This document shows positions 1-64,000 of a stretch of 64,000 nt of DNA, piece after piece. Each line of letters opens with the position of its first letter. The stretch's first letter is position 1. Source of the stretch: Pegea sp. RAD2-039 (taxonomy: Eukaryota > Chordata > Thaliacea > Salpida > Salpidae). A model generated the notes under the pieces. It worked only from the letters and a program-made list of their open reading frames with translations. It ran no database searches and was not told where the DNA came from. A program made the translations under genes and the position numbers. Where the stretch lies: positions 992,001-1,056,000 of the forward strand of contig JAQGEQ010000175.1 of assembly GCA_034620365.1 (NCBI GenBank). The letters are read 5' to 3'.

Positions 1-91
1 AACATCATTTAATTTTAATGCTGATAACGATTTATAAATTTGATACTTAAGTAATTGCAATATCAACAATTCATGTTAAGCATTTGTTAAG

Positions 92-903
92 CAGCTGCGA
101 GACAATAAACAAAAACGTCATTCGTCATCTAATTTTGTTGATATTTACATTCTAAGTAGCTAAAAGCTAAATACTAAAATTGTTTGAAATCATTTCATAG
201 TCAGTCATATATTAGAAAAAACATAGTAGTAAGTGATGGATGTATGTTTATAAAATTACTAAGTTATTTATGAAGAATTTATGATACAAAAAATTTAAAT
301 ATTTTTGAAGAGTTAATAGAATCTGATTCATGTTCTGAATTTGAAGGTAGAACACTTAATTAAAAGAACCAGCTGTATACGGTGCAAGTGAACATTTGAA
401 AAATTTCTCTATTGAAAGAAAAAAATCTTCTAAACAATAGATAAGCTCTTAGAATAGTCGCCGTTGCTATGAGATGGCATTTAAGGGCTCTTATTGAAGC
501 TTATGAAGAGGTCAGCGATTTGTTACACAGGCGTCTATTGAGTCTTGTTTGTCAGGTGCTGAAGCTGATCAACAGCTGTTTGCACACTGTACTCTCAAAC
601 ACATTTTCGATAGAGCAATTAGAAAGATGTGGAGTTACCCACTGAAAAACTTACATAAGTTTGTATCTAACAGTAGTCGATTACCTATCTTCTGCACTTG
701 AAAACAGCTGTTTTGTCAAATTAGATAGTTACTGTTTTCTTTGCTACTATTCAAAAATATTCTATTTAGTTTCGAAAACAACAGATCTAGATATATAAAG
801 ATGTTTCAATGAAAACGATAATTTTATTATTTTATCGTTTTTTCTTCATCTGTTCAAGACTGGATGTTAGCATCTGTTTGAAAATATTTATGATGAGCAG
901 CTG
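92..903. promoter_or_regulatory. E-box cluster, candidate distal enhancer
   Basis: Six class-A E-boxes fall within 0.8 kb: CAGCTG at 92-97, 370-375, 573-578, 705-710 and 898-903, plus CAGGTG at 553-558. CAGCTG is expected only a few times in the whole window at this base composition. Such sites bind proneural, myogenic and other bHLH dimers, the partners that Id proteins antagonise. The target gene is inferred to be the Id gene 19 kb away, since no nearer gene is visible, but a gene beyond the left edge is equally possible. Confidence 0.35.
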
Positions 904-2262
904 ATAGAATCGATCTTATTTTTGTCGTTTTATTTCTTACTAACTTAAAGAATATTGAGTTACTTAAAATTACCTGACACACAAAAAGTTAAAAAGTGTT
1001 TAGATGAGTGTTCTAATCTAACACTAACAGAAATTTATAACGTAAATTTAGACTAAATAGATTACTATCAATTTAAGGGTCCTGAATATGAATATTTTTT
1101 ACCAACTAAGTTTTCAAGATATACAGTCAAAACCTTTTCTATAAAAATAATTTCAACTTGTTTAAGTTATACATTAACTTTTGTAGAACTAGTAGCAACA
1201 TTTCGTTAGGTAAAACGTTTTTATTCAATGTAAAAATCCACGATAACGTCTTACAAGAAGATATGTAGTAAATATATCCTTACGTCAAAGACATACTTGC
1301 TTATTGTATGTTACCTCAGCAACAACATTAAATTGTTTACAGAATTACATGACCATTAAAATTGAGAAAAATACTGAAAGTAAATAATTTTAAGATTAAG
1401 TTTAAAGATAAAACTTCTAAAAGATTAAAAAATTTCGGAAACACTAATCAATTAATAGAAAAATTATTTTCTAATTTTTGATCTTATAGTTTTGAATATA
1501 AACATTATGATAATAAACATAGAATTCCCCGATAATGTGGGTTTTTTTCTGGATAAATAGATGGAAAACAAAACTAGCTTAAATTTTATTTACAAAATTA
1601 ACAAGCATTAAAAGAGGTTATCAAAGTTTGTGGTCAACTTAGTTTTACAATTCATACAGACTTCGATAATATTTATATAGTCTATAAACTAATAATCAAT
1701 ATTATGACTTCATCAAGTTTAATTATAGGATTTAAGAATAAAAAATTTTAACTGGAAAGTACGTAATTGGAACACTAAAAAAATTTATGATTCAATTCAA
1801 TTTTGAAACAATACTTTTAAAAGAAAACTGTTTTATCTTCATCTAATATTCTATTAATTATAAAAAATTGGTATTTTCAGAATGGTATCAAATGCGGTAA
1901 AAACTATCATGTTAAAAATAATATTTCGTTAAAAAAAGTAATTTTGTAATTTGTAAAAAAAATTCGAAAGAAAACGTTTTGAAAGTTTTGAAATAATTAA
2001 TTTTAGTCTTTTACGAATAAGTAGATAAAATCTGTAACATATTCCTTGATTTAAATACTATAATTTCCTAAATGATAAAAAGTCATGACTATACTTCTAT
2101 ATTCAATCTATATAAAGTCAAATATATATTAATAGAATTGATAAGCTGATTTACAAGTAGCTCTATTCAATGAAAATTTCCATTTAAGTATAAAACAATT
2201 CGACTTTTTCATCTCTTTGAAAAGTGGAAAAACAAAACAAAATCTTTTTTTGGGTAATTGAA

Positions 2263-2307
2263 GGCGCCTTAATGTCGTAGACATCGGTTATAAAATAACT
2301 TGGCGCC
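2263..2307. promoter_or_regulatory. Pair of GGCGCC sites, near-match to BMP element
   Basis: Two GGCGCC palindromes start 39 bp apart (2263-2268 and 2302-2307) in otherwise very AT-rich DNA. The first is followed after 5 bp by GTCG, one base short of the GTCT of the SMAD1/5-SMAD4 element. Neither has the CAGGTG neighbour seen in the modules nearer the Id gene. It is a weak candidate for a more distal BMP input. Confidence 0.3.
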
Positions 2308-5300
2308 AATATAAAAAGCTATTTCTAATTGTACTTGTTAATTATTTTAGGTTAAATGTAAATCAAAAGTGAACAACGTTAAGAAAGGTCTATATATTAC
2401 TTTTTTAAGATCTTTGCTCATATTATAGAGTTTCGAATAGATTATCGAAGTCTTCACTTCTGATAACTGATCAACATCTGAATAAAGTTTGCTAAAACTG
2501 CAGCTTACCTTTGATACTCTTACTCAACAGAATGCTATTAAAGTTTTCGAAAAAATTTACCAAACGTTAATCTTTGACTAATCACATTTTTAATAAAATG
2601 CAAACTAAAAATTTGATATTTACACTGTTTAAATAACAGAATGTATGTAAACAATTGTGCGAATTTCAAATGGCAAAAAAAGCAAATAAGTTACTAATCT
2701 TTTTCTTCAAAATTTGAAGTATTCTATAACGATAATATACCTCAGCAATATTAGACAAATTTGAATTGAACCATTTTTTAGATAGCAAAAAATTTACTCG
2801 AAATAGTTTTTTTACTATTAAACTTACAGCAAAGCCAAAACACCAAATATCCTTTGAAATTGATGAGCTTATATAAGACCATATTAAAGAAGTTTCAACT
2901 TTGAATGTTGATACTTAATGAAAAATAAATATGCATATTAGATTTACATACTAAGTTAGAAAAGTATTGTAATACTTTATTCAAACTAACTAAAAGTGTT
3001 TTATTTCAGCAAATAAAATGTTTAATATTAAGTTGCTAAATCATATATGATTTATATTTTGTCGTGTAAAGCTATAAATTATTTAGATTTAGTAATGCAA
3101 GAGGTTTTTAAGTCTACCACTTCTTCTGTAAATATAGTTTATCATTTACTAAGCCTAATAAATTGGTTGATGCTCATAGAGATAACCAAAAATATAGATT
3201 TTGTTATTTGAATTTCAAAATTAATTATAAGTCTGTAACTTTATAACTTACTGACATTTGAATTTTATTTTCAAAACTCTTTAAAAATTAAAACGCTTTT
3301 AAAAATATGTTGACTGTTATGAAAAAAAATACTTGTAATTTATATATAAGATGATGTAATTAAAGTTTGATTTAGCATCAATATTACCAATATTGTAGAT
3401 CTTATTAGTTTATTGATATGTTTTTGTAACATATATCAACTACAAGTAGCGTTTGACAAGAATAAAATGTCAAAGATATACGATATGCTCTATTTTTTTT
3501 TGAAGTTTACTTTTAGAAAATAGGTTTATTTAATTTCTAAAAAAACATATTTAAGTGTTGAAATAGTTAATACAAAACACTTCTGCTAGCTACAACGTCC
3601 AAATCTGCTTTTACGTTTGCAATATGTTAGAAACATATGAAAGTAATAGCTCTCACTTAAAATGGTGCTAAAAACTTGTCTTCAATCAATATTTTTAGTT
3701 AACTTTTTATTGTCTCAAACTGCTACTAAATTATACTGTCGTTAAACTATATATCAATAAAACACATTTTACAACTTGCTGTTGGTATTTCATTATTTTG
3801 TTAAATAATTAGTTGAAGCTTAGAATCAATCTACACTTATAAAACAATTTAACTTGAATATTTAACTTTATAATATTTCTAAATTCATACAAATCATTAT
3901 GAATTCATTGAAAAAAGCAATTCATGACCAAATATTCAATTGATTTAAATGATATAAATATCCAAATAAAAGTATTTAAATAAAAAAATCGTTTTAGTTT
4001 GTTTAAAAACCCGTTTACCAATAAATAAATCATAAATTTAAGCTTAAAAAGTAAACACTAAAATAAATAAATATAAAAAAGTTTCTTTAGTTCGAAATTT
4101 TGATTGTCACTTTTATAAATAAACAAACTAAAATGTTGTTTTGTCAAACAGTTTTTATTGGATAACACTGTTTCCTTATCAATAAAATTAATCATTTTCG
4201 TAAAAGCATTGCCAGTTATCAAATATCTTATATTTGGTTTTATAATTTTATTGTGATCTACTAACTTGAGTTAACAAACTGTTTTATCTATATAAATTGA
4301 AGTTTTATCTATAAACTTAAAATAAGCAAATACCGATCTTGTAAAATTAAGATATAATAACTACAGAATAATTAGAACAATTTATATAAAAGGTATAATA
4401 TATTCAAAAAGTATTCAGAAGGTTGAATATATTAAAAAAATTCGTGACTTTAGATTACAAAAAATTAACCAATCTTCATTAAAAATAACCAAAGGATAAT
4501 TTTAGAAATTTTGCCTAACTAAAAAAACTAATTAGAGAAAATAAATACAAATGAGAACAACTTTTAATACTTACGTACATAACAAATTGAACTAGTTTTT
4601 AAACTTAGAATTTCTTGGAATATCTTTTGCGCAGTTTAATTTTAACATTAAAACTATTAAGATGATATTTAAGAAGATTTTAAGTTGAGTAATACTACAA
4701 CAGTATAATGCAGAAAGTTAAAAATAAAAAGTAAATTGCATTAGGTGATGTTTCTGTAATATGAACCCAATTGAAACTTTTGTGACTGAAACTCAATTAA
4801 TGTCAGAATTCTGATTGACAACAAAAGCTAGTTGACATTTTAAAGATTTTTCAAATACAATTGTTCGTTTAATCAATCGCAAATAAATAAATTTATTGTT
4901 TATAGTTAGATAAGCTTTGAATCAAATTTGAACGTATTATAGCAACAAGATTATATTTTAATATATCAAATTTTAAAAATACGGTTTTTCTTTTGTACTT
5001 ATCTTGAAAAAATCTTGGAAATTGTATTTAAGTTTATATATATGTTATGGAAGAATTATATGTAAGCTACTTTTAAGAATAGTTTAAAAAACAAAATTAT
5101 TTATAATGGCTTAATAATTTATCTACTATTAAAGAAAAATGATTGAAATATTTCATTGTTATTAGAATAAGCCTTTTTATACGACATAAAGTCATAAATC
5201 TATTTGATATATGAAATAGTGTATAAGTAATAAAGTATCTTCTATAGCTGCATATTTTATGCTCATCATAAAATAATCTTGTCATGAAATAATAAGAAAC

Positions 5301-8300
5301 TTTTATTTAGTAGATCCTTTATAAGTTGTAATCTTAAAATAATACTAATATTTTTTCTCAGTTTTTACTGATGTAGATTACGACGGAATACAATCTTGTA
5401 AAACAGGATGTATTAATTAAAGTGTTCCAAAACTACACTTTTGGATAGATTAGCAAAAATTCAATAAAAAATCTCAAGTAAATAAAGATTTCTTTTTAAT
5501 TTGTAAAACTAATATTTATATATTTGCATGTAAATTGCCTTTTTTTTTTGCTTAGAATTTTGTTAAACATTTAAACTATTGGCTTACTATAATATCAAAA
5601 ACAAATTCTTTTAATTGAAATAAGTAAAATTGCTTTGCTAAGCTTGTGTTTTCTTCTTTTTATCAAACTTATTTTTCAACTTAGGCTTTTAAGTATCTAC
5701 AATTGAATTTAATTTTTGTAAAATTATAGTTTTATAATGTTCTCTAATATTATTTCTAATTCATATAAATATTGTATATTATAAAGATTGTTCAAAATTT
5801 GTTTTAACTTTTGCTGGCTAGAAAAAAGTTCAGTTTGGTTATAAGCAAACGAAATAAAAATAGAAATATAAAACTTTTATAAAATCCTTTTGATAACGTC
5901 ATTAGAATTTAAAAAAAAAATAGAAAAGTGTGCATGACACAGCTAAAAAAGTCAGCTTTCGACCGAGCATATATCGTATGTCAAAAGCACAAACAAAACA
6001 GACGTTTAGATAGAGAAGTGACTCTACAGAAGGCAGTACATTGAAATTGGTGGTATGTGAACCAAATGTTGAAGTAAATCCATTTGTTTTCATCGCTGAA
6101 AGTAAAGCCATCGATTGAACAGGCAGCTGTACTTCGAAATTCAACAAATCAGCACCTGTCGGAAATTTCATTTTTTTTCACTATTCACCAAATAGCAGGC
6201 GTCAAGAAAGTTCTTCGCTTACCTTCTGAATCTAGTTTGTTCTTTTAAATGTTAATAAAGGAGAATGAAGGAAAAGATGAAGGAAATTAAATTACTGGTG
6301 AACATTATGCAAATCTCGAAAATGAATAGTCAGTACCTAAGATTAAAATATTATTTCATCTTTCTTAACCTTCTGAGACAACAGACTTTTAGAGAAATGA
6401 AACAAACTAAAAGCTTTCATTATATTGAAAATTAGTTTTTAATAGCCGTATGAGAAAACAAGTTTTGATGGTTTAAAGTTTGGTAGAGATAAATTTATCA
6501 AATTTTCTTATAATTGAAGAAACATACTGAGTGCTTACCCATAAAAAGAAAAACTTTATTTACATAAAAACTTTAAAAAAAAAGAAAAACTGCAAAAAAG
6601 TAAATTGATAAAAATGTAATTCAAATAATTTTCAATTTTGATGATTAACTTCAAGAAAATGTAACTGTGTTCTGCTTGAAATGCTAACTTATATATTTTC
6701 AGTTAAGCTTTTAGTGAATTAAAACAAAGTAAAGTTTTCACAATAATACTCAAGTAAATAGCTTTTTCAGGCAACAGTTCCATCTAGAAAGCTATTTTTT
6801 ACTTCATCACGTGGCTTTAAAAAGAGAAAAATATATTTTTTAGGAAGTTGATAAATAATCAAATTGAAAGATTGCTCGAGATAATTTAATGAGATGTTTA
6901 TTCAAGTGCAAAAAGATTCTTGAAACGCTATTTGTTCAACTTATAAAATGATCATATTCTCATGCATAAAAAGACATAACTCTTAAAAAACTGATGATCC
7001 GAAAAATGTATCATTCAAACTGATATTAAAGAAATTATAATGATTCATAGATTTTATGGTTAATAACACTAAATATACATAACAAATATAAATCTATAAA
7101 AAAATCATAAGTACAGTTTTTGATGAGAGCTTAAATAACTAAAGAAAATATGCTTAGTACTAATGATGGAAATATGCTTTCAATTTTTGGTTGGCTTCTT
7201 CATGCTTAAATGAGGTGATTTTAACTTTAACACGTGTGTAAATAACTGTCTCAAGTCCAACTCTAGCAAGAGTTTAGTTTTTCAAACAGCTGGGTATATT
7301 AACAAAAAGCTGTGATTACTTACCTGAAAAAATTTCTTCAAATATTTCTTGTAAGTTTAAATACACTTAAGTTATTTCTATTACTTTCTCTCGTTAAGGC
7401 CCAGGATTAAATTTGAAGTGAAATAGAAAACCTTAATTTGCTCAAATTTCTAACGGATCAATAGTAATGGAAACTGATTTTTGAAAATAAACTTATGAAT
7501 TATCATAAAACGTAAGCAACAAGAAACATTTTTTTGGTAAAGTTGATTAACAAAACTTAATGTTTTTATAACAATTATTTAATTGTATTTATTTGAGTTA
7601 ATTAAAAATGATAAAGATCTTTTACTTGAAACTAAAGGCTTACTTATAAAATATGAATTTCGATAACTACATGTAAAAAAATGCTTAAATGTGTTTAAAT
7701 CATTTTCATTCTTGTCTTTAAGATGTTTAATTATTTTAATTTGTAATTTATCTTTATGTACGTGTCTGTATAAAGAAATATCTTCAGAATGTCAAGAAAA
7801 ATGGTTTCTTGATAAAAAAATTCTAAATCTATTCCATCATGATTTTATTTGCAAATTATTTCTCAAATTTATAAAATATTTTGAAAATTATGTCAGCAAA
7901 TAATTTATCAAAGTTTTGAATTATTGAAAAACTTATTTATAAAATATTTTTAAATCTACTAATAAATGTCTGACAAATAAGTTCGTTTTATCGAAGACTT
8001 TGTATTCAAGAACTAGTTTTCATCATATTTAATAATGAAGATTGATCATATAGGAAGAGCTACTCTAACATAACCTAGTTTCAGTTTTGTTTAGATGAAA
8101 AATTCTTATATAACCAGTGCATGAATATCTGACCACAATATTTTTCTGCTCTTTGATTCATAGAAGCAGATTATTTTTCTTCTTCTATCAAACCGGCAGA
8201 AATAACTTGAAGACGTTTAGAGGCAAACAAATCTGAAGTAAATATCAATTGAGGTAACTTAAGCTTCAAACAACTAATCAATTGCGTGTCAGATGGAGAT

Positions 8301-9346
8301 GAAGTAGTGACGAAGTACGTAGAGACTGCGTTCCATGATGACATCATCTTAAGGAGAAAAGCTAGAAGTGTTAAATTTGTCAGCAGCTAAATATAAAAAG
8401 TAAAAATGTTAAAAAAAAAACAGAGAAATTGTTTCCTCAGCTGTTATTCGATAAATTGGTTGGTCTAAAGAAAAAAATGAAAGCAAAAACTTGCCGTTGC
8501 AGAATGATATGTTTGCTACTTTTCATTTTTTGAATTCTGATATCTTAAAGAACAGGTGCTCCTAGTTATAACACCTGCCTCTCATTTCAAAACGAACTGC
8601 CTCATAGTGTTCATATCCGAGTTTCTGTAAAGTTCTGATCGTTTTAAAATCTTGAAATAAACATTTTTACGTAAATTTTTATCACTGTATATGAAGTTTC
8701 ATTTTAATGAAAGTTAGAGCGTTTTTAATCAGCCAACTCTATTCAATATAATGTCTATGAACCATAAACTATTTTGATGTCTACTAAATGTGAAGTTCTT
8801 CCTTCACGTTCCAGTTTCCATTTTCATGATTTCGCAATTAAACAGACTGAATTTTTTATTGTTAAAATTTGATCTTTAAAAACTTTTGAAGCATAAACTT
8901 AGAAGAGTTTACAGCTGTTTGAACGTGCTTTTTTAACTAAATTCAATTAATCGAAAATCAAACCGGTAAACACTTCCTTGGAATTTTGAAAAATACTCCT
9001 TTAAAAATACTTGTTTTTACAGTCAAAACAACCTCTGTATTTTTCTTAAAGAGTTAACAATTGTTTCAAACTATATGAAAGTATACTAAATAAGTATATC
9101 CAGTTTAAAAGAAATACTATTTTTCCATGTTTAAATTGGTTTTAGAAAAAAGAGTTTGCCTAATCAACTATATAGTTGTAGCTGAAATACTAAAACAAAC
9201 AGAGCAGAAAATGGAATTCTTGTTAACATTCAAATAAAATATGTTGTTGGTAGAATAGGTTACACGTGTAAGTTATCTGACTTTTTTCCTTAAAAACTTT
9301 TTTCATCTCGTTTGGTAGCAACGTAGGCGACGTTAGAATGTTTCTA

Positions 9347-9374
9347 CAGGTGGGCGATGGTGCCAGGCAGACTG
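9347..9374 (+). promoter_or_regulatory. Degenerate CAGGTG/BMP-element module
   Basis: CAGGTG (9347-9352) is followed after 6 bp by GGTGCC (9359-9364). Three bases later comes CAGAC (9368-9372), the reverse complement of the SMAD-binding GTCTG. It resembles the exact modules at 10.7, 11.1, 18.5, 19.3 and 21.3 kb but has one change in the GC half and an inverted SMAD4 half. A GGCGAC sits just upstream at 9326. It is called on similarity to the other modules. Confidence 0.3.
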
Positions 9375-10720
9375 CTTCTTTCTTCTGATCTTCTTCAACT
9401 ATTCAACAAAAAATCAACTCAGCCATTAAGAGGAACTGAAGTTTTTTTCTAATTTAGTAATTCTCTACAATTGGTTGTAATTCTACTTAATTCAGTAAAT
9501 TTTTACTTAAAATCTTTTGGAATATTTTCTTTGACTGTCATCCAAAAATTTCACAGATTAAATAAGTTCATATTAAAGATTCTGATCAGTCTCAAAAACT
9601 ACTAAATAATCAGTGATTACACAAACAGGTGTTTTAAATACCACAAAGATAAATTTTATGAATAGTGGTCAGTAATCGAAAACAAGATTGTGTTTAAAAT
9701 TGAGAAATAAATTTTTATCTAGGCTGAAACGCAGCTGTGTGGTTTATTTTACTTTTTTTTTATAAGAATAACGTTTTGAGAAAAACTTTAAAACTAAACC
9801 TTTGATATAAAATATGGTTTAAATTTGTTTACCTTTAAAATCAATGTTGAAATATCCATTTCGTTAAATTGAAAGATAAGTTTTTGTATCTAAAACTAAA
9901 TAAAATTTCCAAATATCAAAAACGTTATCATCTTGAACACATTACAATTTTGAATACTTTAAAAAATTGTCAGTGAATAAATGTAATGAAATTACAAAAC
10001 AAGTTTAACGAAATGTAAAATTACTAAACAAGAAGCTTGCTCGTTACAAAACTGTTAATTGTTATTTGTTAAGCGTAATTAAGTAATTAAAAGCAAATTA
10101 AATTTAAGTTTAAACAAGTTTAATGCTGTATAGCAGAAATAAAGTAACTTAACTAAGTGACTGGTGTTTAGCATAATATATAAATACAGTTACTTATTAT
10201 TTTAAGTATTTTGTCATGGTTGCATTTCGAAAATGTTGTTTAAAGCATTTAAACCACTCAAAAAATAACTTGCTAAATAATTTTTTTAATATTCAGTGAT
10301 TATTTGCTTAAAGCCATAATTGTCTTAAAACTCCATTCAATATTTATAAATATAAGTTCACAATGAGTTTTGTCATTATTTGTATCCACAAAATCAATCA
10401 TAACATACCAAGGTACACAAAAAATTGATATAAAAAAGATAAAAAAAGTTTTGTTTACCACCACACATAAACGAACAGCAATTGCAAAGAACAAATGCAA
10501 ACATGAGTTTCCTTGTCAAATATTATCTGAAACTTAGTATAAAAGTACAACGGCAAGTTATTATTTATCAAAAATCAAATCTCATTGTTCAGTAACGAAG
10601 AAAAAAGCTGAAATCAGTTTGAATAGTTAGGTGTAACATTGAAGATTTTACTTGCTGTGGTAATTTATCTACAAATGTCGTCATCACCTCGCACAATATC
10701 GCTACGTAGTGATAACGATC

Positions 10721-10746
10721 CAGGTGTTCAGGCGCCGCGTAGTCTG
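10721..10746 (+). promoter_or_regulatory. E-box plus BMP response element, distal module
   Basis: The module reads CAGGTG (10721-10726), 4 bp, GGCGCC (10731-10736), 5 bp, GTCTG (10742-10746). GGCGCC-N5-GTCT is the known composite site for two SMAD1/5 (Mad) and one SMAD4 (Medea) MH1 domains. It fits the Drosophila silencer consensus GRCGNC-N5-GTCTG and the vertebrate Id-type BMP element. CAGGTG can bind bHLH dimers or ZEB/Snail zinc fingers. It lies 8.9 kb upstream of the Id ATG, within a GC-richer patch (about 10680-10760) that also has GATA-type sites flanking TACGTA. Confidence 0.65.
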
Positions 10747-11110
10747 GGCGGCTTCTTGTATGAAATAGAGGGTTAAGAAGTGATGTTTGAGAAGTTTGTG
10801 AATCGGCACCAATTGCTCAAAACTTCTTTTGCAGCACAAAAGATGAGAAAGGAATTGCTTACTCAATTGCTTCATATAAATTGTTAAGTTTGTCCCATAG
10901 AAAAAAAAACAAGAACTGCTTATTATAATTATATTTACGCTACAAAGTTAATCAAATATGCGAAAGAGATAAATTTGAAAAGTTGTGGTTTTTTAGTTAC
11001 ATTTAAGTGGTTTATTTTGAACACTTTTCTCCACCAACAAAATCGCTTAAATATAAAAATAATTTCTTGCTGAAGTGAGTGAGTTAGTTCATGTAATTGT
11101 AGCAAGCCTA

Positions 11111-11142
11111 CAGACAGGTGTGCGCTGGCGTCTGTACGTCTG
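11111..11142 (+). promoter_or_regulatory. E-box plus BMP response element, distal module
   Basis: CAGAC (11111-11115) overlaps CAGGTG (11115-11120). After 6 bp comes GGCGTC (11127-11132), then 5 bp, then GTCTG (11138-11142). GGCGTC satisfies the GRCGNC half of the Mad/Medea consensus, and the 5-bp spacer to GTCTG is exact. The module lies 0.39 kb from the one at 10721 in the same orientation, so the two probably form one enhancer about 8.5-9 kb upstream of the Id gene. Confidence 0.6.
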
Positions 11143-14100
11143 CGGTAATTTACTTTTTCGCTTGTTTACTTGCTTTGTGAGCAAGTTTGAAATTAGACGT
11201 GATTCCTACTCTGTACTTCTCTTTAACAATTTTACTGAAGGTATATAACTATGGCTGCTACTATATTCACTTTGACCGTCTAACTTTTGTCTTGTAATTG
11301 CAGCTTCTCACATTAATGTATACCTTAATTAGCAAAAAAGTTTACTTAAAACTCTGTTTGCTCTGTACACGTTACTTCACAACAGATTTGTATCCTAATC
11401 TGTTCATACAAAAATATCTTTAAAAACTGTTATAGAGATTGTATATCAGCAAAAATTTCGTATAAATCATTAATGTTTTTTTAATCAAAATATAACAAAT
11501 TGTTCAGACAAAAATTATAACTCAAGTTGAAAAAAAATTGTTTATAAAAAACAAGTTTTATTAACTAAATATTTTTCAGAGAGTTAACAATCATACGTTA
11601 CTTGTGACTGGAAGGAAAACTGATCATCAATCAAAAGAAGATCAATTTTCTGCAGATGTTTTCTAGATCTTTAAATGATAAGTTGATTGAGAAAAAAATA
11701 GATTTTGATTGACAAGAAATCATATTTGTGATAAACAAGACGTTGATAAGAAAACCTTTGTATTTTATCAATATATCTTTGTTCAGAAAACTTAATAAAA
11801 AAGGCATTTAGGTATTGTAAATTTTATAAAGAAAAGTTTTGTAAAATTGGTTCTGCATTACTTCATAAAGAAGTATTTATTATATCCTGATTTTTAGACT
11901 ATTCCAGTTTTAAATAGTTTATTTTTCTATATTGTAAATATTTTAAGTTAACAATTCCACAATTAATCAAATTTTACTAAAACGATCATTTCATAGAAAG
12001 TAATGGAAATATCTAATTGATACTTCCTTATCTTTAATATGAGATTAAGTAGCAACATCTGCAAGTCACTGATTATTCAATGTGAAAAATAACAATAAAA
12101 GAACTTGACATATGTAAGCCAACTACAATTAAAAATTACATGAAAAAGCGAATGTCTAATAAAAGACAATGTTAACAGAATTCCCTTTATTTTCTTTAAA
12201 CTTAATATTTTTGTTTTTAAACTTTTATTTACTTGATAAGCATCACCACAGTTAATATCATTGTGAAATTGTTGTATAAATAAATAGAGAGATCAGATTT
12301 TTAAACAATGTACTACCTCTTCAAAAAAAAAACTCTTGTTTAAAAGGAAATACATGAAGTGATTTTTAGATAAGCCCATAAATTATCCGCGTAATAACCA
12401 TGAAAATGGTTTTCTTGTAGTTTTTTCATGTAACTGAGCTATAAAAGAGAGGCAAGTTAAAGTACAGTCATAAAATTGTGATCAAAACTCGCTTTTTAGA
12501 AGCCGACCAATTAAATAAAATCTTTGAATCAAATCATTCATTCAGATTCAATTTATGCAAACATTGTAAACATTTAAAAACTGATATGTTCAGCAGAGTT
12601 CTGTTTAAGAATGAAGAAACAGTTAGATTTAGAATAAAATCAGTAAAATATTTACTAAAATGAATAAAATTATTTTGTTTATCTAAAGAATTTTTTCAAT
12701 TTTTTTATTTAGAAATCATCAAAAAAATTTACTAAATTTTTAGTGTTGTACTTCCACCTAAACATTAATACAAATGCAAACTCATATTTTGGTCGTTTGA
12801 ATTGCAATTATTTATATTCAATAAACAAATTTCTATTCATGAAGAGTATTTTCATCACAAAATATTAACTATAAACAGTACTATAAGAAGAAGCTAATAG
12901 TAATTATTAAAACAAACTTAATTGCCAAATTTAATTTAGTTTTATTAATTACTCTCAAAATGTAGTTAAGTAAATTCATTAGTAACGATTAAACAATTAT
13001 TATTCAAGTAAGATAAATTAGTTGATAAAGACCAATTAAGATTTTAATTAACTATTAATTACACAAATTCAACTACAAGAAGATTATCAACACTTTTACC
13101 TACAAACAAAACTGATTAAAATAGGAAAAGTACAAAGATAAACTTTAGCTTAAAGGAAAATAAATATTTGGCACAAATTATATAAAATTACTTTAATTGA
13201 TTTCATATCGAGATATTTTGATTATTTTTCATAAATATAATATTTATAATATAATTTTATAAATATGATAATTATTTTCTTGAATGATTTTTTATTAATA
13301 TTTGATGATTATCTGTCATTTTAGTCATTCCGTCTTTTTAAAAAAACTGTGACCTTTTCAATGATTAATGTAACAACATCAGTTTTTGCTCAAAATTAAA
13401 GCAACTTTTTTTATTTAGCAGTTTTGAAAGTTATTAAATTTAAAATAGTAAGTTCATTATACACCTTAAAATACTTTAGGTAATTAAAAAACTTTAGCAA
13501 AAAAGAAATTATTGCTTAAAAAATAGCTTATAAAATATATGAAATATTGTGGAATATTTGGGCTTTTACAAAAAATCTTTAAATCTATTTTTCCGACTTT
13601 GAATAAAATTTTTATATGAAAAATATAAACTTTAATTAATAATTGGTTTGTTTTTCAAATTGGTTTCAGTTTTTCCTGGAGAACATTTAATCAGTTTAAT
13701 TTGTGAATTTCATATTAAGATAATTTTTTCAAGTTCTTAATCATCTACAAAGTTTGGAAAATATCTTCTATAATTACAGAACATTCTGTTTTAAGATGTT
13801 TGGTAATAATAATGGCTTTCTGCGTCATTTCAGGGTTGGTATCCCCTCAAAGACTGATTAAATTGGGCAATAAAAGTGTTTATAAATAATTGGAAGATAT
13901 AGAAAAATCTTATATGATGAGAAACTAACTTGAAACTGTCTATTAAGTAGACCTATACTTTATTTCTATAAAATATTCTTTCAAAATAAATTGACACTTA
14001 AATATATCTCACTAGGTTTTTTGTTAAATTTTAAGTTGTGCTTTAATTTCAGTTTCAAAATAATGTTAATTCAATCTACAAAAGCATATTGCCATTATTT

Positions 14101-15675
14101 TGTTTGATTTTTCTATACATTTTATTTTAGAAACTAAAACAAATTTATTTTCAAAAGAATTTTTTCCAATTAAATAGTGATAGATACTGTTATTTTAAGA
14201 ATAGTTTAAAAGTTAATATTTTACATATTTGTACATATTTGTTTCATATATTATAATAGTAATAAAATATAATTTAGCTTATAAAAGCGTATTTGATTAA
14301 ATGATTTATGGAGTAGTAATTAAAAACTTGAGAAGGTTTATAGAATGATCATGCAGTAAATAAAGCAAAACTTGAAAATGAAAAATACCAATTTCATTGA
14401 CAAACTTCAAAAAAGTTTGAACAATAAATTAACTGATAGTTTAATTGTTGTGAGCTGTAAGGACAACTAATCAAATTGTTAATTAACTTCTATTAACTTA
14501 TTTGTTTTCAAAACACGTTACTTAAATGACTAAACAAATATTGCATTAAAACATATGAAAAAATGTTATCGCACCAGTAAAAATAAAACACAAACCAAGT
14601 AAAATATAATTTTATATATGAAAAGCTATTGCTCTAAATATAACTTATAATGTTACAGTGAATTCTATAAATAAAATTCTTTAAATAGAATAGGATATTA
14701 TCTATCTTTCTAGAAAGTTTATTTTATAAGTTATGGCAAATGAATATCGTTTATAAAAATATATTCTTTGTAATCTAATTGTAAAAGATGTATACGTCTA
14801 ATGGTAAATTATATGGTCAAAAAACATATTAGAAGCAGATGACAGTCGTGTAGTAGAAAATTCCAGAAAAATGTTTGATGGTATTTATAACATAATTATA
14901 TTAATATTTGATCTCATCTTAGCTCACTCTTTAGCTGGTTTTAAAACATGTTTTAAAACTACGAAAAACGTTTTGTTATTGTTCTACATTTTCAAATGTA
15001 AGTCATAAAAAAACTACCAAAAAATACTTTTGGAAATAATGTCACAACCTTTTTATGGTGTGTTTTAAGAGTCATTCTATATACTTGAAAGTTCTTTTTA
15101 AATTTCCATCCAAATTGGTGACCTAAATATCTTCAAACTTTTTTCAAATTGTTCCCAATGAATCGTCCCAAACTTAAGAATAATCTTACGGTGGCATATG
15201 GCTTTATTTTTTTGAACGACAAAGTATCATTGATAGGAGTTTCCCAACTAATGGGTCATATCTATTGTAGCAACTTTATTCACATCTGGAAAAAAATATT
15301 AAAAAACAATTTCTTTGTTTGGCTAAATATTTTTTCTAGTCCAAATACTCTTGAAGATGAGTAAAAAGGTTAATCAAAGTCAACTTAATCATTTGAAGAT
15401 GAAAAATTGTAAAATTTTTAGAAGTGGTTACAGAGCAAATTTTCCACTTTTATCTACCGACACAAAAAAGCAAAATTATTTTATTGACTGCAGATGAAAA
15501 TATCTGACAACAAAATTTGATTAAAACAAAAGAAATTCCACTAGTAAGTATTCTTTTTTTAAGGAACTTAAATCTGATATAAAATGTAGTTTGATATGAC
15601 ATGTAAAATATCAAATTTATCAAAAACCCTCCTTTCAAAAAGACCACTATAAAAATAAGAATTTTCTGGCTTAAA

Positions 15676-15722
15676 TTCCCACTCGTATACCAGCTGCTCA
15701 ACAAATATCACCTATTCCCACG
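15676..15722 (-). promoter_or_regulatory. Su(H)/CSL and proneural E-box cluster
   Basis: Read on the minus strand, the order is CGTGGGAA (15722-15715), GCAGCTGG (15697-15690) and AGTGGGAA (15683-15676). CGTGGGAA is a textbook high-affinity Su(H)/CSL site, and AGTGGGAA contains the GTGGGAA core. GCAGCTGG fits the proneural A-box GCAGSTGK. Two CSL sites flanking one A-box within 47 bp is the Su(H)-plus-A code of Notch/proneural target enhancers. The target is inferred to be the Id gene 4 kb downstream. Confidence 0.5.
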
Positions 15723-16444
15723 CTTTTAGCATCAATAGAATGCAAAGACTGGAAGATGAAGCAGATGTTGAAGTGATAATCATTTGTTTGTATCACTGGA
15801 AAGACTTTTAAAAACTTTTTGTTTATTTTTTGTTAATAAAAGTTTATTACTAATAAACAATTACTACAAAATAAAAAGAGAAATTACAAAACTTTGAATT
15901 ATTTAGTAAATTATCATTCCAACTTTCGATTAAAACTGTTGAAGTATCTTTGAATTATTTGAGAGCTTTCAGCATCAAATAAAAACAAATTAATCAATCT
16001 AAAACATGATGATAAATACTGAAAAGTATTGTTCGTAGTTTGATACATTCCAATCTTTTCCCATTTTCTATAAAAATTCTTCAAATTTTTTGCTTTAGAC
16101 AACATAAATGAGAAAATCAAACTGGACAGAGAAGAAGAACAAAAATAAAAGATTATAGAAACTAAGAACAACATAATCCAAAAGAACTAATGAAAAAAAT
16201 AGAACAAGATTGATACCACCAATCGATAATCAGATATTATCCACTTTCTACATATTGCCTATAAATTCTACCTTTCCGTCTGAAAAATTAAACTTGAGAA
16301 ACTTTCTCTAATCTCCTTTATTAATTTAATTATAAATAAAAATTCCCTATTTATGTCGTTTGATACTTTTAAATGTATATACTAGATATTTATCAGCTAC
16401 TTCAAAGAATCTCATATAAAACATACAATTGAATAAGTCTGCTG

Positions 16445-16486
16445 CAGCTGGTTAGAACACGTGCAGATGATGATGCATTGCAGCTG
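16445..16486. promoter_or_regulatory. Dense E-box cluster
   Basis: Within 42 bp there are two CAGCTG boxes (16445-16450 and 16481-16486), with CACGTG and CAGATG between them. CACGTG is the preferred site of Hairy/E(spl) and Myc-type bHLH proteins, and CAGATG is a common proneural or Twist site. This is the tightest group of bHLH sites in the window, about 3.2 kb upstream of the Id start. A regulatory role is inferred. Confidence 0.4.
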
Positions 16487-17816
16487 CCAACACAAGTTAC
16501 AATCAGATTTGTTATAAACATCCGATTCTTTTGATTCAGTTAAATGCAATTTAAGTATGAAGAGGATCAATTTTTCTTGAGAACCATAAGTATTTCTGCT
16601 AAGTTAGGTGCTACGCCTGCATTAAAGAAGCGAGTCTTTAGTAAGATCAAGAACAAAAGTCATTAACAAAATAAGTTTGAACTGATGTTGTAAAAGAAAA
16701 TGTTTTTATGAAACTAATCACTCTAATTAACTGAGTTTTATTTATTTTAAGAATCTGTATCTAATTATTTTTAAATTAATTTTTTTATTACTATGTTGTG
16801 ATCTGTTTGAGTCAGCGTCACCGGTTTACTTATCACTTTTATCACACTTTAAAACAAGCAGACGGTTAGGGAGGCAACAAAAATGGCTTTTACTCATTTA
16901 CAAAAAGCTTTTGACTTAGTGTCCCCTTTTCTAATGAAGAGCTTGACCGTTGCCATGAATCACAGCTGGAATCAAGATTAAATTATTGAAGTTTTATGGC
17001 TACAGGTGGCTGAATTTGTTGTTTATTTGATTTAATTTAAGTGAAAAAACCAAACTAAATCTTAATAAGCAGTAAATGAAATTACACTTACGTGTTTGCA
17101 GCTAATAAAAACTAATAATCAGATGTTAATAGAAAGCTTCCTTGCATTTTTTTAAAGTACAATTTCAATCTGGTTAGTTTAAAATCAGGAATAAATTAAT
17201 AAAGCAATTGTTAAAAATAAACCAAACCATAAGACACATTATATAATTTGATAATTGTTTTTATAACAGCTAGTGTTAAAAATCATTCACAATTGACACT
17301 TGATAATTTGCATAAACCAGAAATTTTGCAAATATTACACTGATCATTTTTAATTAAAAAGTATTTATAACGATCATCAAATTTTTGGGATTGTAATTTG
17401 CACAAATTTTTTAGAATAAATATTGTTTTTTATGTAAAATTGTTCGAGTGTTGTTTCGTTCACATTTAAATTAGAGGAAAAAAAACTGAATAAGTTATCC
17501 AGATTTTAAACTGATCTAGCTAATATAAATATCAAGGATCTAATTTTTTTTTCCAGCTGCAAAAGCTTTAATCATAGAAGCGAAGACCTCATCATCTTTT
17601 TGAAGTCTCTACGATCGGAAACACCGACAAAAAAGAAAGAAAAAGAATTTTGTCAAAAACAAAAACCAAAAAACAGCTGTATTCTCGTTGTGGTTTTTCG
17701 CTTTTAAAAGAGGAAAAGGTATGAAAGCCTTTGATAATTTAATCGTATTTATTCAATTCTATAAGAAATTGATAAATATGTTATTATAAATCAAATTAAA
17801 AAATGGTATAAGTAGA

Positions 17817-17838
17817 ATAAATAAATAAATAAATAAAC
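17817..17838. repeat. ATAA microsatellite
   Basis: A run of about five perfect ATAA units sits in AT-rich DNA. It is an ordinary simple repeat with no evident function. Confidence 0.75.
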
Positions 17839-17919
17839 AATTTTTTCTTTTTGCTTATTATATCAGTAAATTTTATCTTAGAGTTGTACTAAAACCATCA
17901 AATTTTATATGAAACTAAC

Positions 17920-17937
17920 CAGGTGTGGTGCCAAGAC
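17920..17937 (+). promoter_or_regulatory. Degenerate CAGGTG/GGTGCC module
   Basis: CAGGTG (17920-17925) is followed after 1 bp by GGTGCC (17927-17932) and then AGAC (17934-17937), the reverse of GTCT. The order of half-sites matches the good modules, but the spacing and the GC half do not. It may be a decayed or low-affinity version, or chance. Confidence 0.2.
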
Positions 17938-18461
17938 CAGTCCATATTCAAAGATTCCTCTGTTGGTAAAAAATAGCACTAGACCCTTTAATACAATAAC
18001 TCAAGTAAGATGCTATCGAATCTATAAATACTTTTATTATTTTACAATAATAAGAATTCGTTTCATAAATTTATACTGAATATTTTTGTTTGGAGTTACT
18101 TTCATTATTTTATCTTTAAAGATAGAAAAACAAGAAGTATTTTCAGGAAAAATTTTCTCCATATTTAGTTATTAAAACAAATAAAGATTTTGCTACGTAT
18201 AGCTAGTAAAAGATTCTAATAGAAATAATATAAGATAATTTCAAAAACTTCTTTAAATACTTATTGAAATCTTCAAAAGCTTTTTTTTGCAATCAAATTG
18301 TAAAGAGGAAAAATGATGGTTGATTACTTTCATAAAGAATATCTGAGTTGTGAGAAACTTATTTTATTGCTATATTCGTGCTAGAAAAAGTAAATAATAG
18401 AGAAACACAATTATGTCAGAGTAATGAAAATGTTGAAAAAAAAACTTTGAATATTTACTCG

Positions 18462-18489
18462 CAGGTGAATCAAGGGCGCCACAAAGTCT
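18462..18489 (+). promoter_or_regulatory. E-box plus BMP response element, 1.2 kb upstream
   Basis: The site reads CAGGTG (18462-18467), 7 bp, GGCGCC (18475-18480), 5 bp, GTCT (18486-18489). The run GGCGCCA-N4-GTCT agrees with both the vertebrate Id BMP element and the Drosophila Mad/Medea element. It lies 1.18 kb upstream of the Id ATG and about 0.8 kb from the promoter-proximal pair. A TGTGAGAA CSL-type site lies 106 bp upstream of it. Confidence 0.6.
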
Positions 18490-19243
18490 AGCAGTTTGTT
18501 GTAAAACTCTTTTTTTTCTATGAATTTTAACTTGGGAGTGTTACTACAAAAAAGTTCAGCAAAAAAGAGATTACAATTGAGTGACTTGAATGCAAAATTC
18601 ATTCTATCAAAAACGTCTCCCATAAATACTTGACATTTAAGATTACTATGCTACTTTCTTTCTGCTTGCATCACATAATAAATGCTGTGTTGTATGATAT
18701 GAATGCCAGAAGAAAGATGGAACCAGATGTTTTTTCAGCTTTGAATTTCATTTTATCTTTAGCAACTCCTACCACTTAAGATTTAAATACAAAGACTCTT
18801 TCTGTCGTTTAAATTTCAGTTTTGGTTAACTGTTTTTTGTTAGGGTTTAAAAACATAAAAATTAGATTGTGCAAAACATATAAAGGTATAAAAACAACTC
18901 AAATATTGTACACAGCTGCAAAAGTTTTATATTAGCGTTTGGTGGAACCATTATAAGCAAATAGATTAATCACACACTATAAAAACTGTTCGTGTTTTAT
19001 TTCACTGCAAAGACAAACTTTACAATTATCATCAATTCAACTGTCAGCATATTTTGATAATTTTTAGCAACTTTAATAAAACCGATAATGATTATAAGAC
19101 TCAGAACCCCAATCATGAGTTTATTTCCCAAAGTAATTCTTCGATTGAGATAATAACAGAAGAAGGATTACTCAATTCAAGCAGCTCAAACTTTTAAACC
19201 AATCATAGAACGCTGATAAAAGTGAAAAGGCGATAAATGTTGG

Positions 19244-19460
19244 AGGTGGCGTCTGGTCTCCAAACCCCGGACAGTTCTCACAGTACACTGTGGTTCTTCC
19301 AGGTGTACTGGCGCCAGCAAGTCTGCTGTTATAGTTGTGTGCGAATAGCGCGCGCTGATGAACAACCACTTCTCTGTTCTGTTCACTATTGGCACATCCA
19401 GGTGCGTTGGCGACTAGAAGTCGCGCATTCAGCCTTCTGTAGAGAATTTCGTTTGCACGT
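19244..19460 (+). promoter_or_regulatory. Id promoter-proximal BMP-response cluster
   Basis: This GC-rich island contains two aligned modules 99 bp apart. The first is CAGGTG (19300-19305), 4 bp, GGCGCC (19310-19315), 5 bp, GTCTG (19321-19325). The second is CAGGTG (19399-19404), 4 bp, GGCGAC (19409-19414), 5 bp, GTCG (19420-19423). A third, looser copy at 19244-19259 reads AGGTG, GGCGTC, 2 bp, GTCT. A TTCTCACA CSL-type site lies at 19275-19282 and a GCACGTGC E-box at 19454-19461. The block ends about 90 bp before the TATA-like element. It fits a direct BMP-SMAD promoter module of an Id gene, as in vertebrate Id1-Id3. Confidence 0.7.
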
Positions 19461-19550
19461 GCAGAAAATAAAATAAAAACAAAAGAAAGACCGCTAAAAG
19501 GAGAGAGCTGAAAAGAAAAAAAGTTTGATGAAAAAAAGATAAAAAATTGC

Positions 19551-19560
19551 TATTTAAAGG
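19551..19560 (+). promoter_or_regulatory. TATA-like element of the Id gene
   Basis: TATTTAAAGG lies 118 bp before the Id ATG, immediately downstream of the BMP-site island. It predicts a transcription start near 19575-19585 and a 5' UTR of roughly 90 bases. It is a good but not perfect TATA match; no transcript data were available. Confidence 0.45.
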
Positions 19561-19668
19561 AAAGCTTTTTCAGACCGGCTTATTGCTAAGTTTATACTTG
19601 CTTACTGTTTTTTTGTTTTTTGTATTTTTTCTTGCTTTTATTTAGTACATTTCTGATTTTCAATCAAC

Positions 19669-19962
19669 ATGGTGAAAAACGTTAAATCAATTGAAGTCTC
19701 TTCTGATGCTAGATGTTCCTTACTGGAAAATCAAAATGAGCAAGAAGATATAAATTTACAAAAATGTTTAGAAACATTACGTCAAATGCTTCCTTATAAC
19801 CATGAACAAGATGGAAAAGACAATTTAGAAACATTGGAAGTGATGCAAGAAACAATCGATTACATCAAGCATTTAATTGATATTCTTAAAAATGATGAAG
19901 AAAGCTTTGATCTTAGTCAACTGCTAAAATCACCTCATATATCAAGCCTAGTTTCAGCATAA
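19669..19962 (+). CDS. Id-type helix-loop-helix protein (inhibitor of DNA binding)
   Basis: This gene encodes a 97-residue protein with a helix-loop-helix at about residues 26-74: helix 1 around CLETLRQMLPY, helix 2 around VMQETIDYIKHL, which holds the DYI..L signature of Id/Emc proteins. The residues before helix 1 (ENQNEQED) are acidic rather than basic, so it should dimerise with E-protein-type bHLH factors in the nucleus and block their DNA binding. The family is known for this dominant-negative role and for being switched on directly by BMP signalling. The ATG is the first after a TATA-like element and gives the whole HLH. The coding part has no intron. Sites for SMAD and CSL lie just upstream. 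It is shorter and more divergent than vertebrate Ids, so orthology to one Id paralogue is not claimed. Confidence 0.85.
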   Translation: MVKNVKSIEVSSDARCSLLENQNEQEDINLQKCLETLRQMLPYNHEQDGKDNLETLEVMQETIDYIKHLIDILKNDEESFDLSQLLKSPHISSLVSA

Positions 19963-19979
19963 GAGCTTATTTTGAGCTG

Positions 19980-20089
19980 GTAAGTTGATTTGTGTTTAGT
20001 ACTTTCTCATCACTGGTTGTTTAAAAAGTATTAAATCAATAACTAGCCAAGTTTCTAGTTTTCATTTGTCTTTTTGTTTGATTTATAGA
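19980..20089 (+). other. Probable 3' UTR intron of the Id gene
   Basis: A good donor (GG|gtaagttg, 18 bases after the stop) and an acceptor (ttgatttatag) bound about 110 bases in the 3' UTR. Vertebrate Id genes also carry introns just after the HLH, near the C-terminus or 3' UTR, so the position is in keeping with the family. Splicing is inferred from signals alone. Confidence 0.5.
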
Positions 20090-20388
20090 CTTACAACAGT
20101 TAATTGATCTACCACCTGGGTTTCGAAGATGAAATCAAATGATACACCAGATTCAGTTGCTCTTCAAGAGAAGGCTTTAAATTATGGGAAGAAATGCTGA
20201 TTGACAACACATTGCATAATCTGTTTAAATACTTTTGAAATTATGCTTTTGTATAAGCGTTTTTTATTCGTTTTATATATACAAATATATATATAGAATA
20301 TTATAAATACTGTATATACATATATATGTGTATAAGCAATATCTTTCCATTTTATTGATTTTATCGCATGAAGATAACTTACAGCTTT

Positions 20389-20394
20389 AATAAA
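20389..20394 (+). terminator. Poly(A) signal of the Id gene
   Basis: An AATAAA lies about 430 bases after the Id stop codon, past a TATA/ATAT-rich part of the 3' UTR (20273-20335). It is the first canonical hexamer after the inferred 3' UTR exon. Confidence 0.5.
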
Positions 20395-21280
20395 ACATCT
20401 TAACTGTTCAAACTTAATGTAGATTATTATGTTTTTTGAAGAAAACAGATTGATTTAAATAAAGTATTTTGAGTTCATTAAATGTTTACAAAATCGGTTA
20501 ATGACAACCAATTGAGCAGCTGTGATAACAACAACCTCAATTAGTGACTAACAAAACATTCACAAATATTTTTTGAGTATTTAGTCATGAAAATTTAACA
20601 GCAAACTTTAATAAGTACTGGATCATGGAAAAGGCTTAGGAGTAAATTTGTTTAAGTTTTATTACTTTTAGATTAAATGGATATTTTTCAATTTTATTTC
20701 CTACTATTATCTTTTTTTATTAAATTAAATTATTCCATAACAATTCATATTTTCTATATGATGAGAAAAATGAAATAATATTGAAAATAAATAATACAGA
20801 AAACCATAAATTTTTACAATAAATTTATCAAAAATTGCTTTTAAAAATTATTAACTGAGATATTTTAAATAATAATAAAGTATAATTCATGATAGCCCAT
20901 TTAAAAGCCAAGAGTATTTTAGTTTCTATCGGAAATTTTGCATTTATTATCAAATTTGCAGCTCAGAAAAGTTTTTACATAAGACATAGTACAAGGATAT
21001 GTTGTTTAATGGAAAAATTCCTTCAAATCTCTTCTTCTATCAAATAAAAAAGTTTCCAAAACTGTAATTTGATTGAAGTTTTCCGATAGTTTCAAGTTTA
21101 TGCTTAAAAGTGTTAAAATAGAAAGACAAATTGATAAAAATAAATGAAAAGAAATCCTTGTTAGACAGTTACATTGTGATAAACTTTCTTTTATTTGGAC
21201 ATTTGTAGATAAACTAAAAAAGATACTATACTCATTAACCAAATCGAAATGAAGTTTTCTTTGCGGCACCAAAGCGTTGT

Positions 21281-21307
21281 AGACATCTAGGCGCCTACGC
21301 ACACCTG
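21281..21307 (-). promoter_or_regulatory. E-box plus BMP response element, downstream, inverted
   Basis: On the minus strand this reads CAGGTG (21307-21302), 6 bp, GGCGCC (21295-21290), 5 bp, GTCT (21284-21281). It has the same order and spacing rule as the upstream modules but points the other way, 1.3 kb past the Id stop codon. A CAGCTG lies 0.1 kb further on. A downstream BMP enhancer of the Id gene is inferred. Confidence 0.6.
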
Positions 21308-23129
21308 CTCATCATTTAACTTACCTACACAAAAGTTTAAAAAAATGAAAAGAAGAATAAATGAGAAAAAAAATGACGCGGTATTCTCTTCATGTTCGTA
21401 GAGCTGTTCGCAGCTGAACATAGAATCTAAATACAAAATGAAAGTTGATTTAGTTGTCTTTTGATAGCAATTCTTGGAGCTGAAAAACAACAGCTAACTT
21501 TACGTCACTGGTTGTCTTGAAGACTATAAGATATCTCATTTGTGTTTGTAGTACCTTTCTTTAAGTTTTTTTCTATTTTTTTGGCCACGGTTTTACTTGC
21601 TCACTACTTCTGTATATCGTTTGATATCAAAATTTAATCTGATATCTCGAAGAAAATCTGCATATCTGTGGTACTTCTTAAAGTTTGTTCAACTTTTTAT
21701 CATTATCCATTTTTACAAACGTTACAAAAAAAAACATGACTTTTCAAGAGTTTTTTTTTATTTAACCAGATTTAACTAGCAAAGTAAATTTGCTTTTTCT
21801 GCTTAAAATTTTATTTGGAACTAGTTTAGTTTTTATATAATTAAAACAAAAGTTTATACATCAATTTGTTGAGCTTTTAAATAAAATAATAATCGAACAA
21901 CTTTACATATTAAGGTATTTGCAATAAACATGAACTATGCTTGTATATAAAGTACTGAAATCAGACTTGGCATAAAAGTCTTGTATTTGGTCACTAAGAG
22001 TGTTTAAGATTTTTCCATATTAAGTTCTACCTGTAAAAAATCAAAAAATTGTTATATTATTGGAACATTTCACATGAATGTTCGACTTTTTATAATAAGA
22101 TTACTTTCGTCAACTAAAGCTATCAGAGCTACAGCAGTATCTAACGGATGTTCATACGAAAAAGTTTAATAAGATATCTGCTTCATTTTTTTAATGTTGA
22201 TCGTCGTTGGTTATTTGAATTTTTAGAAACTTAAATTTTATTTACAGAGCTTGAAGCACTTAAGTTAAAGATGATGATTACTGTAAAATAATAAATAAAC
22301 AAAATAGATATTAAGCTAAACAGCTAAATTTTAATGAGACTTTGTGTTTTAAAACAAAATTGGGTTTTCTATGATTTTTTTTAAGCTTAGAGGTTCTTTT
22401 GAAATAAGTATTTGCTAACTGAATTTTAAATAAAAATACTTACCAAAGATTTTGGTCAATAAAATGTTGTTTAAATAAAAAAAATTTCAAACAAATCCAA
22501 TTTCTAGCAGCTGAGTAAATTAACATTTCTTTCTAGTACCTTATTTGTTTACTTTTATTTTAAATAATTACTCACTAATTAAATCGTGTGAGACTAGTTG
22601 GGAGTATTTCAATCTTTCATTCAGCATTTTTGGTTAAGGGCAAACAAAAATATTCATACTCGGAATAAAATTTTGTTTTATTTACAAAGCTTGTCACTTT
22701 TTATTTGAATTATGTCACAGAAAGTAAACTAAAAAATATAAAACATAAAATCAGACTCATTTTCAAAATAACATTTTTCCAAACTTTTAAAGAATTAAAT
22801 ATAAACTTTTATATGTTAATAGTAATTATAAATTATATACAAAAATTTAGATCTACTTTCTAGTAGCCAAACTCCCAAAAAATTGTTTGATTCTCAAAAA
22901 TTTCATGTCTTATAAGTTGTAAATCGTGCAAAAGTACATAAATCAATGTTTCAAAAATCTTTTTTTTTTAAGTTTTTTAGAAAACTGCCTACTTCACTAA
23001 AAATGCTAATTTTTATTTTAAGTATTTTTAAACGTCATCAAAATAATTGTACTTAAACTATAGATCGATAACAGATTCTACCAGTCAATCTCAGATACTT
23101 TAAAGTAATTTTACTTGCCCCAAGAGAAT

Positions 23130-23306
23130 CGTGGGAAGATACGAAGTTAGTATTCGCAGCATCCATATATATTGGTCGATTAACAGCTAACTTACATCAT
23201 TGCAGGTGTCCATGGTAGTTAAATTCACACAATGTTAGATGAATTTCAATCAAAATCCCACGCTAAGTTAGATTAAATTAATTCATTTACTTTTCAAATT
23301 CTCACG
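23130..23306. promoter_or_regulatory. Su(H)/CSL and proneural E-box cluster
   Basis: CGTGGGAA (23130-23137), GCAGGTGT (23202-23209) and the inverted CSL site TTCTCACG (23299-23306) occur in this order over 177 bp. The first and last match the Su(H) consensus YGTGRGAA, and the middle one matches the proneural A-box GCAGSTGK. Local GC is higher than in the flanks. A Notch/proneural-responsive enhancer is inferred, with either Id-type gene as the likely target. Confidence 0.4.
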
Positions 23307-26300
23307 CCATTCTCTGATCATTTTTAGCACCGTCCCAGAATCAATTGTCTCATTTATATCTCTAATTTATTATTTCAAATGAAGCTTCAGCAACTGATTT
23401 AGTATAATAAAACTTAGCTGTATCAATTTAGGTGTTTAGAAATCATTGTACCAAAGATTAAATTTTCTAAACAATCTTTTATATAAAATCCTACTTTAAA
23501 TGACAAACTTTTCTTTAAAATCTAGATGAATTTTATTTAGACATTTTTGAAAATATTCTTATATTTGAATTTTATAAATATTTTTTTAATGAAATTGTTC
23601 AACAACTTAAAAACATATCTTAATTTTTGATTCAAATATCATTTTAAATAAAAGATATTAAGAACTTTGGTGATATCTACTTCAGAAATTACTCTTAAAA
23701 TAGCTTTCTCATTTTCCAATGACCTCTTAACTTAACATCAAAGATATCCCAGAATTTTACTTTTTTATAGATAGATATATTTTATGACCTAAATAAAAAT
23801 CTTGTAAAATATATAACAAGTATTTTTTTTCTGATTTTATCTTTTGAATTCCTTTTATAAATTGGAACAGCTGGAAAAGTATAGATAATATATTGATTTT
23901 CTTGCTTTATTTATTCAACTCGTGACTGTAGATGGCAATTTATACAGCTCTAAAAACAGATACAAAGAAATTGTAGAAAAATAAATATAAGGAAGCTCCA
24001 ATTACCACAGTTCAAAAAACTGTATAAATTTGAATAGTTATTACGGATTTTTATAAAATAAAAGATATTATGCAAAAAATCATCCAATCAACGTTTCATT
24101 CAAAGTAAATTAAAGTTAGCGTTACTGTTTATTATTAACTACTTCAAATATATTTTTTAACATATACCCACTCTTTAATTTTTAATATATTTGAAGTAAG
24201 ATTTTAAAGTATATATATTATTTTTCGAATATCATCATTAGGTAGAGATGAAAAAACAGATGAAATAGTTTTAGAAAGTCTTTTTAATTTTAGTTTCTTT
24301 TTTCAGTATTGTTTTTATTATGGTTTTCGATTTGTTAAAACCCTTATTTGTCAACAATGATTCATTCAAACCAAAAAATAAAATATTTGCTTTGTAAAAT
24401 TGTTCAAAAACTTTTTGCTAACATTAACTTAAGCAAAGTTCAGATGTCGGATTGAATCAGAGATTGATTTATTAGTTTACTAAAGATTTATCATTTATCA
24501 AACTCAAAAATAAACTCAATTTATAAATCTATCTCCTTATAAATTAAAAGATGTTTTTGTTTAAAAGATGAAGATTTGTCAAATTAGTTGAATAAATGGA
24601 ACAAAATGAAACTGTCAGCATTAGATGCTTGTCATGTTAGTGTTATACCACATAAACTTCTATCAGATCGTTTAAACCATCATTAAGTCTGGAGTTAAGT
24701 GGCTTGTAAGCTCTTAAATCCGATGTGGTAGCATCTAGAACCTTTGCGGTACAAATCATGGAATGGAACAGAAAGTGTTGACATTTTTATAGTTTGCACT
24801 ACAAAAACGTTATGAAACTCTTTAGATAGACCTAAGAAATGAATTATCAGTTTGATATGAGTCTCAAACGAAGTTAAGAGGCTTCTAAGATGTTGATCAA
24901 TTTATTTAAAATGAACAAGCATGTAAGGAATATCTTTTTTAATCTTAAAGTCTGGAAAAGATAAACTAAAAAGCTCTTTTGTAAATGGATACTTCTTGAA
25001 TATCTATGAGCTGAGTCTGAATCAAACTGAATCAAAATATGTGTTCGGATTGACTGGAAGTAGTTATGAAAAGCAGATTTGTTGAATATATGCAGACTAA
25101 TTAGTTACTGAAAAGTAATAACAAATTTAATACATTAATTTTTGATTCAAAAAATAATTAAAAAGTATTTAATGAGCAAAGTATAAGAATTTTCATGTTT
25201 AATTGAAAATAAAGTTTAACCATATAATGACGTAATCTTATTTTCAATTCAAATTTGGCAAAGAATATTTCTAAACAAGTACTAAGTTGAACTTAGCTTT
25301 ACACAACAATTTGTCTATTCAAATGAACTCTCTTGTACCATCTTAACCCAATTCATCAATGGTATTAACAACTTCTATAAACACTTCTGTTACTTTAGGA
25401 ATAGTAACGTTTCTCTTTTTCTAAACTTCATTTGAAACTTTTAATTAGCGATTAATCAAATTGATTCAGGTTAGTCAAATGATATTTTAGTTTCAACAAT
25501 GGTTATGTTGTATAAATTAGTTAGTATATATTGGCAGATTGTTATACTAATAGTCAGAAAACGGGCTGATTAAAAAACAACTGTTTTGTTTGAGTTTGAA
25601 ACTGAAGATAAAAATAATTTCTATCTACAAAAGTATTTTTAAAAGCTTTTAACTGGTTATGGAAGTCTACAGTAACAATAAAATGAGCTTATTAAAAATT
25701 TGAAAATTGTTTTTAAAATTGTTTTTATTTTATGTATTTATTAAAAGAATTAAAAAAATTAAGATGTTTTGATTAATACAAAAAGCAACTATTATTTAAA
25801 AAGCTCAACAAGTTATTGACTCATTACTAAATAATTGTGAAAATAAAATTCCAGTTTTTATCAAAACTGATTCCTTTCAAAATAATATTGATTCAAATAT
25901 AAACAGGTTAAACAAAGTCTGTTGATCTAGTAATAATTCACTTTGTGTAATCACGAAGTTAGGTAAAATACACTTTTGCTCTTAAAAGTCAAATAATTTA
26001 CTTGTTACTCAGCAGAACGTTTTCATGAAGTTTTCTTTTCTATTTGAAATTAATTTTTCATCAGATTAAAGTTTAACTTTTACTAAAGTGGAAGTCAAAG
26101 TAATTCCAGAAGAAATGGTACAATTTGAACAAGTTTAATATACATGTTAAGGAAATAACTGCTATAATATGGTGTCTTAAACATTAAAAAACAGAAAAAT
26201 AGTATTTATATGTAAAAAAATTAAATAGAGAAGTTATAATGACTATCAATGCAGAAAAGTATGCATTAATATAGCTAGAAATAATTCACAGAAATTCCAA

Positions 26301-27142
26301 ATTTTTGGACAAAATTGTCTTGATGCTAACATTATCTCAGGAGACATTTCCATAATTAACATAATGACAATAATTTCTCGCTTATGACTAAGTCACTATC
26401 ACTTAATTCAAATTTAATAAGATATTTGCTGTGCCAAATTGTGCTTTATAAAAGGGTTAAAAGTTTAATAAATTACAACTATCTATTAATACAAAATTTA
26501 TAAATTAGAAATCTGATTTCATATGATTAAATCTTTTTATTTTCTTCTTGATGAAGAAATCCTTCTTCATAATTTTGAATCTAAATTGTGCTTTGAATCG
26601 TTTTATCTACACACGTTTTAAAAAAAATTTTCTAAAAAGCTCTTTATTTATTATATAATTCTATTATGATTTTATAAATTTGGATTATTGATGTCTAAGT
26701 TAAAATATTATGTTTAAAAGAATCATACAAATAAAAATATGTTTCAATAATTGGTATAAATGAATCAATATAAGATGAAATATTAAAAAATATTTAAGTA
26801 TTAATGCCAACAATATAACAAGACTTAAAACTAATAATTGTTAAGAGATCTTATTACAACCTGACAAATTTTATTAACAGAATTGATTTTCTTAGATAAT
26901 ATTGTACATTGATACCTAAAGTAATAAATTTGAAAAATAAAGCAAGTTTTATTGCTAGATACAGTTCATTTTTTTATATTAGTAAATTTTATATAATTTT
27001 AAAAGTTTGAAATTCAGTGTTACTATATATTTTACTTTGATGACTTTGTTCATTTCTTAATCATTATTAGAAGTGCGATTCAGTTTCAGCAATAAAGAGT
27101 GTATACTACTTAAAATTTTTATCAGAATCATCATTAAAATAG

Positions 27143-27323
27143 GTGTTTTGCTGCAAAGTTTTATTGGGCTGGTCTTGTTGGTTGTGGTCGTATTACAGCT
27201 CAAAGTGGTCAACCAATGGAACTAAATTTAATGCTTTACTTGGTCGCAAATCAAAGTTATTATCTCGCTGCAAGACATGCACATAAAGATCATTTAAAGC
27301 AAAGAGTTATTTTTTTTAAATAA
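27143..27323 (+). other. Coding-like orphan segment, possible exon
   Basis: A 60-codon open stretch begins after an AG acceptor-like site (AAAATAG) and ends at TAA. Its translation is unlike AT-driven noise: it includes WAGLVGCGRITAQSGQPMEL and YYLAARHAHKDHLKQR, with Trp, Gly, His and Arg rich enough to suggest selection on protein. I do not recognise the family, and no partner exon or start was found nearby. It may be the last exon of an unseen gene, a captured gene fragment or a processed relic. Confidence 0.35.
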
Positions 27324-28306
27324 AAAAATATCATTTTAGAAATGCTGATAAATTGTAAGAAATATTTGAACGCTTGTGTCTATTTATAAAGGTTTTAATG
27401 ATTGGTTTTTAAAATATTTTTGCTTTTTTTGTAAACTAACAAACTTAAAATAAAAAATTACCGGTAGAAGGCACTATTGCGCAGGGTTAAAGTATCATGT
27501 TTTTGCAAAAACCATTCTGCAATTTAAGAAATGATTCGAATTCCTACTCATCTTACAAAACTAAAAAATGACAATAAATATACATCTTAATATTTTTCAT
27601 ATTATGATATCCATTAATAAATTATTTTTGTAGATAGTATATATACAGATACATTTGAATTTTTCATCAAAATAATTAATAATTGAAATTGTTAAATTAA
27701 GTTATTTAAAACAAAAACAAAATTATTTGATTAAAAACAGATTTTAAACGATTTAGAAAGAATAAATTTTATTTTTATTTAAAATAATATTCGCAACAAA
27801 AGATTATATTCAAAATTATTCGCTTCAACAAAATATAAAACATCAAAATAAATGTTTTAACTATTTTGAAGGAAAAAAAAATTGTTATTTGGGTTAAGTT
27901 GAAGAAACCAAAATTGCAAATAACTTAGAAAATAAATAGGCTTTACGACTTTAGATGTTCAAATATTACGAATATCTTTGGTATATGTAATAGTTGATCT
28001 TAAGATAAACACAAGCCAACAATATACAACAAAAAACCCAATTGTTTTGTGATCTAAATTTTAAATGAAATTATTTGCTTACATTTGAAATAAATAAACT
28101 TTTAGGACAATAATAAAAGCATCTCCAATTACCAAGATGGTTCTTAGGATTTTAAAACAATCAAGATGATTATTAAAAGCCTAATGACAAAAGCAGTATA
28201 GTAGAATAAAAATAATTTTTTGCTACCAAATTACTGATTGTGGACATGTGCATCTGTACAGCATACTCAAAGTTTGATTTCTGTCGATTAAGTTTTGGTA
28301 GTTGAT

Positions 28307-28360
28307 CGTGGGAAAGTAGGGGGTTGAGTTAGCTATTGGCAGCTGTTGAGCGCATGGGAA
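28307..28360 (+). promoter_or_regulatory. Su(H)/CSL and proneural E-box cluster
   Basis: CGTGGGAA (28307-28314), GCAGCTGT (28339-28346) and ATGGGAA (28354-28360) lie within 54 bp on one strand. The first is an optimal Su(H)/CSL site, the second an exact proneural A-box (GCAGSTGK), the third a weaker RTGRGAR CSL site. The local sequence to about 28450 is GC-richer than its surroundings. It is 4 kb upstream of the second HLH gene and 8.4 kb downstream of the first. Confidence 0.45.
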
Positions 28361-31130
28361 ACTACGCTGTTCGAGAGAAACGCACGCTTCGTACTCGAAA
28401 ATACGTACTTGTTTTCGTCACTTGCTTTTCGTGCTAGAGCTGGTTTATTGCGCTGAAATTTTTTCTTCCATAATTTCTCGTTTGAGGTCATTGTAGTTGG
28501 TGGTTGAGCTTTTAGTAATTTTTTGTATGTTTGTTTAACTTTTTGTTTCTTTTCTGCAACTACTGTTTTCAAACTGATGACTCAACTAAAGTGAATTCAT
28601 CTTACATTCATAAAAATATTTCACTATTTCCCGAATTTCCTTCAAATACTATCCAGTTTAAATCACTTCAAGCCAACAAACAGTTTTCTTTTTCTAATAT
28701 TTTAGCAATTCCAATAAATTATAAACTTTTTAAAAACTAAAATGCTTTCTCTGAACAATTTTCAAGATTAGTTTTTAGTTTAGTAAATATTCTATTTATT
28801 AAAAACTCATGCACTAGGTTTTAATAGAAGCAAAACCTATAGCTTTGCTATTTTATAAAAAAACGTTTTTAATTATATAAATTTCTGTTGAAGAGTGAAC
28901 GATTATAAAACTACAATTGCTTCCAGCTGTAAGTGTTTCGACTACTAAATTTGGTAAAAATATTTTAAGTAGTTCAACATTTTTTTAGTTTATGATTCTG
29001 TGTGACTTATTGCATAGAACTGTTAGAATTATTCCGAGTTGAAAACAATTTTTGTTTTTATCAAATTCTTGATAGTGTTGATAATTTTTCAGTAATTAAT
29101 TTACAAATAAATTAAACTTTCATTCCATTCTAGTTTCTATTACCAAACCTTTTTTTAACCTTTTTAAAATTCCCGATTTTTAGTTTTAAAATTAAATTTA
29201 TACTTGTCAGCATGTATAATAAAATAGATCTTGTTTAAGCAAACAAAGTTTTGTTGCAATAATCCTACATATTATCATATGTAAGTAAACAGCAGTTGAT
29301 GAACTATCCAAACATTTTAGAGGTTATTAAGGGCTGAAAGTATAAAAAATAAAGCGCAAAAAACTGGCCATGAAGTCATTTCAAACTTATTCGAATAAAA
29401 TAACTGAAAAAAACATCCATCTCTTAAGGCAGGTTTAGACAAGTCTCAGAAAATACTTCGTTCCAGAATTTTTTGAAATTTAAAGAGAAAACAAACAAAA
29501 GCTAACGTTGAAAACAAACAACAAGTCTTTGTCTTCTAAATTTTAACTTTAAGTTTAAAAAACTCCATTTGCAACTGAACAGAATTTTATAATTTTAATA
29601 CAGAAGATGTGATCAGATTAAAATATTTTGGTGACAAAATAAACATAAGCTTATTGCTTCGTTTTACCATCAATGTATTTATATACAAGCTAAAAATAAA
29701 GCCTTCCTGTATACTCAAAACAAGGAAATATTTTGTTGGATTTGAAAATTGATTATAAAAGATTAAACCAACGTAATCATTTGTTGCCTACTCAAAAATG
29801 AACACCCAAGAATAATTTTAGAATAATCTATGTTGACAGTATTTATATCTGGTGTACAACTTTTTTGGGTTAATTTTATTAACTAATTTTTATAAAATCA
29901 AATTAAAGCTTGTAATTTTGGAGGAAAAACATGAAACTTTATTCAAAAATTTTTGCACTTTTTATTTTCTATGATAAACTTTATTTGATATTGACTTCAA
30001 AACAAGTTAAGCTGGTTTGCACAAAGTGAATTTCTTGATATAAACTTGATAAAGAATCTTTAGAATATTAAACATTACGGCTCGTTTCAAGTTTAAATTG
30101 ATTTTTTTTCAAACAATTCAAAAAATATAACTAAAATGCCTACAGATATCAAACAACTTATCAAATACTTGTTTGTGTGATGCTGCAAGTTGAACAAAAT
30201 TTTGCTTAAATTGACTCTGAGTTTTGAATGCACTTTGTATGATAAATAAAAGATGATTTTTATCACCATTTCTTCTATAAAACTGGTTTCATTTTTTATG
30301 AAACTCATAAAAATGCAATTTGAAATGCTATCTAAGATGTACCACATTTAAATTCTTTTGAAAAAAGATTTTAAATAAATTACTCCATGATAAAAATTTA
30401 TATATTTTCTTATAAATATTACTTGCAAAAATATGTTGCTCATTACACTTAAATAATTTGATCAAAAAAATAAAAGATAAATCGGAAAACATGTTACAAT
30501 AACATTTTATTTTCTACAATCACAAATAAAGAGCAGCAATAGACTTTTTGTTATTTTGCGTCATTTATTTTTGATAATTTTGTATTACTTGGTCAAATTT
30601 CATATTTAAAATAGGTTCATTGAATATAAAAAAGTTATAATAATATTTTTAAGGTATCAAAAGACAAATTGAAATCGAATAAATTTGATCTCAGCAACTT
30701 ATATAAAACGACTCACAAAAGTAAGGGTCGTAAATTGTATCTTTAAATGACTAAATCATTACATCTTTCAATAAACTGCTTCTTCTTCTTTTATAGTAAT
30801 TACATAAATGGTGTATTAGATACAATTGAGCTAAAACACAAATTTGTAATTTAATGAAATGATAACTTAGTTTAACACAACCAAAACTGATCTGAAAATA
30901 AGCTTCAAGTTATAAATAAAGTTTCTGAATTTGTGAGCATCAAAGCAATTTTGAGAAGGTATCATTTCCTAAAGTAGATATCAAAGCGGCCTCAGTATTT
31001 ACACGAAGTTTTCGGCAATCAGAACTTTTTCAAACATTTAATGGTTTCTATTAGATGGTTTTTAACCAGTTGTTTCGAAAAACAAGATTTTTGTGGTCAA
31101 TTAACAATGTTAAGTTAAATTTGAAACCAC

Positions 31131-31400
31131 CCGCGCTAGAGGCATTACATATTGTGACGTCATGTACACACACGTGCAAACGTTTCCCGATGACATGGGA
31201 GTTGAGCAATCCGTCAAACTAACCGACGTAACATAATCGACAAGCCAATCACTAAGTTCTCACAGGCTAGCCATCTGCCGAGAAGGTGATGACGTCACAC
31301 TCAATTCGTGGTCGCCGCTTCACGTGGAAGACATACTCGAGAAGACACTCTATCAGTAGTAGAGTTGTTCCCGCCAAATAACAGGAACAATCTTCTGTTT
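31131..31400 (+). promoter_or_regulatory. GC-richer promoter-like block upstream of second HLH gene
   Basis: A 270-bp block of raised GC holds two full palindromic CRE sites TGACGTCA (31155-31162 and 31290-31297). It also holds a CCAAT box (31245-31249), CACGTG boxes (31171 and 31321), a CSL-type TTCTCACA (31257-31264) and the E2F-type site TTCCCGCCAAA (31368-31378). This mix is typical of a promoter of a growth-controlled gene. The second HLH gene starts 1 kb downstream, so a promoter followed by a 5' UTR intron is a reasonable inference; a TSS was not identified. Confidence 0.5.
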
Positions 31401-32362
31401 GCCAGCTTGATGTGGTTGGTATGGTGTTTAATTAAATAGCGGTAGGTGGCATTACCAATAGTTTCTCATGACAGCTTGTGAAAAAGCCAAATTATCTTCC
31501 TTGTTTTTATGTTTATTGAAAGGTTTAACTTTGAAGTTTAGATCTTATGTTGTTTTTATGAACCTTTCCACGATTGAAGTTATTAAAGAGCGATTTTAAA
31601 GCAAATCTTAAATAGTTTTTTTAATTCTTCTTCTTTTCAATTCATAATATTTTTCATAAAAGTCCTGAAAAAGTTGTTGTAATTTTATCAAGTTTTTTAA
31701 TACATCTTATTATAATTGTAAATGAACTTGTTTGATTGCGCGACAGATTTTTTTAGATATAATTTATATTTAAAAACATAAATCTTATAAAGTTATTTTT
31801 CAAAACTTTTCTATTAAATTTCTTTAAGATTTTGAATTTAAAAGATCAAAGTTTATAATTTAGCTTGTTAAATATTGATAAGATTTTTGTGACATTAATT
31901 TATTTTACATCTTGAAATACATAACCTACAATAATGCTTAATTAGAAAATACTTTTTTTTAATAATATTATAAGAATATTAGCAAATAATTTTGTTTGTT
32001 GATAAAAACAAGGTTGTCCACGTGGTTTAAATTATTAAACAGTTGTAAGATATAAAAGATTAATGTAGAATATAAATTATTAAAATTTACTTGTAGGTTA
32101 AACCAGCAGAATAAATTATTAATATGACAGATTTAATCATTCTTAAATCAATAAAAGTTATATTATTAATCATCTAAAAAACGTAGTAAGTATTATAGGA
32201 AATTTTCACTACTTTCATAAACCACAATTTGTTGACAAAAAAAAAAGAAAAAAGTTTGTCTTCTTCTCTCGTTTAACTGTAAGGTTTTATTAACTTCTTG
32301 CTACTTTTCAAAGCCTTATAACTCTACTTTGACTCGTAACAATCACATCAACAGCAGCAAGA

Positions 32363-32895
32363 ATGGTTCAGAATACTTGTCTCGAAGAATTAAAGCCGCT
32401 TAAAAATTCGAGATGCTTTTTATCTCAACCTTCAAGGAGACGAAGAAATCGTATACAGCAAAGACGTAGGCTACAGTATAAAGCTACAAAAGAAACAGAA
32501 AAAAAGGAAGAAATGAGGTATTAGACATTTTTTAATTATTTATTTCCTATTTAAACCGAAATCTATAAAGAAATTTATAAGCAATTACAGTTAATTGACT
32601 TTTTTAAATATTTATTTAACGCTTGCAGCTGTATAGTTGACTTTTTCGTTTGTACAGGTGCTTATACTCTGAGCTTGGAGCAGTTATACCTTCATGTAAA
32701 AATCAACCAACCACATCAGGCATCGATGTAGTTTTAAAAGCTGTCGATTATATCAATCAACTTCATCAACGAGTTGCAGCAGAACATGGAGTGATTGCTC
32801 TACAAGAAATTCAACAAAACGCCAGAAAGGTTGTGTTGCAACAGCTGAAAAAGATGAGTGGAGACACAAAACAGGTGAATACAAGTGTTAGATAA
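32363..32895 (+). CDS. Second Id-like helix-loop-helix protein, two coding exons
   Basis: Exons 32363-32517 and 32658-32895 join in phase 2 (donor AG|gtatta, acceptor tgtacag) to give 130 residues. The HLH runs from about residue 50 to 92: helix 1 around CLYSELGAVIP, loop SCKNQPTTS, helix 2 around VLKAVDYINQLHQRV, with the DYI..L signature shared with the gene at 19.7 kb. The run directly before helix 1 (TKETEKKEEM) is not a canonical DNA-binding basic region. An Arg-rich patch (RRRRNRIQQRRR, residues 25-36) lies further upstream and could be a nuclear signal. It is therefore most likely a second Id-type dominant-negative HLH protein, but a divergent bHLH factor is possible. The intron inside helix 1 differs from the intronless-CDS neighbour. 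Poly(A) signal at 32976-32981. Confidence 0.75.
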
Positions 32896-33116
32896 ACATA
32901 CTTGAAGATTCTTTTTATTTTATTACCAACTTCCTGAAAATCATTTAAGATAACCTTCTAAGATATTTTGTTTTTAATAAAAAAACAAAATTGTTACTTT
33001 GTTTCAATTTACTTACAACTAGTTAAAAGTTACTTTCACCGGTTGCTTACCGGGGATTTTTTTCAATTGTTATCATTTACTTGTAGACTGAAACTGAACG
33101 AGAAAACTCGACTTCA
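32875..33116 (+). other. Possible alternative 3' splice form of second HLH gene
   Basis: In the last exon a phase-0 donor-like CAG|gtgaat follows codon Gln at 32872-32874. An acceptor (ttacttgtag, ending at 33086) leads to an in-frame tail TETERENSTS and a stop at 33117-33119. Reading through instead gives the tail VNTSVR. Two C-termini made by using or keeping a terminal intron are known for vertebrate Id1. The donor is weak, so this is a suggestion only. Confidence 0.3.
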
Positions 33117-33119
33117 TGA

Positions 33120-36100
33120 AAAATCTGCAAGTGACTTAAACGTCACAATAAAATGCTGTTGCCTGGCTTCAGTATTGTCTGTATTTCATCTGCCTTGGTC
33201 TGCAAAACAGCGAATGAAACGTCACATGTGATGAAGATCAGAACATAAGCGCCTGTTACAAAGAGCTATTAGGTTTTTGGTGGAGGTACATAACAAGGAA
33301 AATCGGTAAAATATCCTTCTGCACTAAAGAGAAGCTGTTTTAGATAAATCCTTTCAACTTTATTTTTCTTTTCGATTTATATTTGAATTATTGGAGATTG
33401 CAGAGACAATTTTTAATATTTTACCCATCATCTAATCACAATTGTGCCTTTTTTATTTATGCTGATATCATTTTGCTGATTTTTTTATGTTTTTCTTTTT
33501 TTGATGTTATTAAACTGAACAAAAATGGCCATATTGTGTTATGGTTTTTTTACAAAATATTTTTCAGTTGAATTAGTTATGTACAAATTTATTAGATTCA
33601 AAAAGAAATTAAACACTTTTAAAGAAAACTACTATCGTACACAACCTTTTATCAAACTGATATTTAAAAACATATACTTTCATATTATCAAACGGCTATT
33701 CAATACAAACCAATTTTTGTAAATTTTTCTCATGCATTTGAAATAAAAAGTAATTTCAATTTTAAGTGATTGATTTATTGCTTTAAAAGAAATTTCTTTC
33801 TGATCTATTTCATAAAATCAAATAATTTCTGTTAGCATGTAATTTTTCAAGGCTTTTAACTTATTACAGATGGCTTATACAATTACAAAGGCTTATTTTC
33901 AGAAGCAACTGATATTTTACTTTAAATAAAATACGGTGAATAATAAAAAATACTTTACTAGCTTAAGTGTAATTTAAATTTTTAACATTAAAATATTTTA
34001 CAGAAATATATTTCTATAATGCTCAAGTAAATAGACAACAAAACTAAATTATTTGCATGCTTTTGACATATATCAGTTTTTATATTTGTCATAAATTGCT
34101 TAATATTTCAGCTGTTTGGATAAAACTTGACTGTTAAGTGTTGTTATTCAACTGTAATTCACATTAAGTTTGTCGTCAGCTGCTTTATAGATCATAATTT
34201 TCAAACATTATCAGCCATTGGGTAATAACAGAGTATTTTTCTACAATTCAAGATGTGTCTTGAATTTTTAATGCACAAGTAATAAGAATATAATTTCAAA
34301 ATATAGAACAATAAACAACTTAAGTAACACTAAACTAATATATTCATTAAATATCCTTGAAAAAATATCGTATGATGTTATCTGAAATATCACGTGTAAT
34401 CTTTCCTCTAAAAAATAACTGCCACTTGAGTATTCAATAACGAAAAGTTTGTTCTAGTGATGACGTAAGCTCTTAGGGTCTGAAAACTGTTGAACAAATT
34501 GAATCTGACAAAAAAACGTTTATTAATCACACAGTGCTAAATACACAAAATTTGTTGAACTTACAAAGTTTCCTGCCACCACAGAATACTTAAAGTTGTT
34601 ACGAAATAATATAGAAATAACTTTTTTTCTGTTTGTATAAAGTTTTAAAAGCTTCCTAAACTCTATTTCATAATAGTAATACCTTTTGTTAAAGTGGGTC
34701 TTCACGATCTTTGTTGATTTGTTCCCGACTCTTTCAAACTTTTTGAAAGAAATTCTCTAAAATAAATAACGTTTTATTTTCAATTTTTATTTTATCTTTT
34801 GGTTAAATTAAATACTTTTAGTTCAAATTTGTAAAATACAATTTATTTTTGATCATTTTTAGTTTAACTACAATTACCATACATTATTATAATTTGTTTA
34901 CGATATAATTTATCTTATAGTTAATCTTGTGAAACTAAAATAAAATAAAGAATAATTTCTTTTTAAACTTTGTTCAAATCTTAAGCCATGCAATCATTAA
35001 GAAGTCTTCTAAAACAATTTTCTGGGATTTAAATGGATTTATATCTGATTAAAATAGTTACAAAGTAATTTCTGCAGCAATTCATAAAACAAAATTTGAA
35101 ATTTTTAGATTAGTTTAAAAAAAATTAGTTTTTATAACTTGAATAATAAAATAGAATTATATAAGCCAAACCTTTATCATAACTAAATTAATTATTTTGA
35201 TATTAGTGGTAACAACAAATGCAAAGAATTCATAAATAAATCAGTTCACTTTATTAATTTTTGAAATTTTACATAAAATATTTGATAAATAAAATGCTTA
35301 CGGTATATGTAAAAAGTTATCATAATTTTTCATCAATATATATCAGATTTCTTTTTAGTAGATAGCTTTTAAGTCTATATAGTTTTATTTCTACATAATA
35401 TCAAAATGGCTCAGCTTACACTTTTCAAAACTCTTTTTATCTTTTTATAAGGTTCTCATTCAATTTTCATAATTTATATTTTTGATGATTTAATTTAATG
35501 AAATTAATAAGATTTTGTTAAATAATATGAACTTTCGTAATGACTTTAAAAAAATAAATTGTAGTAAAAGAAGTTTTAGAAATTAATGATCAAAAATTAA
35601 ACTTGTACCATAAAAAAAAGAATTTATTTACTTTACCGGCTAAAATGATTTAGCAAAATTTATTTAAATTGTAAACTGTTGAATTTAAAATTTTTGTATG
35701 AATGAAAAGTTGTAACCATTTTATTTAACTACTTTGGTAAATTAGTTTTAAAAATCTCCATTTAGTTTGTTTTAAAAGAAACAACAAATTTAAACATTAC
35801 TTAACGAAAAAAATGATTAGAAATACATTATGATCAGCAGTTACCAAAGTAATTGCTAATTATAATTTAATCTTCCAATCTTAATTAACATATCAACAAG
35901 TCTTATGCAAAATAGCAGCACTGAATAAAAAATATTAATTTATAAATAATCAAATTTTTTTTATCAATCTTATGATAACTTCATTGAACAACTAAATATG
36001 TTGTTTGTAAGATTGTTATACTTTTACAAAACATTATTTTGATTTACTTTCAGGGTGATAAAATGTTGTAGAACTTTTTTGAAAATTGTCAAATATTTAA

Positions 36101-39060
36101 ATTGATCCATAAAATCTCCTCATCATTTTCTAATACTATTTTAAGTAAGTCATTTTTAAGTTAAAAAACAAATATTTACAAAACGTGACAGATTAATAAA
36201 TCACACAATTTAATCCTGGAAACTAAATTCACCGGATAAGTCGATATATATGATTTTGGTTATCACATCATTCACTCAAAAACTGTTCAAAAAAACAATT
36301 TTTTTTATAAACTTATGCATTTTTTCTATTCCTTATTAAAACATTATCAATTATGACAACCTTTTTTGTAAATACATATCAAAATATTTTCATTTTTATC
36401 AAATAATTTATCGATTGCAAGCTACAATCCTTTGGACGTCTTCCAGAAACCAAAATTTGTCAATATAAATCTTCTATGACTTTTATCTATTTAATTATTC
36501 CAATAAGCAAGAAGGAGTGTAAAAAGAGGAATTTTAACCAACACACATTCTCATTATACCTATCATATATAAATAGGATACAAATATAGAAATTTTAAGA
36601 AGTAAGTATGTCATCTTAATTGATATAACTTGAAAAAAGGATAATGGAGAAGAAAGTATCGACTTGAAAGTCAAACAATTTATGAAGGATTTAAAAATAA
36701 GAGTTAAGTTGCTTTTAATCAATCGAATTTCTAAAATATCTAAATTTTAGGAGCTATGACGTTAGTCATAACTATCGTTTTATACTAAGTTTCTTGCATA
36801 TCGCTCTTGTAAATGTTGCTTGATGCTGTTGACCAGCTTTTAGCCAGTACGTTGCGATAAATTGACACAACTAGCTTTTATCTTAATTTTTGTCCTTATT
36901 TATAGTTTAAACCGAAGTCATTGGTCTAATGATAATAGGCTTTCATTTCACTTGTTGACAAAAGAAAAACAAATCATAAAAATCTATGAATATAAATAAA
37001 TTAACCTTTTTAAGCATCACAATAATATTTAAAAGTTTTGTCAAATGTAGGAAATGTGATTTATTCAAAATATCTAAATTTTAATGCTACAAAGTTTTTT
37101 AACTCTAGTAATACTTATTTTAGATCTTTATTTACCAATCTACTAAATGAATTTCTCGTAATCAAAAATATCATGTACTAGAACTATTAGAAAACAAAAT
37201 TAAAGGTTTAATCAAAAGCTAGAAAGATAATCATGTTTTGTTTTTTAATTTAGGCATAATAAACGATTTAAAAAGCTAGTAATTTTTATAATATTTAAAA
37301 ACTTTGTATTTTTGAATAATTATGATGACGTGGGCATATTGGTGGTTACCCAAACTAAAGAAAGTTTGTCAAAATTTAAAGTGTTCATGTTGAATCTTTA
37401 TTTTCAAATCATTATTAATTCAAATGAATAATAAAATTTTTTATTTTATTCAAACTATCAAGTAAAGTCTAAACAAATTACTTTTTAAGATATTTTATTT
37501 CTGTTTTAGATATTATATTTTATTTCTTGATGACAACAACAAACTTGTTGTGATTGAATATATAATTGACCTACATCAGGTTGTTTGCAAACATTTTTTC
37601 ATTTGGTTTTAATTTAAAAAAAGTTGGTATCTGTCAAATTGTTTGTTTGTCTTTAATGTGAAGTTTATAAAATAAAATAATTTTCGTTAAAAATATTTAA
37701 TAATTTATATAATAGCTAATTTTAAAAATATATAAGAGTATGCAATCTAATTAACATTTTAAACAAAATAAATAGTTTCAACATTTTTGTGAATAATTAT
37801 TATACTTGAAAAAATAATGTAGTTTTGATTTTTTATTTTGTTACACAATTTTTTGTGATTTTAAGATTGTTATTGATAACTCTTCTTATAAAATACAAAT
37901 GTATTTAGTTTTATAAATCTTTTAGTAAAAGGTTTTTAATGTAGTTTAGCACTTTTATTATTTGGTTTTTTAAAATTGTTTTACTTTTATATAACCTTGT
38001 TTATGAATAATATCGCTATAACTAAAAAAGTATAAAGTTTATAGCTAAACTTATAATTAAACTTTGTTTATACTTCACATTTATTTTTGCAAGATTATAA
38101 AAAGCAATTTATCAAAATTAATCTGTGGTATTTATGTAATAAAACTTTATAAAAATGTTTAACAAATTTTAAATTAAACCTTATTATGCTGGATACTGGT
38201 AACTTCAATAACTTTTGTGCAGAAATCAATTTTCTTTATCATAATCATTACTTACTTTTTTTGTAAATTTTGTATTTATAATAATTGTGACTTTAATCTT
38301 TAAAAAATGAATCAATTTACATCTTGAATTTGCCCTAATCTTTATTTAATTGTTTTATTTTTACATTTATATTTATGGATTATAATCTTGTTTAAAAACT
38401 TATATGTTGTCAAGTATTTAGATACATACTTAAAACTATTCCTATTTTTAGTTTAGTTAAATCACGGTTTAAATAATAATATAACAAGTATAATAACATA
38501 TCTTATGTTAACTAACTATATGATTTGACTCATTATGTATATTAAGGTTATCATTTTTATTTTGACATTTTTTACTTATTCTTAACATCATTTTAATAAC
38601 TCTTATTTGATAAGTATTATATGATTAATGATAATATATAGCAAGATTATAGTTTAGTTTCTGAGACACAAATAAATCAACTATCAATTATAGCAACATT
38701 ATTATAAAGTAAATGAGAAGTTTTAAAACTAGAGTTCTTGAGAAGTTACTTTATTTAAGTAAAAGTCAAAAAAGGAAATAGATTAAAGAGATAACTTATA
38801 CTAATTATAAATAAAATGTCCTTGTATACCTAAGATCTTTTTTGCATGAGCTTTTTACATTTAAGGGAGACAGAGCTCTTGCTCCAGATTAGACTCTAAC
38901 AGTTTGAGAATTACTGCTGTAGATCAAATATAAATCTGATTATAATTGTTAAAATCTACATTTTTACTAATGTAACTAGTAAATTTGCCTAATTTAAGTA
39001 ATTCTAGTTTTATGATTTTGAGTTTATCTATTCAGACTAATTTATACAAGTTTCAACAGG
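33120..39060. other. Gene-free stretch between second HLH gene and IER3IP1
   Basis: Nearly 6 kb, very AT-rich, with no supported gene. The last CAGCTG E-boxes of the left domain lie at 34109 and 34177. From there to IER3IP1 only a hAT-like terminal relic near 38.9 kb stands out. The short frames at 33.4-33.7 kb and 36.5 kb have the Phe/Ile/Lys-rich composition of translated AT-rich DNA. Confidence 0.55.
38896..38923 (-). mobile_element. hAT-like terminal inverted repeat relic
   Basis: The sequence around AGTTTGAGAATTACTGCTG, read on the minus strand, begins CAGCAGTAATTCTCAAAC. This resembles the CAGTGGTTCTCAAAC terminus of hAT (Charlie-type) DNA transposons and their MITEs. I could not find the partner terminus or an 8-bp target duplication, so this is at most one worn end of a short non-autonomous element. 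A slightly GC-richer neighbour (38860-38895) may be part of it. Confidence 0.35.
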
Positions 39061-39065
39061 TTAAA

Positions 39066-39308
39066 ATGGGTTTTGGACTTTATGCTTTGATAGAAGCAGC
39101 TTTATTGATTGTAAATGCGGCTGCAGTGTTACATGAAGAACGATTTCTGTCAAAGATTGGATGGAGCAGTGCAGGAACAGGATTTGGTGATACCCCTGGA
39201 GTCAAAACTCAGCTGATAACTTTTGTTCGCTCAGTTAGAACAGTTATGAGGGTTCCATTGATATTTATGAATTTTGCTACTATATTGTGCTTGATGTTAT
39301 TCGGATAA
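39066..39308 (+). CDS. IER3IP1: Immediate early response 3-interacting protein 1 (Yos1 family)
   Basis: This is an 80-residue protein (human 82) that matches IER3IP1/Yos1 along its length. It has a hydrophobic N-terminal segment (about 4-20), the family block VLHEERFLSKIGW, a short Gly-rich loop with FGDTPGVKTQL, then RSVRTVMRVPL and a C-terminal membrane segment ending LMLFG. The family acts in ER and early secretory membranes, supporting ER-to-Golgi transport and secretory cell survival. The coding region has no intron. The chosen ATG is the family start; an AG acceptor-like site (39058-39059) six bases before it suggests a 5' UTR intron. A poly(A) signal AATAAA lies at 39396-39401. The next gene, PPTC7, converges on it with only 435 bp between stop codons. 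Confidence 0.95.
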   Translation: MGFGLYALIEAALLIVNAAAVLHEERFLSKIGWSSAGTGFGDTPGVKTQLITFVRSVRTVMRVPLIFMNFATILCLMLFG

Positions 39309-39743
39309 GGCAAGGTGCCGCCGTATCTACCACTTTTGTAAATGTTTAACTTCAGTATGATGTAAGAAGCTAAAATCATTTTTATTATATATCAAAATAA
39401 ATCACCAGCAACTAGATAAAGCTTTTTATAAAATGATTTTGTCAATCAGACTATACAGTCGCTTGTGTATAAACAGCATTGGATTTATCTAAACAGAGAA
39501 AGTTGATTTTTAAAAAAGTGAACTTCATCCTGATCATCGTAAAGGATTTAGTTGTGGTGGCTGCCACATTAACTTCATTCATTTTTAGTTGCTTTAAAAG
39601 TAAATAACAGAAATATTATTGTGAAAATTTATGTCTGAAGGCAAGTGGTACGACAAAATAGATAATCAATTCTGGTAGGGAAGCAGAACTTTCAACGGTT
39701 TCCACTGATATTGATGAATATTCAGTTTGATTACTCGCAATTA

Positions 39744-42187
39744 TCAACCATCTCCGCTTACTATTGCTAAAACAATTGTGATATCGTCTGGTTTGCCACC
39801 TATAAAAATATTGAACATTTGCAATTATTGATAATCGTGAAATAAGATAGTATATCTGATATTCAAATTATTCTTATTTGTGATTAAATATATAGCAAAT
39901 AATATCAAAAGTATTTAGTCAACTGTGTGGTGGTAGAACGTCAGCTATTCACAAATGAAAGTTGGCACAGCAACTTGCCAAATGGTTGCGCAATTCCGAA
40001 AAGTAATAAGAAACTTATTCAAATGAAACAAATCTGAATTTTTATTCTAATCATTCAAGCATTTTTCTAGAAGTTTACTCACCACGAACATAATAACCAC
40101 TTTTCCTAGCTTCTTTAGCAAATGGTGAGATGTAGTCAGGATCATTAGAGAGTTCCCTTGCTATCTCAGCAAGATTTTTTGCAATTTCTTTGATACTTTC
40201 ATAATTGTCATCCTATTAAACGAAAAATATTAGTTTTCTAATTGATCGATAAAGTATTTAATGATAAATCAATTAGTAGATAATTGTATTGAAGTAAGGA
40301 AATGGAAGTGAACAGATGAGATAAACAACTTTTTACTAGCCTACAGCTACAGATAAAAAAACAATTTTTGAAAGTCATATGAATTGTTGTGGCTCATACA
40401 TATAATAGTAGTTTCTCTAAACCTTGTTATACACAAGTTTCCTTTATAATAAAACAATAAAATTCATTCAAAATATATAACCTTCAGTTTTGACAATTCT
40501 TTAACAATGGACTGATCAGACATATTATCAAATAATCCATCAGTAGCAGTTAAAACAATATCTCCAATTTCTAAATTAAATGTTTCTGTATCAGCATCCT
40601 CTGCACTAGAAACAAAACGTCACAAAATGATTTGATCTTTCAATTAACAATTTCAACCAATGAGCAATTAGTTAGTTTAATTAGGTCATCGTTTTTTTGA
40701 AGATCTTACTGAGAAAGTTGAAAATGAAAACCAAATAAAAGCAAGTTTTTAAAATTTTGTTGACATACGTATCATGAAGTGCATCATGTCTATAGTCTTC
40801 AGGAGGCATTGATAATTGAAAAGGTGTATTAAAGAAATGTTGTTGATCTATTGACCGGTGAACCACCTTGCCCTTTCGAACTATCATAAATCCTGAATCG
40901 CCTAAATTAGCTGTATGAAGTGTTTGTCGATAACGATCCAGCATCATTATGCAAGCAGTACTGCTACCTGTTAATAAAAGTTTATGAAAAGATTAAGACA
41001 GTTCGAGTTTTATAATTTAGTTTATAAATCGAAATAATAGTCAGGTATCTATTAATTTGATGAATCATTGTCGCTAACAAAAAACTTGACTAATTTTTGA
41101 TGATACGTTTTTTGCATATTCATAATTTTATTGAGTAAATTAAGTAGTCAGTTGTTGTCAGATTACGTCATATTATACTACGTGAATATTTTGTAACAGT
41201 TTTTTTAGCAAACAACTTAAATAGTATAGTAAATAACAATTTAATTAGTAAATTGTTTAAAATTTATCTAAAAGTACAAAAAAATGTTAATACTTAAATT
41301 TGATATAATCTACAACTTTTTTTTAAATGAAAGATTTACAAATCAAAATATTTTTTATGACATAAAAAACAAACAAAAAGTATTAAAACTATTTGAAACA
41401 TGTTTTAAAGCATTTTAAGAAGTCGTAAAGAAACTTTATATGATAGCACCAAATCAAATATCAAAAACTAACCAACTAAAGGTGATTTATCTTCTATTAA
41501 TTCTTGATAACCAGATGCAAGTAATTCTCCAGGCTTACTAGCAATAAATCGACCACTTTTTACAAGTGTCTTACAAGCTTCCATCAATTTTTTAGAAAAT
41601 TGTGATGGATCAACACCATAAGCTCTCCAGCCACCTACACCATCTGCAACACCTAAAAAAATATCAAGAAAATTACATTATGTTCGTAAACTTATTTGAT
41701 CATTGAAATAAGAAATCAAATTACCAACAACATCAGTGGCTTTATTAAAAGCTATGAAGCAAGCATCATCTCCATAGAGTCCCTTTTCAAAGATGGAAAC
41801 AGGTGGTACTCGTTGCCTTCGGTTTCGAGGTGAATCAAACTTTGAAAAGCCCCACATAGCTGACACTAGCTTACAAGGGTACGAAGGTTTGTCTGTAAAT
41901 TCAGTAGGACATTTAAACTTTTCCATCACTTATACAACTTTAAATATTACTTAGATTCTTTAGAAATCAACAATATATTAACCTGATATTGGTGTACATG
42001 AATGTGAAATGGTATGTAATATTCTTCTGGTTAATGGTGATGTTACAGAAGGAAGAGCAATGAAATCTTGCTGAACAACAGTATTAGCAAAAGCTCTAGC
42101 AACAAGCCTTCCATAAGCAACCACTGAAAGCATTCTCCCCAATATTTGAGGAGGATGTAAAGATGAAAAAATCTTACTGAGTTGCAT
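39744..42187 (-). CDS. PPTC7: PP2C-type mitochondrial protein phosphatase PPTC7
   Basis: Seven minus-strand coding exons join in frame: 42187-41983, 41892-41725, 41652-41473, 40967-40769, 40605-40482, 40212-40083 and 39799-39744, giving 353 residues (human 304). PPM signatures appear in order: YGDDACF (108-114), ADGVGGW (127-133), GSSTAC (185-190), NLGDSGF (205-211), TATDGLFDN (270-278) and KPDDIT (338-343). These include the metal-binding aspartates. The Pro/Arg/Ser-rich N-terminus of about 70 residues, with few acidic residues, fits a mitochondrial targeting region and accounts for the extra length. The family removes phosphate from matrix proteins, including coenzyme Q enzymes such as COQ7, and restrains BNIP3/NIX mitophagy. 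Two donors (gttaat, gttata) are off-consensus, but the phases agree. A 5' acceptor just before the ATG is possible. Confidence 0.93.
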
Positions 42188-43590
42188 ACTTTACAACAAT
42201 AGTGTATTGAAAATGAAAAGTTTGTTTCTAGTTATTAATTAATAGCAAATACATTCCACCTAAAGAAAATATGTTATCATATATTATTATTTTTATCATA
42301 ATTCAAAACAATCTATTTTCAAAACCTTTTAAAATGTAAACTAATTTTTTAAAAATACTCAAAATTTAAATATTTTCAATTAAAATATAAAAAAAAACAC
42401 ATAAAAACTTGTTTCTACTTTAGAATAAGATTACATCATAAGTAAATTAAAACACTTAAAAAATTGTTTAATTTATAAAACTTGTTACATAAAATAATAT
42501 AAAATAGTTGCAATAAAAAGAAATTGAATTGCTATAAAAATGGTTGGTATGATTAAAAATATATCTGACTTTTAAATTTATGTAGCAGCATACATAGTCA
42601 TTCTGAATCACCTTTGTTAAGAATAAAAAAAAAATAAAGTAAAAACTGAGAATAAAAAAATAATAGAAAAGAAATAATAGGATTATATCTTGATAAACCT
42701 TATAAAACTAAAAACACTATACAAATGTTTTGCCCAAAAATAGTATTTTATCATATTCTTTATTTAAACTTAATTCTTTTTATAATGATGGTAATAAAAC
42801 ATATATAAAGATAATAAACTGAAACTAATAGATTCAGTAAAAATCATTATTTTATTATAAAATTATCAGAATTAAAACTAACTTAATAGATTTATAAAAT
42901 AAATTTTTTTATACTTTATTCAAACTTTTTGCTTGTTTATCAAAATAAACTAAATAATTTATAATTGCCATAACCAAACATATACTTAAAAATAAAACAT
43001 CTTTAATATTTTAGTTCTACTTTAAAAAAAAACATAAAATTTTTCCAGAACAAATTTTCAAGATTAATTTAAAGAACAAGCTTAAACGATCATCTTATAT
43101 AAACTAAAATGATTACATTTTTGTAAGATATTTACAAGGTTTAATTTAAAACTAATAAACGTAAGCAAGATTTATCAAAGAAATACTATTTAAAAGAATC
43201 AAAAAATAAATCAATCTATCTCCAATTTAATTGATACCGTATGAAAAAAATTCCCACTAGTAAAATAGCTATGACCCACATGACATTAAATACTTGCGCA
43301 AGTCATAGTGCTGTGGTGATAAATAATAAAAATATTATTGCAGCATTATACCAAATTATTAGATCACAACTGCTTTAAGAAAAATGTGTAAGAAATTCTT
43401 ACACAGAATTAAAGGCTTACAAACCTTTTGTAATAAAAAAATTAATTTTTGTAGAATTTAATTGATCTATTTATATTAACAATATTCTGCTATAAATTCT
43501 TTACTTTTTAGAGCAAACAAATAAAAATCATTCTACACGGTACATTTGATATTGATGGTTTATTTTATGCATTATTTGATCTAGCTGGAA

Positions 43591-43941
43591 TAAAAACCAC
43601 AAATTGACTTTTAATAAAAGAATTTTCTTTAAAAAATAAATCAAAAGAATAAACTCATAAAAAAATTTTTGGTGAAAGTTTTTAAACACATAATTAATAC
43701 ATATATATTATATTACATTTTTACAAGATATTTGCATACCCCTTAGAAACAAAAGGTATCACAAGAGTAAGACAAATAAAAACCACAAATACTTTTAATA
43801 AAAGAATTTTCTTTAAAAAATAAATCAAAAGAATAAACTCATTTTTTGGTGAAAGTAATATTAATACATATATATTATATTACATTTTTACAAGTATTTG
43901 CATACCCCTTAGAAACAAAAGATCACAAGAGTAAGACAAAT
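43591..43941. repeat. Direct tandem duplication, about 186 and 165 bp
   Basis: Copy 1 (43591-43776) and copy 2 (43777-43941) begin with TAAAAACCAC and share long identical runs, for example AGAATTTTCTTTAAAAAATA and TTGCATACCCCTTAGAAAC. They differ by a few small deletions, so the event is fairly recent. It has no coding content and is probably replication slippage or unequal crossover. Confidence 0.85.
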
Positions 43942-44099
43942 TACATAACCTTTTTATAATATTTTTTTGTATTAAACATATAAAGTATTGAAGTATGGTA
44001 AGGAAAATTTTAGAAGTACTTAAAAAAGGTTTTCCTAAAATGATTTTTACCTTGAGACACCAAAATGTGATACAGTCCTTGATAAAACAAAATATGTCT

Positions 44100-44215
44100 A
44101 AGCAAGACCAATGTCTTCATAACTATGCATGGCTTTATTGGTAATAATGGCCCACTTTTGCCGAGTACTTCTATGCCAAGTGTGCTCCAGAAACAGCGTC
44201 AAAAACAAATATAAT
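44100..44215 (-). other. Coding-like minus-strand stretch next to LINE relic
   Basis: One minus-strand frame is open with a protein-like composition, including LEHTWHRSTRQKWAIITNK and MHSYEDIGLA before a stop. It lies just 3' of the LINE fragment in the same orientation, separated by an A/T-rich linker. I do not recognise it. It may be the tail of the LINE, another element, or a gene scrap. Confidence 0.2.
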
Positions 44216-44269
44216 AAAACGAAAAAGAATTAGAAATTTTTTTTAATTAAAACTCTTCCATTTTCTTCT

Positions 44270-44540
44270 TCTTTAATGTCAAATTTTCTTTTTTATCATT
44301 CAGTTGTTTGAGGAGTAAAGAGCGTCATTTAGAGCGAGCTGCTGCAATATCTTTCCAATTGCTAGTTTTAATGTTAAGTGATTTCATTTAGCGCTAGCGT
44401 GTATCTTTAAAACAAGGATAAGGACAGTTGATTTTACGTTTGCCTTTTATGAACTCTCCATACAGCTGATTCTTTGGGATCCATCCGTCATTCAACAGAA
44501 ATATGTAACCGAGCCAGCAAAGTCTGTATTGGCTATACCT
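44270..44540 (-). mobile_element. Worn non-LTR retrotransposon (LINE) 3' coding end
   Basis: One minus-strand frame follows the common C-terminal end of LINE polyproteins after the reverse transcriptase: YRLCWLGYIF, then DGWIPKNQLYGEFIKGKRK, FKDT, and further on SLNIKTSNWKDIAAARSK and RSLLL. This matches the widespread pattern WLGHV..M.D.RIPK.LLYGEL..GKR, then LK.L.I....WE..A.DR..WR. Three in-frame stop codons fall in about 80 codons and no upstream RT domain is visible, so it is a 5'-truncated, inactive copy, as is usual for LINEs. The clade cannot be told from this piece. Confidence 0.7.
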
Positions 44541-45594
44541 CACGTATAAGGTGGTACCATAGCTAGTTATTTAACTTATTATGTAATTTATAGTTATTAG
44601 TGAAATATTAAGAAACTAATAGCAATAAATAATAATTTATTAAACAGTTTTAGAATGTAGAATAATATATTATGCAATTAATCAAATTATTGTAAATTAT
44701 AGATATTGAACTGCAGTAATCAGATGATTGAATTATCTATATTCAAGTAGGCCACATATTTATTTAGCAATTTTATTGATATTTACAAAACTAAAATTTG
44801 TTTATATATATCAATTTAATTTGACTTACAAAATAAGGACAATTTTAATTTTGTTGAATTTATTTAAGCAACGTAAATATCTGCGAGTTTTTCAATTTAA
44901 AAGTTGACTTTGCATTTTAATATTAAAAATCGATTTGAAGCTAATGAAATAGTTAATAAAAATTGAAAAAGCTTTAGATATTTGTTCACCAGAATTTTCT
45001 GAAAAATAAAACTGTTATTTATATCAGCTTTTGTAATTTGATTCAAAAAATTCAATCAATCTAGCACAAATTTTGGGCAAGCTGTATCTATACAATTACT
45101 AGGTTATTATCCTTCATAATTCGTTAAGTATCTAAGATCTATTGACTTCAAGTGTTTGTATCTAAACTAGTAAATTCAAATCATTACTCTTCACAAGTGA
45201 TGAGGACTTGTGTTGATATATGATGTAACCAAACATATTCACTATAGAAATTATTTAAGTAAAAAGAATCAAAGTTTCCACAAAATTTATAAATCCTTAT
45301 CAACTTTTTAAATATGTTTTTGTAAACATAGAAAGATCTAATTACAAATGAGCCAAATTACATTCGTAAAAAACCTAAATTGAATTTTTATTCACGCCAC
45401 CAAAATGAAGAATAAAAAACTGAAGTGTTTCAAATGTTTGAAACATAAAACAACTGAAAAGCTTTTACAAAAAATTGTTTAGTTAGAGACATTATATCTA
45501 TTAAATGCTACCAACAGAAGATGCTTTTTATGAAGTTACATTTAAACAAATTTATTTTTAATTAAACTAACACAACGATAAGAATCAAAAAGTT

Positions 45595-45600
45595 TTTATT
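45595..45600 (-). terminator. Poly(A) signal of SF3B6
   Basis: AATAAA on the minus strand lies 39 bases after the SF3B6 stop codon. This gives a very short 3' UTR. Confidence 0.5.
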
Positions 45601-45638
45601 TAACAAAGGAAGCTTACAAAATACAGTTGGAAATTTCA

Positions 45639-46982
45639 TTAGGTTGACACTCCATATTTAGATTTGATATTATTAATCTGTTCTTGTTTTTTACCAGCAT
45701 CTTTCTTCTTGAATTGCTACACACAAAAGAAAATTAGTTTCAGAAAAATTGTTGATTACTAAAAAGTAATAAACAAGTTCTTACTCTGTTTGGATTGTAG
45801 TATAAAACAACTAAATATCGATTACAGACATTAAATCCAGATAAATGATCACAAGCATTTTTAGCATCAAATATATCCTCATATACTACATAAGCAGTAC
45901 CTCTAGTATCAGCAGTTGAACCACTGAAATAAAATTTCCAGTTTAAATTTAATCAATTTTAATTAAACAATTTTTAGAAACATAAACATCAAGCTATAAG
46001 CAGAAAGGTCTTAAATGAATTAACTAAAATAATGATGTAATTAATAATCTTATAGTTTTATAAATACATAAACAACAAATATATAAATATAAGACATAAA
46101 ATATTATAATTAAAACTTTTCTAATGTTATTATAAAGAGAAAACTGTGTCTAATAAAAGCCTCCTTTTAAAATTAGTCTCCATTAGACTATATGTAAAAT
46201 CTCTGAATTTTTAATATAAAAAAAGAATATTAAAAACAATAATTAAATGTTAAACTGTCCAAACACTTTTAAACAGACAAAAAAATAAATTGCAAGGAAA
46301 TAAATTGATGGAACGTTTGGGAAAATCAAATTAAAGAAAACTTACACTCGAATTTGTCTGATAGCACCATACTTTCCAAATATATCATACATCTCTTCAG
46401 CTGTTATCTTATAAGGTAAGTTTCTAATGTATAAAATTCTGTTTACTTCAGGAGGAAGTCTAACCTAAAATAAATATAAAAATATATATTTAAACAGAAA
46501 ATTTCTAAAATAACAAGCTGAAACAAATTAGTGATAAATAAAAAAAAATATATATAAATTATACCTATATATTATTAATTAATATTTATTTAAAATTATA
46601 AGAAAATATTAAAAAAATTTACAAAAGTAAAGCAATTTCAAAATAAATTATCTAAATTCTAAAACTTTATAAATTACTAAATGTTAGAAAAGATAGAAAT
46701 TAAAATCAATATTTAAATTAAGTTTCAAAATTATTGAATGGTCAAAATAGATAAAGTTTATAGAAACTTTTATTAATTGATAGCTTGATACATGAATTTA
46801 GTAAAAAGAAATTCAATAAAAAAGTATCTAAGAAAAAAAATTATATAATATACTAATTTCAGTGTTCTAGATTTTTTATAACTACTATTAACATCTAAAT
46901 TAAACTATATATATAAAGAGAAAAACATTTACTAATTTATATTTTTACTTACATTCGCTCGTCTAGCTGCTTGCATAGCCAT
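45639..46982 (-). CDS. SF3B6: Splicing factor 3b subunit 6 (p14, RRM protein)
   Basis: Four exons (46982-46953, 46464-46346, 45923-45785, 45716-45639) join in frame to 121 residues (human 125). It is a single RRM with RNP2 ILYIRNL at 20-26, including Tyr22, the residue known in human p14 to contact the branch-point adenosine. RNP1 RGTAYVVY is at 57-64, followed by [18 protein letters not shown] and a Lys-rich tail ending IKSKYGVST. The protein is part of the SF3b complex of the U2 and U12 snRNPs in the nucleus. The start [10 protein letters not shown] fits the family start. Donors are near-consensus (gtaagt, gtaaga) and phases 0, 2 and 0 agree. It lies head-to-head with the sorting nexin gene, 2.9 kb away. 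Confidence 0.95.
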
Positions 46983-49888
46983 CTTGAAGATTGGTTGTTA
47001 TAAATTGATGTATAAAGCTAAGAATAAACAGTACTACTCTAAAATGGATGGAGTACCCAGTACAACTAGAATCAAAGTAGTTTGACCCGAAATGGATTTT
47101 TACTTGAAACAAATATTAAACATTAGTAGTAAAAACAACAGACAAATCTACGACTATATAAAGATAAGTAAAAATAGTTTAATAAATCTACAAATAATTT
47201 CTACATCTACAATTCTTACTATAGAAATTATTTTGATTTACTGTTCACCTATGATATGGACAAGCAAATTAGTTTATTAGTGTTTGTTTGTTGCACAGAA
47301 TATTTTAAATTATCAAAAAAATATCACTTATATACTTTAAAAGGTAATATAAATTAAACAATTCGTAATTCATTTCTCCATAATGAAATATTAACTACTC
47401 TTTTAAAGTGTATTATCAAGGTTCATCCTTTTAAAGCTATAGTACATAAAATATGGTATTATAAAACTATTGTTGTTATTATAAATTTGATTTGAAGCTT
47501 AGTTGAGTTTAACTGACACTTTTCATAAAAATGAGATCAATTGGTTGGTGGTTCGACCAAAAGATCATATTTTAGCAAAGAAACATACAAAACTGTATAA
47601 CAATTTACAAAAATATTTAAATGAATATTATGTTTTTATAAAGTGATAACTGAAAATGAAAAGCATATGTTTACTATAATAATACTAACAATAATTTTAT
47701 ACTTTATAAAATTGTACTTTATCCAAGAAGCGTAGCATTAATATTTATTATAAATTACAGATAAAACTGCTTACATTAGGTACAAAAGTGAATTAAAAGC
47801 CAGTTGGAAGTAAAAATGTTAGTAAATCAAGAAATACTTTTTCCACTGAAAATGTTTGTTGTTTTTGAAAATAGGTAATCAAGAGAGACTTAGGTGCATA
47901 AAGTTACTTTTCTAATCAATTTGGATCAAAAACTTTATTTAAGCTATTTTAATAGGATGCTTTTAATATTTGCTGTGTTTAGCGATGGGGCATAAACATT
48001 TTCTTCAGGGGAAATTTAAATTATTTTGGAAAGAATAAATTATGCCCTAACTAAGTTATCACAACCTCATGAAACTTGCAATCAAACGATAACTAGAATC
48101 ATATGATAGTTCTTTACCTGGTTGGAAAACGACAATTTGAAGAAGCTCTAAGTCAGGAACTCACTAGACCTGGACTCAAGAATCTCTTCATCGGAGATTC
48201 TAATCTATAAGAAGCTAAAAAGACAGCTTCTCTTTAAAAACTTTCAGACACAGCCGTCCAGAAATATAGAAAAAGACCCAGAGAGAAAATCTTGTTTACT
48301 AGCTTCACTAAAGTCAAGAACAAAGTGAATGAGGATGTATAAGTAACTCTCAGCATGTAGTTTTAAACGAAAGATTTTGAGAATTAAGCTCTATTTTGAA
48401 GAACTATATTTTACAAAACGATAAAAAAAGTCTACTCAGCAAATTTCTTAGGAAAATTTTATCGAGTAGACAGTTTTCTAAAATCTCACGATATTTGTTA
48501 TCGTACTACTTTACTTTGATAAATAAAACGAATTTGACAAATTTACAAACTAAGTTTGTGTGATGTCTTGTTATTGTCTTATACATTTTTATCTACTAAC
48601 AATAAATAGAAATAATATTTTTTTATGCTTTACTTTTTTTGAAGACTACATGGAAAGTAAATATTATTCATAATAATTATACTAATATATGTTACTGAAC
48701 AAATTTTATAATTTTACTTTCTTAGACAATTTTTACTTAAGTTATTTGTAGTAAAATTAAACTTTGTCAATAATAACTTTTTTTTTACTAGTAATTTATT
48801 CAAAATAATTTTATTGATTATATATATTCTCTGGAATGCTGAACAATTCAATGTTTATGTTTAAATCAACATGACAAGTTGGAAAGCTTAGATTTAGTCA
48901 ATTTTCTGAATTATTATAGTTTTGCCAAATTGTTTAAAAAAAGTTTTCAAGCCCCAATAAAAGAAATTGATTTTTGTGTAATATTATTTTTATGAGTTTT
49001 TAAAAAAAACAGGTTTTTATTTTAATATTTTTCTAAAGTTTTAAACAAACTTGTCTAATCTCTTTTGTACATGATGATTCCAATTAAATGTTTTATACTG
49101 TTAAAAGCAAAATAAGAATGATTATAAATCTCTTAAATCTTTAGTCTTCAAAATAACTATTTACCTTTTTTATAAAATGTTTGTTTATACAAATTGATGC
49201 AAAATAGATGCATGAGGTTAACTTTAAGATATACTTTTGTTAATAAATGTTCCAAAATCAACTAAATAAAAACTTAAATTAATAGTAAAAAATATAAAGT
49301 TAATTTTTAAAACTGCTTTTACCATAAATAAAAAAGCTTAGTTACAGAAAACAAGTTTACAGTAGAAATAAATATTATAATTTAAAGTAGTTTTTAAAAA
49401 TATTAATAGTTTAATGTGTACCAATTTAAAACTTTTACGAAAAATTTTCTAATAAATATTTTTATAGGATTATTATACTCTGTTGTTTATCAGTTTACAA
49501 AATATTTAGTCTTTTTATATTAGCATGAATAAATTATAATGCTGTTGTTTTTAATCTTTTTATTTTTTTATGTCTTTAAAAGCTGATTATATGATTGAGT
49601 TTATTTAAACATGTCTTTGATATTTTATTTCACATTTCCTATATAACTTTTAGCCTTCATTGATTTCTAGGATTGCAACAATAGAAATTACTTTATTAAT
49701 TTTATTTATTTGATAAAATCATATTATCATTTTATGATTATCTTTGCAATTAAAATTACTCAGATATTACTAATCAGATGTTATAAGACAAATAATCTTC
49801 TTGCTTATATTTAATTACTTTAATATACAATTTTTATTATATTTTTTATCAGATTGATTAAAAGCTTTTTATATGTTGAATAAGTAAA
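46983..49888. other. Intergenic region between divergent SF3B6 and SNX genes
   Basis: About 2.9 kb between two genes transcribed away from each other, so it should contain both promoters. No clear core promoter motif was seen. A GC-richer, coding-like relic lies at 48060-48360. An acceptor-like AG at 49851-49852 suggests that the sorting nexin has a 5' UTR intron ending 36 bases before its ATG. Confidence 0.45.
48060..48360 (+). other. Worn coding-like relic of unknown family
   Basis: A roughly 300-bp patch of higher GC in AT-rich DNA has one plus-strand frame with protein-like content, for example EEALSQELTRPGLKNLF and later KYRKRPREKILFTS. The frame is interrupted, so it is no longer coding. 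The composition (Lys/Arg-rich with short structured blocks) suggests the remains of an inserted element or a retrocopied gene. I cannot assign it to a family. Confidence 0.35.
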
Positions 49889-52800
49889 ATGAATGATGAT
49901 AAAAATGCTTCTTTTGAAGAAAAGGCGGTATCAGAAAATGATGGTTTGCAAAAAGATCTTGTAAAAGATGAAGATACACTTCTTATAGTTTCAAATGATA
50001 GTGAAGTTATTGAAACTTTGCAATCAGAAGCACTTTCATCTGAAACATCAAGTGAAGTATGTTATAAAATCATTCTGTTTAACTAATTATGTTGTTAGTT
50101 TTTATATAAGCTTTTGTTTTGATTACTTATTAATGCTTAGTCATAATGACAAAAAAGCTGTAAAAAAGTTGTTCTTAACTATATCTGTAATCAAAGTTTG
50201 TTTGAAAAATTTTGAATAGATAATGGTTAGTATTTTTATAATGTTTATTTTACTACCTTCAGTTTATTACTATAAAATCAGTAATTACTACAATTTTTAA
50301 TAAACAAAGTTTGAAGATAAAAGAGTTCAGTTATTAATAACATTTTTACAGAACATTTAAGCTTTTTTTGAATAGTTTTTTAGCAATAAATGTTTAGAAA
50401 AATTATCCAATTTATTTAAAACATATTTATATATGTTAAATTGTTAAATGAATTTTTATTATTTGTTTTTTAGAAAAGTGATTTATTTGAGTCTGAACAT
50501 ATGGTATCTAATGACCAACACGATGAGCTGATGCTTAGAGAAGGTTTAGAAAATGATTTATTTATTTCAGTTTCTGATCCAAAAAAACACGTTGACTCAA
50601 TGGAAACATATATTTCATACAAAGTGAATACTAAGGTTGTTTGAGGAGTTATTGTTTATCAATTTTGCTTAAAATTACAATTAGTATTTTTGGTTAAACA
50701 CTGCTAAAAATTTAATTAAAAAACCTTAAAATGAGTTTTAAAATTCTGTATTTTTAATGATGTTGTTTTATTTCAAGCAACATATAATTATAATAAAGAT
50801 AGCTAAAATATTTTGTCAATAATATTTTTGAAAAACAGTTTATGAGATATTAGCAAAATTATCATGTATGAACTTTTATACTTTTTAATATTATTGTTTT
50901 TACAAATGTCTTACATTTAGACTACTAGAAGTTCATTTGATGATAGTGAGTATGAGTCTTATCGTCGTTATCAAGACTTTGTATGGCTTAGAAATCAATT
51001 AGAACAGGAACATCCAACTAATCTGATTCCTGTAAGTTGTGTCTTTAACTCTTTAAAAAAAAAAGTTGAAACTGATAATTAAATCCAGTAAATCTGTTTT
51101 TTTAAAGCCTCTACCTTCTAAGTTTATCATGAAAAGTGTAATGGACCGTTTTTCATTGGAATTCATCAAAACCAGATGTCAAGCTCTTCACAACTTCATG
51201 CAGCGAATATCTCATCATAAAGTTTTATCAAATAATGAAAATCTGAAATTGTTTCTAACAGCTGACGCTTCAGTAAAAGATTTTTCAATTTAGTATTTAA
51301 CTTGTTATTAAAATCTAGAAGTTTTACTTTAACTTGATATTTTTGTGATCTGTTAACTACTTTACGTTTTGTGTTAGGAGCTTACTAGCATCAAAAAGAA
51401 GACTAGTGAAGGTTTCATGACTCGGTTTAGTGGTTCCATGAAGTCGATAGCAGGATCAGGTGCAGTTAAACTCAAAGATCCTGATCGAAAACTTGTTGAG
51501 AAAGCTGAAAATGTGAATTGTTTTGGTGAAAAGATGAACGTTCTCATTCGAATTGTCGAAAGAGTTTCTGAGGAAAAAAAATGTAACCATTTTTCATTTT
51601 TAGTAGATTGTAATTTACATGGTTTGTTAAATCTGATGAGCTAATTTTTCAACCTCAACAAATACTCCTTGTTTATTTTAGTGATTAAAAAGATAAGAGT
51701 TTGAAGAAAGTGTTGAATAATTAAATCAATTTTAGGTTTAGCTGATGAACTTTTTGATTTTGCACCAACTTTCTCTGAATGGGCTGATTATGAAGAAGTT
51801 CTCTCGCCAATTCTCAACTCTATCTCTACTTGTATTGCATCTTGCTCCAAATCTTTGAAAAATAATGTGATAGATCAAGAATCACATCTTCTACCTCCTT
51901 TACGGGTACACAAATTCATCAATTCAAAATTATTGCCAATTTTTACTTATCTATTTATTATTTATGCAGAAAAATGTTTTATAAAGTAATTTCTATCAAA
52001 TCGAAACTTTAAAATATCATTTCAGTCATCTGTGATTTTCTACTTAAAATCTTTTTTTAATCGATAGTTTTATATGATTGCAAACTTGTCTTGTTTATCC
52101 AAAGTTCATGAAATACTTGATAATTATCATGTAAACGTTAACGTTTTTAAAAATGATTAAATAATGTTAGATAAAGTGCAATTTTGTTCTCAGGAATATC
52201 TACTATACACCGATGTCATCAAAACTTTGATGCGAAAACGTGATTTAACTCAAGCAGATTTTGAACGTTTAGTAGAAGAGGAAAACCGAAAGAAAGAAGA
52301 AAAAATGAACGTATGTTTGCTGTTGTTGGTTACTTGTAGCAGTTTTTAGTTGTTTCTTTTATAACCTTTTACAGAATGGTTCTTTAAAAAGTTGTTCATC
52401 AACAAACATTTTTAAGATAAAAGCAGATCTCTTAGAATTAAAGATTTGCAGAAAAGTCTTATAGTAATGTAGAAAGTATTGTAGTCAGTCAGTGCTTATT
52501 TGCTTACAGCTTCCACGGTCTGATCAGAGCTACTCTCTCAGTGCTGTGATGGGTAGAAACGCTTCTGAAGTTCGTGTTCAAAAAGAGAAGAAAATAGATG
52601 AACAGCTGGTTGAGGTAAGACAGTAGCTCGCTTCAAATACTCAGAATTCTGCTAGTCACATGATTATTTTCATCTTCTCTTTTATTTTTGTATTCTGTTG
52701 ATAGATTCTTCTTCTTACAGATTACAAATAAGCGTAAAGAAGCTTTTGAGGTTATGGAGCTTTCCAACAAAGATTTGAATAACGAACTTCAACAATGGTC

Positions 52801-53057
52801 TATCGATAAAATTGTTGATATCACTAGTGCACTTGATGATGCCGCTGAAAGTCAAATCCGATATCATCAAGAAGTAATTAACGATTCTAATGTTCAAATA
52901 GCATGACATACTAATATTCGAGTTCTAAACCAGTTATATTTGAAGTTAAACTATTTTGCAGTGTATTGAGGCGTGGGAATCTGTCTTACCAGAGATTCAA
53001 GATTCGAACACGAGTGAGTTTTTGGAAACTGGTGAAATTGAAATAAACGAGTCATAG
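49889..53057 (+). CDS. Sorting nexin of the SNX7/SNX30 group (PX-BAR)
   Basis: Ten exons (49889-50056, 50474-50635, 50921-51031, 51108-51272, 51378-51582, 51736-51905, 52194-52310, 52510-52614, 52721-52873, 52962-53057) join in frame to 483 residues. An acidic N-terminus precedes a PX domain at about 85-200, beginning [13 protein letters not shown] as in SNX7/SNX30. It has the phosphoinositide-site motifs RRYQDF (125-130), PPLPSK (147-152) and TRCQAL with Arg170. A helical BAR-type region fills 210-483, ending [12 protein letters not shown], like the CLATWESFL of human SNX7. SNX-BAR proteins bind PI3P membranes and bend them; SNX7 and SNX30 pair with SNX4 in endosomal recycling and autophagy. 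The donor after exon 2 (gttgtt) is weak. A single gene may stand for both vertebrate paralogues, so I give no symbol. Confidence 0.93.
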
Positions 53058-53399
53058 TTTTCTGATTTATTAAACTGTAAAATATCCATCGAAACTTTTT
53101 TTCATTCTGCTGCTGATTATCAGCGTAATGATAATTTAGATTTCATTATTTTCTTATTGTTATTATATATCCTATTTTACTTTCGATTATTTTCTTTTAG
53201 GGAAAAATCTATGATTGAAATTTATTTTTCTTTTAACTTTTTGATATTTAAAACATAATTTACTTATTATGTGATAGTTATATAGAAATATCTATTTAAT
53301 CAGCACTATTTATAAATGGATTCAATTAATTAATTTTCATGTAATATAATATTTTGGTGCAATATCTCAGCCGTGTTTAGTTTATCATATATTTTGATC

Positions 53400-53405
53400 A
53401 ATAAA
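53400..53405 (+). terminator. Poly(A) signal of the sorting nexin gene
   Basis: An AATAAA lies 343 bases after the stop codon and about 75 bases before the start of the tandem duplication that belongs to the convergent neighbour. Confidence 0.45.
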
Positions 53406-53477
53406 TTCCTAACAACTTTACTAGTCCTACTATTTTGTCAAAAGTCACATTTACATTTTTGTAAATTAATTTTGATT

Positions 53478-55010
53478 AATATTAGTTGGGACTACATTGT
53501 TTAGACTTGATTACTGACACTAAATTGTATTGGCTTGAATAGTTTTAGAATAATAATGCTCAATTAAATGAGGTAGTTTATTGAGCGCATATAACTTAGA
53601 GAGAGAATAGTGTTTAACTTTATAGATCTAAAAGAGTTTCTATTAGTAATTCATTAAGCTTAGCATATTTCATTTGATTTAAATGTGAAAAATAAGATAT
53701 CTTTTTATGCTGAGCTAAAAGTGAGATTGAAAGATTTTAAAAGAGAAGAAGCATAAGGCAAAATCCTAGCATGAGTTTGCTAAATGCCATGTTTGAGCCT
53801 GCAAAGATAATATATATTACTCACCTTTTTAGTTTATACTTAAGCTATATAACATATTTAAAGAAATTTTATAAAATGAAAAATTCCAACAGCTTAAATA
53901 CTCTTTGCTAAATAATTTAAAAATATGTAATGATTCAATTTTTACCGTCGGAAAAGACTGGTTTAGTGACAGGAGTTACAGTCGAAGAGTTATTACTGCT
54001 ATCTAAAAAAATTAGCGTCTTAATCATCAATTCATATCATATATTTAAGATTTACAAATTTACTGGTTAAATTTGATAATTATAAATTTACTTGTAACAG
54101 TGTAAGTTGTTTCAATTGTGGTAAAGTGTCCGCTGTGGTCGGGGGAATCTCCACTGAGATCATGAGAATCTTAGAAAATAAATGAGTATATTAAGTAAAA
54201 CATGTCATATAAGATTCAATAAACCATTAATTACATAAAAATGAATATTAGTTGGGACTACATTGTTTAGACTTGATTACTGACATTAAATTTATTGGCT
54301 TGAATAGTTTTAGAATAAAACTGAAAGATAGTGATGCTCAATTAAATGAGGTATTTATTGAGCGCATATAACTTAGAGAGAGAGCGGTGTTTAACTTTAT
54401 AGATCTAAAAGAGTTTTTATTAGTAATCCATTGAGCTTAGCATATTTCATTTGATTTAAATGTGAAAAATAAGATATCTTTTTATGCTGAGCTAAAAGTG
54501 AGATTGAAAGATTTTAAAAGAGAAGAAGCATAAGGCAAAATCCTAGCATGAGTTTGCTAAATGCCATGTTTGAGCCTGCAAAGACAATATCTATTACCCA
54601 CCTTCTTAGTTTATACTTAAGCTATATAACATATTTAAAGAAATTTAATAAAATGAAAAATTCAAACAGCTAAATAATTTTAAAATATGTAATGATTCAA
54701 TTTTTACCGTTGGAGGTGACTGGTTCAGTGACAGAAGTTATAGTCGAAGAGTTATTACTGCTACCTAAAAAATTAGCGTCTTAATCATCAATTCATATCA
54801 TATATTTAAGATTTACAAATATACTGGTTAAGTTTGATAATTATAAATTTACTTGTAACAGTGTAAGTTGTTTCAATTGTGGTATGGTTGGCAGAATCTC
54901 CACTGAGATCATGAGAATCTCCGCTCAAGTCATGAGAATCTTAGAAAATAAATGAGTATATTAAGCAAAACATATCATATAAGATTCAATAAACCATTAA
55001 TTACATAAAA
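53478..55010. repeat. Recent 0.77-kb tandem duplication carrying two exons
   Basis: Copy A (53478-54243) and copy B (54244-55010) both begin AATATTAGTTGGGACTAC and both run to AAACCATTAATTACATAAAA. Most of their length is identical, with scattered substitutions and small indels, so the duplication is young. Each copy contains a Ser-Gly-repeat exon, a Ser/Thr-rich terminal exon, a 3' UTR and a minus-strand AATAAA (53577-53582 in A, 54354-54359 in B). The junction falls in an intron or UTR of the secreted-protein gene. Confidence 0.9.
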
Positions 55011-55365
55011 AGATTTAAAGAAACTGTTAGAATTTTGTATATTTTTATGGTAAGCATCAAGTTTGAAACTTAACATTTAATAAATAAACATTCTACCTCC
55101 TGAACCACTTGCAAGATTAGAAGAAGACACATCTTCTCCAGAAACTTCCATATCTTTATAAAATAGATTATCAAGAAATTTTGATAAAACAAACTAAACA
55201 AATTTGTTCCTTATATTTGTAAAAACTGAAACTATTGAACAAAATTGTCTACAACAAAAAAAGTTCTAACAAAAAATAGATTAAGAGATACTAGAAATAT
55301 ATACGAATGAACTTACCTGCAGTTACTAAAGAAACAAATAACAGAAATAAAACAGCTTTCTTCAT
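53935..55365 (-). CDS. Secreted Ser/Thr-rich, Ser-Gly-repeat protein, unknown family
   Basis: Exon 1 (55365-55317) encodes a signal peptide, MKKAVLFLLFVSLVTA. Exon 2 (55153-55097) gives an acidic Ser/Gly segment with VSGED and ASGSG. Exon 3B (54939-54853) holds a doubled DSHDLSG unit and a TTIETTYTVT tail. Exon 4B (54764-54697) gives an SSNNSST-type Ser/Thr tail and a stop, for 86 residues. A second exon pair in the tandem copy (3A 54169-54092, 4A 54002-53935) has the same phases. If exon 4B splices at ACG|gtaaaa (exon end 54708), both pairs join in frame to about 131 residues. Ser-Gly next to Asp/Glu is the usual setting for glycosaminoglycan attachment, and NHT and NSS are N-glycosylation sequons. 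It may be a small secreted proteoglycan or mucin-like protein. I do not recognise it; the exon structure is inferred. Confidence 0.65.
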
Positions 55366-58300
55366 TTTTACATTCTGCAAAAACAACAATTAAGTTTGCA
55401 AAAAATATTGAAGAAACTTAATAAAATATTATAAAACAACTTTGTTAAAAAATTATACTAAATATTAAACAGAAAAAATTTTAATTAAAGCTTATCACTC
55501 CAAACTTAGTTCTATTTTAAGAAAATTTCATTTTACCATAGATAGAACCAAATTTAAGCAAGATTTTCCAATGTTTACTTAGCAAGCTTACAGTCTTTAA
55601 GTTTTCAAAGTAACAGTAAATTCTAAATATTCACAGTGCAAACTCTGATTATTGATCTGTTATAATTAATAAAACATAAATTCTCAAATAAATATAGCTA
55701 TAGATAAAATAATGTAATATCAAAGTAATTATTTCGAAGGTATTTCAGTCAAATATAATTATTTTCATATAAAAATACATTTCGAAAATAACTTTGATTA
55801 ATTATCAACTTACTGTTTAAATCATTATAAAAATTAAGTATACTGTATAAATTTACACTGATGCTAATACAGTAATAGATAAAAAAAAACTAATTAAAAA
55901 GAAATAGTAACATCAGAATTCTTTGTGATACTTTGTTTGATTAGTAAGATTTCATAGATAAAATAATCGCAGTTTAAGTTATAACTATACTGAATTAGAA
56001 TTTTAATATTTTTATGATGTCTTTTTATTGTTACTGACATTGTAATTAAGAACAAATATTAAATTATTTAGTAAACTTGATAAAATGCAAATAACATAAA
56101 AAGGATATCTTAAATAATGGTTTTTGTAAAAGTAAACTATAAGAATTAAATTTCCTTTGTAAATTAATAATAAAAATTGTAGAATAATTTTAATACCGTA
56201 CATTACGTTATAGCTTATCTTACCTAAATGGTAAAAATAAAAGACAATCCAAAAAACGAATATTTTTTTTATAGTGAATATTCTTAAAAATATTTTTTTC
56301 TGTAGGGTTTCATTTTTGTATATCGTAAAGATTCTTATTTTATATCATAATTAAAACATCAAAATGTTGAAGGTATTTTTAAAACAAGTTTAAAAACCAT
56401 AAAAATTGGATTACTTAGGTTTTAATTTTAAAAATAACTAAATAATAGTAAAAATTAATCTAAAAGTATTGTCAGTTATAATTTTAAGATAACTTTACAC
56501 ATCTAGAATATAAATACGTACGAGAACAAGCTTAAAAAATCAAAACATGTCGTTAACGATTTTTTTATAAAATTAAATATTTTTAAGCATAATTTACTAA
56601 AAATTTGTAGCTATTTTATGAAAACATATAAATTATAAAAATTTAGATTGTTAGACGATTAATGCCCTATAAAAGTAAAATTCATTTTATGTTAAATTGT
56701 AATTCGTAAAAAAATCAGCTATTTATAGTTTTTTTTTTTCAACTACTGCTTATTCAAATATATTTCGGAAAGAGTGTAGAAAAACTACGATAGGCCTACT
56801 AGACACGATCTTAACAACATTAAGAATAGGAATTATCTACAAAAACAATCAAAATTAAAAAATGCCATTTCGTTTTCCTATGATCAATTGTGGCGTATAC
56901 ATTAAAAATGATGACTGTATTTAACATTCAAACTGAATATTATACAACTTATGGAAAATTTATAGATCACAAAATAATTTTGAAATATATTCTAATTTTG
57001 ATAAATTAATTATATTAAAGTACAAAAAAAATAAAAAAATAAGAAAAGAGATTACATTTAATTAAGTATGTAATCAGTTCTTTTTAATGAAATTGTATAA
57101 TCTCGATCTTAAATCTATAGTTGTTTCCAATGATATTCTATAAATAACAAAAGAAATTTACTAAAGAGAAAATTGACTATTAATAGTTTTTATTATGTAC
57201 TTTAGCTCCCCATACTTTCTCTGCTTCAAAATATTACTAAAATTAATCATACGATAGTTTATAAAAACGATAAGCGACAAGTAATTTTTTAACATTATAT
57301 ATCAACATTATGATAATTTTCAATATTGCTTGTAATATTTCAGAAGAGTTTTTAAAAATTTATCTAGAATAGGCATACTGATAAAAAACATAGGCATGTT
57401 ATTCAATGTAATTACTAATTTATCGTTGCGAATAAAAATATTATATAAGTAATAAATCATTTTCTAAGTTGTAATGATTAATATATTAATATATAGAGGT
57501 TAAAAGATACGATTTTTACATGATTTTTAAAAGTAAACTTTGAATCAAATAGATGGTTTCTACTGCTAGGTTTTTAACAAGATCAACTATTTCTAAAATA
57601 AACGATCTAATATATATCTTGGTTTAACTTATTTCACTAGTACGAATTGATTTGTTCTTAAAATAGTAAAATATACTTTTTGTAGTGACACAATTTTCTT
57701 AATTGATTTAAAACAGAAGAGAAGTAAGTTATAAAAAAGACTTAAACATTAGAATCGTAAAATCAAATTTAAACATTAGAAATTATATGCTACAAAGAAA
57801 TAAAAAAAAGTTTTTTGTAGTAATAAGTTTTGGTGTTAAAAAATAGTTTTATTTTGAATAAAATATTCTTAAAATCAAATAAGTCAGATCTTTAATAAGT
57901 CAGAGTTGAAACAGCTTTTTAAATAATATCATAAGATAAAATAAAAATCATTTGCGCAAATCTCCAGAACAAAAATTGGATAAGCTTTTACTTCCAGATA
58001 TCAAAAGTAATCCATGTTAAATATATTAACGTTTAATAGATTTCAAGAAGCTTAATTTCAAAACTTGGCCAAAAGTTATATTTTAATTCTTATAACCAGG
58101 GAAAATGAATCTTATAAAAATATTATACTTATGATAACAGGTATTAGAGATGTAATGTAAAAAGATTTTTAGATCGAATAATATCAAAAGTTGTCTTTGA
58201 AAAATCAATAGTTTTAAGTAGGATATATTAGACTTTAGATAAATTATATATAAATTGTGTTTTATATACAAGATAATATACTTATAATTTTGGTTATAAA

Positions 58301-59600
58301 TAATTTATTCAAATTTATTGACTGTATGTTTGAGTTAAAAACACTTAATTTTAGTCTGTGTGTCTTTTTTATTATGTCCCAAAAATTCTTGACGTAATTT
58401 TAATTCTATTTTGATCAGTTGAACAGATTCAGTCTAAATATCTCACTATTTCAGTTTTCTAATTTTTCTGAACTGTCGCTTTGGTATTAAATTTCTCAGA
58501 AACAAAGTTTTAAGCTGACTTAATCGTAATAAGCTTTTATTCTTATTTTAGAAACTTAATTTTAGTTTTACATTCATATATAAACCAGCTAGACTATATT
58601 TACATGAAATAATACCGCACAGTTTGAAACTTATTTTGACATGCTTTTTTCAGATTTTTCATAATATTTCTTTAAGCTCTTCTAAAATTTTAGATTCAAA
58701 GCTTGCAAGTCAATTTTAATTTATTGGTGATGATAGATTTTTCTTCAAGCATAAAATGCTTTTTAGTTATTGTATTTAATGTATACATTACACATCACAG
58801 CTATAAATCTTAGCTCACAGTAAAATGTATTCTGTAAAATTAGAAATTCACATTTTGTTTTTTTATCTTTCAAAAACAAGTCTAATTAACAGTTGATTAT
58901 AAAAAATATAATTTGTATTTTCTAATATGCAAATAATGATATTTGATAAGCAAATCTAACTACTTAAAAAACTTATCAAAGTAAATTTTTCTAACTGATT
59001 AATGTTGATGAGACAGAAAATAACTATATGACGTTTTTAAGCTTGCGACAGTATAAAACAAAACCAAGTATAGATGTGAGCTTCTGAAAATTAGATTTAT
59101 TATTTTAGTAAATCTAAAACAGGGCAAAATTTACGAAAACCTTTTAGATAACTTAAAATGTATTATTTTTATGATTTTATTTTAAATTGTGACAGTAAAT
59201 ACTTCAAGCATAACACATCATTGACATTAAAGCAAATTTGAAAACCTTTTTAGAGTATACTAAGTTTTCGTAAGTAAATATGACTACTTCATAAAATTTA
59301 GATTAATGCTGTAGATGAAAGCAAATAGTAAACAGCAAATGAGCAAATTTTACTTTTATAACTTAAGAAAATACAATCCTGTACTTAACTGGTAGTATTA
59401 TAAGTCAATCCCAAATATATGTTGTCAGTATGAAACAGACTTGAGTTTTTGATGGAAATAAATGATACAGCATCAAGTTTATTATTTTTAAAAATTGATT
59501 TTATCACAGCAAAAATAGTCATGACCACAGAGATCTTTAAACTATACTTATCTACAAAGCTGATAGGTTAGCACGAAATATTAGGTTCTCACTTCGTTTG
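55366..59600. other. Gene-free AT-rich stretch
   Basis: About 4.2 kb of very AT-rich sequence upstream of the secreted-protein gene. Its left edge should contain that gene's promoter, but no core element is clear. No coding motif, repeat or site cluster was seen; the short frames are Ile/Asn/Lys/Tyr-rich translations of AT-rich DNA. Confidence 0.5.
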
Positions 59601-60310
59601 TACTATGTTGTTTAATCCTGTGCTGCTTGACAAACGCAGTGTAGGTTGTTCATTGACAAATTTTGCTTGTAATAAAAACCAGGAAATACCTTCATCCAAT
59701 TTTTCATTTTCTTTTTATTTTCAAGCCTCGTGGGAATCTTTAAGTTGCTTAAATTCAGCAGCAAGAAACTTGAAGGACACAAAAAGGCGCCATTTCTTCA
59801 TTGTATTTTCACTGTTTTGTTTTTACTCGAAGACGGTTGAATGTAGTAGAAATGTGGAAATTAGAGTCACTATTATTCACATGTCACAAAGACTATCAGC
59901 CTCATTAAAGTTGTTGAAGAGACTGAAAATAAAAGCGAACCCACAAGCTTCATATGAACTGCTGCAATGAACAAGTAATCTTAAACGTTAACACGTGCAT
60001 CTCGAACCCGTATCTAAGTCAAATTGAAGTCTGAGTTAGACTGAGGTTGATCCTTCGGCTTACCGAATGGCTTGAATGAGGAATTTACTTAGCCGTACTG
60101 ACATATACCGAATAGCTAAAATATACTACCTTTTTCATAGAAGTATCGGGATACAACTTTGAGGTCAGGCCACCTTCTTCGACTGAACTGTACCTTTAGA
60201 TTTACGTGCTGTTTTTTCGCATTGTATTAAATCAGGTAAAGTTATGTATGTCAATTATTCATTGAAAGATAATATAATCGCCATGGTGACAAGTTTTAAG
60301 CGGCTTAGAA
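59601..60310. promoter_or_regulatory. GC-richer island with CSL and GGCGCC sites
   Basis: This stretch is less AT-rich than its flanks. It contains an optimal CSL site CGTGGGAA (59729-59736), a GGCGCC (59786-59791) with GTGT after 5 bp on the minus strand, a CACGTG near 59993 and several CG dinucleotides to about 60310. A 121-codon open frame (59605-59970) covers part of it, but its translation has no family motif. A regulatory element, or an unrecognised exon, of a gene beyond the right edge is the best reading. Confidence 0.3.
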
Positions 60311-61369
60311 GATTTAGTTTCGTTTTACTTTGCCTGATTCATCATTTTTTAACAACTAACTGACTAATTAAGATAGTTTATCACATGAAAGCAAAAATAA
60401 TTTCAACTAATACTCACGAAATTATTAAAACAGTAATAAACCTAATAAAGTTAACAGAGCTTGCTTAATATACAAGCAGTAGTTTTATAAGAGTGTAATT
60501 AATACCTTTTACAATCTTACTTTAGCCAAAATAAGCCGTTCCTAATATTAGCTTTCAGGTACTTAAAATTTATGATGTAGAAATTTTAACGATGGATGCA
60601 TTGTTAAAGTAAAAGATCGACAAGTAGAAAGGTTTTTTTGGGGACACCCACTGTAATAAAGCATGACTTTATATCTATAAGACTTGCTTAAGGTTTCTTA
60701 AGCATAAAATGACTAGTTTTGCACAAATATTTCTTTCAATGACTAGAATTACTGATGTTAATGATAAGAATGCAAAAACCTAGGTTTTAACCTCATCAGT
60801 AGTTTAGTCATTATTAGGTTATAAATAAATATTTACACAACTTATTTAATTGTAATTATCAACAAAAATAATTAAATTTTTAATGTAATTATTTTTACTC
60901 TTACACTTTTTGATTAATTTGTAAATATGTAACAAATTTCTTTTAAAAATTACTTAGTCATAAACAACTTCGATGACTTTGATTCTTATTGAAAGATTGA
61001 CTTAAGTTGTATTTGATATTATTGCGTAAATAAAAGCCAGCTTGTTTGAAGATGCATTTCAAGTATTTATTTGAAGTTTATAATATGTGCTTGACAATAA
61101 TAACAAACTTTGGAAGTTGTATATACTTTATTTCTGTGCTCATAATTTTACGTGTCTAGTTTAGCATGTACGTGCTAGTTGAGTCTTCTAGTTTATTCTT
61201 TCTTTTTTATTGTAGCTTGTTGAATGACAAGCAAATAAAACTGAAAGAGTCAAAGCTGAATAGTTTGATTTTAAAATTAATTAAGTTTCAGCAAATTAAA
61301 GTTTAAGAAATATTTCGACTATTTGCACTCGAAATTCCTGTTTGATAATCAATGTCAGCGGTTTGTAAT
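60311..61369. other. AT-rich stretch without visible features
   Basis: I see no gene, repeat or site cluster here, only AT-rich sequence between two GC-richer islands. Confidence 0.5.
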
Positions 61370-61950
61370 ATCAAAGAGTTGCTGCGTCATTGATGCCTCA
61401 GTCGAGTTTAACTCTCTCACTTACTCCTAGTGAAAATGATAAAAAAGAGAAAGAAGAAGAAAGAAGAAACTTCAAATGATTTCTCAACTTACGCGCCAAG
61501 AAAAAAATCCGTCGCAAAACAAAAAGAAGAGATATGAACAGGTGCAATGACGGTTAAAAGCCTTTTGCAGATGGCAGGCAGAACAAGTATTATCCAAGCA
61601 CGCGAGGACAGGAGAATGACAGGGATTTTTGAGGTGACGTTGCAGTAATCAGGTAGACTGGGACGTGACAGAGAAAGAAGTTAAGGGAGACTTTAACGGT
61701 GACCAGGCGTGAAGAATCGGACATGATTAGAAGATACCTTGAACTGAACGTGGTCGTCAAGCACATTCACGTTTTACTGTCTCTTCTTCGCGTTAACAAA
61801 TCTCGACTTTCTTCTGCTTTAAGTCCCTGGTGGAAGAGAGGCTCACAAGTAGGATCAAAATAATCGTGAGTTTTCAAAGATGAGACGAGCGCCTCATCAA
61901 CTTCATGGTGATGACAGATCGTCTGAGTGAATTAGTGATGGGAGTTTGGA
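61370..61950. other. GC-richer island, possible exon or regulatory block
   Basis: This is the longest GC-richer patch in the right-hand 10 kb. It starts with TGCGTCA and a purine-rich AAG/GAA run (61440-61475), then carries CAGGTG (61539-61544) and several GACGT/ACGTG-like motifs. On the minus strand, 61922-61771 is open, is bounded by attcactcag and a gtgaat donor-like site, and includes HHHEVDEALVSSLKTHDYF. I do not recognise a family. It could be an exon of a gene running off the window, a promoter, or an enhancer. Confidence 0.3.
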
Positions 61951-64000
61951 TTATAACACGCAACTTAAGAAGTTGTTTTGTAGTTCCTTGTTTTATGAAT
62001 AGAAGCGAAACACAAACTTTTTTGTTGGCACAATCTTAAAATCTTAAAAAATACCAAAAATCTTTTGCAATTTTTTTCCAAATTGATTCTGGATTTTGAA
62101 GCAAAATATTTTGAAATATCAACCAAATGTTGAAACAACTGATTTCATTTTGTCACAATTTTTGTCATACTAATCCGTTAAAACTTCAAAAAGTTCAGTT
62201 GCTAAGTTTAATTTTCAAACAATAAAGTTGAACTTTGTAAGAATAGAATAATGAATACAAATCAGTAAAATTTATCATAAAAAGCTTCCAGGAAACTAAA
62301 TTAAGTTGTTTAATCTTGCCACCTTTTTTCTTGATTATCTGATTTATATTAAACTTTAGCGTTTTAGAAAACTGTAGCTTATTATGAAAAAACAAAATTG
62401 AATCAGTTTTAACATAAAATTTGGAACGTATGATTTTAGTTATTTTATGATGATTATTTTAGTCTTTAACTTTTCAAATAATCAGCTTTTAGTGAAAGTT
62501 GAAATTCATAAATAACTATAAAGATACGATTGAATTATAATTTGCACAATCAAGAGTTTTTGCTTGTTGGTTTAATATCAAAACACAAAACTTACATTTT
62601 TGCTTGATTAACTTATAACAGAATAATTTCTTCAGAAGATATTAAGAGTCAACATAGGATATAATAGTCGATATCTTATCGGTTTTTTAAGACTACTAGA
62701 TTTTAGTTTTTAATGAAATTCCAAAAGTTAATCCTTCTATTGTCTGCTTTCAACAAATAAATGTTTATTTATCAACTTAACATTCAGTTTCAATTTAACT
62801 GTTGCCATTATAAGCTTTTGTGGTGAAAAAATGTTTTTAAAAACTAAATTTTAAGCAAATCAAAAAATTACTGAGTCATTTCGTTATTGAATCATTTAGT
62901 AAAAGTGATTAATAATCAAGATGATTTGTTCTTCCACCCATTTTTACTGATGTCATCAATGCAGCCTTAGAATGACGAAATTTTACTGTAGGATTAGGGT
63001 TAGAAATGATTAGGAGAAATTAACGGCGACATGCTACTTACAAAAAGTCTTGCTCTTTATGACGTATATGCATTGAAGCATGAATTAAAGAAAAAAAGAC
63101 TCTATAAGAAGATACAGACAACCAGTGTCTATCCCTGTTCTTATTATAAAACAAATTACTGACTAAATCACCATAATTGGATAGCATTGTACAAAAGTGT
63201 TTTGTTGAAACTAGGAATTTCTTAGAGCAATTATACTAATGTAATATGTAATTAAAATCATATATGAATGATTTACAATATCTACGTATTTCCTTTTTAT
63301 TTTTAAATGTTTCGGTAATATAGATGAACGGTTTTAAAATGTTTATATTTAGGTTAATAATCTTTTTACCTTTGTATCTGATTTACTTTGTTTTATATAT
63401 CTATAGATTATAAAGGAAACCGCCTTATCATAAGCCCACCATAGTATAAAGATTCGTAATATTAAAAAATGAAAGAAGCAAAACCCAACTCAAGCACTAA
63501 TTGATTTATCCATAACTGTTTTTACATGGCTTATAAATTATTAAAAGTTAACTCTTGTCTATACACAAAAGTTTTATAAAATATTATATTTGATTTGCAT
63601 AGTAATCAAGCAAAACGGGTTTTAAATGCAATGTTTGTTTACCTGTTAAAGTATATACAGAAGTAGTTTGTTGATTGAGTATTAGCATAGATAAACAATT
63701 GAAATGTTTACTAGTGAATCAAATTTTATTTACATATAATGACGAAAAATTGCTTGTAAATGTATCAACTTTTAGATTGAGTCAATTTTAACTTTAGCAA
63801 ATTGATTCAAGTTTTAATTACAACTTTCGAGCTAAAAGTTATTTCGAGATTTGATTGGAATTTAAACAAAATATTTACACTTTATACAAAAACTAAATTT
63901 AAATTCCGTTTGCCCAGACTACAACACAACTATCAATAAACTTAATTTTTAGTCAGCAGTTTCTATATAATATTCAGTGTAAGACCTAAGGTGAGTCCTC
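61951..64000. other. AT-rich stretch to the right edge
   Basis: No supported gene, repeat or site cluster was found in the last 2 kb. Confidence 0.5.

Follow-up and report, generated by a model that had tools for sequence, protein, structure and literature searches.

The window, by which we mean the whole 64,000-nucleotide stretch of DNA analysed, has a GC content of 25.4%, below the figure of about 27% given in the preliminary description, and contains an Id-type gene (Table 1). The HLH profile PF00010 matches the encoded protein with an E-value of 2.7e-6 over profile positions 15-52 of 53, and one homologue, also of 97 aa, is 86% identical to it. When the protein was scored against yardstick sequences of the different subfamilies ID2 came out best, although narrowly (54 vs 46 for NEUROG1), and there was no solved Id structure among its matches.

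Around this gene we find five strict copies of a composite element with the order CAGGTG, 4-7 bp, GGCGYC, exactly 5 bp and GTCT, all of them with the positions, strands, order and spacing that had been described beforehand, and the sixth copy described at that time is also present, in a degenerate form. The spacing between GGCGNC and GTCK is exactly 5 bp in 6/6 copies and CAGGTG always lies on the same side of the SMAD half; its initial C is present in all six, and a T follows AGGTG in four. Linkers and gaps differ among the copies, and apart from the stretches where the flanks of adjacent copies overlap there is no flanking homology between them (best remaining match, E 0.002), so the copies do not look like recent duplicates. 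Regarding the two looser copies that had also been reported, the one at 9347 stands as a weak match, whereas the one at 17920 falls below the reporting floor of the motif scan (16 bits).

Table 1. Id-type gene and composite elements in the window; N followed by a number gives the spacing in bp, and elements are written in their own orientation.
Feature	Positions	Strand	Description
Weak copy	9347..9373	+	CAGGTG-N6-GGTGCC-N5-GACT; 28.0 bits, next non-copy site 20.6
Composite copy 1	10721..10745	+	CAGGTG-N4-GGCGCC-N5-GTCT, then G
Composite copy 2	11115..11141	+	CAGGTG-N6-GGCGTC-N5-GTCT, then G
Looser copy	17920..17925	+	CAGGTG beside GGTGCC, without GTCT at N5
Composite copy 3	18462..18489	+	CAGGTG-N7-GGCGCC-N5-GTCT, then A
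Composite copy 4	19300..19324	+	CAGGTG-N4-GGCGCC-N5-GTCT, then G; 369 bp upstream of the start codon of Id
Composite copy 5, degenerate	19399..19423	+	CAGGTG-N4-GGCGAC-N5-GTCG; 270 bp upstream of the start codon of Id
Id-type gene	19669..19962	+	97 aa, HLH without basic region
Composite copy 6	21281..21307	-	CAGGTG-N6-GGCGCC-N5-GTCT, then A; about 1.3 kb downstream of the stop codon of Id

The SMAD half (BRE) of the strict copies is the element GGCGCC-N5-GTCT with both parts on the same strand, in four exact copies plus one GGCGTC copy, and the next base gives GTCTG in three of the five and GTCTA in the other two. The SMAD composite of ID1, ID2 and ID3, termed 'ID-type', has the sequence GGCGCC-N5-GTCTG and conveys the BMP response; inversion of the SBE abolishes this response, which is enhanced with two or three copies (PMC11907993). 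The earlier identification of the SMAD half as this known BMP element beside an Id-type gene is supported, and SMAD1/5-, SMAD4- and SMAD2/3-like genes were recognised by reading in the genome. The strict copies also fit, in 5/5 cases, the Drosophila silencer formula GRCGNC(N5)GNCT, and 0/6 copies fit the activator formula GGCGCCA(N4)GNCV (PMC7669266). Because of this fit to the silencer formula the SMAD half could itself repress, which counts against the BMP-response array proposed below.

A scan of the organism's own genome (105.7 Mb), as the preliminary description had proposed, demonstrates that the pairing of CAGGTG with a SMAD site is nearly exclusive to the Id locus. The pattern CAGGTGN{0,30}GGCGNCN5GTCK, defined post hoc after inspection of the sequence, has 8 genome matches, 6 at Id (gaps 4-7) and 2 elsewhere (gaps 26 and 28), and its reversed control has none; these and the other genome-scan counts may be lower bounds. 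The looser pattern CAGGTGN{3,8}GRCGNCN5GTCT has 6 matches, 5 at Id and 1 on contig C114 (a GACGTC variant), compared with 2 for its reversed control. On the opposite side of the SMAD half, within 30 bp, CAGGTG is found once in the genome, outside the Id locus, and a flipped E-box (CACCTG upstream of a BRE) was found neither in the 64-kb window nor at the other loci examined. Under a third-order Markov model of the window, GGCGYC-N5-GTCT is expected 0.0083 times per 64 kb, with 5 seen, and 0.0053 full composites are expected in the whole genome. Within the window CAGGTG is 6-fold denser at 8.5-21.4 kb than in the rest, and other E-box types reach at most about 2-fold. All five strict BREs at Id carry CAGGTG at 3-8 bp, compared with 0/40 of the other GGCGYC-N5-GTCT sites (hypergeometric 8e-7), and the composite is therefore not a general BMP-target code. 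Once the half is relaxed to AGGTG (the CACCT core) there are 8 genome sites, 6 at Id, 1 at an Atoh8-like gene and 1 elsewhere, so that 7/8 lie within the only two BRE clusters of the genome. The Atoh8-like near-copy reads GAGGTG followed by G, which fits a ZEB half-site and is not an E-box; it was found after the fact, with a chance of about 0.008 for one of the two BREs of that locus.

The SMAD halves are over-represented by themselves, with 45 GGCGYC-N5-GTCT sites vs 13 in the reversed control and 25 BREs vs 4 in a further genome count, although the reversed control holds CCGCGG, which is CpG-richer than GGCGCC, and could give too low a count. For the GGCGCC form the Markov expectation does exceed this control (7.6 and 13.8, vs 25 and 45 seen). 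A homeodomain or HLH exon stands no more than 5 kb away from 5/40 BRE loci, vs 0.33 expected (P 2e-5; 96 exon matches), and with Id left out the proportion is 4/39 (P 3e-4); at 10 kb the link is weaker (P 5e-4, and 4e-3 without Id). The five genes concerned are Id and Atoh8-, Evx-, Hmx- and Not/Vax-like genes, as assigned by reading and with yardstick sequences. Atoh8 has been described as a direct Smad target (PMC8773363), and hmx3 as a BMP target in Nematostella (PMC10849676). Smad genes were discarded as BRE-linked targets, since among the matches listed 0/16 MH2 (Smad) matches lie near a BRE and the nearest is at about 115 kb.

The presence of the pairing at Id and its near absence from the rest of the genome suggest that BMP input at the Id gene is probably combined with that of a second regulator, for which a ZEB-type repressor is a candidate. 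Judged from the motifs, the SMAD halves are very probably bound by pSMAD1/5-SMAD4, with a complex on each GGCGNC-N5-GTCK half by which BMP would switch Id. With regard to the other half, we tentatively favour a ZEB-type factor, an assignment that falls a little short of even likelihood. ZEB binds CACCT(G), and ZEB2 with SMAD1/5 occupies neighbouring sites of the vertebrate Id1 promoter (PMC8304685), a direct parallel for the Smad-interacting protein suggested in the preliminary description; furthermore, E-boxes close to Smad motifs are reported for Zeb2 targets. Against this reading, in one ESC data set Id2 goes down, not up, upon Zeb2 knock-down (PMC10048071). At the Id locus a CACCT(G) half-site neighbours a SMAD site at 4-7 bp in six copies, and zinc-finger exons of ZEB type are present in the genome (C18:1149564 and C265:478537), which, among the 150 of 2202 candidates that were scored, resemble ZEB fingers more closely than they do Snail or KLF fingers. 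Thus, we propose that a ZEB/zfh1-type Smad-interacting zinc-finger factor may sit on the CAGGTG (CACCTG) half, whose fixed side and polarity would allow it to contact the SMAD complex and to damp or veto the BMP response, the sign of its effect being our supposition, with Id expression confined to places where BMP activity coincides with low levels of the ZEB-type factor. Whether the six composites as a whole constitute a multi-module BMP-response array for Id with a built-in site for such a Smad partner we consider an evenly balanced matter. A wider version, a 'BMP AND/NOT ZEB' code in which the polar AGGTG-SMAD composite stands mainly at genes of bHLH activity (Id, six times; Atoh8/Net, once) and links BMP and a ZEB-type factor to overall bHLH-dimer control, is rather doubtful. 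Two further observations run against a ZEB-type reader, namely that the initial C kept in all six Id copies need not be required by a pure CACCT reader and that the AGGTG argument rests on one Atoh8-like site.

CAGGTG is just as much a recognition sequence of E-protein bHLH dimers and of Snail. An E-protein dimer, for example with an Atoh8/Net-like factor that is itself a probable BMP target, could occupy it, SMAD and bHLH together driving Id and Id sequestering the bHLH proteins, which gives a feed-forward start followed by negative feedback. The genome contains an E-protein-like gene on C23 and the Atoh8/Net-like gene on C1, the latter being the only other BRE cluster, and the initial C retained in every Id copy also favours this circuit, as does the statement that Atoh8 binds CACCTG or CAGCTG (PMC8773363). 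On the HAMP promoter mutation of the E-box or of the BMP-RE each cuts ATOH8-driven activity by about half, although the E-boxes in that case are CACGTG (PMC4232863). Such a bHLH-feedback circuit, already put forward in the preliminary description, is possible and fits less well, because the near-copy at the second BMP-type locus, GAGGTG, is no E-box; moreover, in the fly Emc expression needs Da but the homeostatic feedback that had been expected was not confirmed, control being largely post-translational (PMC5915177). Altogether we regard it as unlikely. A T-box reading of AGGTGT is also less likely, given that T follows in 4/6 copies only, C precedes in 6/6 and the Atoh8-like site reads AGGTGG.

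The roles of the two halves might also be different. CAGGTG is bound by Snail-family factors, so that SMAD could provide BMP activation and a Snail/Scratch-type protein repression; GAGGTG at the Atoh8-like locus fits the Snail preference poorly, and one exact SNAG-start codon pattern, a weak test, gave no match, which leaves this explanation improbable. We give equally little credit to a Schnurri-type BMP silencer, by which BMP would repress Id through the SMAD halves while CAGGTG serves to bring in either a helper repressor or a default activator: the fits to the silencer and activator formulae described above agree with it, but vertebrate ID genes are activated through this 15-mer (PMC11907993) and two of the five strict copies carry GTCTA, not GTCTG. 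Chance, a biased composition or the recent local duplication of a single element could be invoked on the grounds that the motif was chosen after the sequence had been seen, that a GACGTC variant exists on C114 and that the looser reversed control is not empty. This explanation is largely refuted by the counts, with 8 matches vs 0 and 6/8 at one locus, by the small genome expectation and by the differing linkers and gaps without flank homology, and we hold it to be very improbable. An origin by duplication or from a transposon was likewise rejected, as no flanks are shared and the genome has no other GGCGNC copies at gaps 4-7.

BMP targets are rarely predicted by SMAD motifs alone, and the grammar of partner sites is therefore an open question. 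At the present locus a SMAD site with a fixed-side partner is naturally replicated six times, at one gene of a small AT-rich genome with a near-zero background, so that the identity, spacing and polarity of the partner can be tested directly. It also raises the question of whether ZEB-SMAD control of Id genes is older than vertebrates; if related species keep the composite, the ZEB2-SMAD1/5 veto known from Id1 would represent a very ancient bilaterian module, encoded as a single DNA word.

The arrangement resembles several known systems in part. A literature search for CAGGTG, Smad1, E-box and GTCT together returned nothing beyond a cancer review. Unlike the Id locus, the HAMP promoter has CACGTG E-boxes, and the passages of PMC4232863 consulted describe no repeated fixed composite. 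The Drosophila BMP-SE and BMP-AE are similarly bipartite 15-bp pMad/Medea-type sites, the SE formula being the one that fits the strict copies, and the main text of PMC7669266 contains no mention of 'CAGGTG' or 'E-box'. With the vertebrate ID-type heterocomposite and BRE reporters the locus shares the half-sites, the 5-bp spacing, the orientation and the location at an Id gene, whereas it differs in its 5-6 dispersed copies, two GTCTA tails and one-sided CAGGTG; 'E-box' and 'ZEB' have 0 mentions in the main text of PMC11907993. Finally, while the pairings here are six in number, on one side, with one polarity and at 4-7 bp, they have in common with ZEB2-SMAD1/5 at Id1 a CACCT(G)-type site beside a SMAD1/5-type site at an Id gene.

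We observed that every motif named around the Id-type gene in the preliminary description, that is, copies of CAGGTG followed by a SMAD half (GGCGNC-N5-GTCK in the six main copies), lies at its claimed place when the sequence is checked (Table). In a position-weight scan of the window with a reporting floor of 16 bits, the top six sites are these six composites (38.5 bits for four, 32.5 and 29.5), followed by the copy at 9347 (28.0 bits), after which the score falls to 20.6 bits; the copy at 17920 lies below the floor, and no site of the reversed window exceeds it. The linkers and gaps differ among the copies and the flanks are unrelated, and thus they do not look like recent duplicates.

Table. 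Composites, neighbouring genes and SMAD elements (C1, C3, C4 and C35 are contigs of the host genome; other positions refer to the window).
Feature	Position	Strand	Remark
Strict composite, CAGGTG-N(4-7)-GGCGYC-N5-GTCT	10721	+	sequence match
Strict composite, same pattern	11115	+	sequence match
Strict composite, same pattern	18462	+	sequence match
Strict composite, same pattern	19300	+	sequence match
Strict composite, same pattern	21307	-	sequence match
Sixth copy	19399	+	GGCGAC and GTCG in place of GGCGYC and GTCT
Yos1-like gene (PF08571)	38979-39305		same side of Id as PP2C-like, RRM
PP2C-like gene	40684-40992		18.1 bits, below cut-off
RRM exon	45743-45952		same side of Id as Yos1-like, PP2C-like
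Atoh8/Net-like bHLH locus	C1:998470-1004451		holds two ID-type SMAD elements with a spacing of 6 kb
Single ID-type SMAD element	C4:582100		~3-4 kb from Evx-like homeobox gene
Single ID-type SMAD element	C35:653312		~3-4 kb from Hmx-like homeobox gene
Single ID-type SMAD element	C3:1491630		~3-4 kb from Not/Vax-like homeobox gene

Under a third-order Markov model built on the window, the expected number of GGCGYC-N5-GTCT sites is 0.0083 in 64 kb, and that of full composites in the entire genome (105.7 Mb) is 0.0053; the composite was defined post hoc, after sequence inspection. The actual genome offers a sounder comparison. There, CAGGTGN{3,8}GRCGNCN5GTCT gave 6 matches, 5 in the window and one on contig C114 (GACGTC), the latter at chance level since the reversed pattern gave 2. 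The looser CAGGTGN{0,30}GGCGNCN5GTCK gave 8 matches against none for its reversed control, six at the Id locus (gaps 4-7) and two elsewhere (gaps 26 and 28), all such counts being possibly lower bounds. The original observation was correct and the array is far beyond chance. The pairing is polar: CAGGTG within 30 bp downstream of the SMAD half occurs once in the genome, outside the window, and CACCTG upstream of it was absent from the window and the other loci examined.

The SMAD half corresponds to the ID-type composite GGCGCC-N5-GTCTG (with the final G in 3 of the 5 strict copies and A in the other 2), which conveys the BMP response of ID1/2/3; that study reports that SBE inversion abolishes the response, that two or three copies boost it, and a strict 5-bp rule demonstrated on GGCGCC-GGCGCC pairs (PMC11907993). 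In the host genome GGCGCC-N5-GTCT occurs 25 times against 7.6 expected under the Markov model and 4 for the reversed pattern, whose CCGCGG carries more CpG so that this control may run low; for GGCGYC-N5-GTCT (BRE) the figures are 45, 13.8 and 13. Merging these 45 at 20 kb leaves 40 loci. Five of these have at least one of 96 homeodomain (71) or HLH (25) exon matches at a distance of up to 5 kb (0.33 expected, P 2e-5; 4/39 without Id, P 3e-4), and the association is weaker at 10 kb (P 5e-4; 4e-3 without Id). The adjoining genes, identified by eye and then scored against known domains, are Id, Atoh8/Net-like (ATOH8 206, next best 137), Evx-like (EVX1 178, next 104), Hmx-like (HMX3 189, next 117) and, by a narrow margin, Not/Vax-like (NOTO 135, VAX1 128). 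Only Id (five sites) and the Atoh8-like locus (two, with eight GGCGCC within 6.6 kb) hold at least two BREs within 20 kb. Atoh8 is described elsewhere as a direct Smad target (PMC8773363), and in Nematostella hmx3 as a target of BMP (PMC10849676). Genes resembling SMAD1/5, SMAD4, SMAD2/3 and I-Smad, classes assigned by reading, are present; none of the BREs listed lies near any of the 16 MH2 matches listed. Given the published match, the BRE excess, the homeodomain/HLH neighbours and the SMAD genes, the SMAD half is very probably a working BMP element, and the proposed BMP/SMAD regulation of Id is strongly supported at sequence level. Its sign may be activating or silencing, because the strict copies also match the Drosophila BMP silencer formula (PMC7669266). 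Two HLH exons (C6:1428675 and C10:377367) with equal score and identical translation on different contigs may be a recent duplicate or an uncollapsed haplotype.

CAGGTG stands 3-8 bp upstream of 5/5 strict Id BREs and 0/40 others (hypergeometric 8e-7), leaving unsupported the idea of a code common to BMP targets; around the 21 other GGCGCC-type sites, the 60 bp on each flank contain neither CAGGTG nor CACCTG. Thirteen CAGGTG, six inside composites, lie in 8.5-21.4 kb (1.01 per kb) versus 8 in the remaining window (0.16 per kb), other E-box types differing about two-fold at most. An inverted CAGGTG pair 19 bp apart (8553-8577), 11 kb ahead of Id, is a possible bipartite ZEB-type site. Relaxation to AGGTG with gaps of 2-10 bp gave 8 genomic sites (reversed control 0), of which 6 are at Id, one on contig C142 (10-bp gap) and one at the Atoh8-like gene. 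In the last, GAGGTG-N7-GGCGCC-N5-GTCT, GAGGTG lies upstream of one of that locus's two SMAD elements; this site was found post hoc, with a chance of ~0.008 for the two Atoh8-like BREs. As GAGGTG is no E-box yet contains the ZEB half-site CACCT, this single site leans the balance towards a ZEB-type rather than a bHLH binder, which of the three partners suggested for CAGGTG would fit best; ZEB-type zinc-finger exons are present. CAGGTG may instead be read by a bHLH factor, since E-protein-like and Atoh8-like bHLH genes occur in the same genome. For the ZEB-type binder, PMC10048071 describes E-boxes near Smad motifs at Zeb2 ChIP targets, and a lowering of Id2 upon Zeb2 knock-down in ESCs, which counts against a simple repressor.

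The ORF at 19669-19962 encodes 97 aa whose HLH match begins at PF00010 position 15 (E 2.7e-6), indicating that it lacks the basic region, as Id proteins do; on this anatomy it would be Id rather than another HLH-only protein. Its sole database match is a 97-aa homologue (86% identity), it scores only slightly higher against ID2 (54) than against bHLHs (46), and a structure search gave no match to a solved Id structure. A short-intron-like stretch (GTAAGT...ATAG, 19980-20088) lies in the 3' untranslated region, 17 bp past the stop codon. A second HLH-like ORF (32641-32895; PF00010 20.8 bits, cut-off 20.7), ~13 kb from Id, contains two CAGGTG, and ahead of it lies an ORF that includes a basic stretch (32333-32524). 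At 2263-2307 two GGCGCC lie 39 bp apart without CAGGTG, the first as GGCGCC-N5-GTCG then TAGAC, a possible SMAD site of another gene.

The SMAD half is already known as the published ID-type element of ID1/2/3, and PMC8304685 offers a parallel in ZEB2 and SMAD1/5 on neighbouring sites of the Id1 promoter; the new element is a repeated, polar and nearly locus-exclusive CAGGTG-SMAD pairing in a non-model invertebrate.
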